NCBI GenBank assembly: GCA_005406025.1
Contig: BGZK01000290.1
Location: forward strand, 1 to 64,000
DNA from: Eumeta japonica
Lineage: Eukaryota; Arthropoda; Insecta; Lepidoptera; Psychidae
DNA length: 64,000 bases
Reading direction: 5' to 3'
Translations under genes and position numbers: made by a program
Notes under the pieces: model-generated
Databases searched by the model: none
What the model saw: only the letters and a program-made list of their open reading frames with translations
What the model was told of the DNA's origin: nothing
Shown: positions 1 to 64,000 of the stretch, piece by piece
Layout: each line of letters starts with the position of its first letter
How positions within the stretch are numbered: position 1 is the first letter of the stretch

Positions 1-869
1 ATTATATACGAACTACCAACACTAAATAATTCATTTGCATTAAGATAAAAAATGAAAATTTTGATGTTCTTAGGTGGATTTTCATTTTTCTCAGAAAATA
101 CGAAACATATGAAAGTGATCTTTGGTGATCCAATTTTTTAAGTTATTGACTTTGTCAGTTTCAGTTAAACAATTTATTACCTTTTACAACAGAGAAAAAA
201 CATTGAATATGAGTAACGTGATAAGCATTAAAGCAGAGATTTATTCTTTATATGCTAATGCGGCCGATATAAGCCTCAAAATTTTCTAAGTAGATTAATT
301 TATACAAACACTTCAAAACGCCAGTCGGTTTTTTTCTTAATTAATCTTAATTATGTATTTTAAACAAAAAGAAAAAACTGTTTCGTCGCTTACAACTTTA
401 AAAATAAACAAACACAATGCGTGTTTTAATATGCAGTGCCGCGGCGTACGCGGGTTGCTGAGTGCTAACCCACGTCATATTAATAGCATAATACTGTGTC
501 ACCTCAATACAAACTTTCGGGCATTAGTGTTTCTCTCTTAGAGACGAATACAAGGGCATTGTATTATAAGTGTAACATTGCAGTACAACTATAAAGTAGT
601 ATTCGTCAATTCAAAATAAGAAGCAAGAATAGTGACCATTCTCCGTTTTCTCTCGCAGAAGGTTAAAACTTCATCTACGTGCTAATCTGTGCACATTTAT
701 GGTGTGATTTCAAAACTAATACTGACCTTACTAGTAATTTTACGCAAAAACTTATTACGCCGCTCGGGACTGTCTACGTAAACGACTAAGCACTATGGAG
801 TTCGGTAGCACTCACGCGCATGTTGTATTTTGTCCTGAATTATCAACAAAAATTAAGTGACCTCTAAAG

Positions 870-1150
870 TTAATCTCTTTTTTTTCTCTCTTTTTTTTTT
901 AATAATATTAATATCTTCGGACATAGATACATCACCATCTGGTCCGAAATTAAGCAACGACGCTTGTACTATGTGTACTTTTGTACATTGATATAACACG
1001 TATATACTTTTTAATTTGTAACACCCAGAAACACCCAGACTCAAGACAAGCATAAATTTTTAATCAAATAATTAAATGTTTGTTTTGTGCGGTAATCGAA
1101 CCCAAGCCACGAGCATAGCAAGTAGGGTCACTAGCAACTTCGCATAAAAA
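870..1150 (-). mobile_element. tRNA-derived SINE
   Basis: On the minus strand a tRNA-like head (CTAGTGACCC..., then the B-box-like GGGTTCGATTACCGC) is followed by AAACAAACAT, CTTGAGTCTGGGTGTT, and a tail GTTGCTTAATTTCGGACCAG with ATGGTGATG, ending in an A-rich stretch. Head, body and tail match the layout I recall for lepidopteran tRNA SINEs. Divergence in the B box suggests an old copy. Confidence 0.65.
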
Positions 1151-1159
1151 AGGCAGTCA

Positions 1160-2470
1160 AATTCTCTATATAAATTATGATTTTATATGTCGAAATATAA
1201 AACTGTAGGAGTATTTTGGCTGCTTGTCATCTTGAGAATGTTAATCTTTTAAAGGTTTAGTAATTTTTGCTGAGTATAAAAGCATTTCTTTGGGCATAAA
1301 TGCTAAAAATGAGTCATTTTATTCCATTTTAATATTGTTAATTAAGTTTCCTTTTAAAGAGCAAAATAAAATACAATTTTGTGGCATCTTGTTTATTTAT
1401 CTCATCTTTGTAATGAGAGCGAAATTAATAAAAACAAAACACTGGCGAGATAGAAACATAGTAATTAATACTTTAAAGTGATTGTAAATTTAAACATGTT
1501 TCGTTACAAATGAGAAACTAACAATAAGAGATATGTCATCACGTTTAAAAAATGAATTGTACTCACAAATTTTAATAACAATAAACTATCAAAAGTTCTA
1601 AAATTTAAACATCCGTTGTATCATATACCCGACTGCAAAAAACAACGTTTAATGTGTCCACAAAATATATTATATGTCTTCTATCGCCGATGATTGTGGA
1701 CAAATTGTATTTGGTAATTGGCACAAGTTTTTACCAAAGAGAAAAGTAAAATAAAGGAATAATACTTTACGCTCTGTTTAATTAAAGCAAAAAGTGATAT
1801 AGTAAATCCGAATCTTATATATGTTAAAAAGATCCAATATTGCGATTCAAAGACCGTATAAAAATCAGCACATTAATAACACAAGAATAAAAGACTCCTC
1901 TGGGGCTGCGAATGTCTATGTGCCACGATGAATATCTACTCTCTGATAACTCACCTTATCGTTTGTCCCTCGATTATACAATAAAAAAAATGATAACTTT
2001 TAACGGCTGACGATGATCCGTCCTCTTTCAACTCGTAATTCTCATTATCTGCATGTCTATCTGTCTACCAGCCCCTTTTTAAATTGTCCGTGAGGCGATG
2101 TAATGTCAACCGGACGTGCATATATTTACCGTCTGTCGATATATGATTTTATATCGACGTTATGATGTCACATTTATTATTGTTTCTTTTCGTAATTTGT
2201 TAATATCATCTCGTTGTTGCTGTTAATTCATCTTCGATGACCACCTTCATCAATAAATAACCGATTGAAAAATATTTTCATACTACGATATCTACTTTTT
2301 CTCTATCTATAATACCTACATAATTTATTATAACATACGTTCTACATGTGAAATTCGTTACAGAATTTCAGTTCTATACCATAGAGTCTGACTGTGGAAA
2401 AGGCATCGTATTCGCTTAAATTCCACTTCGTGGCTGATAGAGGCGCTCAGACGGAGATAGGCCGTGACGA
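1160..2470. other. AT-rich stretch, no gene seen
   Basis: Only short composition-driven frames (for example 1290-1481). Nothing recognisable; 1-870 is similar. Confidence 0.5.
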
Positions 2471-2479
2471 ATGATACAG

Positions 2480-2880
2480 ATGAAGGGTCGTGTGTATCAG
2501 CGGCGCGGGCGGGGCCGGCGGGGCGGGACGAGGCGGAGGACAGGCGCCGGGGCGGTTTCGGTTCAATTAAAAATTCGACTTAGAAAACCTCCATTAATCA
2601 AGCGCCAATATTTCATTGTTAATTTTAACGAGTTTCTACCCCGCCCCTCCGCGACCGCGCCCCCCCCCCCTCCACCTGCCCCGCACCCCACGGTCCGTGA
2701 CTTCCCTCGGGAAATTTAACGTCCAATAAACGTTTTTGAGGAAAATTAAAAAAGTTTTCTTCGCAATTCTTTTCGTCGGGTTCGCAGTGAATGGGCGGGC
2801 GCGATGCTTATACTCTGGTTCCGCGATCCGGCACACACGCGCCCTCCAGCGAACACCACGAGACGTGTGGCGAGGATTCG
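2480..2880. other. GC-rich island with G-rich then C-rich tracts
   Basis: A G-rich tract (2500-2555) and a C-rich tract (2638-2695, with a run of ten C) flank an AT-rich core containing CTCCATTAATCAAGC and CAATTAAAAATTC. A second GC-rich part covers 2785-2880. Short ORFs here are products of base composition. Possibly a conserved regulatory element (inference). Confidence 0.4.
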
Positions 2881-3034
2881 AAACAAATCTGACTAAACTT
2901 CAAACAGCTAATTTATCGTAAAATGAAAATATCCAATTAATCATATTATGGATTTGAATCCGACTCAAATATATTTTTTTTAACCATTAAACATCAACTG
3001 CCTCTGAAAAGTCTCGCTATTGTATAACAAACCG

Positions 3035-3061
<27 letters not shown>
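3035..3061. repeat. (TA)n microsatellite
   Basis: Uninterrupted TA repeat, about 13 units. Confidence 0.95.
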
Positions 3062-3066
<5 letters not shown>

Positions 3067-3312
3067 ATAGAAATAATAAATTCATAACATTTCTTTATGC
3101 AAACCGCCCACACGAAGCCTGAGTTTAAAGCAGAAACATGTATTGGATGCTACCTACGGTAAGTATCGGCTTTTCCACTTTTTCGGTTCAGGTCGCCAGG
3201 TAATGTCCGACCTTCATAAATACTCTGTGTATATTAACACATAAAATTTTCATAAAATAAAATCACTAAAGCGACAAAGATTCCATTACAAAACAAAAAT
3301 TTTAACAAAAAT

Positions 3313-3796
3313 AACCGACTTCAAAAATACTATTCCAAAACAAAATAACATGCACTAAAAAGTAAAAAAATAATTGCATATTCTTCTACAACTTAATAAT
3401 CAACTTCTACTCATCAATTTGTAGGTACGATCTATGTGTTTACCACACAAGAAGATAGGTAGGCATCTACTCACTTCAAATTCAACTCAACACATACCTA
3501 TGAATAACAAACAATGATCAAAATGTTTTTCAAAGTTCTCCTAAGTAAAATGAAAGGAAAAATATTAGACTACTTAAAAGTCAATCAAATTATTACGATA
3601 ATATAATGTAGTTACATTCATTGTCATTTTTGGAATAGGTGTCAGCCAAGGAAACACTACAATATATCTAGCAATTGACGCCAGCTTTCGAATAAAAAAA
3701 ATAATTATCAAAATCGATTGACTCAGTCAAAAGTTCTGAGGAAATAAACATTGAATTGAATTGAGAACCTCCTCCTTTTTAATTTTGAAGTCGGTT
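3313..3796. mobile_element. AACCGACTTC terminal-inverted-repeat element
   Basis: AACCGACTTCAAAA at 3313 and its inverse at 3783-3796 bound a 484-bp AT-rich element with no ORF. Near the right end the minus strand reads GGAGGAGGTTCTCAATTCAA. I recall that combination from a very common insect, especially lepidopteran, repeat. Both ends are intact. Confidence 0.7.
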
Positions 3797-3799
3797 AAA

Positions 3800-5560
3800 A
3801 ATAAAACATGCTACAGAAACAACGATAACAGCATAAACCAATTTCGTATTCATTAAATTATTTTCGTTTAATTGGATTTAGTACGGCACTATATTACAAA
3901 ATATTATGTGCTGCTTTGGTATAAGAGGCGAATTATACCTTATCTTATTATGGACGTCATATAAAAGACCCTCAATTCTTTTTTTGCTATTTTTTTTATG
4001 CAAAATAACACGTCATGGTAAGGCTGCAATTCTTAAATCATTAATGGGTAGGTGTATGGCAATGTATGCTATAGTAGGGTGCTCACTTTTGATCCAAAGA
4101 TTGGGGTTCGACTTCTTGACACTTTAACGCAGTGATACAATTTCGATTTGATACCTTGGGTTCGAGTGACTGGAAATAGTTAATGTACACTTTGGTTACC
4201 CCGTATCGAAAATAAGTCGTGAGAGTTTATAAAATTACATAATAAAATTTATTATTAGGTACTGCTAAGATCTGGTGGTAAAGTTTTACCAGCAATATTC
4301 TATTTTTTATATATAAAATGGGGAACCAAACGAACAAGAATCGTTCTTGGCCCATATTTTTTTTTCTGTCACGGCCCCCGGGGCGCACAACCGAAAGACG
4401 GACTTTACCAAATTATCAAAACAAAATAGTAATTAAACGCGACGCTTTCCAAATTGAAAAATTATGAATTTCGAATTAATTCCAAACTTTCAAAGTATTC
4501 GTAAACATACTTTTTTTTTTCGCAACGACAAGGATTTCGATCTAGTCTTTTGTATAATTGTCCTGCCATAAAAAAGGGAGACGGTCTTCTAATTAAGAAG
4601 AAATTATTTCTACAACAAATAGATAAATGAAAAAATTAAAGAAAATATATTTTTCTCAAATTTTCGACCGTTGCTTTCAGCCATGATGCCGAATGTCTTA
4701 TCGAAACTTGTACCATTATTAACCAAATTATAATAATTTATGTTATTATGCATTAGTAGCTACATAAATATGATTATGTTGTTCGATCTTCCAATATTAT
4801 GAAGTTAATTTTTCTTTTGTCAATTTTTTTTTCTGATCCGCCGATTTAAGCACATTTTATTTCTCGCGTACTTGTTATTTTCGTTTTTGTCAAGTGAAGC
4901 TACTACATTTCTTTTAATCTATAAATACTAATATTACAAGTATTGATAGTTTGTTCATATATTTGAATGCGGCAATCCCAGGAGCTTAGGAGAGCTAACA
5001 ATCCGCTTTTAAAGAATATTTTTGCGTTGTATACCTTTGTTTGCTTAAAATATTACGGCTTATTAGTCTACTACATGCACTTATAAACGAAATATATATA
5101 CTCAATGTGTACGAAACACGCGTCTATAATCTAAATTTAAGGGAGGTAAGAACAAGGGTCACAACTATTACCACAGCATAAGGATATACTTAATACCAGT
5201 AACCGAACTCCTTTGATCTCGCCGTTTGCCGCCGCGTCCCAAGCCCTTACCTACCTAACCTTCTACGCCCAGGGTGTGGATTGTGGTATGGATATAACAT
5301 TTATTTTATATTTTTCTCTTTAACGATGCCATTCTTGGTTTTTCCTTGAATATTACCTCTATTTATCTGATATTTATATATGTATAAAAGAATCCTATCT
5401 CGTATCGCAAAGGATAATACATATGTATACATTTGATTGCAATTAGTTCAAACGTTTCTGAGATTAACTTAAACTGATATTCTATTGTACGAAGTGTTAA
5501 TTTGCAAAAATCCATAATTAGACGCTTGTCCGCAACTACGAAGCCCTATTCGACGTTCGA
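3800..5560. other. AT-rich stretch, no gene seen
   Basis: No coding signal. GGGGTTCGACTTC near 4104 is B-box-like but lacks a convincing tRNA or SINE context. Confidence 0.5.
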
Positions 5561-5700
5561 TATCTGTCAATCCTCTCGAATCAATATTCAATTCGTTGGA
5601 TAGGGATTCAGAGTGGAAGAACGGAATCGAGGGTCAGCGGTGGGTTGCACGCTGCATGTTAATGCATGTTGCAGGCAAGCGTTTCAAACTGATATTTAAT
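5561..5700 (+). repeat. CAATATTCAATTCG repeat, copy 1
   Basis: CGAATCAATATTCAATTCGT, GAGGGTCAGCGGTGGGTTGC and GCTGCATGTTAATGCATGTT recur in order at 13160 and, more diverged, at 55718. Unclassified dispersed repeat, non-coding. Confidence 0.6.
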
Positions 5701-6349
5701 GTTACTATATAAATTTATTCTTAAATCGCACATAGCTATAATACAATTTTAAATGTGTATTCAGCTCGAAGAGCATTGATGCATTTCGCAAAATTGCAAA
5801 ATTTTCTATTAAACAAAAAAAAGACAATAATACCCTCTGAACACTCTATTATCTATACTTAATAATATAACAAAGAGTACTTTTCTGAAAATCGAGTATT
5901 TTTTTTAAGGGGAAGACTACTTGCCGAAGGTAAAGAAAACAACACATCGTGAGGGAACCCACATTTCAAAGGAAAATACAATCTATTTACACGTGAAATG
6001 TATGAACTCGCAAGCTGTTACGGCCGTTATATCTATAAAATGACAACATTTTTTTCTCTGTCAGGGCATAAGTTAAAGACTATTGAAGATATCGACATGG
6101 AACTGTGTTCATTCGACGCGGAATCGTTCGTGTAAGGCTATAGGCTATTTATTTTAGAATTACACACACTGTTCGTCTTTCTTTATTTTCCTGACATATG
6201 ACGCCCAACAGAGCGGGCGAGTAATAGCTGAAATTTGACACAACTAACTTAGTGACGCGGGTACACAGCCGGTCTACCACCTGTAAGTACCCCATAACGG
6301 GAATAATGCTGTATGGAGTTACGGAACAATATTAATGAAGAAACATTTT

Positions 6350-6625
6350 ATACCCGTCGTACACCACACCGAGCCGAGTCTCCGGATGCGCACGTACAGA
6401 CGGGCGACCGCACCGCATAGGAACAGCCGGGACAGTCCGACCCCGCGGCGACCGCGACTTTCGGCGTACGGCGAGTTTTATGCGGTAATTTATGTTTATG
6501 CGCGTGTTCCATTCTGTAAATGGCACCGAAGTTATGCATAAAATACTCGGTGACACGTCCCTTTTTGTCTCTCGCGCATCCTTTTGACCCGACTTTATAT
6601 CCGGTCACTGTCATATTCGATGACG
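6350..6625. other. GC-rich island
   Basis: CpG-rich sequence rises sharply out of AT-rich DNA. Three overlapping short ORFs on both strands give no recognisable protein. Confidence 0.35.
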
Positions 6626-6629
6626 ACAA

Positions 6630-8980
6630 TATTTATAATATACTAGGCCACTTCCACTATTTTTTCCACTAATTCTAAAGGTTACCCATTTACAAATTAA
6701 ATATATGAATATATGCGTGTTACCCAGCTAACCACCCCATAGATTACATATTTTAGGTGCACCGACTTCCTCTCTCATATCTCACTATCGTGGCATATTC
6801 CCCGACGTCGCTTTTCACATTGCACCTTCATTTAATTATAACTTAATTATTTGATATTCGACATAGGAAGTTGCCGAGACATAATCGCCTGTCAGAAACC
6901 ACTTTGAGAAGACAGCTGACCTCGCCGATATATATGAAACTATATCAGTTTGAAGGTTTGTCCTTCAATCTCGGCCGAACAGCTGAATGAATTATAATTG
7001 AATTTAGTATAGTGGTTATATTTTGTTTTGGAATAAGACATCAGATACTTTTTATGCAAAATATTTAGAATTACCAAAAAAAAAGCAATAAGAAATCGCG
7101 GGAAAATATAATTCATGAAATAAGGCAATCGTTGCTAAATCCTAATTTGTAATTAGGGAAGTGGGCGAGTAAAGTTTAGTATAATAATATAGTACATAGT
7201 TTTAACACGTTTGACAGCCACACTTCCTGATTTCTTCTTAGGATTCCTCGTTTTGTCATCAAAATAAGGAATCCTGGATGCGCTAATCATCTAGCGCAAA
7301 AATCATGAGTCGACATCAACATGATTTGAACATCTTTAAACAGCTACAAACTAATAACAATTTAAAAATTTATATGATAAACTTTAAAGATCCATCAACA
7401 AAATTATTAGTGAAACTGATATTTATTTTATAAATTGAATACAAAAAAATAAATAACAATAACTATAAGAAATCAAATCCGATTCGAATAGTACGCATAT
7501 ATATACACTATCAATTACCAGCTCGCTTCGCTGGTGCGTTACGAATTATGAGAGTAGATTAAACAAAAATGGTGAAGGATATATGCATGGTGATTTATAA
7601 TGATCAAAGTGCTAAAACAATAAGTTAGTAACTTTTAACTGACGCCCTGACAACCAAAAATCTTTTTCATGATATATACATATATGCAGTTCACCTGGCC
7701 CCTTTTCTGGACATTATGGGTTTCCAAAGTAAATTAAAATAAAAAGTGGTGAATAATTTATGTTATTCAAAAAACAAGGAGACTAAAACCATCTACAAAC
7801 TATTTTACGTCAAGTGGTTTTTAACTGGTGCCCGAATAAAAAAAATCATTTACATATATATAGATATCGGTTGCTAAAAATTTTAAAAAAGACTTTTAAA
7901 GAAGCATAGCTTTGTTTCACAAGGAAATCGGCATGTACGTTATACAGTATTACTTTAAGGCTGTCATTGTTGCTGTAAGACGATAGCGCCCGGCCAAGGT
8001 CGAGAAGTCCGGTCTCATGTCAATCATTAAAGGAGGTCTTAAAACAGCTAACTAAAGCACAATATGGGACGATAAATATTAAGCTCCGCATGGCGGAGGG
8101 TGTCTATAGTGGATTACGACCTATGACCTCGAGAGAGATGTTCAAACACCGATACGGGCATAACAATCTGACACTCCAGATCAGTAATATACATTGTATC
8201 GTGACCAGCTTCAGAATATGAATTTATAGATTGTGAAGAAAGAGCAACACATTAAAAATAAGTTACTGTATTCCGCCGTTGTCGCTGTTAACTTTGATAC
8301 ATTCAATATTTTGTTAATCAAAAGGAAACACATCACATAAGGCTAATTTCTTTTAAACTTATTGGTCCCAATAACTAATAAGGAGCCGTTGATGTTGCTG
8401 TTGCTGATCTGAAGGGAATCAAAGACAAACTGGCGAGTTTATAAACACACCTATATTAGGCTAGGATTAGGTTAAATATATCCAATACGAAACTACTCGC
8501 AGTGACTGACAAGCAAATAAAGACAAATGGTTCCAATACGTGAAGTTTTTTTGGCTACCGTTTTTTTATCAGTTTTCTGTATCAAAAATAATTAATGTTC
8601 TGCATAAACTAGTACTCATATTATTTTATAAGCATATTATGTATATAACATAAGAAATTAGTAGTCCAAAAATTTTGCTTGACCTTAGAAAGTTGAGAAT
8701 AGAGCTCAACTTAAACGCTTTGTGTTATGAGGCGTGCAATAATCGAAATGTCACTATATTCCGCCGCTGTCGCTATCGCAATGTAATGCATTTAATAATC
8801 ATATATGTTAATGGCTTAAATTATTATTATTATTGCACAACTCGTATTATTAATACCAGCTCATGTAATACGCGTGCATAATACTAACGTGCATAGTCGG
8901 GTTCGCGCAATGTCGCGTTTTAGATGAGCTACTGTTCACGGTAATATTATATATTATGATAGCGTTTGTGAGTACCACCA
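6630..8980. other. AT-rich stretch, unclassified repeat-like patches
   Basis: No gene. TATTCCGCCGTTGTCGCTGT (8270) and ATTCCGCCGCTGTCGCTAT (8759) form a diverged direct repeat 490 bp apart. CAGCTCGCTTCGCTGGTGCG near 7520 looks repeat-derived. Confidence 0.45.
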
Positions 8981-8984
8981 CCTC

Positions 8985-9010
8985 AACGATTTCTAATTTT
9001 AGAAATCGTT
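8985..9010. other. Perfect inverted repeat
   Basis: AACGATTTCT and AGAAATCGTT are exact inverses separated by AATTTT, and are followed at once by the palindrome GTTACGTAAC. It lies at the left edge of a moderately GC-rich block (9.0-9.37 kb). Confidence 0.8.
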
Positions 9011-9727
9011 ACGTAACCCCCGATACGGACACTGTGTAACAACATGTCAGTTTTTCCACGGCGCCGGAGTACAGGTAGACCGTTGAATCGTGAATAGTTT
9101 GAGTCGTTAATTATTGATGAAATGCATTTTTTGAGCATAATACTTCTCATATATATGCGAAATATGGAATTTGTATTTCTGGCAAATTGCAGCGCGGTGT
9201 ACCGTGAGCGCCGCGTCGCCCCAGAACGGCATTTATTGCATTTTTGACGAGGAAACGGCAGTACTGCGCGTTCCCAAATGCAATATTCCACTTGAAAAGT
9301 TGTGAGCTCTTCTAAAAGTCACCTTGTTGCCTCCGAGGTGTTGGCGATGCCGGCCTGACGTCGAAACGGGGTATAAAGTAGAAAAGAAATATTTGATAAT
9401 GTAGAGTTACAGATCAATGGCGATAACTGTGATTTCATCTGCACGTATATAAAGTTGTTCCTATTATCCCCTATATATATCTTCTATTTATTCATACATT
9501 CACATTACATGAAGAAAAAGATTTTTTTCTTCATGTTAATTTTATATAATGTAATATAATCGTACTAAGATTCACATAACGCACTCGTCTGTATAATTTC
9601 AATATAATCCACGAAAAAATACGAGTAGTTATGAGATACATCAGGGGCTGAATTAAGTGCAGGATGAAACGATAATGGCCACTTTTTTGCCTTTGCTTAC
9701 GAAACCCTAAAGAAGTACGAGAAAGTT

Positions 9728-10462
9728 AAAAAAACCACCAAGAGTATATCGGACCACGCTCAGTGTAGGATCCCGTAGCCGTTACTATAAAGAAATGCAG
9801 TACACATGTAAAACTAGGTTATTATTCTTTTTTCATGTTTCCTGCACAGAGTAGGTATAAGTACTTTAATCACGTTATTTTAAACACTTACTACAGTCTC
9901 AAAATATAAAAATATGATGTGAAAAGTGCCAGCAAAAGAGCGTATGTTCATGGAATTTACGTCCTTTTGTTGAGAAACGCAGTTTTTTAGCAATAATTCA
10001 AAAACGGCATATTCTATCTTATTGAAAATAATTTTTGCCAAAGTTTTAATAAAGCGTTATTTTTGTAATTTTTTCATAATTGGACATACGCTTGAGAAGA
10101 TAGAGGAGGGGGACACAATTTATGCTACTTTCGAAGCGCTAATTTTCGAAAATATTCACTTTATAAAAAATTTCGAATAAATCTGAAAGTGGTTTTAAAA
10201 GTAGCATCGAAAGATGTGCCACACGTTGATGTTTACAGAAAAAAAATTGCTTTTATTACATGTATCGAATGCCCCAACATTGAATTATTTATTTTCAATG
10301 AATTACTAAACTAAGTAGCGGATTATACAAAACACTAATATTTCAAATTTTACCGATGTACATCTTGTAGTTTTTGAGTAGAATGCCTGTAACATAAGGA
10401 TGGATATGACGAAACTATAGGGGTTCTATTTTTGTCAATTTGGCTAAGGAACCGTAAAAAAT
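9728..10462 (+). mobile_element. GGTTCCG repeat family A, copy 1
   Basis: Opens with AAACCACCAAG...TCGGACCACGCTCAGTGTAG and closes with GGCTAAGGAACCGTAAAAAA. The interior matches 23785-24522 along its length (for example GTCCTTTTGTTGAGAAACGC). Non-coding. The ends match a repeat I recall from many Lepidoptera. Confidence 0.65.
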
Positions 10463-10887
10463 ACTTCTGTACAGTTATTATATCGGATTTTATAAAAAAA
10501 TTGAGTGCACCAGAGGACACCCCGTAAATGTGAAACACCAAAATTGTTGCATAGTGTATTATTATCATTCGAATGATTGGAATAAGATGAAAATGGCAGG
10601 TATTTCGAATGAAAAGAAGAACCTCATGATTTTTATTAACCACTTTTAATATTACTTTTCATCAGTTAACTCTGTTACAGTAGCACTAGAATTTGTTTCT
10701 CATAAGCTATCTTTTGATTCTATAAAAATTACAATTGGTCAATGATAGCTAAAATATGGAACGTACATTTTGGATGTAGTATTGATAATCACTCATTTTG
10801 GAAACTTTGTAAATTGTGACGAGATTTCAAAAATAGAAATCACTGTTTATTGTCATAAAAAACTTCATCTAGGGAGGAAATACACGA

Positions 10888-11085
10888 TCAGATGCACACG
10901 GTGTAGGTCAAAACTATGGTAAAACCAAACGTCTTCGAAGTGTGAGACCCTTGATATTTCCTCATGCCAACGTGGTATCTCCTCTACCTACGCACAGCGC
11001 TAAGCGCAGATGGCGTAGGCCAAAATCAAGCGTCTCTTGAATTTTGAGACGTCTTGGACTTACCCTAGTCTAACGTGGGTATAGA
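10888..11085 (+). repeat. Imperfect direct duplication, roughly 110-bp units
   Basis: GGTGTAGGTCAAAA, CGTCTTCGAAGTGTGAGAC and CAACGTGGTAT in the first unit recur as GGCGTAGGCCAAAA, CGTCTCTTGAATTTTGAGAC and TAACGTGGGTAT in the second. Unit lengths differ by small gaps. Confidence 0.55.
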
Positions 11086-11514
11086 TGTTTCACATCAAAA
11101 ATATATTGAGACTAAAATAGCAACCGATCACTGACCTTATACTGATAAGATATATATACAGAATATCTTTCGGCTTGACGGGACTACGTAGCAAAGATGA
11201 TTAACGATTTTCGAGTGAGGATTAAATTGACCGCTCCTAAAAAACACTGCCGATAAATTAACCATATGATAGATAAAAAAGAAAATTAATATTTAATATT
11301 ATACCGAACAATTAACTTTCTATGTCGTATTTGTATTGTATCATAAGTTCTCGTTTAATAGAAGGACGAACAAGCAAACGAAGTATGAACACACTTAAAA
11401 ATATTTTTCATAGACCACAGACATTGCGACCGCACGGCGTGGCAATTTAATTTAAAAATTATAAGTGTTCGGAATCGACCCCTTTCATGTTTTATTATAT
11501 ATGTGAATCAGCAA

Positions 11515-11665
11515 GTACGCGGGGCGTCGGCGTGGGCGGGGGGGGGGCGGGGGCGGGCGGGCGCGCGGGCGCCGATACCCGCTCTCTTATGGCCTCCATC
11601 AGCGGGGCGGGCGGCCTCTCGCTGAATATTCACTGTAATCGAGTCGGAGGCTAAGGGGCCTTATA
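11515..11665. other. GC-rich island with extreme G run
   Basis: A tract of G runs (up to ten G) at 11540-11560 could fold as a G-quadruplex. Beyond it are CAGCGGGGCGG, a TGAATATTCA palindrome and TAATCGAG. No ORF. Confidence 0.4.
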
Positions 11666-11669
11666 ATAA

Positions 11670-13155
11670 TCTAAAAGCTTTACCCTTTACGATATCCGAA
11701 TATTTTGAACGATCACCATTTATCTTTTTAGTGTTCCTCAACACAGCTGGAAAAGAAACTGAAGATTTATGTTAACGTTTCGTTTTCAGTCTGTTTACGT
11801 CGCATTGATTTTTGTGAAGTGTTTTTGACTTGTTAAAAAAAAACAAGAATCAAAAATTTTTCGGATAGAATAGAATGACTCTAGAAATACGTCATCAATG
11901 ATTAATATATTTTTTTGACATTACCACCCATTCTAAATACTGATTCATGTTGAGAAAAATGGGCAAAAAACGCAATGGTTCCTCTTTTTTCCTCGTGAAC
12001 AGAAAATATTAAATAATGAATAAAATTAGGACTACATTGAAAATAAACGAAGCGACCTGATAGCTGAGCAGTTTAATTTCATTGGTTTTTTTCATTAACA
12101 TATTCAGACACGGTGTAATAAATAGCCCTTATCATATAACTTTTTTTTAAAGAAACTTTTAAATTCATAAAATGACAAATTTTAAATTTCAGTTGAGATC
12201 TTATTATAAAAACACACAGTGCCTCTTGAATGATTTGTTAATTTTACTGAGACGGGTTTTATGAGCAGTAAGGTCGTTTTAAGATCGTGTTATCTCTCCT
12301 TTTTTGAAACAATTCCATAGTTCTCTTGACATATACCAGGGTCCCTGTATATATTTTTATGCTTACTTAAATATATTAATTTCCTTAAACTTTACTCTGA
12401 GAAAAAGAATTAGTCTCAAATTACAAAGAAGATGAATGGCTAACTTCTGCAACACATAAATCGTCTTAATATAGGGTGCGTGCTCCCGTAACCAAATTCT
12501 ATAGGTCATGAGACTATGAAAAGACATAATTTAACATAGTTCATATAAAGACATTTTAGTGATGTCCTTTGATAAGTGGCATTTGAACCCTATAAGCCGG
12601 ATTTTGGTAACAAAGGGTTAGGCACCTAGGACATGCGCTTTGGCAGATTAAAATTAAAAATCTGAGGAGTGCATATAACTGGCTGTTACGCTTACTATAT
12701 ATGGAATATGTAAAAATCATTAATTCAATTGATAGTCTCATCAACGGTGCTGCATTCACTATCACTAAATCGAAGTGCTGAGATATTTGGACAACTGTGC
12801 CACCATATCAATACTGCAGTGAACTACGCTTATATAAAAAAAAATGCTTTAAATAAAATACCGAACAGGACTCCGCTTGTTTATTTCTAAACGAGTGGGC
12901 CTATTTCGAGACAAACAAGAGAATTGACATAACATTAATTGATTGACGTATTGTATATAGATAAATTGCAAAGACGTACGTCATGAAAGGTGATTGAAGT
13001 CGTATCTCTCAGTAGTGTCAACACTCCTGACATCATAACAGAAGTGACTGTCTGGATTTTTCCTGAGTATGTGCTACTTTGCTCGAAATGTACGTATAAA
13101 TTATATTCTATTTGACGGACTAAGATAAATAAAATGTTAGAACTTGTATGGATGT
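11670..13155. other. AT-rich stretch, no gene seen
   Basis: A 69-codon minus frame at 12556-12765 is not recognised and lies in repeat-like sequence. Nothing else. Confidence 0.45.
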
Positions 13156-13159
13156 TTTA

Positions 13160-13320
13160 CATATCTCAATGCTCTTGAATCAATATTCAATTCGTTGGAA
13201 CGAAATACGAAATAAAAAAACAGATTTGAGGGTCTGTAGTGAATTGTATGCTGCATGTTATTACATGTCGCAGGCAAACGTCTAATCATGAATTTTCATG
13301 AAATAACAGTACACAATAAA
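13160..13320 (+). repeat. CAATATTCAATTCG repeat, copy 2
   Basis: Shares TGAATCAATATTCAATTCGT, GAGGGTCTG, ATGCTGCATGTTATTACATG and CGCAGGCAAACGTCT with copy 1, and TGATGAATTTTCA-like sequence with copy 3. Confidence 0.6.
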
Positions 13321-13599
13321 GTGTTTGCATTATTTGTGTATTTTGATTGTTTAGAATATTCCAGAATATCGCAGATATCGTTGTTTTACATTAGATATAT
13401 TGATAGAAGTATTTTTGATTTTGTTTTTACAACAAATATATGACTTTACATTTAAAAAAAATACTAGTTCACTCGCACATGGTTATATATACTGGAATTC
13501 GAGTGTAGTATATTTCTTTATGTCATTTCTAATATGCAAACTGGCATACGAGTAACTATACCACCGTATGGAGACATTCACAATCCCAAAGAAAGCAGC

Positions 13600-13830
13600 A
13601 GCGCCGTGTCAGTCTTTTAGTAAGAAATAAGATATGTGATAGAGAAAAGAATGGACTGATGGAGAGGGGACTGAATTTTCACTCACCGGACGAAACTCAA
13701 CTGAAGAAGGTGTTACTTCATGTTTATGCTGTGAGAATGTGGTATATGTATTTTGCGAGAGTGTGACATCACAACGGCCGAACGCATTTTCTGCGGCCGT
13801 TAATTGCTCAGATGATAGAGCCATGGTCCT
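13600..13830 (+). mobile_element. Tail part of the CGCCGGACGAAAC element
   Basis: CTCACCGGACGAAACTCAAC and GTGTTACTTCATGTTTATGC parallel the second half of the copy at 38812-39080. The head is missing or unrecognisable and the final block has diverged. Confidence 0.5.
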
Positions 13831-14204
13831 CTGTACTTTGTATCACAGTCTAATTAATTAACATCTTCTGTTTGTCCTAGTATTTAATTTCATTTGCTCC
13901 CAATTTTCAAACCCCGGTAGTGATGTATGGTAACGATATGAAAATAGAATCAAAATTAAAACTGATTCAATTTCAGAGAGATTTGAAACAAGAAGGTATT
14001 ATTTATATCTTCAAAATGCTTCACCACGGCGTTGGAAATCGCTTTTAAGCTTTTAGATTGAAAAGGATACGGCATTAACATCAATGATAAATACATTACC
14101 CACTTTCTAGGTGTTGACGGTATATTTATAAGTGCGGAATCGATGTACTCATACTATGAGATTTAGTTAAGAACAGATACTTTCGTTTCCGCATTGTGTG
14201 AATG

Positions 14205-15326
14205 CGCTCGTAGTTCAGATGGATCGAAGCCGGTTCCTATATTCCCTGTACTCAAACGACGTACCGCGGCATTCTAAGGTCGAACTCACGCTATTCGCAG
14301 ACGATACGGCATTATACACACTCAACTCACGGTCCAGAGCCCCTGACACCTCCAAACAGCAATCGGAATTCTCGGCGACTGGTTCAGGAAGTGGAGGATC
14401 AAGGTCAACCCCGAAAAAAGTGCAGCAATGTACTTCTCGAAGGGTAGATTGAGACCCTCCGCCCACTAAAATTGTTCGACCGACCTGTCTCTTAGGTCAC
14501 AGAAGTCAAGTACCTCGGGGTTACTCTAGATCCAAAACTTAATTTTGATAAACACATAAAACGTATCCGGAACAGAGCGGCCTTTGTATCTAGACCAAAT
14601 GTAGCCGATGACAAACGCGCGTAGCAAGCTATCCCTTCCTAATAAAATCACAATTTTCAAAACGAGCATACGTCCAGTCCTCACATATGCCGGAGTAGTC
14701 TTCGCTCATATACTGTTCTACAAAATGCACAAAGTATAAGTTATTCAAAACAGATTTATCAACACAGCCACAGGTGCCCCATGGTACGTTAGAAATCTCA
14801 ATCTGCACAAGCACCTAGGCCTACAGACTATCGCAGCTTCTCCTCAAAAGAGCAATCCAAACGGTATTTCGAATCAACAGTAAGCCACCCCAATCCATTA
14901 ATGATTGTGGCTATACCGTAAAATATCTATCCTTGGCGCAAAAAACACCAGCATAAACTTGTTCTTTCAGACTCTGATGATTCCATCACATTCGTAATCA
15001 AGAACTACTCCTTTTTGCATCAAGCGAACACTGCGTGTCCCTCTGTATCACTATACCGTCGTACACGTAGACTCAGACCTCGTACGCTACCATCAGAAAC
15101 TCCTGTCAAGCCCACAGACGTAGCACATCAGACTCGAACTTTCAAACCCCAAATACGGGGACAGCCAGCACTACCCCCCTTCCCTCAGCGACAACCCAAG
15201 CCAAAGTCCGTGTACCTTGGAAGCGCTTTTAAGCAGTTGCTCAAAAAATTTTTGCTGCTTGAGTGCAACGTTCGCCGTGCACAAAACGTCCAGTTTCGCT
15301 GTGAAAGCCTTCGGGCTAGAAACTAG
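14205..15326 (+). pseudogene. Jockey-type LINE reverse-transcriptase remnant
   Basis: Begins inside the reverse-transcriptase domain with FLYSLYSNDVPRH and VELTLFADDTALYT (the FADD catalytic motif). In another frame it continues GDWFRKWRIKVNPEKSAAMY, then VKYLGVTLDPKLNFDKHIK, FKTSIRPVLTYAGVVF, APWYVRNLNLHKHLGLQTI, and a tail with SLYRRTRRLRPRTLP and KPTDVAHQTR. Frameshifts near 14370 and 14560 and further stops disable it. Everything upstream of motif A is absent, and the last 60 codons (to 15326) no longer look like the family. Matches are to recalled lepidopteran Jockey-like elements. Confidence 0.8.
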
Positions 15327-15889
15327 GTCCAAGGAGGTCTTTTAATCAGTAAAAATTTGATACTGTTCACGTGCCCGTATGCGTGTTCGTCTTTCCGATG
15401 AAAATTTCACCCTCCTCCTATGCGAAAATGAAAAACAAATCAGGTAGTCTCAGTGCGTTCATAGGTAAGAAAGGAGCTCCGAACAATCGTGTGGAAAGTG
15501 CAGTGAAAACAGTGTTTGGCTTATGATTTCAAAAACCAACCCTTTATCGGTATCCCCGATAGATACAATTAAATAAAATAATGGTTGAGAGTAATTAAAT
15601 TCAACGAAAAAACATATTAAATCAATCAATCAATTGATAACGGTATTACGTCTGTTTTTTATATTGAATACTTTGTTGAATTCGTTAATCTGCGCAATAA
15701 TAGATTTCACTTTCATATGTATAAGTATGAAATTTATTTAAAGTTCTTAAATTGAATACTCTCAGAAACCGGAAACATCAAAGATATACTTTTAATATTA
15801 TAATAAAAAAATAGGAATCACAAATTATATAAAAGAATATAATAAAATCCAAGATTGTCATTTAATATTTTAGGAGAAGAGAAAGTCAC

Positions 15890-16150
15890 GTGGCGAGGGC
15901 GTAACGCTTTTTCATTATGTTATGATTTCTACCAGTCAAGTCCTACAGAAAGACGCGGTGAGAAACTTCCTTTCAAAAATTCTCGACTAGTATCCACGAC
16001 TTGAACGTTGCAACATGGATAAGCCTTTCCCGCAACAGCGGCAGCTGCTACTTCACGTTTGCTTTTTGCGACAGAGTGGTATTTCAACGGTTGAACACGT
16101 ACATTTTCGTGCTGCAACGAAATTGGGCACGGCATGGCCCTACCATATTA
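15890..16150 (+). mobile_element. Tail part of the CGCCGGACGAAAC element, abutting mariner
   Basis: GCTGCTACTTCACGTTTGC, GGTATTTCAACGGTTGAAC and CATTTTCGTGCTGC...GCATGGCCC match the family tail. It ends at the TA where the mariner at 16151 begins, so the mariner appears to have inserted at or in its 3' end. Confidence 0.55.
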
Positions 16151-16321
16151 CGAGGGGCGTTCACTATAAAATTAACATGAGGCATAAACTTTTTGGAACC
16201 AATAAAAGTAAACACTGACTGGTAAAGTTAGAATATTGATTAGATTTTAATAGGATATAATTTGAATGCTTTCTTTTTTAATGGGAGTCTTTTGTTTGTC
16301 TGTCGTAATATGTTGTTGGAT

Positions 16322-16712
16322 ATGGAAAAAATAAATCGCGTTCGATTATTGAATAGCAGTGTTTGCAAAATTTTATTTCGGAACTAAAAAATCAAAAGTT
16401 ACAAGATGGTTTAGAAGTAAATGCTCTAACTCTATTATACAGTTGCCTGTTGGTGCGCTGAATTTTAACGTAAAGTTTATCAAAGATGACCCTCGCTCGG
16501 ATCGCCCAACAACTGTAGTGGCCGAAGAAATGGCAAAAAGTTGAGAAAGTAATTTTAGCAGATCGTAGTGTCACGATATGTTTTATGTCCGAAGAAACAG
16601 AAAATTTGGATTGGTAATGTGCATAGAATTTTACACAAACCTTTGGCGATGAAAAAAGTATCCGCGCGCTGGTTTTCCAAAACCCTTAGCAATGCAAAAA
16701 AAACAAATCAGG
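16322..16712 (+). pseudogene. Mariner transposase, N-terminal part (broken)
   Basis: Starting at ATGGAAAAA, the region encodes in pieces the DNA-binding half of a mariner transposase. The linker DDPRSDRPTT is clear (usual DDPRSGRPTT). It is followed after frame changes by a second helix-turn-helix remnant reading VHRILHKPLAMKKVSARW. Stops and frameshifts prevent expression. The frame ends where the LINE tail begins, so this copy was already present when the LINE inserted. Similarity is from recalled mariner motifs; subfamily not assigned. Confidence 0.75.
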
Positions 16713-17159
16713 CTAAACATTTATTTATTTATTTGTTTCATAAGACACACAAAACAGATAACAATCATTGCATTGTTGGTGGACATAATAATTTCATATA
16801 AGTGACAGGATTGTGATTGTGCACACAGCGTATTATGCAGACAGCGATTAAGTAAGTATTAAATAATTAAAACAAAAGCAAAATATAAAGCAGTATAAGG
16901 CAAAAATAATGATCAATACATGTTATTACTATCTGATGTACTATTTATGTAAAAAATATAACCATAGTGACAATTTTCGTAGCAATAATAATGAACAACG
17001 GTACAAACAAACAAAAATTCTTTTGGGTTTAGTGTATACCGAGAACCACCTTTATGGATCGTTTGAATTTATGCGGTTTAGCCTCAAAAATGTGCAGATC
17101 ATCGTGTTCAGATGCCAGATCATTTTAAAGGCGACACATTTTTAAAATTGGATTATAAT

Positions 17160-18709
17160 GAACGGTGTTGTTAAGGCGAGTCGACTATGGAGTGTATCAG
17201 CTTGTGGAGATACAAAATATCGTAGTGCTTGCGACGGGTTTCGAGAGTTGGTAATTCAAATCTATCACACTTTTATTTATAGTCCGTAAGATATTGGTGA
17301 ACATTAAATCTTTGTAAGAAGAATCTTGAAATCTGGTTTGGGATCTTTCGATAACCTGTATATAGACAGAGTAAAATAGCGAACAAACTACGCAGGCATA
17401 TTCTAAGAAACTTCGAACAAGACAAAGGTAAATCGCAATTAAGCTACCACACTAAGGCGATCACAATCTTCGTGTGAGGTTATTTGACAAAAAAATTTAA
17501 GATCATCAGCGTAGAGAAGAGTAGGACAGGAGAGAATACCAATTAAATCGTTGATAAATACATTAAAAAATAAAGGCCCCAAATACGAACTTTGTGGAAC
17601 TCCAGAAGTTATGCGAGCATGAGATGAGATGTAACTATTAAGCGCAACAAGCTGGCTTCTGTTGTTGAGATACGCACAAATCCACCTAAAAAAGACTGTT
17701 GTGCATTCCATGTGAAAACAGCTTTTGAGATAGAAGTTAGTGGTTGACTCTGTCAAATGCTTTGGAGAAGTCTGTGTATAAATTACATCGACCTGACCTC
17801 CTACATCAAAAACAGTGCACATATAAGACGTGTACTCCAATAGATTTGAGACCTCGGATTTACCTTTAACGAATCCATGTTGTGAGGGTATTATTATTGA
17901 TTAAAAGTGGTTGTTAAGGTATATGTATACTATAGCCTCAAACACTTTAGCAAGACATGACAGAATGCTTATGAGTCTGTAATTGGAACAACAACATTTG
18001 TCACCAGATTTATAAACAGGTATGACAAGTACCACCTTCCAGGCATCAACATAATATGCAATATAATATGCAACGAATTGATACGTTCATTACCAATTGT
18101 TTTAATTAGCAGTGAAGGCAAGCCAGCACCTTCATTGATGTCCACTGCTTTGATTTGCCTCTGTATTTCGCATTCGCTAATTCGGAGAGAAGATAACATA
18201 AAACCGTTTTTGCAAGTGTTGTTAGGAGTATTGTCTAAGTTGATGGTTGGAGTATTAAATACTGACGCAAAGTAATCGGAAAATAAATTAGATATTTCAT
18301 CGGGGTCTAAGGAGGATCTATCACTAAAAATCCTCATCATAGATACGTGACCTTTTTTTGTTGTGGATAAACTTCCAGAATGCTTTGATATTACTGGTAA
18401 GAGTTTCTTCAGTGGCTTCAAGGAAGTTGATAAGCATTCATGTATCAACATCTTGAAACGTTTTCGTAGGAACGAGAAAGCATCATAATCACGAAGGTTA
18501 CCATACATTTTGTATCGTTTATATAATTTATTTTTCTCCTTCAACGACTGTAATAAAGGTTTGCTGAACCAAGTCGGGTATTGTGTAGGACGTCTGGTAG
18601 TAAGGGGTGTATTAGTTTCAACAATATCTTTAACGATCTTGTAGAAGGATTCAAAACATTCATTCACGTCTTCGGATGATAGCACCACAAGCCAGTCAAT
18701 CTTCCGCAT
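17160..18709 (-). pseudogene. LINE reverse transcriptase (broken)
   Basis: The upstream frame (17969-18709, 246 codons) holds the linker and N-terminal reverse-transcriptase region, with KPLLQSLKEKNKLYKRYK and ISECEIQRQIKAVDI. A second frame (17439-17840) contains [35 protein letters not shown] and LLYADDLKF, so the YADD catalytic motif survives. After a deletion of the following segment, decayed sequence resembling the LLEYACVVWSPFY motif appears near 17390, and RFELPTLETRRKHYDILYLH near 17190-17260 marks the C-terminus. Frameshifts, stops and the deletion make it non-functional. Confidence 0.8.
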
Positions 18710-18836
18710 TTCCGATCTAATAACAGCAAAGTTACACTTATTGAATCCAAGCCTACGTACATTCCTATGTTTCAGTGAGTAAAGTGTTAGTTTCGGTGGA
18801 AAGCTTATGAAAAGTGTGGGATGATGCCTATGCGCT

Positions 18837-19487
18837 TTACTGAGCGTGTTGGCCTCGTGAATAGAGATGTCCCAGAGAGTAGACCAGATCCAGGTTTTTA
18901 TTGTTCGCGTTTAGCATGCCACTAAACTGTGAGAGTTTGCAAAGTGACATGAAATCAACTAGAAGTGTAGATCGATGATCATAGGCGATTGTATGGGAAA
19001 AGATACGTTTATTTGAGTTCAAAATCCACGTGTTTAAATCTCCCAAGATTATGATATCGTCAGAATCTTTACAATTCAATATAAAGTTTTGACAGTTTTT
19101 GTAGAAAATCGATAAACGCTCAATATTCAAGTGATGAAGCAAAGGTGAAGTGCGCTACCTTCATTTTTTTGCAGTGTGATATAAATCCAAATGTCCTCAA
19201 TCTCGCTTTCCCATGTAGTTTGACGAAGAAAACATTTTTTTTTTTATCAGAACTCTTCTACCATAATTCTTAGTAACTGACCTAGTATGACGGTCACGAC
19301 GAAAAACATTATATCGCTCATCAATAAATTCACCATCGAATCCACTGCTGTTTAAATTAGTTTCCGTCAGACATATTATATTATAATCATGATTTAGTAC
19401 ATTTACATAAAACTCATTTGATAAAGTCAGTATTCGATTTACGTTTTGATAATATAAAGAATACATTATAAAGAACAATAAAAGCAA
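18837..19487 (-). pseudogene. LINE APE-type endonuclease (broken)
   Basis: Two frames cover the domain. The first reads YYQNVNRILTLSNEFY and DYNIICLTETNLNSSGF, the usual start of APE-like endonucleases, including the catalytic Glu in LTET. The second contains IIILGDLNTWIL (normally GDFN) and NLDLVYS. The intervening sequence is frameshifted and the closing SDH motif is not evident. In life this domain nicks the target DNA for target-primed reverse transcription; here it is inactive. Confidence 0.7.
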
Positions 19488-19561
19488 CCAATTTACATGT
19501 ATAAAGACTATAGTTAATTAATAGGTTAAATTATATTAACTATTTCTACGGTTGTACTGGT

Positions 19562-20060
19562 TTATCTAGATTCTAGATCCTTAAGTACCTTAATTACTAC
19601 TGCCGGCGAAGTATCATCTTTTCTTACATAAATACGTCCGAATCTCACCCAAGTGTATTTGTAACCACGTTCCTTGGAAACATTCCTAGCTGCTGTATGA
19701 ATTTTCTTAGTATGCGGGGCAATATCGGAAACGTAAATATTAATTGCGTTTCCATGGATACCGAGGTGTGCAGAAATCAAAGTTGATGGCTGGTTCTTGT
19801 TATAGCGGCGCACAGCGGAAATGTTGTCTCTGTGGCGCTCTGAGGGTAGGGTCACCAAAATGCTGCGAGGATGGATAGACTGCGGATTAAGCTTTGCGAC
19901 TCGGCATACAGAACAAATGTCAGTGTAAATAATAGGAACCTTTATCTCTTCACATATTTTCTTAAATATTGCCAAGAGGCTTTCAGTACGTTTGTCAGGT
20001 ACGCACTGAACTTCCAGGTTGAATTTATTAAGATTGTTTGGAACTGCTACAAGATTTCAG
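19562..20060 (-). pseudogene. LINE ORF1 C-terminal domain (FP25K-like), truncated
   Basis: The best frame runs 137 codons from MAIFKKICEE to a stop, with upstream sequence in the same frame reading VAVPNNLNKFNLEVQCVPDK. The C-terminal half (HTKKIHTAARNVSKERGYKY, then TWVRFGRIYVRKDD) matches the basic C-terminal domain of insect LINE ORF1 proteins that resembles the baculovirus FP25K C-terminus. In an active element this protein would bind the element's RNA. The N-terminal zinc-knuckle or coiled-coil part is missing because of 5' truncation. Confidence 0.65.
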
Positions 20061-20094
20061 TTTTGGGCTCTATTTACAATCACGAAATCGCTCT

Positions 20095-20651
20095 AACATG
20101 ACGATCCAGAAACAAAATTACAAACTACGACTTAAAAAAGACCATTATCTCTAACCCCTAAAGAGAGCCCATGACCTTTCTGCCGAAAAGATCATAGGCT
20201 CTTTTTTCTGGGATAGTAAAGGGGTGGTCATAATAAAATATCTTAACTATGGAGTCAATGTTACAGGCTCAATACATAGAAAAAAAATTAAAAAGTTGTG
20301 TAATGAAATTCAAAAGAAATAGTAAGCAAACTAACAAAAACATTTTCTTCTATTAAGAGAGTACCTCGGCTCACAGATCTGTCGTTGTTAGCCCGCAATT
20401 TGAGGTACTGAATACGAAATACTTGAGCATCTTCCACATTCCCTGACCAAGCACCAAGTGATTTCTATCTATTTCCAAAGTTAAAGAAGTATATGAAAGA
20501 ACAAAAATTCAAAGATGAAGAAGTAGTAGTTGCTGCAGTACAGGAATTTTTTGGTGCTCAGAACGAGGAGTTTATTAATAATTTAATTTTAAGCTTATAA
20601 AAAAAATATTCTATGTGTATTATGCTAAAAGGCAACTATGTCAAAACGTAA
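20095..20651 (+). pseudogene. Mariner transposase, C-terminal part (broken)
   Basis: Resumes the transposase beyond the LINE: DDPETKLQ, then SAEKIIGSFFWDSKGVVII, a decayed segment with AHRSVVV, then APSDFYLFPKLKKYMK and EEVVVAAVQEFFGAQNEEF, ending MCIMLKGNYVKT before TAA. These are the central and C-terminal landmarks of mariner transposases. The third catalytic Asp (APSD) is retained. The second (normally HDN before APAH) is lost, and the first (TGDE) falls in the missing junction segment. At least two frameshifts and several stops make it a pseudogene. Confidence 0.8.
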
Positions 20652-21224
20652 ATACATAAAGTCATTAAATAAAAAGTTGCAGTCAACGTAGTCATTTTCA
20701 TATTTTTTTAAATGGCTTTCGTATTAAATGGGCCTGTACAGATTACAATCCACCGTAAGTTAGATGGCTTAGTAAGAAGTCGTAAAATTCGAAGATAGAA
20801 CTTTATATCTTGCAACGAACGTCTAATGAATGAAGCAAAAGAAAAAACGATGTGGGCCAGATAACATGCTTGTATTAACACGAAATTCATAATAATAGGG
20901 CTAATTAAATTTAAAGTAGCAGAATTTATGGAAAAAAGGGTTTTTTTAAACCTTTACATGAACATGGAGAAGAGTTATTCATATTTAACAGTATCTAAAA
21001 CATTGAAGATGTTTTCTCAATTTTGGTACGACTAATGAGATAGAAAACCACACTCTGTGATAGTTAGATGCGCGATACGTACCACATGTTGGGTTATCAA
21101 ATTACTTGAAAGCGTTTACATTAGGATATCTGAGTTGATATTTTTAACATCATTCTAATAATAGTACCAACCAATATAAATGAAAAACTCTCTATACTGT
21201 AATATATTTCATTGCGAAAATCCT

Positions 21225-21640
21225 CAAACAAACACGACTCACATCAAAACAATCCGTATCCGGCCCGTACGGAAAAAAAGAAATCGCTGCAGGATACGGA
21301 ACCGATGTCAAAACGCGCAAATAAAATAACAAACACAATATTTATCCCGTTACACGTTCCTCGCGGCGCCGATAAAAAGTGGAGAAAGCAACAATGGCCC
21401 GCGCTAAGGAAATCAACTCACCTTCGGCAAGATTAATGCCCCGGCCGCCCCGCCCACACCGCATTACGTAATAAAGCCGACCATTCGATAAGGATCGATG
21501 TTTCTACTCTATTTGTGACAATATTGTATTAGTTTCCGCTTATTGTGTCTAGAGACAATAATAAATAACGCACGCGACCTTTCGTTATTGTTGCGCTCGC
21601 TTCCGCCGGCGGCGCCACGGTCGACGAGATCGGAAGAGAT
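21225..21640. other. GC-rich islands
   Basis: Two patches: 21225-21510 (with AAGATTAATGCCCCGG and CATTACGTAATAAAGCC) and 21560-21640 (CCGCCGGCGGCGCCACGG). No protein recognised. Confidence 0.35.
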
Positions 21641-22129
21641 TTTATGCTATTACTTTATAAATAATCACAGTGATGTTTATTTCCACAACAACATTAACTG
21701 TTTGTTATGTGTTCACGTTTACACGCTCAACGAATATGTTTTCTACACATATGGATGTGTTGGTGAGATAGTAAATAAGGGTTAAGAATAAAAAACGAAA
21801 AAATTAATTCACATTTTCATGTCAGTAAGATGGGTTGAAAAAATTAAAACTTGGGATTTATCTTCGACAAAATTAATTTATGAACCGTGGCTTTTACAGA
21901 TAATTACGTAGGTAAGACGATGATATTTCTCTATTTCTATGACATAATTTCTTTGATGTCCTAACATTCAATGTAAACGATCAGAATTAAATTTAAGTAA
22001 CGTCTATCGTTTAATAAATAAAGAAGTTGTATTGCAATTCTTATCATTATATTAGAAATTAAAACTTAGATAAAACATATATAATAAAATTGTAACAGGT
22101 CGGTGTATGTATATTATAGATATTAAAGC

Positions 22130-22495
22130 AAAACTGATAGAGCGTATTTATTAGAGAAACAGAAGCCAAAACAACAGATTTTAGAATTTTTGTCTGTCTA
22201 TATGTATGTTTGTTACCGCATCTCGCAAACACCGCTGAACGGATTTTGATGAGCTTTTCACAGTTTGAGGTCCAATTTAACATCTCAGCCATGTTTCATC
22301 TATTTCGGTTGAGTAGAACTAAATATACAGCTTTACTGTCCTGTTAGTACTGTCTTTCATACATTTAAGATTGAAGAGAAGTCATTTAAAATGGTCGTGC
22401 GGGAAAAATATGAATAAACGCCACGAGCGCTTCTGAAATGGTTTAAATATTGTAGTCCAACCGGGCGGAGCTGCGGGCAAAAGCTGGTCATGTAT
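22130..22495 (+). mobile_element. Dispersed repeat ending GCGGGCAAAAGCTGG
   Basis: TTTTGTCTGTCTATATGTAT, a GCTGAACGGATTTTGATGAG block, and the end GGGCGGAGCTGCGGGCAAAA followed by GCTGGT match a repeat common in Lepidoptera. The CTGG end before T would fit a Helitron 3' end, but no clean terminal hairpin is seen, so the class is open. Confidence 0.45.
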
Positions 22496-22790
22496 AAAAA
22501 CTAAATACCATTAAATGAAACTTGTGTTCACATACAAAATAATTTTTCTCGTTTATATGTATTTAATATATATATGTGCTGTATGTATTTACATTTAACA
22601 AACGAACAAACATACTGTTATTTATCGGGTTTAATTTTTGTGGGTAGCTTTTACTTTGTATAGTAAATACGAAATTCAGTTAGGTGCTATATGAAAATCA
22701 GTTTCGAGGCATTTTATTTTTCTTCGTGTCTACTTACGTAAATAGACTCTTTAAAATAAGTTCACCCTTTAAAAAATAAATGTTTTTTTT

Positions 22791-22862
22791 CTATATAAAT
22801 AGATACTTATATAATAGATACTTATTTATTCTATATAAATAGATTTTCTATATAAATAGAGA
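22791..22862. repeat. CTATATAAATAGA short repeat cluster
   Basis: Three copies of CTATATAAATAGA at about 22791, 22831 and 22848, with ATAGATACTTAT duplicated between them. Confidence 0.7.
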
Positions 22863-23784
22863 ATTATTATTACGCTGTCCTTTATTTTAATTTTATAATG
22901 TACTAAATAATTAAAATCAGTGAGAGACTATATTAAAATTAATAGGTAATAATTATCGACACTTATCGACACTTTTGAAAATTTACAAAACTCACAAAAA
23001 AGGAAAAATAGTACACTTGATTAAAGACACAGAACATAAAGTAATATAGTCTAATCTTTTTTGTACCATATGCATCGTCATAAAATTTGTTGAGCACGAA
23101 AAAATCTGTAAAACTACAAGTTCTTTTTTCCTTAAATCCTGTTATTAGAATAAAAATCGTAAATATAAATCTTTATGAATCTATAACATTATAAAGTAGA
23201 ATCAATTAAAGTATTTGAAGTAGAATTTCATTCATTTAACTTTATCCAATACGGTGTTCTAAAAGTATCTGAGCACCTTCTGTAATGCTCAAGTATAATC
23301 CGTTCTTTGAAAAAATGGTTTCTCATTGAAGACAAACTCAAAACAAATAAGTTTTCAAGACCGATAATTAATTTACCTTTTGCCTTTAAGATCGAGGCAT
23401 ATGTTTACTAGATCAGTTGAGAATTTATTTCATACTTCATTATTACACTTTTTTAATTTTTAAAGAGGCCAAAGATATTTTGGTTATTTTATATCATTAT
23501 ACTATTGCACATAAACTAGCTTAGTGAGCTACCGCAAAGAGTTCTCAGAGGCTATATTTATAGAAAAGATGCCTACGTTAATGTAGGTGCTAATGGTGAT
23601 GGGCAGGGTATTCACAGCCCTTTAGTACGTAAATGGAAATAGAATAGGGTATAATTTCTTTCTTAGAACGAGACTGAGTACATGAAGCAAAAGGTACTTC
23701 CTAACGGTAACTGGTCGAATAAAACAATTACAGTTCATTCACATAAATGTTAATTAGAAATTACACTTTATAATAAATTATTTC

Positions 23785-24522
23785 ACGACCATGAGGACTT
23801 TGCTCAGTGTAGGATTCCGTAGTCGTTACTACAAAGAAATGCACTTCAGATGAAAAAAATACGTTGTCACACTTTTTTTTTATGTTTCCCGTACAAGGTA
23901 CTTATAAGCACTTTAGCCGTCTATAACTAGAGAAACAAGGTATGTCGACTATTTATCTTAAACTAATGTAAGCTAAAGTGCACCAGCAGAACAGCGCATT
24001 TTCATGTCACTCGATGTCCTTTTGTTGGGAAACGCAGTTTTTGACAATAACTTAAAAAAATATCCGATAATTTTCTATATAATTATAGTTGAAAGTATTT
24101 ATTTAAGCGTTACTTTGTAATTTTTTCATAGTTTATAAAAATATATTTGTATTTTTTTAAAATACATGCGTCTCCCTGACGCAATATATGCTATTTTCGA
24201 AGCGATTATTTCGAAAAATATTTACTCAATCAAAAAAAATTGCTTAGATATCTTAAACTGTTTTTAAAAGTACTGTCGATATACGAACCACACGTTAACG
24301 TTTGCTGAAAAATGTGAGTGCCGCTCCTTGAAATATTTATTTTCGTTATGTAATTACCAAACTAAGTTGCAGCTTATACAAGACACTTATACTCCAAATG
24401 TCATCGATATATATTTTGTACTTTTTGAATAAAATGTCTGTGACATATAGACGGACGAACGGACATGACGAATCTATAAAAGTTTCATTTTTTCTATTTT
24501 AGCTCGGAAACGTAAAAAAATA
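23785..24522 (+). mobile_element. GGTTCCG repeat family A, copy 2
   Basis: Same order as copy 1: GCTCAGTGTAGGATTCCGTA at the start, GTCCTTTTGTTGGGAAACGC inside, a GACGGACGAACGGACATGA block and GCTCGGAAACGTAAAAA at the end. About the same length (738 bp) as copy 1. Confidence 0.65.
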
Positions 24523-24647
24523 GTATATTATTACTTAAAAAAATAATTGCCCTAGTACAAACTATCAATGTAAACATTTTAGTGCAGATATTAAAGGTGC
24601 ATGAGAAAAAATGTATATAACATCACTTACATCTCGATAATTTTAAG

Positions 24648-24675
24648 TCCATTAAGCAGCGTGGTGCTTAATGGA
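24648..24675. other. Perfect 11-bp inverted repeat
   Basis: TCCATTAAGCA and TGCTTAATGGA are exact inverses around a 6-base loop (GCGTGG). A GACCAACCAGACCAAC direct duplication follows. No promoter or U-tract suggests a specific role. Confidence 0.8.
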
Positions 24676-25251
24676 TTGACTAGACCAACCAGACCAACAA
24701 ACTGTGCGATCAAATAATTAAAAACTATCCACTATAATCTAAATAAAAAACAAATAAAATTCATCTAAGAGACAAACATTTTCATAAATATTTCATTGTA
24801 ATTTACACTTCTTTGAAACAAGATTAGAAAATATTTCATTTGAGAAAATTACGTGGAAATGGTATTTAAATGTATTTGAATGCGTATTTATATTAAAATT
24901 AGAAGGCAAACCGTTTTCTTGAAAAATAATTTTTACTTTGTACCATTGGCGAAATTCAGATTTCTTTACGACAACCAAATACTTTATTTAACATAAAATT
25001 TTTCTTGCCCTCTTGGTCGTTGCCCATTACGTTTTATGGACAATTTATTGTTTGAATTTATAGCTTATGGCGTATGATTTAGCTGGATCAGTAAATATTT
25101 TCCTTTAGTATGTCTGTAAATTATTGAAGCATTAAATAAACATGCGAACAGTAAATTAATCAACACGTGGCTTACTCGCGCTACGTGTTTGACCACTACG
25201 TTTATGTTACTCAACCTAACAATACATTCAGTTTAAACTTGAAACATAAAT

Positions 25252-25921
25252 AAAAAACCGGGGACAAGCGCAAACAAAACTCGCACTATCAGGGTTCCGC
25301 GCAGAATGAATTATGTATGTAGATAATTCATTCATCAAGATTCGCGAAAATTTTTGTCTTTTTTCAATACTGGTAAGATAGTGATCTCAAAAAGAACCAA
25401 ACTTTTGCTTTATTTTCCTAAAAAATCTTTAGTTTTTTTTTTAAGGTTAATGTTTTTAAAGATCTTAAGTTTCTCTGGCAGGAATTTAAAAAATGTTATG
25501 CCATGCATTTGTCAACATTACCGTCCATATTTCTGAAGTGTAAGTTTTTAATTACAAAGAACGTTTTTTCATATGATATAACTACAAAATAACGATCTTC
25601 AGACTTTTCCTTTACTTATGCTGTGAGACCCTTCTTTTCACCAAATTTAATTTTTTTAGGCGAGAGAGAAGTATCCTGTAGGTTTTAAGTTACTGATTTT
25701 TATTAAAATGCAGGGCATAAATGCCAGTAATTTTTGATTGCATTGATTTAGAATTTTAATGTATTTACAGTTTCAAAAGACCCCAGACTCGAATATTCGG
25801 CATTAATTTCAAATTGACACCTCCACGTGTCCCTGAGAAAAAGGGTCTTGACAGATGGACCGACGACTAAGTGATCCTTAAAGGTTTCTTTTTCCTTAGA
25901 GATACGGAACTCTAAAAAAAC
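25252..25921 (+). mobile_element. GGTTCCG repeat family B, copy 1
   Basis: Opens AAAAACCGGGGACAAGCGC with ACTCGCACTATCAGGGTTCC, contains CTGTGAGACCCTTCTTTTCA, and closes with GATACGGAACTCTAAAAAAA. This is the layout of the common lepidopteran repeat that begins with CCGGCCAAGTGCGAGTC. Non-coding. Confidence 0.65.
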
Positions 25922-26254
25922 CATGTTAAGTGGCATCAATAACAAATAATTTGCGCTATGAATTATTATTTTAACGTCATAACTTTGTTATTATACCCTG
26001 CCGTCTCCTTAGTTTTGTCTTATTTTCCAAATACTCTTTTCACGCTTATCGGCGTAATAATTCTTGAATTTTCCATTAACTATTGAATACCCTTCTCACT
26101 TTCCTTTCTGGTCCCCATACAGCCACTCGTCTCTCACCCAATCATTACATATTTGTAGGCCGAGATGTTGTTCTGCCGAGACATTCGTGAACAAACGAGA
26201 CTATTTTTCTCTCATTCACCGGTCGTGTTCCTTCGCTCTCGCATTCGTCACATC

Positions 26255-26540
26255 AATTTCGAGACCTGCGCATTGAGTTGCACCTTTTCGACGCCTCCGT
26301 TATCCACAAAAGCGAACCTCGCGACGGTGGCGACGCCCCGCGCCGCTATCGGTCCGGTAACGCATAAACTCGGTACGTGTAATGAATTCGGTTAATTACA
26401 TAACCGCGCCGCGAGCAGAGTGTAGTTCGTCGGGGCGATAAGCGCGCGCCGCGGAGCTTAATGGAAACAGATACATTCCCATCGCTGTCTCAGATTAAGC
26501 GAGGCGCCGTAATTGTTGAACTTCAGCTGCGGCCATCTTT
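26255..26540. other. GC-rich island
   Basis: Dense CpG sequence (GCGATAAGCGCGCGCCGCGG) with GGTTAATTACATAACCGC and GCTTAATGGAAACAGATAC. Short ORFs at its left side are not recognisable. Confidence 0.35.
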
Positions 26541-26989
26541 TCTTTGTCAAATTTTAATTTAATAAATGTCACGTGTGTAAAGATATTGTTGACAATATCA
26601 ATTATTAAAATGGTTGCTTTAGATTTTGTATTTAATTTTTCTTACGATACATTGAAGAAAGGCGTCCGTGTAAAAGTTTGACTGGATTTCTTTTTAACTA
26701 CATAAAAAAACGTCACATGCTCATATGAAAGTTTTTCAATATTATCGATAATTACCTCGATAAATTTTATTTTTCATATATCATGACATTTGTAAGAATG
26801 TATTCTCACTGTCATTTCATGAATTGTAGATATCACGCTAGTGTTGCGTGTTTTACAGTAAAATTATATTTTTTGTAAAGATTATTCATTATTTTGTAGC
26901 GATTTCAGACAAAGTTAATTTCACAGATTTATTATCAAAGATTTGACACTTTCACACAAAATACCATCATAACGATAACGCGTCTTTTA

Positions 26990-27420
26990 TTATCAAATGC
27001 GCGCGTTCGCGGTTTTTCAGAAAACACACCCCATATTGGACTCGTTTAAGCACACCGTTCGCGAGATATGAAATATTTAATTTGACCTGAGCACACGCTC
27101 GATAACAACTTCACTCCTTAATACGGCCGTTTAGGTTTCCTAAGGACATCTGCGCCCCTCGGACTGTAGAATTTTATACGCGATCCGGTCGGCGCCGGCG
27201 GCTGGCTGTATTGACTCCGGAACAGTTACAGCTGACGATAACAGTTAAAGGGAACGAGTACACGTAACGGGTACGCGTAACTGTTCTAATATCGGCCGTT
27301 CGTGGGCGAAATGTCTCAGTATCAGTTGCTTGTTCGGGGTGATTTGTATCGCCGACGCGACACTCGGCGGCCGGGTCGCGCGCCGCGCGCAGCTTGCCTC
27401 CGGCTTCTGCATGCTGTATG
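26990..27420. other. GC-rich island with three AACAGTT sites
   Basis: GGAACAGTTACA (27219), ATAACAGTTAAAG (27238) and the inverse of GAACAGTTACG (27276) lie within 70 bp. AACNG-type words are MYB-like binding sites, which is inference. GGCGCCGGCGG and CGCGCGCCGCGC blocks flank them. Confidence 0.35.
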
Positions 27421-27424
27421 CTTT

Positions 27425-28675
27425 TTAAAAAAAATGCTCTCAGGGAATTCGGGGAGACGATGATGGCTTACTGCACGTAAATTATGGGGCTTTCATTTGC
27501 TGAATGACAAATACAAATTCGATTCACGGTCAGTATTCTCTGTACGAGTAACATGTACGCGATTTATAACATCTCTCAAAGCAAATTTAGTCTGTACATG
27601 ATCATTAAATTATATGTCTATCTGGCTATTTATCCGTCTGAGTGATAATAATATCCAAGAGAAGACTCTTATTAGTATCGGAACTAGTATTATAATAGTA
27701 ATAGTAATATATAGTGCAGCACCGTTCGGAGACATAACCGAGAGCGGTCAGAAAAATAATTGATTGCGTTTATTTTAAAAACAGCGCAGTGAGCGAGAAA
27801 CTGTTATTTATAAATGAGTTATAGAATTCGGAATGACACTAAGAGTATTTCCTGTTTTGTTACCTATGTTTAATTCAGTATTTACGTATTCTTTTTCTAA
27901 AATTTGCTTTAATTCCAAGCATATAAAATACATTAAAACATTTTCTTTAAGTTTATTTGATGCTTTTTTAAGTTACACTCATTTAGGTACAATGAGGATG
28001 AAATAGTGTGCAAAAGATATTCTCACACCGTGGATATAACAATGAGTTAGTCTTCGAAGTAAACTATCTTTTCATTCATATCTTCTATCATTTCGGTTCA
28101 TTTACGAGAAGCCTAAAAAGTAATCACTTCTGAATTTTGTACCTCATAGCGCGAAGGAGTGGGGAACTCTATACATTTGACTCCAAGTTGAAATTGGATT
28201 GTCCTCCTACCCCGACATAACTTGTGTTAAAATGCAAAGTACATAAAATAACACATAGCTTTTATTTAATTTACAACTAGTGTAGTTGTTTAAAATACAT
28301 TTTAAATTATGTAACGCATTAATAGAGACTAAAAAGAACATTCGGAGATGATAATCTGAAACTCATTACCGCAATATTTGGTAAAATAAAAAAAAACTCT
28401 TTTACCTATTTGTTAATGAAAATTTCAACAATCGTGATATCATTCTGGGTCAATTTTAATATTTTTTTTTCTGGAAATTGTTGGAATGTGTTACGATGTG
28501 ATCAAAAATATTTTCCACAAGCATACAAATGTTTACATAATATACGCGTATAATATAATTTTTCATAACGGCCTTGCATATATTTTTTTTATCACGGCAG
28601 AGTCCTTTTCATAAAATCGACACCGAGGATCTTACGATCCGACGACATATTTCAAAATGCCGACATAATATCAAT
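27425..28675. other. AT-rich stretch between islands
   Basis: No coding signal or repeat recognised. The same holds for 28.92-29.93 kb, apart from a 86-codon composition-driven frame at 29411-29671. Confidence 0.45.
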
Positions 28676-28679
28676 TTCC

Positions 28680-28920
28680 GCATGTAAAGGTGAGGGACGG
28701 TACATCCCTAGGCGGGAGTGGCGCGTCAGTGCCGCGGCGGGCGGGTGTAAGTCATCTGTCTGCGATCGGACTGGGAGAGCTACATCCGGACTCGGATTTA
28801 AAATAACGACTCCATTAATATGCGTCGCGAGGGGGGGTAGAGGGGGCGGGCGGGCGGCGACGCGGCGCCCGCGCTCGCGCGCTCAGTTGCCGGCTAAGCT
28901 ATTTCCCGAAATTAAGCTGT
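28680..28920. other. GC-rich island with G tract
   Basis: Contains CTCCATTAATATGCGTCGCG followed by a G-run tract (28825-28860) able to form a G-quadruplex, then CGCCCGCGCTCGCGCGC. No ORF. Confidence 0.4.
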
Positions 28921-29929
28921 GCTGTTCGTCCGCGATAACCTGCTTTATTACAATAATTATTATGCGATAGCTGACGAGTTATTTTTCTATCGGTCTAAAC
29001 AAATTTTCTAGCTTGACAAATAATTGTTTGTAATAATTATTTTCCAAATTGTTATAAAATTAATCGAATTTCGCTAGTTGATTTCAGATTATAGATATAT
29101 GTAAATACCTCGAAATCGCCGTTTTAGTAAAAGAAAACGGGAACCTTAAAAAGAGTACACAGTTAAGAAAACCGAATCTCAATTACGTACATCTTGGTTT
29201 TCATAACTGATTTAAAGTTTATTTTCAAACTTTGGTTTCCTGTTTTTCCAGAATATATTACATTCTTATTGTTACTTAAGATGTCATTATATTAGTTTAC
29301 TTGACTGTCAAACGCTATGTTCGTTTAGCATTTTGAATTAGAATTTAATCTTCTATACACCTTTTTATTATGCTTATTTTTCAAGTACATAGGTTAATTA
29401 TTTGAAAATGTTAACGAAAACCATTTACTGCAAAAAATAGAAAAGATATCAGAACAGAACTTTTATGAAACCATAACGCACATACAATACAACGCACGAA
29501 ACTCTGCCGCTTTGAATTGCCGGCGAACGACACAATGTGCAAGTTCAACGCTCCGCGACCATTCCTCCTTCTCCTCCACTTACCTATTCTACGCCATTGC
29601 GACGCTTTCGTGACTAATTTCACAGCGGCAAAATTACGGTACTGGAGTATATGACCATCATTGTTTTGCATCTGCCTACGATACCTTAAGTGACTAATTC
29701 AGCCAAAAGTAAATGAATACCGAAAAAAATAAACTATTTCGTATAATGTAGAATAATAATCCATTATTCTACGTGATATTATTAGGTACGTTGATACTAA
29801 ACAAATTCATCTTATAGCAATACACAACAAAACGTATCCGTTTTGTTTGACGTCATCGAATACCCAATAAAAATTTTATCCATTATCCGAACCCTCGCTC
29901 GTTATAATAAATAAAATTATTTCGTAAGA

Positions 29930-30195
29930 AAACCACTTCCGCATCTTTGTTCTAGTTAGTCGGCGGCTGTACCACGCCGCCCGCCGGCCCCGCCCCGGCC
30001 CCCGCCGGCCCCTAATTGTTTTATTGCCCGCACTAAAAGGCTCTCGGCTAAATAATTCGAGATATTTCAGGCGAACGCGCTCACGGTTTACGATTACGAT
30101 CCAGCTTAGCCAAATAATCGTACAATTCGTAAACAAGCGCTTATCTGTCTCCCGCCTCTCGCTCTCTAACTTGAAGCGCGCAAGCTCTTCCTAGG
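29930..30195. other. GC-rich island with C tract
   Basis: A C-rich tract (29965-30015) is followed by CCTAATTGTTTTATTGCCCG, GCTAAATAATTCGAG and GCCAAATAATCG. The AT-rich words in GC-rich context resemble homeodomain-site clusters. Confidence 0.35.
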
Positions 30196-30999
30196 GCGGA
30201 ATTAGTTGGGAGTCCTTGTATTTCTTTTATGCTATTCTAAACATGTTACTAATTTTACAAAAATACGTGTTTTCGACTTTGTATCGCAGCTTAAAAAACA
30301 ATTATGTCTGAGAACATTTCATACATTAATAATTTCAAAGATTTTGTCTGCTTTCGATGCCGACACTGGCGAGGTATTGGTGGCAGGAATTCCAGAAACT
30401 TTAGGTTTTTTTTTTTTCAAATTGTTTTTAAGCTATTGCATAGCTTCTATCGCGGGCCTTGAGCGTGGAGACCGAATCCAGAAATTCCATAACGAAAATA
30501 ACCTAACACCCCCACTCCGACCGGCACAGCGGTGATACTTTTTACTTTTGCTATTAATCGATGAATAGCAGAACTTTTAATGACTTTTTTGAAATATCAC
30601 GCTTGTCTCTTTAGTTCAGCAACTCGCCTCTAGGTGGCATTGTCTGTATCGGCGTTACAGTATCGGCGCATGCGTAATCCCCCTTTTCGCCCCGCAATTT
30701 GGTGACTCATGCCTGCTTAGAGTTTTGGTGTTAGGGCACCTCCTCAAAAAAAAATACTGCATAAATAAAATAAATAATTATAATTGCATAAGTTGATAAA
30801 AAATACTATGCAATAGTTTTACCGCGGCAATCCCCGAGTGCCACACGTGTTTTTTTACCATTATCCAAATTAATAAAAATATAAGTTTTCATAGTGGAAA
30901 AAATAGGTCTTGTAATTATTGGTCAAAATCATGTTTCATACTTCAATTTGGGTAAGTAAACTTGGAACCATAAAAAAATCGCATAATTTAGATACAAAT

Positions 31000-31316
31000 C
31001 AACGATTTTCAAATTTTTTCCTGTACATGTACTGTGAGACCTTTCTCCTTAACAAATTTCATAAATTTCAGTCACTGGAAATTACCATTTAAGTTTAGAT
31101 TCCTTTGCAAGTATCAAATGTACGGAATAAACGGCTATGTTTTTTGATTGCATTTGCATGGAAACTTGAGTTTCTCACAGCTCCAAGAGATTGCAGAGTT
31201 GAGTATCTGATATTCATTTCAATTAATACCTACAAGCATAACTGAAAAAAGGGTGTTGACAAACAAACACAGACAGAGAAACAGACATAAGAAGGAACCA
31301 GTGATCCTATGAGTTC
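31000..31316 (+). mobile_element. GGTTCCG repeat family B, 3' part
   Basis: CTGTGAGACCTTTCTCCTTA, GGGTGTTGACAAACAAACAC and AGTGATCCTATGAGTTC align with the 3' half of the copy at 25252-25921. The 5' end is not recognisable. Confidence 0.6.
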
Positions 31317-31559
31317 ACTATTAATTAATGAAGTCTAGATAAATGGCAAATTTGATTTTTTATGCATATGATCCTTCATTTAAGTAGTTCTCATATTGGA
31401 ACCTAAAATACAATATGTAATGAACACAACATCTTAAAATTGTTATTAAATATCTATCTTGAAGTCAAACAAGCAGCCCGTTGATGAACAATGTTATGCC
31501 CGACTGGAAAAAGCTGTGACAGATATTATTTAAATAAGGCGCTGCAAACGCCCATTGTG

Positions 31560-31930
31560 AATGCTTGCATTTTGAAATGTTTAATGTCAGAGTGATAACT
31601 GTACATAGGTCACCACAATGTCAAATTAATGTTGCAATATAATCCATAAACACAACAATATACGGCAGCACCTCAATAGATTAGATATACCTCATGTTCT
31701 CGTCAGATTGTTGTGGGAGACTTCAATATAGATTTTAGAATGAAATCCCAAAATGGAATTTTCACATATTTCTCATCCATAAACATGTTTCTGGTAATAA
31801 ATACTAGCATTACAAGAAGTAGTACAACTATAGATAACATTTTTTCGAAGTCCAATGTTCAATGTGGTATATTCATACCTTTTTCAGTCACCATTTACAG
31901 ATCTGATTCAAATTTTATACTTAATTAGTA
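31560..31930 (+). pseudogene. APE-endonuclease fragment of a LINE
   Basis: A short fragment reads VRVITVHRSP, then after a frame change VVGDFNIDFRMKSQNGIF, INTSITRSSTTIDNIFSKSN. The order (YRSP-like, GDFN, TxSSTxIDxxF) is that of the C-terminal half of a LINE endonuclease; a Helitron-borne copy cannot be excluded. The SDH motif is decayed to YRSDSN. No reverse transcriptase follows: downstream is another repeat at 32155-32290. Confidence 0.6.
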
Positions 31931-32154
31931 TTTTTGAACCAGATTTATAAATAGTGATAAAAAAAACTTTGTAAATAAATAACTTTGATAAAAAAAACCT
32001 TTGCGAGACTGCTGCAAGGCTAGTGTAGGTATTTCAGTTATATTATAAAATAAATGATATGTGTTAATATAAGATAAAGGATTACTAAAACGATAAAGAG
32101 TGCTTTGTTTTAAATTTACACTCCTCCGGGCTTTCCACATTGTAATGTTATGGA

Positions 32155-32290
32155 TTTCATTTTGCAATAAAAATACCATAACTATAACTCGATTGTCGCG
32201 ATGGGTAAACTTTTACTCATATACCTACAGGTTTTTATGGAACCCTCGGTGCGCGAATCTGACTCGCACTTGGCCGCTTTTTTTTCTAAA
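32155..32290 (-). mobile_element. GGTTCCG repeat family B, 5' end
   Basis: The minus strand reads GCGGCCAAGTGCGAGTCAGA then TTCGCGCACCGAGGGTTCC, the best-preserved 5' end of the family in the window. Only about 130 bp can be followed. Confidence 0.6.
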
Positions 32291-32519
32291 CGAATTCTGT
32301 CGCCCGAGTATCGAATTCAAACGAACCATAATGTATAACCATGGCAGTCCCAGAAGATTAACGAGACTAAGTTTTAACTTTAATTTTATAAGCTAGCCTG
32401 TTAGAAAGTTTCTAGTGTTCTACCTCGTCCGTTATGTAGCGTGCCCGTGTATAGTATATGTCCGTGTATTTCCCCACGTAAAATAAAATAAATTTCTTCG
32501 TCTTTTACATCAATCATTT

Positions 32520-32665
32520 TCCCATTAATCTCGACCCTGGTCTCAGTTTCAATTTCAATCCCGGTACTACTTCTGATGGCGATGTGGGTCGTGCTCTCGA
32601 TTCTGACCCTGGTTCTATTCTCGATTCTACTGGAGGTCCGGTTTTCTACTCCGATCCTGCTGTAA
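32520..32665. repeat. Degenerate 6/12-bp minisatellite
   Basis: A strand-biased run of TCGACCCTGGTC, TCGATTCTGACCCTGG and related words repeating at roughly 6-bp multiples. It resembles the tract at 38165-38275. Confidence 0.5.
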
Positions 32666-33359
32666 GACAGTCACAGTTTCAATTTGGAAAAATATTAGTA
32701 TGAAAACAAACTATACCCAAACTATAGTACTTTGCATTGCTGTTATCTTTCTATATGTGAATGTGTTTTACAATTGCCTTAGTTTTACAAATACACGGTT
32801 TCGCACACATGTACTAAGCTTCTCACATTTATTTCAATTATTGTATCAGTGTGATTTTCTTAATTAGTTTTTTAAACACCTTAATAACTTCTGATATAAT
32901 ATTTTGCAATAAAATGTAAAAAGATGCCCATTTTCAGGACCTAAGTTACCGCCCAGGTAAATATCACCAAATTTTCAAATCACCAAAAAGTGATTTAATT
33001 AAGGAAATACAACAAACATAAAGGCATTAGATATACATCCTACTCTTTTCAACTTTTAGATACAATAACACACTCATCAATCGTTTCGGGTAAATCTTAC
33101 TTCTGGTTAACTGTACCTCCGAAGAATTATATAGGTATGTCAGACGACTTTTACGTTCGTCATAATTGTAATAGTACAATCATCATAATATGACGACAAT
33201 CCTCAATCTCATACTCTTCATTACACTTAATCACAGCGATCAATCAGTTGTTCCCGACAGTTAAAACACACAACGATTCTGTTTAGTTCCTCGAAGATCT
33301 GACTTCAAATCCGATTTCATTAATGGGCAAAAAGTTTTAATTCGGATAAATATCAACAG

Positions 33360-33715
33360 TCCCGAACGCTATTCCTCCGTCAAACTCCGAACAGTCCGCG
33401 TAAGGCACAGTTTAAGACCATTAGGGAGATAAACGCCGCCGCGCCGCCCGTCGTCCAAATCTCTTTAACGGATTAACTTATTTAGCGGGCCGAAGCGGAA
33501 TTTGCGTTTGTTATAAACACAAGATTAAAATCTTTATTCGAAGTCGGAGTGGCTAAGTCGTCATAAAAATTCTACTCAAAGTCTGAAAGTTGGGGGACGA
33601 TTTGCCTTAATTGAATTCAGTCTACGATTTGAGCGGAATTTGTGATAAGTGAGCTTCACTCGCCTCTAGCTTCGACTTCGGCCGTTTGAATGAATGCAGT
33701 GACATTTTTCAGGTT
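33360..33715. other. GC-rich island with 22-bp motif copy 1
   Basis: Holds motif copy 1, GCCGCCGCGCCGCCCG, and ACGGATTAACTTATTTAGCG. The right part (33.55-33.71 kb) is milder in GC. Confidence 0.4.
33411..33432 (+). promoter_or_regulatory. 22-bp island motif, copy 1
   Basis: The sequence begins TTTAAGACCATTAG and ends GGAGATAA. It is one of three near-identical 22-mers in this window, here inside a GC-rich stretch (33.36-33.49 kb) and followed by a GCCGCC-rich run. Function is unknown; the CCATTAG core resembles homeodomain-type sites, which is inference. Confidence 0.5.
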
Positions 33716-33719
33716 CTCC

Positions 33720-35530
33720 AATATCCGCGATACATGGTAATGTGTAAAAACTAGTTTTCTTTTTTTTTGTATTTAATATTTTATTTCTTATAATATAACT
33801 ATAACGGATATTAATAAAAATTTACATACTGCCAAAGATCTTACGGCTTATCAAGGTAAACAGTCGTTTGAGGAGTAGAATAAAAGTTCTCCTATTTGTT
33901 AAACTTCTCCTATTTATTGTACATCTTCTTGAGCATTTCCCTCATCAATGACGTCATTAACGAAGGCTTAGCTCTTGCTCAAGCCCGAAATCTCTAGTGG
34001 CTTCCTATTCCGAAGGCAATCTTTCAAAATAAATCCTATGCCACCCAGCAGCATTTGATAATTCTTCGAGCTACTGGTGAAATCGCTCAATGCTGTTCTG
34101 AAAGTGAAATGGTATTTCTGCTGCTCACTAACAACCAGTAAAAACACATAAGTATGTCTCAGCATTTCATCATCTTTTTTGCAAGCGAAAGCGAAAAATA
34201 GAATAGATTGACCCTCGACCCTATTACTAATAGATACAAGAATGAATTACAATTATAATTTTAAAATGTCATTAGGAATAAAAGACAAAAACAGTGCATC
34301 TGTTTGAGGTCTTGATACATAGCAAACATTATCGTAACCTTGAAAATGAAAATGGTGTCAAGATGAACCGGTCTCGCTATGGCTGCAGGAACTGGAACTG
34401 GAACTATGCGATTGTATTATAAAATTCTCGTGGGAATACTGAACTTGCCATTTTATCAAATTAGGCCGTATATAAATTTTAATTTCATGAATTACCCTTC
34501 TCGTCCTGTACTATATTTTTTGAACGAAGAAGTAACTTAAAGTTAGCACTCAGATGCACCCATCTATTTCTGTGTATATAAAAATTGTACGTTAATGGAG
34601 TGCGCTACGTAAATGACTTCTTTGTACAAAAATGACGAGACCGAGCATTTAAAAGATATATGTATTAAATTTTTTAACGGTTAAATAACGCTCTCGCAAT
34701 TATTTAGCTTCCGAAGCGTCTTCGGAGTGTATTTTCATACGTCTGTATGTTAAATAAATAATCTTATTATCCAAAAGTGAGAAAAACCAGCGCATCCAAA
34801 GTTGTAGTGTTTGTGTCGCTAATTTTATGCATTTTTTTAGACTAGAACTTTATCTTTTAAATATTCTGTATACTGCTGTATAAAGCTGCAGTAGGCGGCG
34901 GATGCATCAATGCGCAAATTACATTGTTACGTGCTCACCTTATTGAGTGTTCTAACAGCTAATTAACACCAGGTGAAAAGAAACACATAAAAAACCAAAA
35001 GATGTATATTCAGAAATACAAAGTCACAATAAACGGCTATGGGACAGCTCGAGTACTTATTGTAGATCGTACTTGACTTGTGAACGCATTGATCGCAGAA
35101 AAAAAACTCATCCGTCATCGTTCAAACTTCGATAAAAATCATGCCAACTAGCCATGCAACATGCTCTACAAATAAAAATAACTCAACTAATTATCCAAAA
35201 CAGAGAAGTCGTAAACATGTCGCGTCTGATTTATTGCATTATCAAAATTTCCACCTCAAAAAAATTAATGCATTGGAAATAAAATTCGTAGGCAGTGGTG
35301 ACGAAGGAGAAAGCGGGGATGCGATAAGAAGTTATTTACGCTTAGAGAATTCTATTCTCAAACATTTTTTCTTATTGCAATATTTTTTAGTTTTATTTTT
35401 AGCTTGTGAATGCATTTCGCAACAATATTCAAAGGAAAAAAAAAACACAAGAGCATTAAAACAAAACTACCTATATAACATTAAACACTAACAAATTTCA
35501 AATATGGCAAAACGATTTCAATACCTACAA
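33720..35530. other. AT-rich stretch with unrecognised frames
   Basis: Two frames (33968-34165 minus, 65 codons; 35141-35491 plus, 116 codons) show no recognisable domain. The longer is rich in Lys/Asn/Leu as expected of AT-rich DNA. Neither has supporting splice or promoter signals. Confidence 0.4.
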
Positions 35531-36640
35531 AATTTTTAGGAATCCGTTTCCAAAATAGAAAAACGAAACCCTTATATCTTGGTCGTGTATATTCGTTCGT
35601 CCGCCTGTACGTCACAGGCATTTTACTCAAAATATATATTTATGAAATTTGTGGTATAGGTGTCTTGTATAAGCCGCTACTTAGTTTGGTAGCTGAATAA
35701 CAAAAATAAATATTTCTAGGGAAGCACTGCATACATGTAATAGCTGAAAAAAATCCTTTCAGCAAATATCAACGTGTGGCGTATATTTCGAAAGTTTTTT
35801 TAAAAGACTTTAAGGATTTTAAGCAATTTCTTTGATTATGTGAATATTTTCGGAAATAATCGTTCCGAAAATAGGTTTCTTTCCAAAAATAGAAAATTGT
35901 GTCCTCGACCCCCTTTACTTTTTAAACAGTCCATCAATAAATATGAAAAACATTATAAACATAACGCGTAATAAACGCATCCAGTGAATTTGTTTGGATA
36001 TACCGTTTGTGGGTCGTTGCCGAAAAACTGCGTTTCTCAACAAAAGACGTAAGTGCCATGAAGATACACTCTTTTACTGGTGCATTTTTTCACATCATAT
36101 ATTTATATTTTAATACTGTAGTAAGTGTTTAAATATGAAATTTAATACAAAAATACGTATTTATGTAAATTAGTTAAATTAGTAGTGCATTACATCAAAC
36201 TTCAAAAAATAGTCATTTAACGATAATAAAATATATTTAATATAAACTTTGTATAATAAAAGGACAAAAGGACTGGTCTTTCTCGTAGTACTCTCTTACA
36301 TATTTGAAAACGATGTATGTAACGAAATATGTAATAGTATGTTTCTTGAAACCTCAAGTGATTTCATTATAGTCATTTAATTGTTGGTTCTGTAAAACAG
36401 GTAGTGAAAGTACGCTTATGAACAATGTAAAATTATGTGAATATAAAACTATATCATCCATCATTAATATCCGTATTATGCGGGCCCGTTTTTAGACGTT
36501 ATTAGCCGTTAAATCATTAACTCAATTAATAGATACATAGTATCAAACAAACCCCCATCGATGTCTGCATAGTGTAGCAAGTCACTGCGGAACCATACAC
36601 TGCCCGTGGCTCGACTTGCACTTGGGCGGTTTTTTTTCAT
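35531..36640 (-). mobile_element. GGTTCCG repeat family A, copy 3, longer
   Basis: On the minus strand it starts AAACCGCCCAAGTGCAAGTC with GAGCCACGGGCAGTGTATG, passes through GTCTTTTGTTGAGAAACGCA and ends GGAAACGGATTCC. At 1.1 kb it is about 370 bp longer than the other two copies; the extra sequence lies around 36120-36570. Confidence 0.6.
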
Positions 36641-36644
36641 TTTA

Positions 36645-38160
36645 TTATTGTTAGTACTTACATGCCCACAAGACGCAATGATATTTTAAGCAGTCGAATA
36701 ATTATTTTACGTGGAATTATAGGTATAAGTTAAAATATAACGCACTTTTTAATAGACTATTCAAATATAATACACAATTTTGAAAATATTCTTGTCGTAA
36801 TTATAACATTAAATAATAAATATATATGAAAAAAAATAAAAATTAATAAATATAAGAACCGAATAGATTCATTATTTTTTCAAATGAATCTCACCGTGAT
36901 TTTATTATTTCGACTGAATAATCAGATTATTAAATGTTTAATAATTATTTATCATTATATAATAATCATTTGATTATTTCATAATTGCGTTTTCTATTTA
37001 TACTCTGACAAAACGTATAACCTAAATAACAAAATTTAGATAAACGAATCGGATAATATCGTGTAATCCTTCTATTTAAGACTGTGAATACCTTTCAGAA
37101 TCTTAAATACACATCTACCTGATTTTAACGAAATCCTATTTCATTTAAACGGAACTGTGTAAGCCCAAGATGCTCAGAAACACTCCTCACGAGGAGCAAC
37201 TTTTTACGAAAGAGGAGAGGATTGTTTTGTTTCCCTCAGTAAAAATGAAATAAAAACACTTTCCTTGCAGGAAAAGCGGAACAGGGCTTAAAGAGACAAT
37301 CTTAGAACCTCCATGTGTTCTGCAGTAGATGCAGGATAAACCCAACAATGAATCGACGGTTAAGCAGACTTGTTCTGTTTTTTTTTCAATTAAAATAATG
37401 GTTTAGAATGTAATAAGTAATAAGAGAATGAATTTTATTTATTTATAAATTATACTTATTAGAAAAAATAAATAATTTAACTTATAAGAAAATTTAACAA
37501 AAACTTCCTATAACTAATAGATGCAGAAAATCTTCAATAGATGGACAGACAATACCAATAGATGAGGACAATTTTTTTGTGTTTTTTTGACTTATTATTT
37601 ATTAGTTACGTTTTTAGCATTGCTAATGAAATATGGACGTAATCATATAGCACGTATTTCATTTCATTTATTTATTAATTTTAGCAATGACAAATACAGT
37701 TTACCGATCGTCTGTCACATGTTTACAAGTGATGGTGCTTTTGAAGAGAAACGTTTTGAAGTCAAAAGAAAATAATAATAAATAAAATATATTTTTTGCA
37801 AATATAAAACATACAAAATAAAACTAAAATTGAAATTAAAATAAAAGTTTAAATAAAATTTAAAAAGATACAATATGAATAGATACTTTACATATGAAGT
37901 AAAGACAAAAATATTATTTTATATAGTCAAAATATACATAGTCATTAAAAAAATATTACTGTACATTTTTTATTCTTAAATTTAATATAAGCAGTTATTA
38001 AAATAATGGTTGTTCTTCTGTTGGCGTATTTACTCCAGCAGTAGACATGGCAAGTGTGCAATAAAAGCAAATTTTCATTGGAAATGCATTATTTGCAACT
38101 AGTTTAGCCTAGGTCTCTGCTCGCATGGATATTAAATGAATTCATCAATCTTTTACATAG
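36645..38160. other. Very AT-rich stretch, no gene seen
   Basis: Runs of A/T dominate, with a small CTCCTCACGAGGAG hairpin near 37177. Nothing else recognised. Confidence 0.5.
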
Positions 38161-38164
38161 AGCC

Positions 38165-38275
38165 CTCTCTCTTTCAATTACGATCCGGATGCCGATCCTG
38201 ATTTTGATTTTAGTTGCAGTCTCTGTCCCAGTCTGCCCTTAAATCCAATCCCAAACCCGTTCTCGAATTCTCATC
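38165..38275. repeat. Degenerate 6/12-bp minisatellite
   Basis: GATCCGGATGCCGATCCTGA and related TC/GAT-rich words repeat, similar in word use to 32520-32665. Both are preceded by TCTTTTACAT. Confidence 0.5.
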
Positions 38276-38811
38276 CATGTAGAATACCATATATTTTTTT
38301 AATTTTCCGTATCTGCTTATGGCATTCTAAATATCACATTTAGCAAAAAATCTATTTTCAGTTGTTTTCAAATTGAATCTAATGCCATGTTGTTCTGAAT
38401 ATAACATTAATGGCAAAAAAACTCTATGAGTACAAGGCTAAACCGATGGTGGTCTACCATCTACCATTAGTTTTGAGGAGTTGGACGGAAGACTAAGGAA
38501 TATAATTGCTGCTTATAATATAAAATTAAAGAGCGTGATTATGTGTCCTCTCAGTTCAGAAAGATAACAACACCTTTGCTGTTGCGGCATCAGAATTGAG
38601 CAGTTAGATAGCTAAATTGAACAAAAATGTCTGTATTTAGAACTCACAGTATTAAACTAAAATCGGTATAGTGACAGACCTCACAGCTATAGGAAACACT
38701 TTAGACTCTAAACTGAGGAGTTTAATTCTGAAATTCACATCATTTTGTACTTATTTAATGTATTATAAATCAAATGCATGTTCAAAGAAAAATTTGTTTT
38801 TTTATAAATTT

Positions 38812-39080
38812 TTCGAAGGGCGACCGAGCGTGCGAGCCCCAGAAAGAAGGTGGTCATCGCCGCTCATGGACACTCGCAATTCCAGTGGGATTACCAGTGC
38901 GTTACTGGTATGTTGCGTTCCTACCCACGATATCTTTTGGAGAGTGCAGTAGTCCACCAAAATTTTCACTCGCCGGACGAAACGCAACAGAGGAAGCTAT
39001 TACTTCACGTCTGCCCTGTGTGGTAATCTCACCATTAGAGCCGGCCCATTTTCGTGCTGCCTGAACCTACCTGAAAATAC
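38812..39080 (+). mobile_element. Short interspersed element with CGCCGGACGAAAC, near full length
   Basis: The head GGGCGACCGAGCGTGCGAGC is followed by a GGTCATCGCCGCTCATGGAC block, GTGCGTTAC, TCGCCGGACGAAACGCAACA, and a tail GCCGGCCCATTTTCGTGCTG. The same order appears in whole or part at four other places in the window. I recall this element as widespread in Lepidoptera. It is non-coding. Confidence 0.65.
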
Positions 39081-39589
39081 CACGGTTATTTATCTACCAG
39101 AAAATTAATGAGCTATTTTGAAATCGCTAAGAGACATTTCAATTTTATTTATGTGTACAAATTTATAGATTTCACTTCGATTAACTTTTTGTAAGAATTT
39201 ATATTAACTCTTATTGAATTTTTAGAGAGCTTTCTCAATTATTGTCATTACGTGCTATTAATTTCTGCTCTTTGTGCTTTCATGTATGCTTTGATTTTGG
39301 GCTAAAGTTAAAAAGAAGGCTCCATGTTATTACACTATTACATTATTATTACACGCGTCCTTGCTCTTAGTACAACCGAAAATATTTTAGATTTTAATGA
39401 GTATCTTAGAAATTCTTTTTCTTCAATCAGTTTCATCTAATTTAATTAATATTTCTTTTGATGTTCGGTTTCTATAAGTAATAGGGATAGTCCTCTAGGA
39501 TTCAAAGTTTCGCCGCAAGAAAACCCAGATTTGAACGAAAAACTGAAAAAGCAGTTTATAAAAACACATCAACCGACTGGACATCGAAT

Positions 39590-40005
39590 AAACATACATG
39601 AACATATACAGCGAGCGTTCTATCCACGAAACCGTGGAATTTGTTCGCGACTTAAACACGGACAAATTTCATTGTTTTCATTTTCGCCGTCCATTCGAAG
39701 CTTTGTTTTGCTCTTGCGCATTCAAAACGGAGGCACAGAAGCCGAGATATACGTGCATTCGATTCGTCCCCGAGTCATTAGTGGTAATCTGGTGTGGGTT
39801 GAGGCACCGGTCGGCCGCAACACGGGGATATTAAGCGCGCGCCCCCCGTGGAATTCCAGGCAACGTCCTTGATTTCCGTAAACAGATCCCGAAAGGGCGG
39901 AGCCCGGCTTTAAAGCCATTAGCGAGATAAATTACCGACTCCGCTGCGATAGGCTCCTTCCCGCGGGTAATCCTCTTAGCACTATGCACACTTTTAAATT
40001 TACTC
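39590..40005. other. GC-rich island with 22-bp motif copy 2
   Basis: Contains motif copy 2, AAGCGCGCGCCCCCCGTGG and GCGGGTAATCCTCTTAGCAC. Overlapping ORFs on both strands do not resemble proteins. Confidence 0.4.
39909..39930 (+). promoter_or_regulatory. 22-bp island motif, copy 2
   Basis: The sequence begins TTTAAAGCCATTAG and ends CGAGATAA. It sits in the GC-rich island at 39.6-40.0 kb. The preceding bases (AAGGGCGGA...CGGC) also resemble those before copy 3, so the similarity extends to roughly 35-40 bp. Confidence 0.5.
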
Positions 40006-40009
40006 GGCT

Positions 40010-42200
40010 ATAGGAGGAGCACTCGTTGGAAATATATTTAGGTTGACTTAAATTCAAAGAAAATTCAAACGCTTCGGATTTTTTCCGTTAGCGAATGTCA
40101 CTTAACCTAAAGAGCTATCAAGTGCCAGCTGAAATTAATAGATGGTCCCGTACTAAACACACTTCAAAGTTCTCTTTCCTTGCCTTTTATATCCGACAGA
40201 CAACCAAGACTTTTATTATTACATCCTCTCAAAAATATACAGAAGATGAGATATTGAGGCAATATTTTTTGAAACCTTTGTTTCTTCTAAAAAATCTAGA
40301 TATAGATAACAAGTTTCTTTAATAGAATTCGCAAATATTTTCGATAGTTTTAAGTACAATAATATCTGAAATATCGAAGCACTTTACGCTCGTTTGAGCC
40401 ATTTTCGCCTTGGAGTTTTTAAAATTACTAATAATATATTTTTTGTTACTTATGAACAGCCCCCTAATTGATATGGCACATGACGTGTAAAACTCAATAA
40501 CATAAATTCGTATTTATTTATTCTCAAAATAAATAGGATGCAATTTAAAAGTCTTATATATTAAAAAACAGAATTAATAAAGCATATTATATATTATACA
40601 TTATGTCACTTTAGAAATTTTCGAAGTAAGGCTATTATGTTTTGAGCTCAGGGACGAATCTCATAAATCGACTAATTTGATCAATAAGCTCATTACCATT
40701 TGATAGCAATAATGAACACTAAGGAATCACCGTGGATCGAAAATGAATTAACATGTGACTATTTCGAACGAATAAGACGCAGCTATACTATGGCACCAAT
40801 CTGAAGACATGCTTCACATAAATTCATTCCGCTGCCAATGATGCATCCTAATGATTAATATCCTGTTTTTGCACCAAACACGGACGGAAGCAACAATCCC
40901 GAGGTCCGAAAAAGTAACTCGGTGGAGAAATCTTCGCGAACTATCGGGCAAACTTGTAAGAGAGCCAAATCGCGGAGGAATGTTCGAAATGCCGACCACA
41001 AATGAAATTGGTGAAAACTCGGAGAAAAAAAAACATAGGAATTCCAAATACCTCGACCTAACTCCGACCAGCACAACTACAGTTACATAAATAGCGGCGA
41101 TGGTGCCTTAAAAAAACATCATTGGTCAAGCGTGAAACGAACTGGCGCTCAGAAATTTCCGCTATTAACAAATGCTATTGCGCAACTTCTTCCCCTGTCC
41201 TTTTAATTTTCGGAATATGGAAGTATAAAAATATGGGAAACGTAATTGAATACAATTATGGTAGAAACTGAAAGGGAGACGTTTCACCCTGAACTAGGTG
41301 TTTGTATACCATATCAAAAAATAGCGAAATATGTACGATTCTAGAAAGATGCTAGAAATTTCTTTAATTTGCTAATAATTTATGAAACCGTTCCTATTTA
41401 TGAAATCGTTCATATTTATGAGATCACAGGTAATAAATGTCAATCATGCCCTACCGTGATAATCCTCCTCGACGGGTCCACACAAATTTTTTTCACAAAT
41501 GCTTTGCTTAGATATTGATTCCTTTATCCGCTAAAAGTGCAATTGGTGAACTTAAAATACATATTGTATACCTATAACAAAAAACATCAGATTTAGTAAA
41601 ACTTGTTAATTTTCTTAACTCTATATTTTTTATATAATTGCTGTACAATAATCTATCTCAGGTTGCTAAAATTCGTAAAAGTCTAATTTATGGTATGTTT
41701 TAAGTTAAGTTATCCTGATTTTCCCACAATTTTAGATGTATCAATTTCTGAAATAAATGTGAATGTACTTATTTTTTTCTCTAAAGTGCCAGTATACCTT
41801 TATTGACGTACGATACAGACTTATATTTAAAAAAATGTTTTAGCCTTTAGAAGTAGCTGTTTTAACTATTTTGTCACATACATTTACATTTACAACACTA
41901 ATATACCTTAGTAACTCTATTTTAAATTAGAAATGGATAATTTCCTTATTTGACTATTTATTTGAGACAAAATACATTACTTTTAACCCAACAAAATAAA
42001 TTTCAGGATGTCGGCTCAGCGGAACTATTTAATGTGAAAGCACACATTATGCATGCCATAATTAAAAATATTGTTTTGACTGAATAACAATTTTTTGTAA
42101 GGATAGCTTTTATTGCATGCATTCAATAAAATTGTATTGAAATAACTTATTCACATTTATGGAATATGTCCAAAGGGAGGCAATAATATATTTTAGAACG
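40010..42200. other. AT-rich stretch, one repeat-like patch
   Basis: Overlapping frames on both strands at 40814-41090 end in CTAACTCCGACCAGCACAAC, similar to CCACTCCGACCGGCACAGC at 30512, so the patch is probably a dispersed repeat. The 18-bp minisatellite at 41378 lies here too. Confidence 0.4.
41378..41425. repeat. 18-bp minisatellite, about 2.6 units
   Basis: ATTTATGAAACCGTTCCT, ATTTATGAAATCGTTCAT and the start of a third unit lie head to tail. Confidence 0.75.
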
Positions 42201-42201
42201 C

Positions 42202-42205
<4 letters not shown>

Positions 42206-42250
<45 letters not shown>
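42206..42250. repeat. (TA)n microsatellite
   Basis: Uninterrupted TA repeat, about 22 units, the longest in the window. Confidence 0.95.
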
Positions 42251-42254
<4 letters not shown>

Positions 42255-43019
42255 TTGGTTACATTAATAAGATAATAAACCTGTTTGTCATATGCATAAT
42301 ATTGGTGTTTAATATTGTCCAGAACCAAATGTTAAAATTGTATTATCACACTTATCTATCATCGTCACGAAACAAAATGAGAGTTCTTTGTCAGCATTTT
42401 TCGTCAATGATGGTGAGCCATGTGGTTTTGACTGGAGTCGTATTACTTGTTGAATAATTACAACACATATAATTTTCTGATCCATAAGTTGTTCTATGGG
42501 GTTAGCCAGTTAGTTAAATATTGGTGACACTAACATAGGTGAAACCCTTATCATTTAGTATTATAGGTATTGTTATTGTATTGATTACTTTTTTCCTTCT
42601 AAACTGTCTTCAAATAATCTTCTACGATAATTCGTTCTATTAAGCACTCTTTTCTAACTGCTTATTATTATCGTTTCTTGTTTCCATTCGAAATTAAATG
42701 AAATTACAGACTTTTTAAGTATCTATGTTGTTATGATAATCTCGACAAAAAAAAGTAACATATAATCTTGTTAACTATAGAGAAGTTATCATTTCATATA
42801 ATACTTTACGAAACTTAATTAATTTATATCTACATATTTGCTATTTTTTTCTTAATTGTTATCTATAAAAAGTTTACGACATTACTTACGAGTCCAAATT
42901 GAGTGATTTCTCTTATCGAATAGCTTTGAATCAAAGTAATGAGATTTTGTAGTACTTAAGAAAACTATGTGAGCATATTTGAGAATGCAGTTTCAGTATT
43001 ATAAGGAAATACATTTGTC

Positions 43020-43245
43020 ATCCTTGTCGTGATCGCCTAAGTTCTGCATTTTATGCGAAGAATGGCCGGTTGTAACGCCAAGTGCAGCACGTCTGTAAAG
43101 TTTGAACGTACGAAGTTTCATCCTAGACTCGCCGGCATCGGCGATTGTCGATAATCTTGTCCATGGCTTTATTACGTTAAATAGGCTAACACGATAGCAT
43201 TTCTGCTTTCAGCGCCTTGCGCATCGTTATCGATATCGTTAATGT
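43020..43245. other. GC-moderate island
   Basis: CGCCGGCATCGGCGATTGTC and ATCGTTATCGATATCGTTAA stand out from AT-rich flanks; the latter is a run of near-palindromic ATCG words. No ORF. Confidence 0.3.
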
Positions 43246-43761
43246 CACGACTATATCATTATTTAATCTCATTTAGAAATCAATCGTTTTTTTTTGCAAA
43301 CTATTCATTTCGATTTACTATATTTAAATATAACTAAATTTTTATATATACTGTAAAATACGAAATTGTAATTTGAAATCAAGTTCTTTTGTGAGATTAA
43401 AAATAAATCGTCAACAAAAACGTTTTTGTTGAAACAGCACACTTTTTTTTTTCAGTGATATCCACGATTTCACGAGAGTGAGCCTAATTCTTCATAAAAA
43501 GAATTTTTGAAAATTTACGTTTCTGCAATATTTAAACACTTCTAGCTAGTAAATATAAATTATGTAATCAGTTGTAACACTTGCGGTACCTACACTCAAT
43601 ATAAAAGAGTAATAAAAGCCAATTGCGTATTGCTAATTTTTTTTTTTATGCACAATTACAATAACTGACATAAAATGTGTTTTGTACTCCCAAGACAAAT
43701 TACAAAGAGCTTTTCTCTTAAATTAATTATACCGAATTCTGCGATGGAGATAAATTATATA

Positions 43762-45010
43762 CGAGGGCCAATTTGAAATGATTGACATTCTCTCAAGCGC
43801 CGGTTTTCCCATGGTTATGATTACGCATGCGTATTAATCCGCTTCAGTACAAAAGCGCGAGCGGTAATCACTTCCCACGTTTTTAAACGTAGGTGTTGTA
43901 AAATTATATTTCAATGAAACAAGTATTGTATTTGAAATGTTAGCACTGGCGTGCTTTGATATACTATGATTTTGGGGTTGGTTTATTTGAAGAACGACGT
44001 ATGCAACGGTTAGAGTCAGCGTTAAATAATGCAGCGCTATCTCGAGCCACTGTGTTTCGATAGTTTAAAGAATTTCGTAATTGCCGTAATTCACTTGAAT
44101 AGAGAGCAAGATGAAGAACATACGGGAAGACCAGTTTCAACAGCCACTCCAGATAATGTTGCCCGTGTTCGTAAAATGATAAAAGATCACAATCAATCCA
44201 TCTACCACATGGTTCAGAATACTCTTGGGATTTTAACCGTAACGTGTATAAGATCTTGCATGATGAATTAAAAATGGAAAAGACTGTTTCTTGTCAGGTT
44301 CCACATCACCTTACATAATACCGATATCTGAGTGTGTGAGGATCAGCCGACAGACATTAAAGTTAATGAATAAAGTTGATCACCGTACAATACTTAGAAT
44401 TGTCACAGGTGATGAAACGCATATTCCCTTTTATGACTTGCCTACTCGTCAGAAAAATAAAATATGGATTCATAACGATGATACAGCACCAACTATCGTA
44501 AAAATAGTACGTGCAATGAAGTAAGCCCTGTATGCCGTGTTTTTCAGAAGTATACGTTTTGTTAAAGCCATTTATTTAAAAAGGTAGAAAACTTTTACGG
44601 TGGCGTGGTGCACACAACACTGTTTGCCAGAAGTTCTCCAGACTCTTAGAAATAGAAGCTTAATGTTGCACCACGACAACGCGTCCTCTAACACCGCAGC
44701 GTTCACTGTCAACTTTTTGAAGGAAAATAACATTATTGGCTTAGAGCATCCGCCTCACTCACCGCATGTCGCAATGTACGACTTTTGATTTTTTTTAATA
44801 AAAAAAAAATGGTCGGTCTCCGTTTTACGTCAGAAGAGTACGACTCCACTATTACTGAATACTTTGACTCTATTTCTGTAAACGATTGAGCGATGCTTTC
44901 AGTTTTGTGGAAGTGTATTGGTGCTGAAGGAGACTACTTTGAACATATCAATGTGGTGTGCCTTGCCTGTATAGCTTTTCTGTATCTCAATAATTTCGGA
45001 GTGATCCTAG
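43762..45010 (+). mobile_element. Degenerate mariner element, second family
   Basis: The left end CGAGGGCCAATTTGAAATGA follows TA. A decayed inverted counterpart ends at about 45010 (13 of 20 positions agree). The 1.25 kb length fits mariner. The interior encodes a broken transposase (44000-44965). The right end lies only about 200 bp from the candidate terminal exon on the other strand. Confidence 0.75.
44000..44965 (+). pseudogene. Mariner transposase, D34D type (broken)
   Basis: Pieces in shifting frames read RMQRLESALNNAALSRATVF, then EEHTGRPVSTATPDN with VARVRKMIKD, IVTGDETHIPFYDLPTRQK, CLPEVLQTLRNRSLMLHHDN, LEHPPHSPHVAMYDF, and ITEYFDSISVND ending GDYFEHIN. All three catalytic Asp residues can be placed (TGDE, HHDN, YDF), with 34 residues between the second and third. 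At least three frameshifts and in-frame stops inactivate it. A copy of the same family lies on the minus strand at the right edge of the window. Confidence 0.8.
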
Positions 45011-45218
45011 TTTCTATGTAAATAACCGATACAATAAATCATAAACTATTCTCAATTGACGTAGAAACTCCTTCATCACTATTAACTATTCAATAATTAT
45101 AAAAAGAAACTAAGCGTCGTTAAAAAACTGATATAAACACAAGTAAAATTATTGATTCATTATTATACAAAATATACTAGGCATTAGGATTAATGAGAGT
45201 TCTATTTAGTCTATGCTT

Positions 45219-45303
45219 TTATTCATCCATATCATTACCATAGTCAAAAAGTCCTCTAAAATCTGCCTTGGGAGTTTTATTCCACTTTTGTATCTTACGT
45301 AAC
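45219..45303 (-). CDS. Candidate terminal exon of the same unidentified gene
   Basis: On the minus strand a pyrimidine-rich stretch ending TTTTTTCAAG precedes a frame reading LRKIQKWNKTPK, then ADFRGLFDYGNDMDE and a TAA stop. AATAAA overlaps the stop codon (plus-strand 45217-45222), so a polyadenylation signal sits at once after the coding end. It lies 1.35 kb downstream of the candidate exon at 46653-46872. A phase-0 join to that exon would need the AG ten bases further in (first codon ATA, residues IQKW); with the CAAG acceptor the phases do not match and another exon would be needed between them. A second frame is also open here (FQGYVRYKSG...), so the frame choice rests on the acidic C-terminus and the stop/poly(A) arrangement. 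No family recognised. Confidence 0.4.
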
Positions 45304-46189
45304 CTTGAAAAAAGCAACAAACAAAGAACATGGACCGCAGCGGGATACAAACGTGTAAACAAAGTGCACAGCACACGACTGACAGCGCTTAATTAAGACT
45401 AACGAATAAAACACAATCTCATTAATAAAATATTCACTTGTTTATGACTTTTGCTTTATTTAATTAGGAATAGAGAGGTTTTTATAAATTCGTTTATGTA
45501 TTTGATGTATTTTATAGCTTTGTGTAACGTTCAGTTAGGAAATGTTTAATGACTTTTTAATTACGATAACTTGGTGAAGTTTCAAAACATTTTTGACTTT
45601 ATAATAATTACTATTATAATAAATAAGACTTTTTTAATAATGGAGTGTTTCTTCATTGTGAGCAGATACTGGCCATTTTTTGGCATTATCCTTTAAAATA
45701 TGCGCATCAAATTAATAAAATTTCATATAGTATGGATGCAATCATTCATCTATTTGCAACAGGTTGTTTGTGATATATGTTTGTATTTTAAAATACTTTT
45801 AGAACAACTGAACAACAACAAGAAAAGTAAAAAAAAAATTTGTTGGCTTCGACGTGCGTTTAAAGTTTACTCTTTAAGTTCGATTGTTTTTGTATATACA
45901 AGACAAAGAGATAAATAAAAATATGTTTTATACTAGTGAAAGAATGTTTATACTTTAATTAATATTTATTTAAAATGAAACGATAAAACATTATTGTTTG
46001 TGAAAATCGGACCCCTAAATAAAAATTTCTGCTATTATAGCTATCTCTTATCAAATAAAGTTGGTATCCAACTACAATATTAGCTACCATTATATGTAAT
46101 AATAATTTTTATTGTTGTTTATAATAATTTTATAAATTATTGAAAATACTTTTTTAAAGACTAATGAAAAAAAGGTCTGGCAATTGTGA

Positions 46190-46270
46190 GATTCTAAACT
46201 CACGCCTCTGAAGAAACTGGTGCCTTTAACAAGTACTTTTAACCACTCGGCCACCTTACCATTAAGCACA
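46190..46270 (-). repeat. tRNA-like (Ser/Leu type) pseudogene or SINE head
   Basis: The minus strand reads GGTAAGGTGGCCGAGTGGTT, a near-perfect A box of a tRNA-Ser/Leu gene, but the B box is decayed (GTTTAGAATC for GGTTCGAATC) and the anticodon arm does not fold clearly. It is a non-functional tRNA derivative. Confidence 0.5.
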
Positions 46271-46339
46271 GTATTGAAAATCATAGTAGAGGTTAAAGAC
46301 GTATAAAAAAACGTAACGTTTTTAGTCAACGCTTGTAAT

Positions 46340-46560
46340 TTTCACTCCTCATAAAATTTCCATACCGGGCGCTTCATACAAAAAAGGAGTTAACTCCAAC
46401 AATTTCGCGAAATGAGTAGTTTCTGAGAAATACATTATAGGAAACACCTTTAAAAACGACTCCGGCGCACCCCTAATGACGCTTATGGCCCACCAAGACG
46501 TGGTGTAACGTAAGCGTGCGAAGCGTGCTGACGCCGAGTGCCGCACCATTGTCTCGATAA
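46340..46560 (-). repeat. Probable dispersed repeat in the intron
   Basis: The minus strand reads CACTCGGCGTCAGCACGCTT, GTCTTGGTGGGCCATAAGCG and GGAGTTAACTCCTTTTTT. It looks like a lepidopteran dispersed repeat, recalled but unverified. It contains the palindrome GGAGTTAACTCC. It lies between the two candidate exons. Confidence 0.35.
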
Positions 46561-46652
46561 TCTGATCATAGTCCTGTCACGTCGACCGTCATTGGATTAC
46601 TGTGCCACATTTGTTGAGATAAACATTTCGGATATTAGTATAAATCACTCAC

Positions 46653-46872
46653 CTTTGATTTATTGACGACGTAATCTTTATGGTAGTATCGCTGGACGAT
46701 GTAGGCGTCAAATATCTTGGCTTCAGCAAGATGTCTAACGCCTACATCGTTATTACTTAATAAGACGGTTAAAAAGGGAACACAGTTGAGATGAAAATCA
46801 TTTCTCATGCTCGCGTTGAATCTTTCCATAGTGACAAAAGAGTGCTGCACAATCGGTCTAACCAAATCTAAG
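46653..46872 (-). CDS. Candidate internal coding exon of an unidentified host gene
   Basis: Read on the minus strand, this 220-bp block is open for 73 codons after one base that completes a split codon. It is preceded by a pyrimidine-rich tract ending TTTCAG and followed directly by GTGAGT after AAG, so both splice sites match consensus closely. The peptide starts LDLVRPIVQHSF, contains VPFLTVLLSN and RHLAEAKIFDAYIVQRYY, and ends VVNKSK. Codons are varied and the composition is protein-like, unlike the repeat-derived frames around it. I do not recognise the family; the alternating hydrophobic helices could be ARM/HEAT-like, but that is a guess. Unspliced, the frame would run only five more codons (VSDLY) to a stop. 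The exon lies between two tRNA-like repeat remnants and contains a 24-bp hairpin. The 5' splice junction is phase 2 and the 3' junction phase 0. Confidence 0.6.
46696..46750 (-). other. Near-perfect 24-bp hairpin inside the candidate exon
   Basis: Arms 46696-46719 and 46727-46750 are inverted copies with a 7-base loop. The outer 13 bp are perfect (ACGATGTAGGCGT). Three differences follow; in minus-strand RNA two are G-U wobbles and one is a mismatch. The hairpin coincides with the codons for NDVGVRHLAEAKIFDAYIV. It could be a pre-miRNA-like fold or a coding coincidence. Confidence 0.75.
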
Positions 46873-46884
46873 CTGAAACAATTA

Positions 46885-46965
46885 AAGGAGAAACTGTGCT
46901 GACTGAGTGGTAAATGCGTTTCCATCAAATGAGAAAGCACCGAATTCGAACCCTGACCTAATTTG
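46885..46965 (+). repeat. tRNA-like remnant
   Basis: GCTGACTGAGTGGTAAATGCG resembles an A box, and AATTCGAACCC 35-45 bases later resembles a B box. A full cloverleaf is not evident. It lies just upstream (on the minus strand) of the acceptor of the candidate exon at 46653-46872. Confidence 0.35.
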
Positions 46966-46984
46966 AATAAATTTACGAGATGTT

Positions 46985-47115
46985 AAATTAAGCTATCCAC
47001 CCCGTAGCATAGATGACGCGTCAAGTCATCGGTCCCGGCGTCTTAATCGCATTGATGAGAACGATTTTTAGCACCCTACAACTCGTACTAGACTGTGACA
47101 ACAGTGAAGCATCTC
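46985..47115 (-). other. Unexplained GC-balanced block upstream of the candidate exon
   Basis: On the minus strand TTACATTTCAG precedes a 35-codon open stretch (GDASLLSQSS, then RVLKIVLINAIKTPGPMT and stop) and GATGACTTGACGCGTCATC, a near-palindrome. It could be an exon with a good acceptor, but no donor is clear; a dispersed repeat is the alternative. Confidence 0.25.
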
Positions 47116-47864
47116 CATCTGAAATGTAAAGATTGTATTAAAAAATAACATCTTTGCAATCAACCAATAAACAGCTGACCCAATAAGACCAACTGGCTGA
47201 CTATGCAAATCCAACTTTACAAATAGGTGATTTGCTTTATTTTCTAGGCGCTGATTACGAATTGTGTTTGTTTAATTATTTATTGTTAATGAAGTAAAAT
47301 GTAACGCCTGTATAGGTAATAACTTGAAGTGCAAGAAAGGTCGGAATTTTGAGGTTCTTTACTCGGTAAACTTTAGGATTTCTCGTGAATTGACTAGCAG
47401 TTGATTATATTATGTTTTTTTAAGTACTCATACTGTGCGGTGAGACTCAAGTGATCTTATAATATAGGCACTTGTACACAATCTAGGAACGAGTCTCTCA
47501 AAATTCTATGATTATCATTTTATTGAAAAATATGCCCTTAGTAAAATGCTGGCTGTTAATAGAGAGAAAATAATTAAGTTACAAATATTATTATAACTTT
47601 TCTATATGCACACGTATTCGAGTATAACTTTAGGACAGTATAACTTTAATACATTATACATGACAGAATTGAAAAACTTCTTTTTTTGTAGACGGCTAAA
47701 AATTACAATTGTTGAGAAAAAAAAACATTTAATATTACGAGTAAACCAGATTGCCCTAAGGCCCGGCTGCTTCAGCGTTTTCCAACTTTTGAAATATGAT
47801 CTTTTTGTCGTAAAACGGAAAAGATACAAGAATTTCCCTTCGTTTTACACCGAAAATAAATTCT

Positions 47865-48045
47865 TTATTCGGCGGCGCCCGAGGTGCGGCCGCGGGCGGA
47901 CGGGGGTTAAGGGTGGGTGTGGGAAGGGGGAGAGGTGAGGGCGGCTATAAGTTATCCCGCTAATGGTTTTAAAGCTGACATCTGCCCTTCCCGGCCCTCT
48001 TTAAGAAAATCACGAACATGAGCACTGGGCTTAAACTCTGTTCCG
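47865..48045. other. GC-rich island with 22-bp motif copy 3
   Basis: A G-run tract (47892-47942) lies next to motif copy 3 (minus strand) and a CCTTCCCGGCCCTCTTTAAG block. Overlapping ORFs run into it from the left but look spurious. Confidence 0.4.
47952..47973 (-). promoter_or_regulatory. 22-bp island motif, copy 3 (inverted)
   Basis: On the minus strand the sequence begins TTTAAAACCATTAG and ends CGGGATAA. It is preceded by AAGGGCAGATGTCAGC, similar to the flank of copy 2. It lies in the GC-rich island at 47.86-48.05 kb, next to a G-rich tract. Confidence 0.5.
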
Positions 48046-48049
48046 GGCT

Positions 48050-49425
48050 AAATGATAACAGGCTAGTACTTCTCGGTGGTACTTATTTAAAGGAGAAGGC
48101 TGTTTTTTTTTACTTTAAGGCAAACGTCTTCTGTCGCTAGGGTTCCGTATATAATAAAACTTTACTTATATAATAAACTAGAAAAAATCACGGTTTTATG
48201 AGGTTTCGCAAGAGTTTTTTTCTATGCACATCCAGTGGATGCAAAAATGACTGCAGGTTGCACTTGAATATAAATAAGTTTCTATAGTGTTGGGGACATA
48301 TTTTCTGGATGTGGACGGTTTCTGTGTCATGCATTCCAAGAACTCGATATTCCCAAAACTATTCTAAACATGATCACTGGCCGATAACGTATTTGAATGC
48401 ATGTATATGTAAGCGATTTATTTTAATCCGAGTTGTATAATGTATTACACGAATATCAAATAGTTTGGTAATATAATTATAATTTCATACAATAATTATA
48501 TACTTGGTAATATTATCAGAAAGCATTTATTTACTATTACTGCCATCTGTATTTATTATTAATATTAATAATACAATTATACTATTATAATAATATTCTA
48601 GTTGAAAATATAAAAAAAAATCACGCATTAAACAACACATAACAATAACTATCTGTATAATTATACCTAATCCAAAAATCCTCTAGAAATTTTGTAACAT
48701 TCTAAAAGTAAACCCATTCATATTAAGTCTATAATTTTTAAATAAATGAAAAAATAATAGAATGCTGTTTGGCACTGATGAATGTGACATTAATAGTATA
48801 GTTAAAGGACAATACAGAGAAACAGAACCATTCAACCTGGACCTACAAGTAGTAACAAGATTTAATATGAAATCAAAAAAAAAAAACATATAAATACTCA
48901 AATACTCGTATCTGTTAAAAGTGCTTTGTAAAGGATTTTTATAAACCTCACCAAAATTAAAAATAAACAGTAACAAAATATAAACAAAGACTCAACAAAA
49001 TACTCAACACCCAATTATAAGCTAAAAATAAAACAATACTTAAAAAACCTATAAAAAGCTATAATATAAAATAAAATTTTAAAAAATACATACGCTATTC
49101 CGATGCTGACTTAATCGTTCGGAATTATCAAATATTTAGATACAGAGTCGGAAGCTCTTAATATAACTACACGAACCACCTGTAATAAACACAATATTCA
49201 TACAGCAGTATAAACATACACACTAAACGGAAAAACTCGGAGGCCGCAGATTCATTAACGTTAATAACTTACACAACAAACAAATAGACAACCGACGATT
49301 ATTACTTTTAGTTAAATCTCAAGACAGCCACGTATATAGAACAGTAGCTAATTTATAACAACCAGGTACACCCCTTTTAGTTAATAAAACTGAATTCGAT
49401 CCCAAACAGAAAATCCACAAAATGG
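48050..49425. other. AT-rich stretch, no gene seen
   Basis: Only composition-driven frames. AGGGTTCCGTATATAATA near 48140 may be a fragment of a GGTTCCG repeat. Confidence 0.45.
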
Positions 49426-49429
49426 ACCG

Positions 49430-49950
49430 AAGATAGATAAACCTTTGGCTATCCATAGTAGGATCCTGACCCCTACTCTAATGTACGGTGTTGAAAGTTA
49501 GGTATGACAGAAGAAAAATGAAAATAGAATCAGTCCTATGGAGATGCGATCTCTGTTTAGTACGTGCAGAGTGTCTTTGAAAGACATATAGAAACACCGC
49601 GGTCAGAGAGCGATGTAGTTTTCAAAGAAGATGTACTGTCTAGAGTAGAAAAAGGGTATGATGCTACGATTAGGTCGCCTGGAAAGGATTAATAAAAGCA
49701 GACTAACAAAATAAACCTGTAGATTGAATTTGTGTGACAAAAATGTCGGTAAAGGTCGCTAAAGAAAATCTTATTGCAGACCAAGTCGGTGGCATATTAG
49801 AAGTGGGCCAAATTTGAAGCACCCGAAACCGACGAGCTTGCATGCAAAAATTGATGGATGTCAGTGAGATAAGAGAGATATAAAAGGTGGCACCTTGTGG
49901 AAATCTCTAGTTTCTGCCTATCCTTACTGGAAAATAGGTATGAGTATGTA
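49430..49950 (+). pseudogene. 3' end of a LINE (reverse-transcriptase C-terminus)
   Basis: Broken frames read ILTPTLMYGVES, MRSLFSTCRVSLKDI-like sequence, FKEDVLSRVEKGMMLRLGRL, INKSRLTKQI, VGKGR, ADQVGGILEVGQI and RRACMQKLMDVSEIREI, ending SAYPYWKIGMSM. This is the C-terminal tail of the reverse transcriptase of a LINE family I recall as abundant in Lepidoptera (clade not certain). Only the 3' end is present, as in a strongly 5'-truncated insertion. Confidence 0.65.
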
Positions 49951-50429
49951 ATAATTACCTATTTGGCGTGACTTTTTTGGATATGGTATTATTTTTTTCA
50001 TATTAACATGACCCGTTAAATTTTGGTACTGTTATCCATATTTAATAAGAATGTATTAATTACATCATATATTGTAACATAAATTTTACCACAAAATTCA
50101 TCATAAAAATCAATTATTATATCAAAATCTTAAATGAAGTTTTTTTTTTATTATGGACTTCATTTCTCAAATTCGCCATGATTAATTTTTGTATGTTAAT
50201 GAATCAAAATTTTCAAAAATTATAAATTCATAAAACCATTTCAACAGTTTTCTAATAGACATGTGACACAAAGTATTTGTTTTGTACACGATACAAGCTT
50301 TTTTGGTTTTTTTATTAGATTATCGCCGCGCTCAGTAAGAATATATTTTAGATATCACTTTATCCCTTGCAATATATTCTATCATAACAAACTTGATTCT
50401 TATACATGATTTTCTTTTTATATGATTTC

Positions 50430-50560
50430 TAAGGGCAAACGGGCATACAGGACCTTAGAGAGTAGATGGTCACTGCCGTCCATGCACATCCGCAACCCCA
50501 AAAAAGTGACTAGTGCACTTGCAACTCTAAAACTACTAAAAAAAATTGTTTTCGTGTCGA
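50430..50560 (+). mobile_element. Head part of the CGCCGGACGAAAC element
   Basis: AAGGGCAAACGGGCATACAG, GGTCACTGCCGTCCATGCAC and GTGCACTTGCAACTC correspond to the first third of the family. The tail is absent. Confidence 0.5.
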
Positions 50561-51748
50561 ATTCTACCATAAAAGATCTACATAAAAAAAAATGAATTTC
50601 GCAAAAAGCATGGCCATTTTCATTTATTAATAATGTTCATTATAGTAATGATGTCTAAAAATTAATATACATACCAAGAAAGCCTTTGATATTTTTCTTA
50701 AAAAATTTAAAATTAAATTCAAGAAATGCCAGTTGGGATAGCCTTGATTTTTAATATTATCTTTTAAATTATATTTCTCTTGATTACATGTTAAATGTCT
50801 AAAGAGTATGAAAAAGTACATTCATTTACTTTTAAGCTCACCTCAATATCATATAAGAGAATACAGAAACCACAAATCTTCACATGATCGATCACTCGTC
50901 CAACTGAAATTAATAAAAGTGATTAAAATACTATTTAATTGCTGGAAAATATCAATGAACACAGAGTTATGGCAGAATAATACCAATGATATAGCATAGC
51001 ATTATAGTGTCAGAGACCTAGACAATGGATGTGGTATTTGCATTAGCAGTCTGTCTGCCCCTAGGTTTCTTTTTATTTTCATTTTATTTGCGCCACATAC
51101 AAATGTTACATGCTTCAATAGCAAGATAATCTCCATTTTTTTTCTTTTGTCGTTATTGTCTCTAATTAAAGCTCTTTTTGAGTAAGAGCAATTTAGTAAA
51201 AGTATTTATTTTTTAAATAATTTGAAAAAGAACCAAATTATGAATAATATAGTTTTTATATTATATAATTTATAGTTAACACATAGAAGGCATCATAAAA
51301 AATCTGATATTACATTGCAGTAGTCCCTTATACAGTACCAATGAGTGTTAGTGATACACATTTTGCAAGAAAAGAACAACAAGGAGTCATTGATGGTTTC
51401 CAAATTTCTTGCCTTTGTTTATAATTCTTACTTTCAACAAGAGATATAATACTTTTATTATACAAAATCTCATCACAAGGAATCAATTATCACCTAGTTT
51501 TTTGGATGAATCCAATTACAGTTATACTATTGTAAAAAAATCCGCACAATGCGAATGTATGTGTAGTTAAATTCATATACCTCCCTTCGCTTCGTCATAC
51601 CCAGCCGAGTAAAAAGCGATTTCAACGTCCCTGAGCACACATTCAAAGCCATTTGTTCCCTCTAAGCACCACTAATGCATTTCCTTTGTGTCCAAGTAGA
51701 ATCTAACTCGGGCGCTTTTTACTTTATTAAGGAGAAATCTGTTTCGTT

Positions 51749-51797
51749 TCCTCTCTACCTCTATTCCTCTCTTTTTCTCTCTCTCTCTCTCTCTCCC
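51749..51797. repeat. CT-rich tract with (CT)n
   Basis: An almost pure pyrimidine run with about 10 consecutive CT units at 51775-51795. Confidence 0.9.
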
Positions 51798-51964
51798 CAT
51801 ATAGACTCTCTCCATCTTATACAAACGCTCAAATACTAAAGTCCGGCCACAAAATAAAGGGCTTTTCATAAATAAAGAACAGATAAGCGGATCATATAGC
51901 TGTGAAAATTTCTACTGACACTCTCATATGAAACTGTTAAGTCTTTATCTTTCCGGCATAAAGT

Positions 51965-52215
51965 TTTAGTGTTACGTACTGGCGAAAACGTTCGAGGAGT
52001 CCGCCCGCGAATCGAGACAGGCGAAAAAAATTTAACCGCAGTACATTGAAATCTTTACAGCGGCTCTTCGCACGACGGTCAGCCGGAAGCTTTCAATGTA
52101 AACTGAAATTTCGGGATCGTGGCAAAAGATCGTCAACACTTTCGCCGATGCAGTCGCAGATTTAGAAAAGTCGTTGGACGTTACGCGATGTTCTGCCGAG
52201 TTAGGTTATGTTGTT
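51965..52215. other. GC-moderate island with inverted repeat
   Basis: ACATTGAAATCTT (about 52043) and AAGCTTTCAATGT (about 52088) are inverses at 12 of 13 bases, spanning GCGGCTCTTCGCACGACGG. No ORF. Confidence 0.3.
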
Positions 52216-52219
52216 ATCG

Positions 52220-54055
52220 TTTCACTCACTTTTCCTTCTACTGAACGACCTGACCGACGTCTTTATTGTTTATACGGGAAACAATGACATATTTTTGCCC
52301 CGTTATACAGAATGCGACTAATATAATAATCGTGTTGTGAATCGAATTAAAAAAAAACTGATTACATTTTTTGGTCGTAGAAATGCAAACTTTTTCTCTT
52401 ATTTCTGAAAAACGTTTAAACTTCTAAATAAGCTTTCTAATTTGTAAGTCTAATATATTTTAATTTCCCTAGCGTCTGTTTTGCTTTTTTGTCTATAGGT
52501 TTGTGCTCCGCTTGTCATTTATACTACAATAATAAAAGAAGATAATTTTCTTTATGATTAATGCAGTTGGTGCCTCTAAGTAACTACATAAAAAGTAGTA
52601 TTTTGGAACATTGAATAAAGCTGAAGTTTATTATACACATAGGCCAGTTTTTTTTAAATCATCCTCCGTGGCATGGTGACCACGGCCCTTATCCATCTAT
52701 CACACTCCGTAGAGTCAGATTATTTCTTCTCTTTTATCCATCATGTGCAAACTTAGAATGGTAGGGGTCTATTCTTTAATCTTTATTTGCTTTTTAATAA
52801 ATATTCTTAATCTTATTTCTCTATTTCCTTAACAAGATCATTTCATTCCATTTTATTTACTATGAATATTTTATATTTAGTTTCTATTCGCTAATGTTAT
52901 TACCTAATTTATTTCATTTTATTATGAAATTCGTCATCTTTGTACATTTTTATACATACAATTAGCTCTTATATTGTATAAGCTTAGATTATGGTTCTCT
53001 ACCATATACATATTACTATTCACTTAAAGTTTAAAGTCTATAGGTATACATGTTTTCTTTTGCGCTTAATAAATCTATTTGACTAATTATTCCAGGTATT
53101 ACATCTCAGTACATGCTGTTTTTTTGCGGGATCTCATGCGCAATACCATGAGTCCTTCAATTTAAACCTATATAGGTGTATATACGTACAACTATATACG
53201 AACCCGCCATGTCCCGTAAGGGTATGCGCGCAGGCCATTGGCTTATTAACTATTGTGACCAAAATCGTAAAAATAAATGTGCACTTCCATCGTCAAAGAC
53301 AGGGAAACCTGTTATCCCATTTTTGTAAAAATACGACAGGTTGTAGCGAATTATCTTTTAGTAAATTTAGAACGAATACGAAAATTGAACTTATAAATCT
53401 GCGTGGTGAGAAAAAAAAACGCTCAATACTTAATTTTGTCTATTTTAATTCAAACTTGTCCCTGTTTTATATAGACATTATCTTTTACAACAATAAATTA
53501 CAAACGCCGGCCTTTTATAGTTACAACTGAGACAAAAGCTTTCGGTAAGCTACAGTCTAAAGAGCGTATTTTGAATAGTAAGTCACCTTTTTAAGAGCTT
53601 TTGTTTTTTTTTTAGAACCCATGTATGAAATCAGAACAATTATCAAACTCGTAGTTTTATCACACAAATGACCTTCAGCTAACCGACGAGCCGCGGTCGT
53701 CTTCCACCTGTTTCCCCTTAACCTTAGCCTTGATAAGGCAGATCAAATTAACATTAATTAAAAATAAATAAGATCATTATACAACTATTTACTCTAATAT
53801 TAAAGATAGCTAACTGGTGTGGGCTGACCGATCATCCCTAATGTACGCGATAACCATTGCGGAATTGCTGTGACTATAATTTAAGGACAGGAATGTATTC
53901 TTACGGTTTTTATATACGCCGAATTTCTACAAATCTTGTAACCGTAATCACATGATTTACTATTTACATCGTCTAGACCGCAAATTGTTAGTAAAATTTA
54001 GCATGTGAATAAAATCACCGATCGGGTGAATGGCTCAAATTCTGTTCATATGATT
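52220..54055. other. AT-rich stretch, no gene seen
   Basis: A 91-codon plus frame at 53255-53530 is not recognised. CCGCCATGTCCCGTAAGGGT at 53206 stands out but is not identified. Confidence 0.45.
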
Positions 54056-54059
54056 ATTT

Positions 54060-54405
54060 TATATATAGTAGAGCCACGCTGTGGCCAACTTGGCTGCAGT
54101 ACGAAAATGACCAAGTCGACCTGTGAGATACAACTTTTTAGTAAAATAGAGAAGCTTCCGCTGCTACGTTTCCTCCAGTCAATGAGATTTCCTAGATCTC
54201 ATTCCTCCTCCTTCCTAAAAGCTCCGGCGTTCCACTCTCTTTTTTATCAAATATCCTATTGCTTCTTAAGATTGTGACAACGCACTACTGTCTCGCCTGG
54301 AATAGCGAGTGTTCACGGGTGACTATGATTAGGTAATCATCCACCAGATACATAGGTAAAGATCCATCAGACTCTGGTGGATCATATGCTTGTTTGCCCT
54401 TTGAA
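54060..54405 (-). mobile_element. CGCCGGACGAAAC-family element, minus strand
   Basis: On the minus strand the head AAAGGGCAAACAAGCATATG is followed by a decayed CATGGACAC block, GTGCGTTGTCACAATCTTAA, GTGGAACGCCGGAGC, and a tail with GGTCATTTTCGTACTGCAGC. The tail and head are both recognisable, so the copy is nearly complete (about 345 bp). Confidence 0.55.
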
Positions 54406-55169
54406 ATGCTATAAGAAAACAAGCCTCAAAACTTCTAAAACAAACGTTCCATAAAGCGTATAACCTGTATAGACTGTCCATCAAATCCCACATGAAGAGC
54501 CATCTCTGAGTATCTATAATGAGCCTCATTAGATTTGAAAATTAATCTAGTTGTATATTTAAATAGACAAAATTCAACTTACAGTCCATTTTTACATTAT
54601 AATATGATATTATCATATAACAAATTGATAAATTATGACCCGCAATTTATAAAGTCACTGATATGTGGAGCTGTAGAATGTAAACAAGATCACATCACGG
54701 AGTTTCATTCTTACTGCATATATGAAGTCAAGTACATTTTGTACATAAATTTTATTTTAAGTGATTTATATGCCTATTAGTAAATAATAATTAACTAAAT
54801 AAGCTTATTACGAATCATTTCATTTATAATGATTTGTTAAATACAAAAGTAAAGTGGGTATAACTGATATTTAGTAATAGAGAATGTTGGTTGGGCCGTA
54901 TGGCCTAACCCGCCACATCGTTACAGTCGTTATCAAAGAGTTGTGATTTTAACACGAGATCTATAAAAAATAATTCGCATGATGGCAGCAGTCTTTCTGT
55001 TAGTCCCATGCGACACGCAGAAAATTTTGTTCTTTAACGCAAGCTAACCAACGATTACTTGAAGTGACAAAACTGTAAATACTAAACACAACAGTAATAA
55101 AAAAAAATAGCGATGTACTCATCCGAAACAAATCGCCGAAGGCCCATTAATAAACAGACGAAATAGAAT

Positions 55170-55420
55170 TACCGTTTATTAAGAGCGGCGTACGCAACAG
55201 CCCCCGGACGCGCGGTGATCGCTAAATTAATTTATTATGGCATTTAATAAGGTGGTGCCCGGGAATTTCCCGGCCGCACAGTCATAGGAAGGGGGGCGGG
55301 TTCAATTTAATTAAGATAATCTAGAACAAATACCCTTTGTCTTTTGTCCCCGGTTAATACCCACTTACACTTTACAGAGCTCGGGCAGAGGTCGGCGTAA
55401 CTCCGCGCCATAGAACGCAA
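55170..55420. other. GC-rich island
   Basis: GCGATCGCTAAATTAATT-like sequence, GGCATTTAATAAGGTGGTGC and the palindromic GGGAATTTCCCGGCC mark this block, followed by TTCAATTTAATTAAGATAAT. No ORF. Confidence 0.35.
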
Positions 55421-55717
55421 TAATACATCGGGATAATTCCTAGAACTTTTCAATTCTTATTGTCTTAGCGATCGTCGTTAACGGTGAAAATGCGCTATTA
55501 CAAAATATTTGATAAAAGTGTTTAACAACTATTTATTATTGCAATAGATAAAATTAAAGCATGATTGGAGACGCTTGGTGAACTTAACACTCCTGGTATG
55601 CTGGTGAATAAGATGGTCTAAATTTTCCCGAGAATGTGCTACACTAGCACGAGCGTAGGAATAGTATTCCAATTTACTATCTGATGCAAATAAATATAAA
55701 AATTATAAGAATATTTG

Positions 55718-55865
55718 TAGGTGTTCGATATCAATTAATGGGTTGAGGATTCATAGCGATAAATCATATTCTAGGGTCAGCAGTTGATCGCACACTGCGT
55801 GGCATTCATAATGTAGACAACGTATAATGATGAATTTTCACGAAGTAACACCATACGCAATAGGA
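55718..55865 (+). repeat. CAATATTCAATTCG repeat, copy 3
   Basis: Shares TTCGATATC with copy 1, and AGGGTCAGCAGTTGATCGCA and GATGAATTTTCACGAAGTAA with the family. A CpG-dense block follows directly and could be more of the same element. Confidence 0.5.
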
Positions 55866-55899
55866 TAGATAAAAGTTATCTTGTAATATTCGGTGAGGT

Positions 55900-56215
55900 C
55901 GTAACGAAGCTCTTACACGGCGTGACAGAGTTGAAACGACCCGGATGTGTAGCACGCGTAGGTGCTAGATAACAAAATGACGAACGCGTCGAGAGTCATT
56001 ACATAGTGCGAGATGAGCACACGGGAATGAGCGAACGTTCAACAGGCAGCCACACGTGAGACTAACGCGCATCGCGTGCTTTACGCGTGTTTAACGTTGA
56101 GAGGATCAATACGCTTTGTGTGCGGATAGACGTTCATGCGCATCTCAAACCTCAATAACCGCGAAAGTAGACGCGACGACGTCGAGCGATCTCGATTCGA
56201 ATGAGGTGTTGATGA
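55900..56215. other. CpG-dense block of unknown origin
   Basis: Roughly 38 CpG dinucleotides in about 310 bp, many as CGCG or ACGCG, although C+G content is only moderate. No ORF, and it follows repeat copy 3 at 55718-55865 directly. It may be part of that repeat or a separate island. Confidence 0.5.
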
Positions 56216-56684
56216 TTCGCATTTTCTTCACAGATTCATTTAAAATGAAAAAAAGTATTTATTTATAATATTTATCGACTAACCGCTGAAACAACGATAA
56301 TAAATATTTCATAATCCTCAATGCAAACCATATTAATGGATTTTTTTATTATGCATTAAACACTTATCTTTTGTTAATAAATCCGCATTATTGAGGGATG
56401 ATCATTAAATGCTTATTTAATAATAAATAATAAACACAACAAACCATTAATATGGATGTGATCAAAAATTTTCAAAAAACTCTGGTATTTCAAAACATGG
56501 TATTCTAGCATTTCAAGCACCTATTGTAATAACCTTTATCCCACATCCGACCACGTCATAGTTTAAACATAGATTTCGACAGATTATTTTGGTCTATCTT
56601 TATAAGGTCAGACCGATCCATTTCGCGGATAATCTCAGGATATCAGTTTCATAGGCCTATAGTGAATTAACGCGGAATCCGAAA

Positions 56685-56890
56685 TCCATTAAGGCCCAAA
56701 ACGCGGCGCGGCCATGAATACATTACGGCTGATTGAACCATTTCTAATACAATGCTCCCCCGTACAATACGTCACTGTATTAATATGACAATGGCCTGAT
56801 ACAAATGTCTCAGCCCTTTCGCCCCGGAGCGACGCCGAAGCCGTCAGAGGGCCTCTTTTGTCGAGTCGACGTGGCTGCGTGTGAGATTTG
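56685..56890. other. GC-rich island
   Basis: ATCCATTAAGGCCCAAAACG, GCGGCGCGGCCATGAATACA and CCCCGGAGCGACGCCGAAGC mark a conserved-looking block. No ORF. Confidence 0.35.
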
Positions 56891-56921
56891 TTTGTTCATA
56901 CTAACATGAACATCACATCAT

Positions 56922-56942
56922 ACACACACACACACACACACA
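56922..56942. repeat. (AC)n microsatellite
   Basis: About 10 AC units, with ACATACAC-type degenerate extension to 56955. Confidence 0.9.
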
Positions 56943-57643
56943 TACACATATACATAGTACAGCAAAGTAGAGAGCTATTAAATCTTAGGATATTTTCTCA
57001 TAACAATAATTATAAGTCATGAATTCATTCTTCGGATAACATACGTCATCAATCTTTTTTTTTCTTCTGTCGCTCGAGGTAACAAACACGCCCGCGAGAA
57101 AATACTAAGTTATATCAAATTTCGTTGGTATTAAAAAACGTATATAGTGCAAAAAAAGCGACTGTCGGACAAAAAAATTATATATTACGTTCAGAAGTTG
57201 AAAAACCTTCGTCTCCTATTTCTCCCTTGCTCGAATTCATTGTTATTATAGATATCAACAGAAATTTCAGTAAGTTCTATTCGTTATAGTTATATAAAAA
57301 ATAATGCATTTTTTTATAACTATATAAAAATGGAGTGTAGCTTTTATTACTTGAGAAGGTTTCTCAATAAGAACTTTATAAGAAAACTGAAAAATACTCA
57401 TTTTATCTATTGAATGGCTAAATACTGCTAGACATATATTCTCTTCTTTCCTTTAATGCATCTTTAATATTTCTTTAATAAAAATAATTTTCTGTCGTTG
57501 GGGATTGCTGTTGGTAGCAAAACTTTGCATTTTGTTCTCCAAACATTTACTTCGCCTGTTTATATTTGAAACATGAAGCAACATGCGATCAAACTAAATT
57601 TTTAAGGGAAACAAACATTATTACACAAGTTTATACATCCGTA

Positions 57644-57646
<3 letters not shown>

Positions 57647-57677
<31 letters not shown>
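57647..57677. repeat. (AT)n microsatellite
   Basis: About 15 AT units, followed by a short GTACGTAGATAC-type imperfect repeat. Confidence 0.95.
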
Positions 57678-57681
<4 letters not shown>

Positions 57682-57989
57682 GTAGATACGTAGATATATA
57701 TGGGTATCTCAACCACCCTAATCTGATACGAAAATTTTGAAAGATAAACTTCAAGATCTAAAATAATGATACATTCGAGAAGGAGGGCTAATGAGCTCGA
57801 CTGCGGGGGTAGATTCACTTCTATTTTTTATGTATTAAGATCATACAAAGTTAACTCCCAGAAATACAGAACTACGTGGTTGATCTATATCTGCAAATCA
57901 AACAAGTAACGTAATACGAACCAACTTCAAGATGTTCGTTTGATTTTACATAAGTAAGAATAATGATTGTCGAAACCCGCACTTGTGTG

Positions 57990-58434
57990 TATTGTGTAAA
58001 TGAGTATCCGCTATAGAGGTTCCGATTGAATTCCAAGTGAGTTCTATATCACCATCATTCAGATTTTAATTTGACTCAAAAAAAGAATTTCCAAGTAATC
58101 GGCTTTCTCTTTTACAGTGTAGGCTGGCGATCCATTCCCCCTACGCAGGGATGGAAGTAATGGTTGACAAAAATTACTTTGGACAGCTTTAGCAAGAGAC
58201 TAGAATGCGTGAGATCCTGAAAAGTAGCACGTGAGTTTCTAACCAATTCTGTCAATGTACTCATACTTAGACAAGCCTTTTTATAGATCGTGGAGGCAGA
58301 GTTGTGCCTTTTCTTAAGAAGGTTAGCATTTGATTCAGCAGCTTCAATGCAATCCACCCAGGCTTGGTAGCATTTCAATTTACGGCAAGAAGTCGTTTTC
58401 CAAGGCTTAGCTAATCGAATTTCATATATGCCTA
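57990..58434 (-). pseudogene. Jockey-type LINE linker fragment
   Basis: The minus strand reads IRLAKPWKTTSCRKLKCYQA, WVDCIEAAESNANLLKKRHN and SASTIYKKACLS, then a decayed part with LAKVIFVNHYF and KEKADYLEILF. This matches the segment between endonuclease and reverse transcriptase in Jockey-like elements (KPWFxxxCxxAxxxK...AWVDAL...LKKKYN). Frameshifts and stops are present. Its upstream side is cut sharply at 58434-58436 by a repeat with TCCCGTTTT-containing ends. Confidence 0.65.
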
Positions 58435-58435
58435 A

Positions 58436-58800
58436 AGTGACCATACGTCCCGTTTTAAAAGCGACTCTCTCTTTTTTGCTACTCCGTCCCGGTGTCCCCG
58501 AGAAAGACTTCGGGACGCTGAATCGTCCCGTTTTCAAGTATAGGTCAAGGAAAAGCGATTTCTAATTGAAATATACACCGATAAAAACACATACATCTCT
58601 TGTGATTTACCCGGCGTGAGCCGTTTAAGCGCGTCAGCGGCATTTTTTACTGACTCGAGTCACTATTATTGTCATTGCTTGTTTCGTGCGTTACTTCATG
58701 CAACGTACGAGACAAGCAGTGATTTTATTTTTTGTGATAAAGTTGCGGATTTTTTTTTCACTGTCCCGTTTTGACAAAAAATGAAAACGGTCACATAATG
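58436..58800. mobile_element. Small inverted-repeat element (MITE-like)
   Basis: The left end GTGACCATACGTCCCGTTTT and the right end, inverted, TATGTGACCGTTTTC share a GTGACC start and a CCGTTTT block, giving a 365-bp element with imperfect terminal inverted repeats. Inside it, 58676-58692 and 58702-58718 are inverted copies (15 of 17 bases) forming a hairpin. No coding capacity is seen. The ends resemble hAT-type MITEs, but the class is not certain. It interrupts the LINE fragment at 57990-58434. Confidence 0.5.
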
Positions 58801-58804
58801 TATA

Positions 58805-59995
58805 CCACATATCATTACCACAGGAATTATTACCATTAGAACAAATAAATTCATGGCTCGTAGTACTACTGTGTCAAAACAGTAAGAAGGTACGCATCCC
58901 ATCCCAATCTGCCGACCCATAGTGCCAAACACGAAATTTTCCCGCTGGAATTTATCAAAGTGGTCGTATGAGATGTATTTTACTCTGAGCTCAATAGTAT
59001 TTTGATTCAAATAGAGCGTCGATAGAGACCATGTAATTATCGGAATGTGAAGTCAACAGAAATTTCAATATGGATGGGATATGGCGCGCCACATCCGCCA
59101 CTCGGATGGGTGACGATACCAGTTACGTCAAACTTTAAGCTAAAGGAAATTCGTATACTTCGCAAAATCAGTAATGCGTGATCCAAGCCACTACGTAGTG
59201 GGCATTAGTCGCCGAAAATTGCTATCCCTGCGAAGATCTACTCGAGCACGGAGTCAACCGCCGGTTGAACGCTCTCAATGCATCAGTCTATTAGCGCTAG
59301 GGAATCTGTCAAGACAGGAGAGGAAGAGAATATGGTAATGTAAATCTACATACCCAAAAAGTAGTTTCAAGATAGCGGAAGCTTCAGCAGCAGACGGCTT
59401 TCTAGACGTAGAGACACCAACATGGGGCACATAAAATGCTTCAGATAATAGTTAGAGTAGTCTAAATACATAAACCGAAATACATCCGTTTCCTATTCAA
59501 AAAGAGCAAAGCTGATTTTATTTCTCCAGATAATGGTGGACGACGGTTAATTTCGAATCCACCCCATAAAACTGCACAGGTCTACAGATAACACAGAAGA
59601 GAATCCATTCTTCACTGGCTTCGTTCGTCCTAGCAGCTGATTTGCACAGAATTATTTTACCCTGCCAAGATTAGGACGCTGGGCCTAAGCAGATACGCTC
59701 AGAGAGGGAGTCTCCTGACTTATAAGTACCCTCCTGGAGTTATTGCTATATCGGACGGAAGGTGGAGCGGGCCACGCGATATGCCTACATGGGCGGAGAA
59801 AGTGGCGAAAGATAGTATGTATCGCTTTCATGAGACTAGCAACAAACTTTAGCCTCTAGCATTTTGACGATTAGAAATTCACAAATTCCATTATTATTCA
59901 TTAAAACTAACTAATTTATATTGTTATATGTGTGTCAAGTGCGACACGAGACTTATAATTAAAAAAAACCACATTAGTTTTTTGCTGATAGCCAC
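58805..59995. other. Repeat-like stretch, unclassified
   Basis: Moderate GC and several odd blocks (for example GGCGCGCCACATCCGCCACT at 59082) suggest old transposon DNA. A minus frame at 58696-59010 reads YDHFDKFQRENFVFGTMGRQ but partly overlaps the MITE-like element and is not recognised. Confidence 0.4.
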
Positions 59996-59999
59996 TCAT

Positions 60000-60180
60000 T
60001 ACATACCTACTACCGTCCGCAAGTTCTTAGCCAGATGTCCAGCGGAGAGTTTTGAGAGATGTTAATCAATTTCCTCAGCGGCGGCATACATAATTCATCC
60101 GGCGACGCCGGCCGCCAGATTAAATCACTCGGATTATTTTACGTCCGCGAATGAAACTTAAATGGAATATTAAGTCTTAA
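60000..60180. other. GC-rich island
   Basis: GATGTTAATCAATTTCCTCA, GCGGCGGCATACATAATTCA and CGGCGACGCCGGCCGCCAG in AT-rich surroundings. No ORF. Confidence 0.35.
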
Positions 60181-60369
60181 GCCGCTTTAGCTCAAAGAAT
60201 CCCCCCTCAAAGGGTTACGGAAAGCGATGCTAATATAAAAATCTCTTTGGTTCTTCTCAGCTCGCGTATTATATGGACGTCTATGAAGCTCAATTAAAGA
60301 AAAATGGGTTTGACCGGGGATGGGTATGCTTTGCAAAAATGTACATCTTTTTTTTTTAATTTTGAACAA

Positions 60370-62115
60370 TAATAACTTATTTAGATAATTAAGGATACAA
60401 ATATGTGGCTCTAGTCACGAATTGTGTGTCTAATACAATGAATGAAAACAAGTTTCTGAATATGGATGGAGTCACATCTATGTAGTATGTAGTCAAATGT
60501 TATAATAATATTATTATTTCAGTAATACTACTAGTCTACTAGAAATTTTCCTTCAAGAAAAACGAGCAAGAAACTTGAGGTAGTCTCAAATTTAATATGT
60601 TCAATCAAATATAAAATTATTACTGAAAGATACAACACTTTTAGAGGCTGAGCTGGTTATATTCATGTATATTATTCTTCTAAGTAAAATTTTGAAAATA
60701 GTGTATTATCTATCGAGTATTATCTAATAGTGTATTATATGTCGAGCAACCCTGTATAAATCAAAATCAAAACTGAAGTGCAAAACTCCATAGTAATTAC
60801 GACACCCTCTGTCACCAAACCTAAAAATTCTTTGAACTAAAATCAGAAAATTATTTTAAAATCCTTTATAGACAGATATTTTTCTGTATATGCATACATT
60901 CTGTTTTCTAATTTATGTACCAACGCTTGTAAAATTAGGTAGGATGTATTAATTAGGAGAAGTTTGGATACAATGTGATTTTCTTCATATTTTGAGCTCC
61001 TTTATCGAACTTTCTTTGCCGTTAGTTAAGCAGTTATTCTAAAATAAAAGCAATCTACTTATTAATCTAACAAGCAATCTTATTATTAATTAAAAATTAC
61101 TTACTTTTGAAACATGTAAGTTACTTATTTTTCAAACGTGATTTTTAAACTTCATCACGAGAAGTGGAAAGTTGTAGTATATTACATGCTTTAATTAACT
61201 ATATTCGTATCTATTACTTAAATAATGAAATCTTACAACTCCATTTTCACCCATTTTCAAACAAATTGAAACTTTGCAGATTATCAGTATTAAGAACCGA
61301 TGACGATATAATAATTCGAAACCTTTGTTTTTATATAATAATGGAGACAGAAGGTGGTTACTGAAACTATTCAACAGTTAGCAAGAAACCTAATGTTCAA
61401 CTAATTTGTCTTGTTTTGACTATTCCTTGTGCATTTAGAGATAAATATCTGATGATGGAGTGATACTTTTCAATGATTATTATAAATAAACCAATTGAGC
61501 TTACTCTTATTTCCATCGGTTTTATAATTCCAACACACTTTACGTTTGTTGACGAAAACTTAATGGTAAACTCAGAGTGGATAATGGCACTTTTCAGCGG
61601 CTGCTAGCAAACACTTCGAATTTAAAATAATTAATTTCTCTTAACGAGTTTGATAATGTTGTTCTGGTATCACAATTACGATTTTGTCATCGTAATTATA
61701 TTGACTTATTGTCTCATATAATATATAAATATTAACAATCACTATACTAAAAAGTAAAAAAGGGGTTTAGTTCACAGAAAAAACTAAAAAATGCATTTTA
61801 AGGAAACTAAAAATATTAAACAAAATAAAATCAATAAATAAGTTCCTTTAATATATTAAGAAATAATTTTAATTAAGGTGAAAAGGCTCATTTGATTTTC
61901 TATGCTCAGTCAACTTTTGAGATGAGGTCACGAAAATCGAAATGACCCCAATAGTTCCACAATAAGCTTTTTACTTTAAATACATTTGTGTTTTTACATT
62001 ACGATTAATTAAGGCGGGTTTTTAGGCTTCTATTTTCAAAAGGTTTAGTTTTACAGATTGATCATCATCACCGTCAGAAGATTACTCATGCTTACAAATT
62101 CTTCAATAATTACTA
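60370..62115. other. AT-rich stretch, no gene seen
   Basis: No coding signal. ATAGTGTATTATCTATCGAG and ATAGTGTATTATATGTCGAG at 60698 and 60727 form a short direct repeat. Confidence 0.45.
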
Positions 62116-62117
62116 TG

Positions 62118-62530
62118 TTGCGACAACTATACATACAAACATATTTTTACATTTGTTGTATTATAAATATCATTTAACCACCTACAGACGATTCCATGTC
62201 GAATGGTCAAATTTCCAATTACAATCCGTCGAGCCGTCAGCGTATGACAAACATCCATACAAACCTATTTTTTTTATATTTCTATTATAAATAGCCTATA
62301 ACAATCTATAAACAATTCCACGTTGAATGGTCAAAGTCCACATTACAATTATTCCAGGCTTCAGGGTATGACAAACATCAACTCAAACCTAAATTAACAT
62401 TTTTCCTATTATAAATGGCCTATAACTATCTATAAACGATTTTACGTCGAATGGTCAAAGTCCACATTACAATTATTTCAGGCTTCAAGGTGTGACAAAC
62501 ATCCAAATAAACGTACTTTACTTTTTTTTT
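62118..62530 (+). repeat. 124-bp tandem repeat, about 3.3 units
   Basis: The landmark TATTATAAAT falls at 62159, 62283 and 62407, an exact 124-bp period. Each unit carries a GTCGAATGGTCAAA-like block and ends with TGACAAACATC. The last two units are most alike; a partial unit precedes 62159. Confidence 0.85.
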
Positions 62531-63039
62531 AGTATGAAAAAATTTGATTTGAAAGAAACGTAATACGTAATAATTTTTAAGAAGATACAATATCTATAAG
62601 GACATACTCCCGTGTTTTAGTTAATTCTGATAACCGTACCATATTACGTTAAAAATATTTTGTGGTGATTTAATATTGTAAATGGATTCCGCTAAATCAA
62701 CATTATTTAATGCAAACTTGGCTTTTCAAAATTGAACTAATTTAAGAATAATTTTGATATGTCAACATATTAACAAAACAACATTGTATATTTTTACGCA
62801 AAACTTAGTTTAACGTAGACTTGTAAAAAAGTAACAAACACACAGTAATATTTTCATATTTTTATTTTAGTTCAACACTAATGCATTGAATTAGATTTTG
62901 TGTAATAATATAATGTAATATCACACAAAACATCATTACCCTAGAACTTAATATATTTACCCAATAATTTAGTACCGCTTTGACTCCGTTTCCACATTTC
63001 CCAATCTCGATATGAGTTATTCGTGTTTGCATAAGCTTT

Positions 63040-63195
63040 TAGGTAAATCCACTGACGACATTAAAGTCACCTTCCGCCGACGCAGAAATCGCGGATAAAC
63101 CATTCTGGGGCTTAACATAAGCGCTTCTGTGACGGTTCGCGTTTTAGTTATGGTCGAGGTGACCATGATTCGCCGTAGGCCCTAATCTTGCTTAA
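63040..63195. other. GC-moderate island
   Basis: CACCTTCCGCCGACGCAGAA and GGTCGAGGTGACCATGATTC stand out from AT-rich flanks; GGTCGAGGTGACC is near-palindromic. No ORF. Confidence 0.3.
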
Positions 63196-63234
63196 ACCTA
63201 CACAACAAAACTCAATATATCTGTTTATAACTTT

Positions 63235-64000
63235 ACACATAGAGATCTTTACTAATAGAATCAAAATGTTCAGTAAGTGACGTAGAAAGGGGGTCACGAA
63301 TTTTTTTTAATTAAAAAGCAAATCAAGAATCACATATTTCTAGATCCGATGAGTAAGGTGAATGTTCTAAGAAGAATCTTCTTTTAAAAAGTTGACAGCG
63401 AGCGCAGCGGTATGACAGGATGCGTTGTTGTGGTGCAGCATTGAGCTTCAAACTGTAAGGATCTGAAGAATTTCTGTCAAACATTGTTAAGTGTACGAAG
63501 TCATGATAGTTCTTTGTTCTTTTAATTTAATAGCTTTAACCAAGCCTGTACTCCTTAAAAACAAGATATAAACATTTTTCTTTCATTCCACATACTTTTT
63601 CACAATGATTGCCGTTGGATCACCTTTATGGACCCACACCCTACTCCCATGACGTGTAAGCAATTCATAAAAAGGGAATGAACTTTTCATCACCTGTCAC
63701 AATTTTAGCTATTATACGGCGACTGCCTCTGTTCAATAACTTCAATGTCTGTCCTATCGGCTGATTCTTAAACGCTCGGATTTTTGGTGTTGTGTAAAGT
63801 GATATGTTACACAATGGGAATCAATATTTTCCATTTTTAATTCACCGCTGCGGATCCAATTCCAAGAGTATTCTGAATCATGTGGCGGGTGCATAGTTTG
63901 TCATCTTTTATCATTTTACGAACACGGGCAACATTATCTGGAGTGGCTGTTGAAACAGGCCTTCCCGTATTTTATTCATCTTGCTCTCTATTCAAGTGAA
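63235..64000 (-). mobile_element. Degenerate mariner of the second family, cut by the window edge
   Basis: The minus strand reads, with many frameshifts, GRPVSTATPDNVARVRKMIK, MIQNTLGIGS, KIVTGDEKFIPF, a remnant of the HHDN block (now HHNN, losing the catalytic Asp), EICDS in place of the third motif, and LTEHFDSIS near the C-terminus. Much of it can be aligned by eye to the mariner at 43762-45010, in opposite orientation. The 5' part lies beyond base 64000. No clear terminal repeat is seen near 63235. Confidence 0.75.

What the first reader, a model, noticed from the sequence alone, without database searches (positions are those of the whole stretch)
33411..47973. A 22-bp sequence conserved in three GC-rich islands over 14.5 kb
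Copies at 33411-33432 (+), 39909-39930 (+) and 47952-47973 (-) begin TTTAARRCCATTAG and end SGRGATAA; only positions 6, 7, 15 and 17 vary. Copies 2 and 3 also share an AAGGGC-rich upstream flank. All three lie in GC-rich islands rather than in recognised transposons, so shared regulatory logic (a composite binding site used by several enhancers) is attractive. An alternative is an unrecognised short repeat, or a small structured RNA.
Basis: partly seen in the sequence, partly recalled or inferred. Interest (0 to 1): 0.8.

Follow-up and report, generated by a model that had tools for sequence, protein, structure and literature searches.

The report
Three locus-specific copies of a 22-bp motif
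A 22-base DNA word occurs exactly three times in this insect genome, all within 14.5 kb of apparently non-coding DNA, and two copies sit in a longer shared 70-base block, so it is probably a repeated regulatory-protein docking site of one gene and not a mobile repeat.

Summary
The three 22-mers are where stated. In the held 702-Mb host assembly the pattern TTTAARRCCATTAGNGRGATAA has three exact matches, and they are these three. One 1-mismatch and twelve 2-mismatch matches lie elsewhere; up to 3 mismatches the count (272) is near the reversed-pattern control (242). A transposon-like triple from the same window gives 6,366 against 25, so this is not a dispersed repeat. Copy 1 shares only the 22-mer. 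Coding, structured RNA and Rfam families are not supported. Best reading: a locally duplicated non-coding element carrying a composite or long DNA-binding site, used by three cis-regulatory elements of one unidentified gene. Not shown: conservation in other species, open chromatin, bound protein, target gene. The 22-mer is not significantly better kept than the rest of the block (P = 0.07). A hint that the 15-bp core recurs in GC islands did not hold against the reversed control (13 of 97 versus 3 of 40, P = 0.25).

The parts
33411..33432 (+). Copy 1 of the 22-mer; flanks not alike to the other copies
   Evidence: flank comparison
39909..39930 (+). Copy 2 of the 22-mer
47952..47973 (-). Copy 3 of the 22-mer
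39865..39934 (+). 70-bp block around copy 2, ungapped, 53/70 identical to the block of copy 3
   Evidence: its bases 39870-39898 have one other match in the genome within 3 mismatches, in the copy-3 block
47948..48017 (-). 70-bp block around copy 3, inverted relative to copy 2
   Evidence: its bases 47984-48012 matched
33331..33560 (.). Island 1, GC 0.45, CpG observed/expected 1.91 (limits chosen by eye)
39601..40000 (.). Island 2, GC 0.50, CpG observed/expected 1.44 (limits chosen by eye)
47851..48050 (.). Island 3, GC 0.56, CpG observed/expected 1.02, below the window's 1.24 (limits chosen by eye)

Best explanation
The three sites belong to a small, locus-specific set of non-coding cis-regulatory elements in a long stretch of this contig with no recognised host gene. 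Shown: three 22-mers with no other exact copy in the assembly, two of them inside a 70-bp duplicated block. Inferred: an ancestral element of at least 70 bp was duplicated locally, with copy 3 inverted relative to copy 2, and DNA-level selection kept it, the 22-mer being what all three elements share. The 22-mer would be a contact surface about two helical turns long: either a composite of adjacent sites (TTTAA; CCATTAG, homeodomain-like when read as CTAATGG; RGATAA, GATA-like; labels recalled) or one site of a multi-finger C2H2 protein. Copy 1 is either an older duplicate that lost its flank or a site that arose independently. The three islands would act as separate enhancers or silencers of the same gene and read the same input.
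For: Only three exact copies in 702 Mb, all within 14.5 kb, against 6,366 for a repeat-derived control word from the same window. Ungapped 70-bp block, 53/70; upstream identity 33/60, reached by 0 of 3,438 GC-matched comparisons; no third copy of the upstream 29 bp within 3 mismatches. The three copies lie in GC-rich stretches, whereas the 27 near-match loci seen lie at GC 0.20-0.39. No coding signal: substitutions 6/6/5 over codon positions, 3 silent and 10 non-silent codon changes in the one frame that ends in a shared stop. No RNA structure. No recognised host exon in the 214 kb held.
Against: Copy 1 has no flank similarity. Between copies 2 and 3 the 22-mer (20/22) is not significantly better kept than the rest of the block (33/48; P = 0.07). 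No orthologue comparison, chromatin data or target gene. The 15-bp core is not shown to be a general regulatory motif. The block-sized similarity could be an old neutral duplication.
Confidence: 0.5

Rival explanations
1. Neutral relic: a fragment of about 70 bp was copied within the locus by a local duplication, or belonged to a very low-copy or extinct mobile element. What remains is decaying similarity without function, and copy 1 is a fragment or a chance match.
For: Copies 2 and 3 are alike over a sharply bounded block; the 22-mer is not significantly better kept than the rest; copy 1 lacks the block.
Against: The same 22-mer recurs a third time with no other exact copy in 702 Mb; no indel in 70 bp despite 24% divergence.
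Confidence: 0.25
2. Architectural or tethering site: the three copies bind a protein that pairs the elements with one another or with a promoter, so that they shape the locus and do not by themselves activate transcription.
For: Long motif, confined to one locus, in both orientations, 6.5 and 8.0 kb apart.
Against: No contact data. The CTCF core as I recall it ends GGCGC; these sites have RGATAA there. Known insulator proteins use sites across the genome, these have three exact sites.
Confidence: 0.12
3. Transcribed function: a small structured RNA or a short peptide ending at the shared TAA.
For: The frame ending in the shared stop is open for 31 codons upstream in copies 2 and 3 and for 55 in copy 1.
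Against: 3 silent against 10 non-silent codon changes; substitutions even over codon positions; folding z between -1.12 and +0.80; no consensus structure; no Rfam match at gathering score.
Confidence: 0.04
4. Chance similarity.
For: Pairs of 22-mers within 3 mismatches occur about 9 times per shuffled window (mean 8.6), and real windows hold many triples from repeats.
Against: No triple in 100 shuffles; 53/70 block identity; all exact copies of the genome lie together.
Confidence: 0.04

Closest known systems
Duplicated conserved non-coding elements (dCNEs) of developmental loci (e.g. CONDOR, PMC2020477; seen only as search listing and start of abstract)
   Same: Paralogous non-coding blocks of tens of bases, far apart, in gene-poor DNA.
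   Different: As I recall, dCNEs are defined by conservation between species and usually lie near paralogous genes; here the copies lie within one locus and cross-species conservation is untested.
Shadow or multiple enhancers of one gene (e.g. PMC10234526; search listing and start of abstract only)
   Same: Several elements of one locus that would read the same input.
   Different: Activity is untested; such elements usually share short degenerate sites (recalled), here one 22-bp word.
CTCF and other insulator sites (recalled)
   Same: Long motif; the register CCA.TAG.G.G recalls the CTCF core.
   Different: Lacks the GGCGC end; three exact sites in the genome instead of many.

Membership tests
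Dispersed repeat or transposon fragment | Many copies over the genome | tested here: not met
   3 exact copies, 272 against 242 reversed at up to 3 mismatches; repeat control 6,366 against 25
Dispersed repeat or transposon fragment | Copies alike over the element, beyond the word | tested here: inconclusive
   Copies 2 and 3 alike over 70 bp, copy 1 not
Duplicated conserved non-coding element | Paralogous similarity without coding signal | tested here: met
   53/70 for copies 2 and 3, even over codon positions, 3 silent and 10 non-silent codon changes
Duplicated conserved non-coding element | Conserved between species | not testable with these tools
   No other insect genome is searchable here; the own genome has no relatives held
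Duplicated conserved non-coding element | Lies near a developmental regulator gene | tested here: inconclusive
   None of 96 homeodomain matches is on the contig (150 of 164 candidates scored); none of 101 matches to six other domain types (82 of 1,171 candidates scored); the window starts at a contig end and 302 kb of the contig were not read
Shadow enhancers | Overlapping activity on one gene | not testable with these tools
   No expression or chromatin data
Structured RNA or microRNA family | Stable or covarying fold, or an Rfam match | tested here: not met
   Folding z -1.12 to +0.80 for 3 sites on 2 strands; no consensus pairs; no match at gathering score
CTCF site | Core ending in GGCGC (recalled) | tested here: not met
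   All three end RGATAA, by reading; no matrix was run
Genome-wide GC-island motif | 15-bp core enriched in GC-rich stretches over control | tested here: inconclusive
   Core at up to 1 mismatch 125 against 83; flank GC of at least 0.5 in 13 of 97 against 3 of 40 control, P = 0.25; against a composition model 13 versus 4.0, P about 2e-4

The most novel reading that the evidence does not exclude
A locus-specific 'address' word: a site of about 22 bp, present exactly three times in a 0.7-Gb genome, that lets one dedicated (probably multi-finger) DNA-binding protein coordinate or physically tether several elements of a single gene. This would be private cis-regulatory code, unlike the short degenerate sites reused across a genome.
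Probability: 0.1. Interest if true: 0.75.

Novelty: new member of a known kind. Interest (0 to 1): 0.42.

Why it matters
Enhancers of one gene usually share short degenerate sites that are hard to tell from background. A long word confined to one locus, with a duplicated 70-bp context, gives a clean handle: it can be deleted copy by copy, used as bait for its protein, and followed through related species to ask how the elements of one gene come to share their input, by duplication or by convergence.

Tried and rejected
Dispersed repeat: rejected by genome counts with a positive control. Small structured RNA or microRNA: not supported. Coding peptide: the frame ending in the shared stop is open for 55, 31 and 31 codons, but codon changes between copies 2 and 3 are 3 silent and 10 non-silent. 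CTCF: considered from memory, rejected on the missing GGCGC. Homeodomain gene on the contig: 96 matches in the genome, none on C288. Chimeric query for forkhead, HMG, nuclear-receptor, GATA, Sp-type C2H2 and bHLH domains: 101 matches, none on C288, only 82 of 1,171 candidates scored. Pfam on 30 ORF references, 29 distinct: above cut-off only RVT_1 and Baculo_FP_2nd; three matches below cut-off at E 0.07-0.09. Core as a general GC-island motif: looked promising in my first 20 contexts (5 in islands; the 16 with one mismatch were chosen by me), but was not significant with all 97 listed rows outside the window and the reversed control. Search with the 85-nt copy-2 element finds only itself, and blastn of the islands in held sequence finds only themselves and two 20-23-nt matches; both miss the known similarity of copies 2 and 3, so diverged paralogues elsewhere are not excluded. 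Word search in papers: none for the 15-mers; two papers hold a 12-mer of the core, with titles on other subjects, not opened. Topic searches in papers were read as listings only; no paper was opened. Exact pattern in viral and prokaryote collections: 0, which says little about insects. Lenient gapped alignment of 1.4-kb regions is uninformative.

Full report
Observation. The three 22-mers are real and exact to the stated coordinates and consensus; pairwise they agree at 19, 19 and 20 of 22 positions. In 100 locally dinucleotide-preserving shuffles of the window no triple of 22-mers within 3 mismatches (G+C at least 7) arose, while pairs arose 8.6 times on average. That null is too kind: four real 64-kb stretches of the same contig (the first is the window, the last two overlap) hold 11, 11, 9 and 17 such triple groups, most of which look like old repeats, tandem arrays or simple repeats. 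The question therefore had to be settled genome-wide.

Genome-wide test. The window is positions 1-64,000 of contig C288 (516 kb) of a 702-Mb assembly. The pattern has three exact matches in the assembly, these three. One match has 1 mismatch, 12 have 2, and the total up to 3 is 272 against 242 for the reversed pattern. The pattern was built from these three, so their being exact is by construction; the information lies in the absence of any other exact copy and in background-level near-matches. A positive control makes this concrete: another triple of the same window, from a transposon-like repeat, has 6,366 matches against 25 reversed; it was the only one of the other triples that I tested. 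The 14-bp prefix alone has 48 matches against 58 reversed. The 27 near-matches whose surroundings came (27 of 269 outside the window) lie at GC 0.20-0.39 over +/-100 bp; the three copies lie at 0.44, 0.54 and 0.53.

Anatomy. Copies 2 and 3 share more than the 22-mer: an ungapped block from -44 to +25, 70 bp, 53 identical (39865-39934 + and 47948-48017 -). In register, the upstream 60 bp agree at 33 positions, which 0 of 3,438 GC-matched comparisons reached; the local-alignment score was reached by 0.44% of comparisons, a set that can include overlaps with the blocks themselves. The upstream 29 bp have two matches in the genome within 3 mismatches, these two, reversed control 0. Inside the block the 22-mer keeps 20/22 and the rest 33/48, a difference that is not significant (Fisher P = 0.07). 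Copy 1 shares the 22-mer, but its flanks are at background (best fraction 0.08). A sequence profile of the three finds no fourth member in the 214 kb of C288 that I held; it matches its own three by construction.

What it is not. Substitutions between copies 2 and 3 fall 6/6/5 on the three codon positions. The frame that ends in the shared TAA is open for 31, 31 and 55 codons upstream of copies 2, 3 and 1, but its codon changes between copies 2 and 3 are 3 silent and 10 non-silent, the reverse of coding constraint. Local folding is ordinary on both strands (z from -1.12 to +0.80), there is no consensus structure, and Rfam gives nothing at gathering score in the window or in 150 kb of neighbouring sequence; four weak matches at a relaxed threshold lie elsewhere in the window.

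Setting. In the 214 kb held I found no exon of a recognisable host gene: stop-to-stop ORFs, motif expressions and Pfam on 29 distinct ORFs show only retroelement pieces above cut-off. This is a partial screen and short exons could be missed. C288 carries none of the 96 homeodomain matches of the genome and none of 101 matches to a chimera of six other DNA-binding domains, of whose candidates only 82 of 1,171 were scored. The stretch looks like a gene desert or a very long intron with scattered GC-rich islands. The target gene is unknown; the window starts at a contig end and 302 kb of the contig were not read.

Is the core a general motif? The 15-bp core CCATTAGSGRGATAA at up to 1 mismatch has 125 matches against 83 reversed, a modest excess that includes the three window copies and a repeat family (L065, L068, L069). 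I fetched the 97 listed matches outside the window (97 of 122). Of these, 13 have flank GC of at least 0.5. A composition model expects 4.0 (P about 2e-4), but the reversed-pattern control gives 3 of 40 (Fisher P = 0.25; rank test P = 0.55; 40 of 83 control sites were fetched). I treat this as inconclusive. If the core does recur, the locus-specific parts are the TTTAA half and the 70-bp block.

Mechanism. The most economical account is a locally duplicated non-coding regulatory element whose 22-mer is the part that all three copies share. The word contains TTTAA, CCATTAG (reverse CTAATGG, homeodomain-like and close to the Islet consensus as I recall it) and RGATAA (GATA-like); these labels are recalled and come from no call. 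Its length fits either a composite site with fixed spacing or one multi-finger zinc-finger protein. Shown: no other exact copy, duplication of the block, no coding or RNA signal. Inferred: selection, regulatory function, common target. The neutral-relic rival (0.25) can be removed only by comparison with related species.

Verdict. In kind this is known (duplicated or repeated cis-regulatory elements). What is unusual is that so long a word is confined to one locus.

Noticed in passing
window 46696-46750: Inverted repeat (22-nt arms, 11 nt between) that folds far better than shuffles on both strands (z -5.2 and -6.3), inside an ORF (46635-46982 -) without a Pfam match and with only a weak similarity to ribosomal protein eS26 (best E 0.64). 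Possibly a decayed pseudogene with an inverted partial duplication, or a microRNA-like hairpin; copy number untested.
   Followed up: partly
window about 9757-10393, 23801-24459, 35594-36080: Three diverged copies of one repeat; one 22-mer of it has 6,366 matches in the genome within 3 mismatches.
   Followed up: partly
window 17439-20056 (-): Decayed non-LTR-type retroelement: reverse transcriptase piece (RVT_1) and a Baculo_FP_2nd domain, frames broken into several ORFs.
   Followed up: no
window 44090-44728 and 63376-64000: Long inverted pair of similar sequence, 75-88% alike in four pieces, about 19 kb apart; probably two copies of one mobile element.
   Followed up: no
window 62159-62528: Tandem array of three 124-bp units.
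   Followed up: no
L060 (C1527:103868-104168): An exact 15-bp core in a GC-rich context, preceded by its own inverted half (TAATGGTCCATTA), which suggests a paired site.
   Followed up: no
G000:C368:243872-335161: Ten homeodomain matches within about 91 kb, looking like an expanded Hox-linked cluster; a one-mismatch copy of the 15-bp core lies nearby at 348735 in GC-rich sequence (L111, flank GC 0.60).
   Followed up: no
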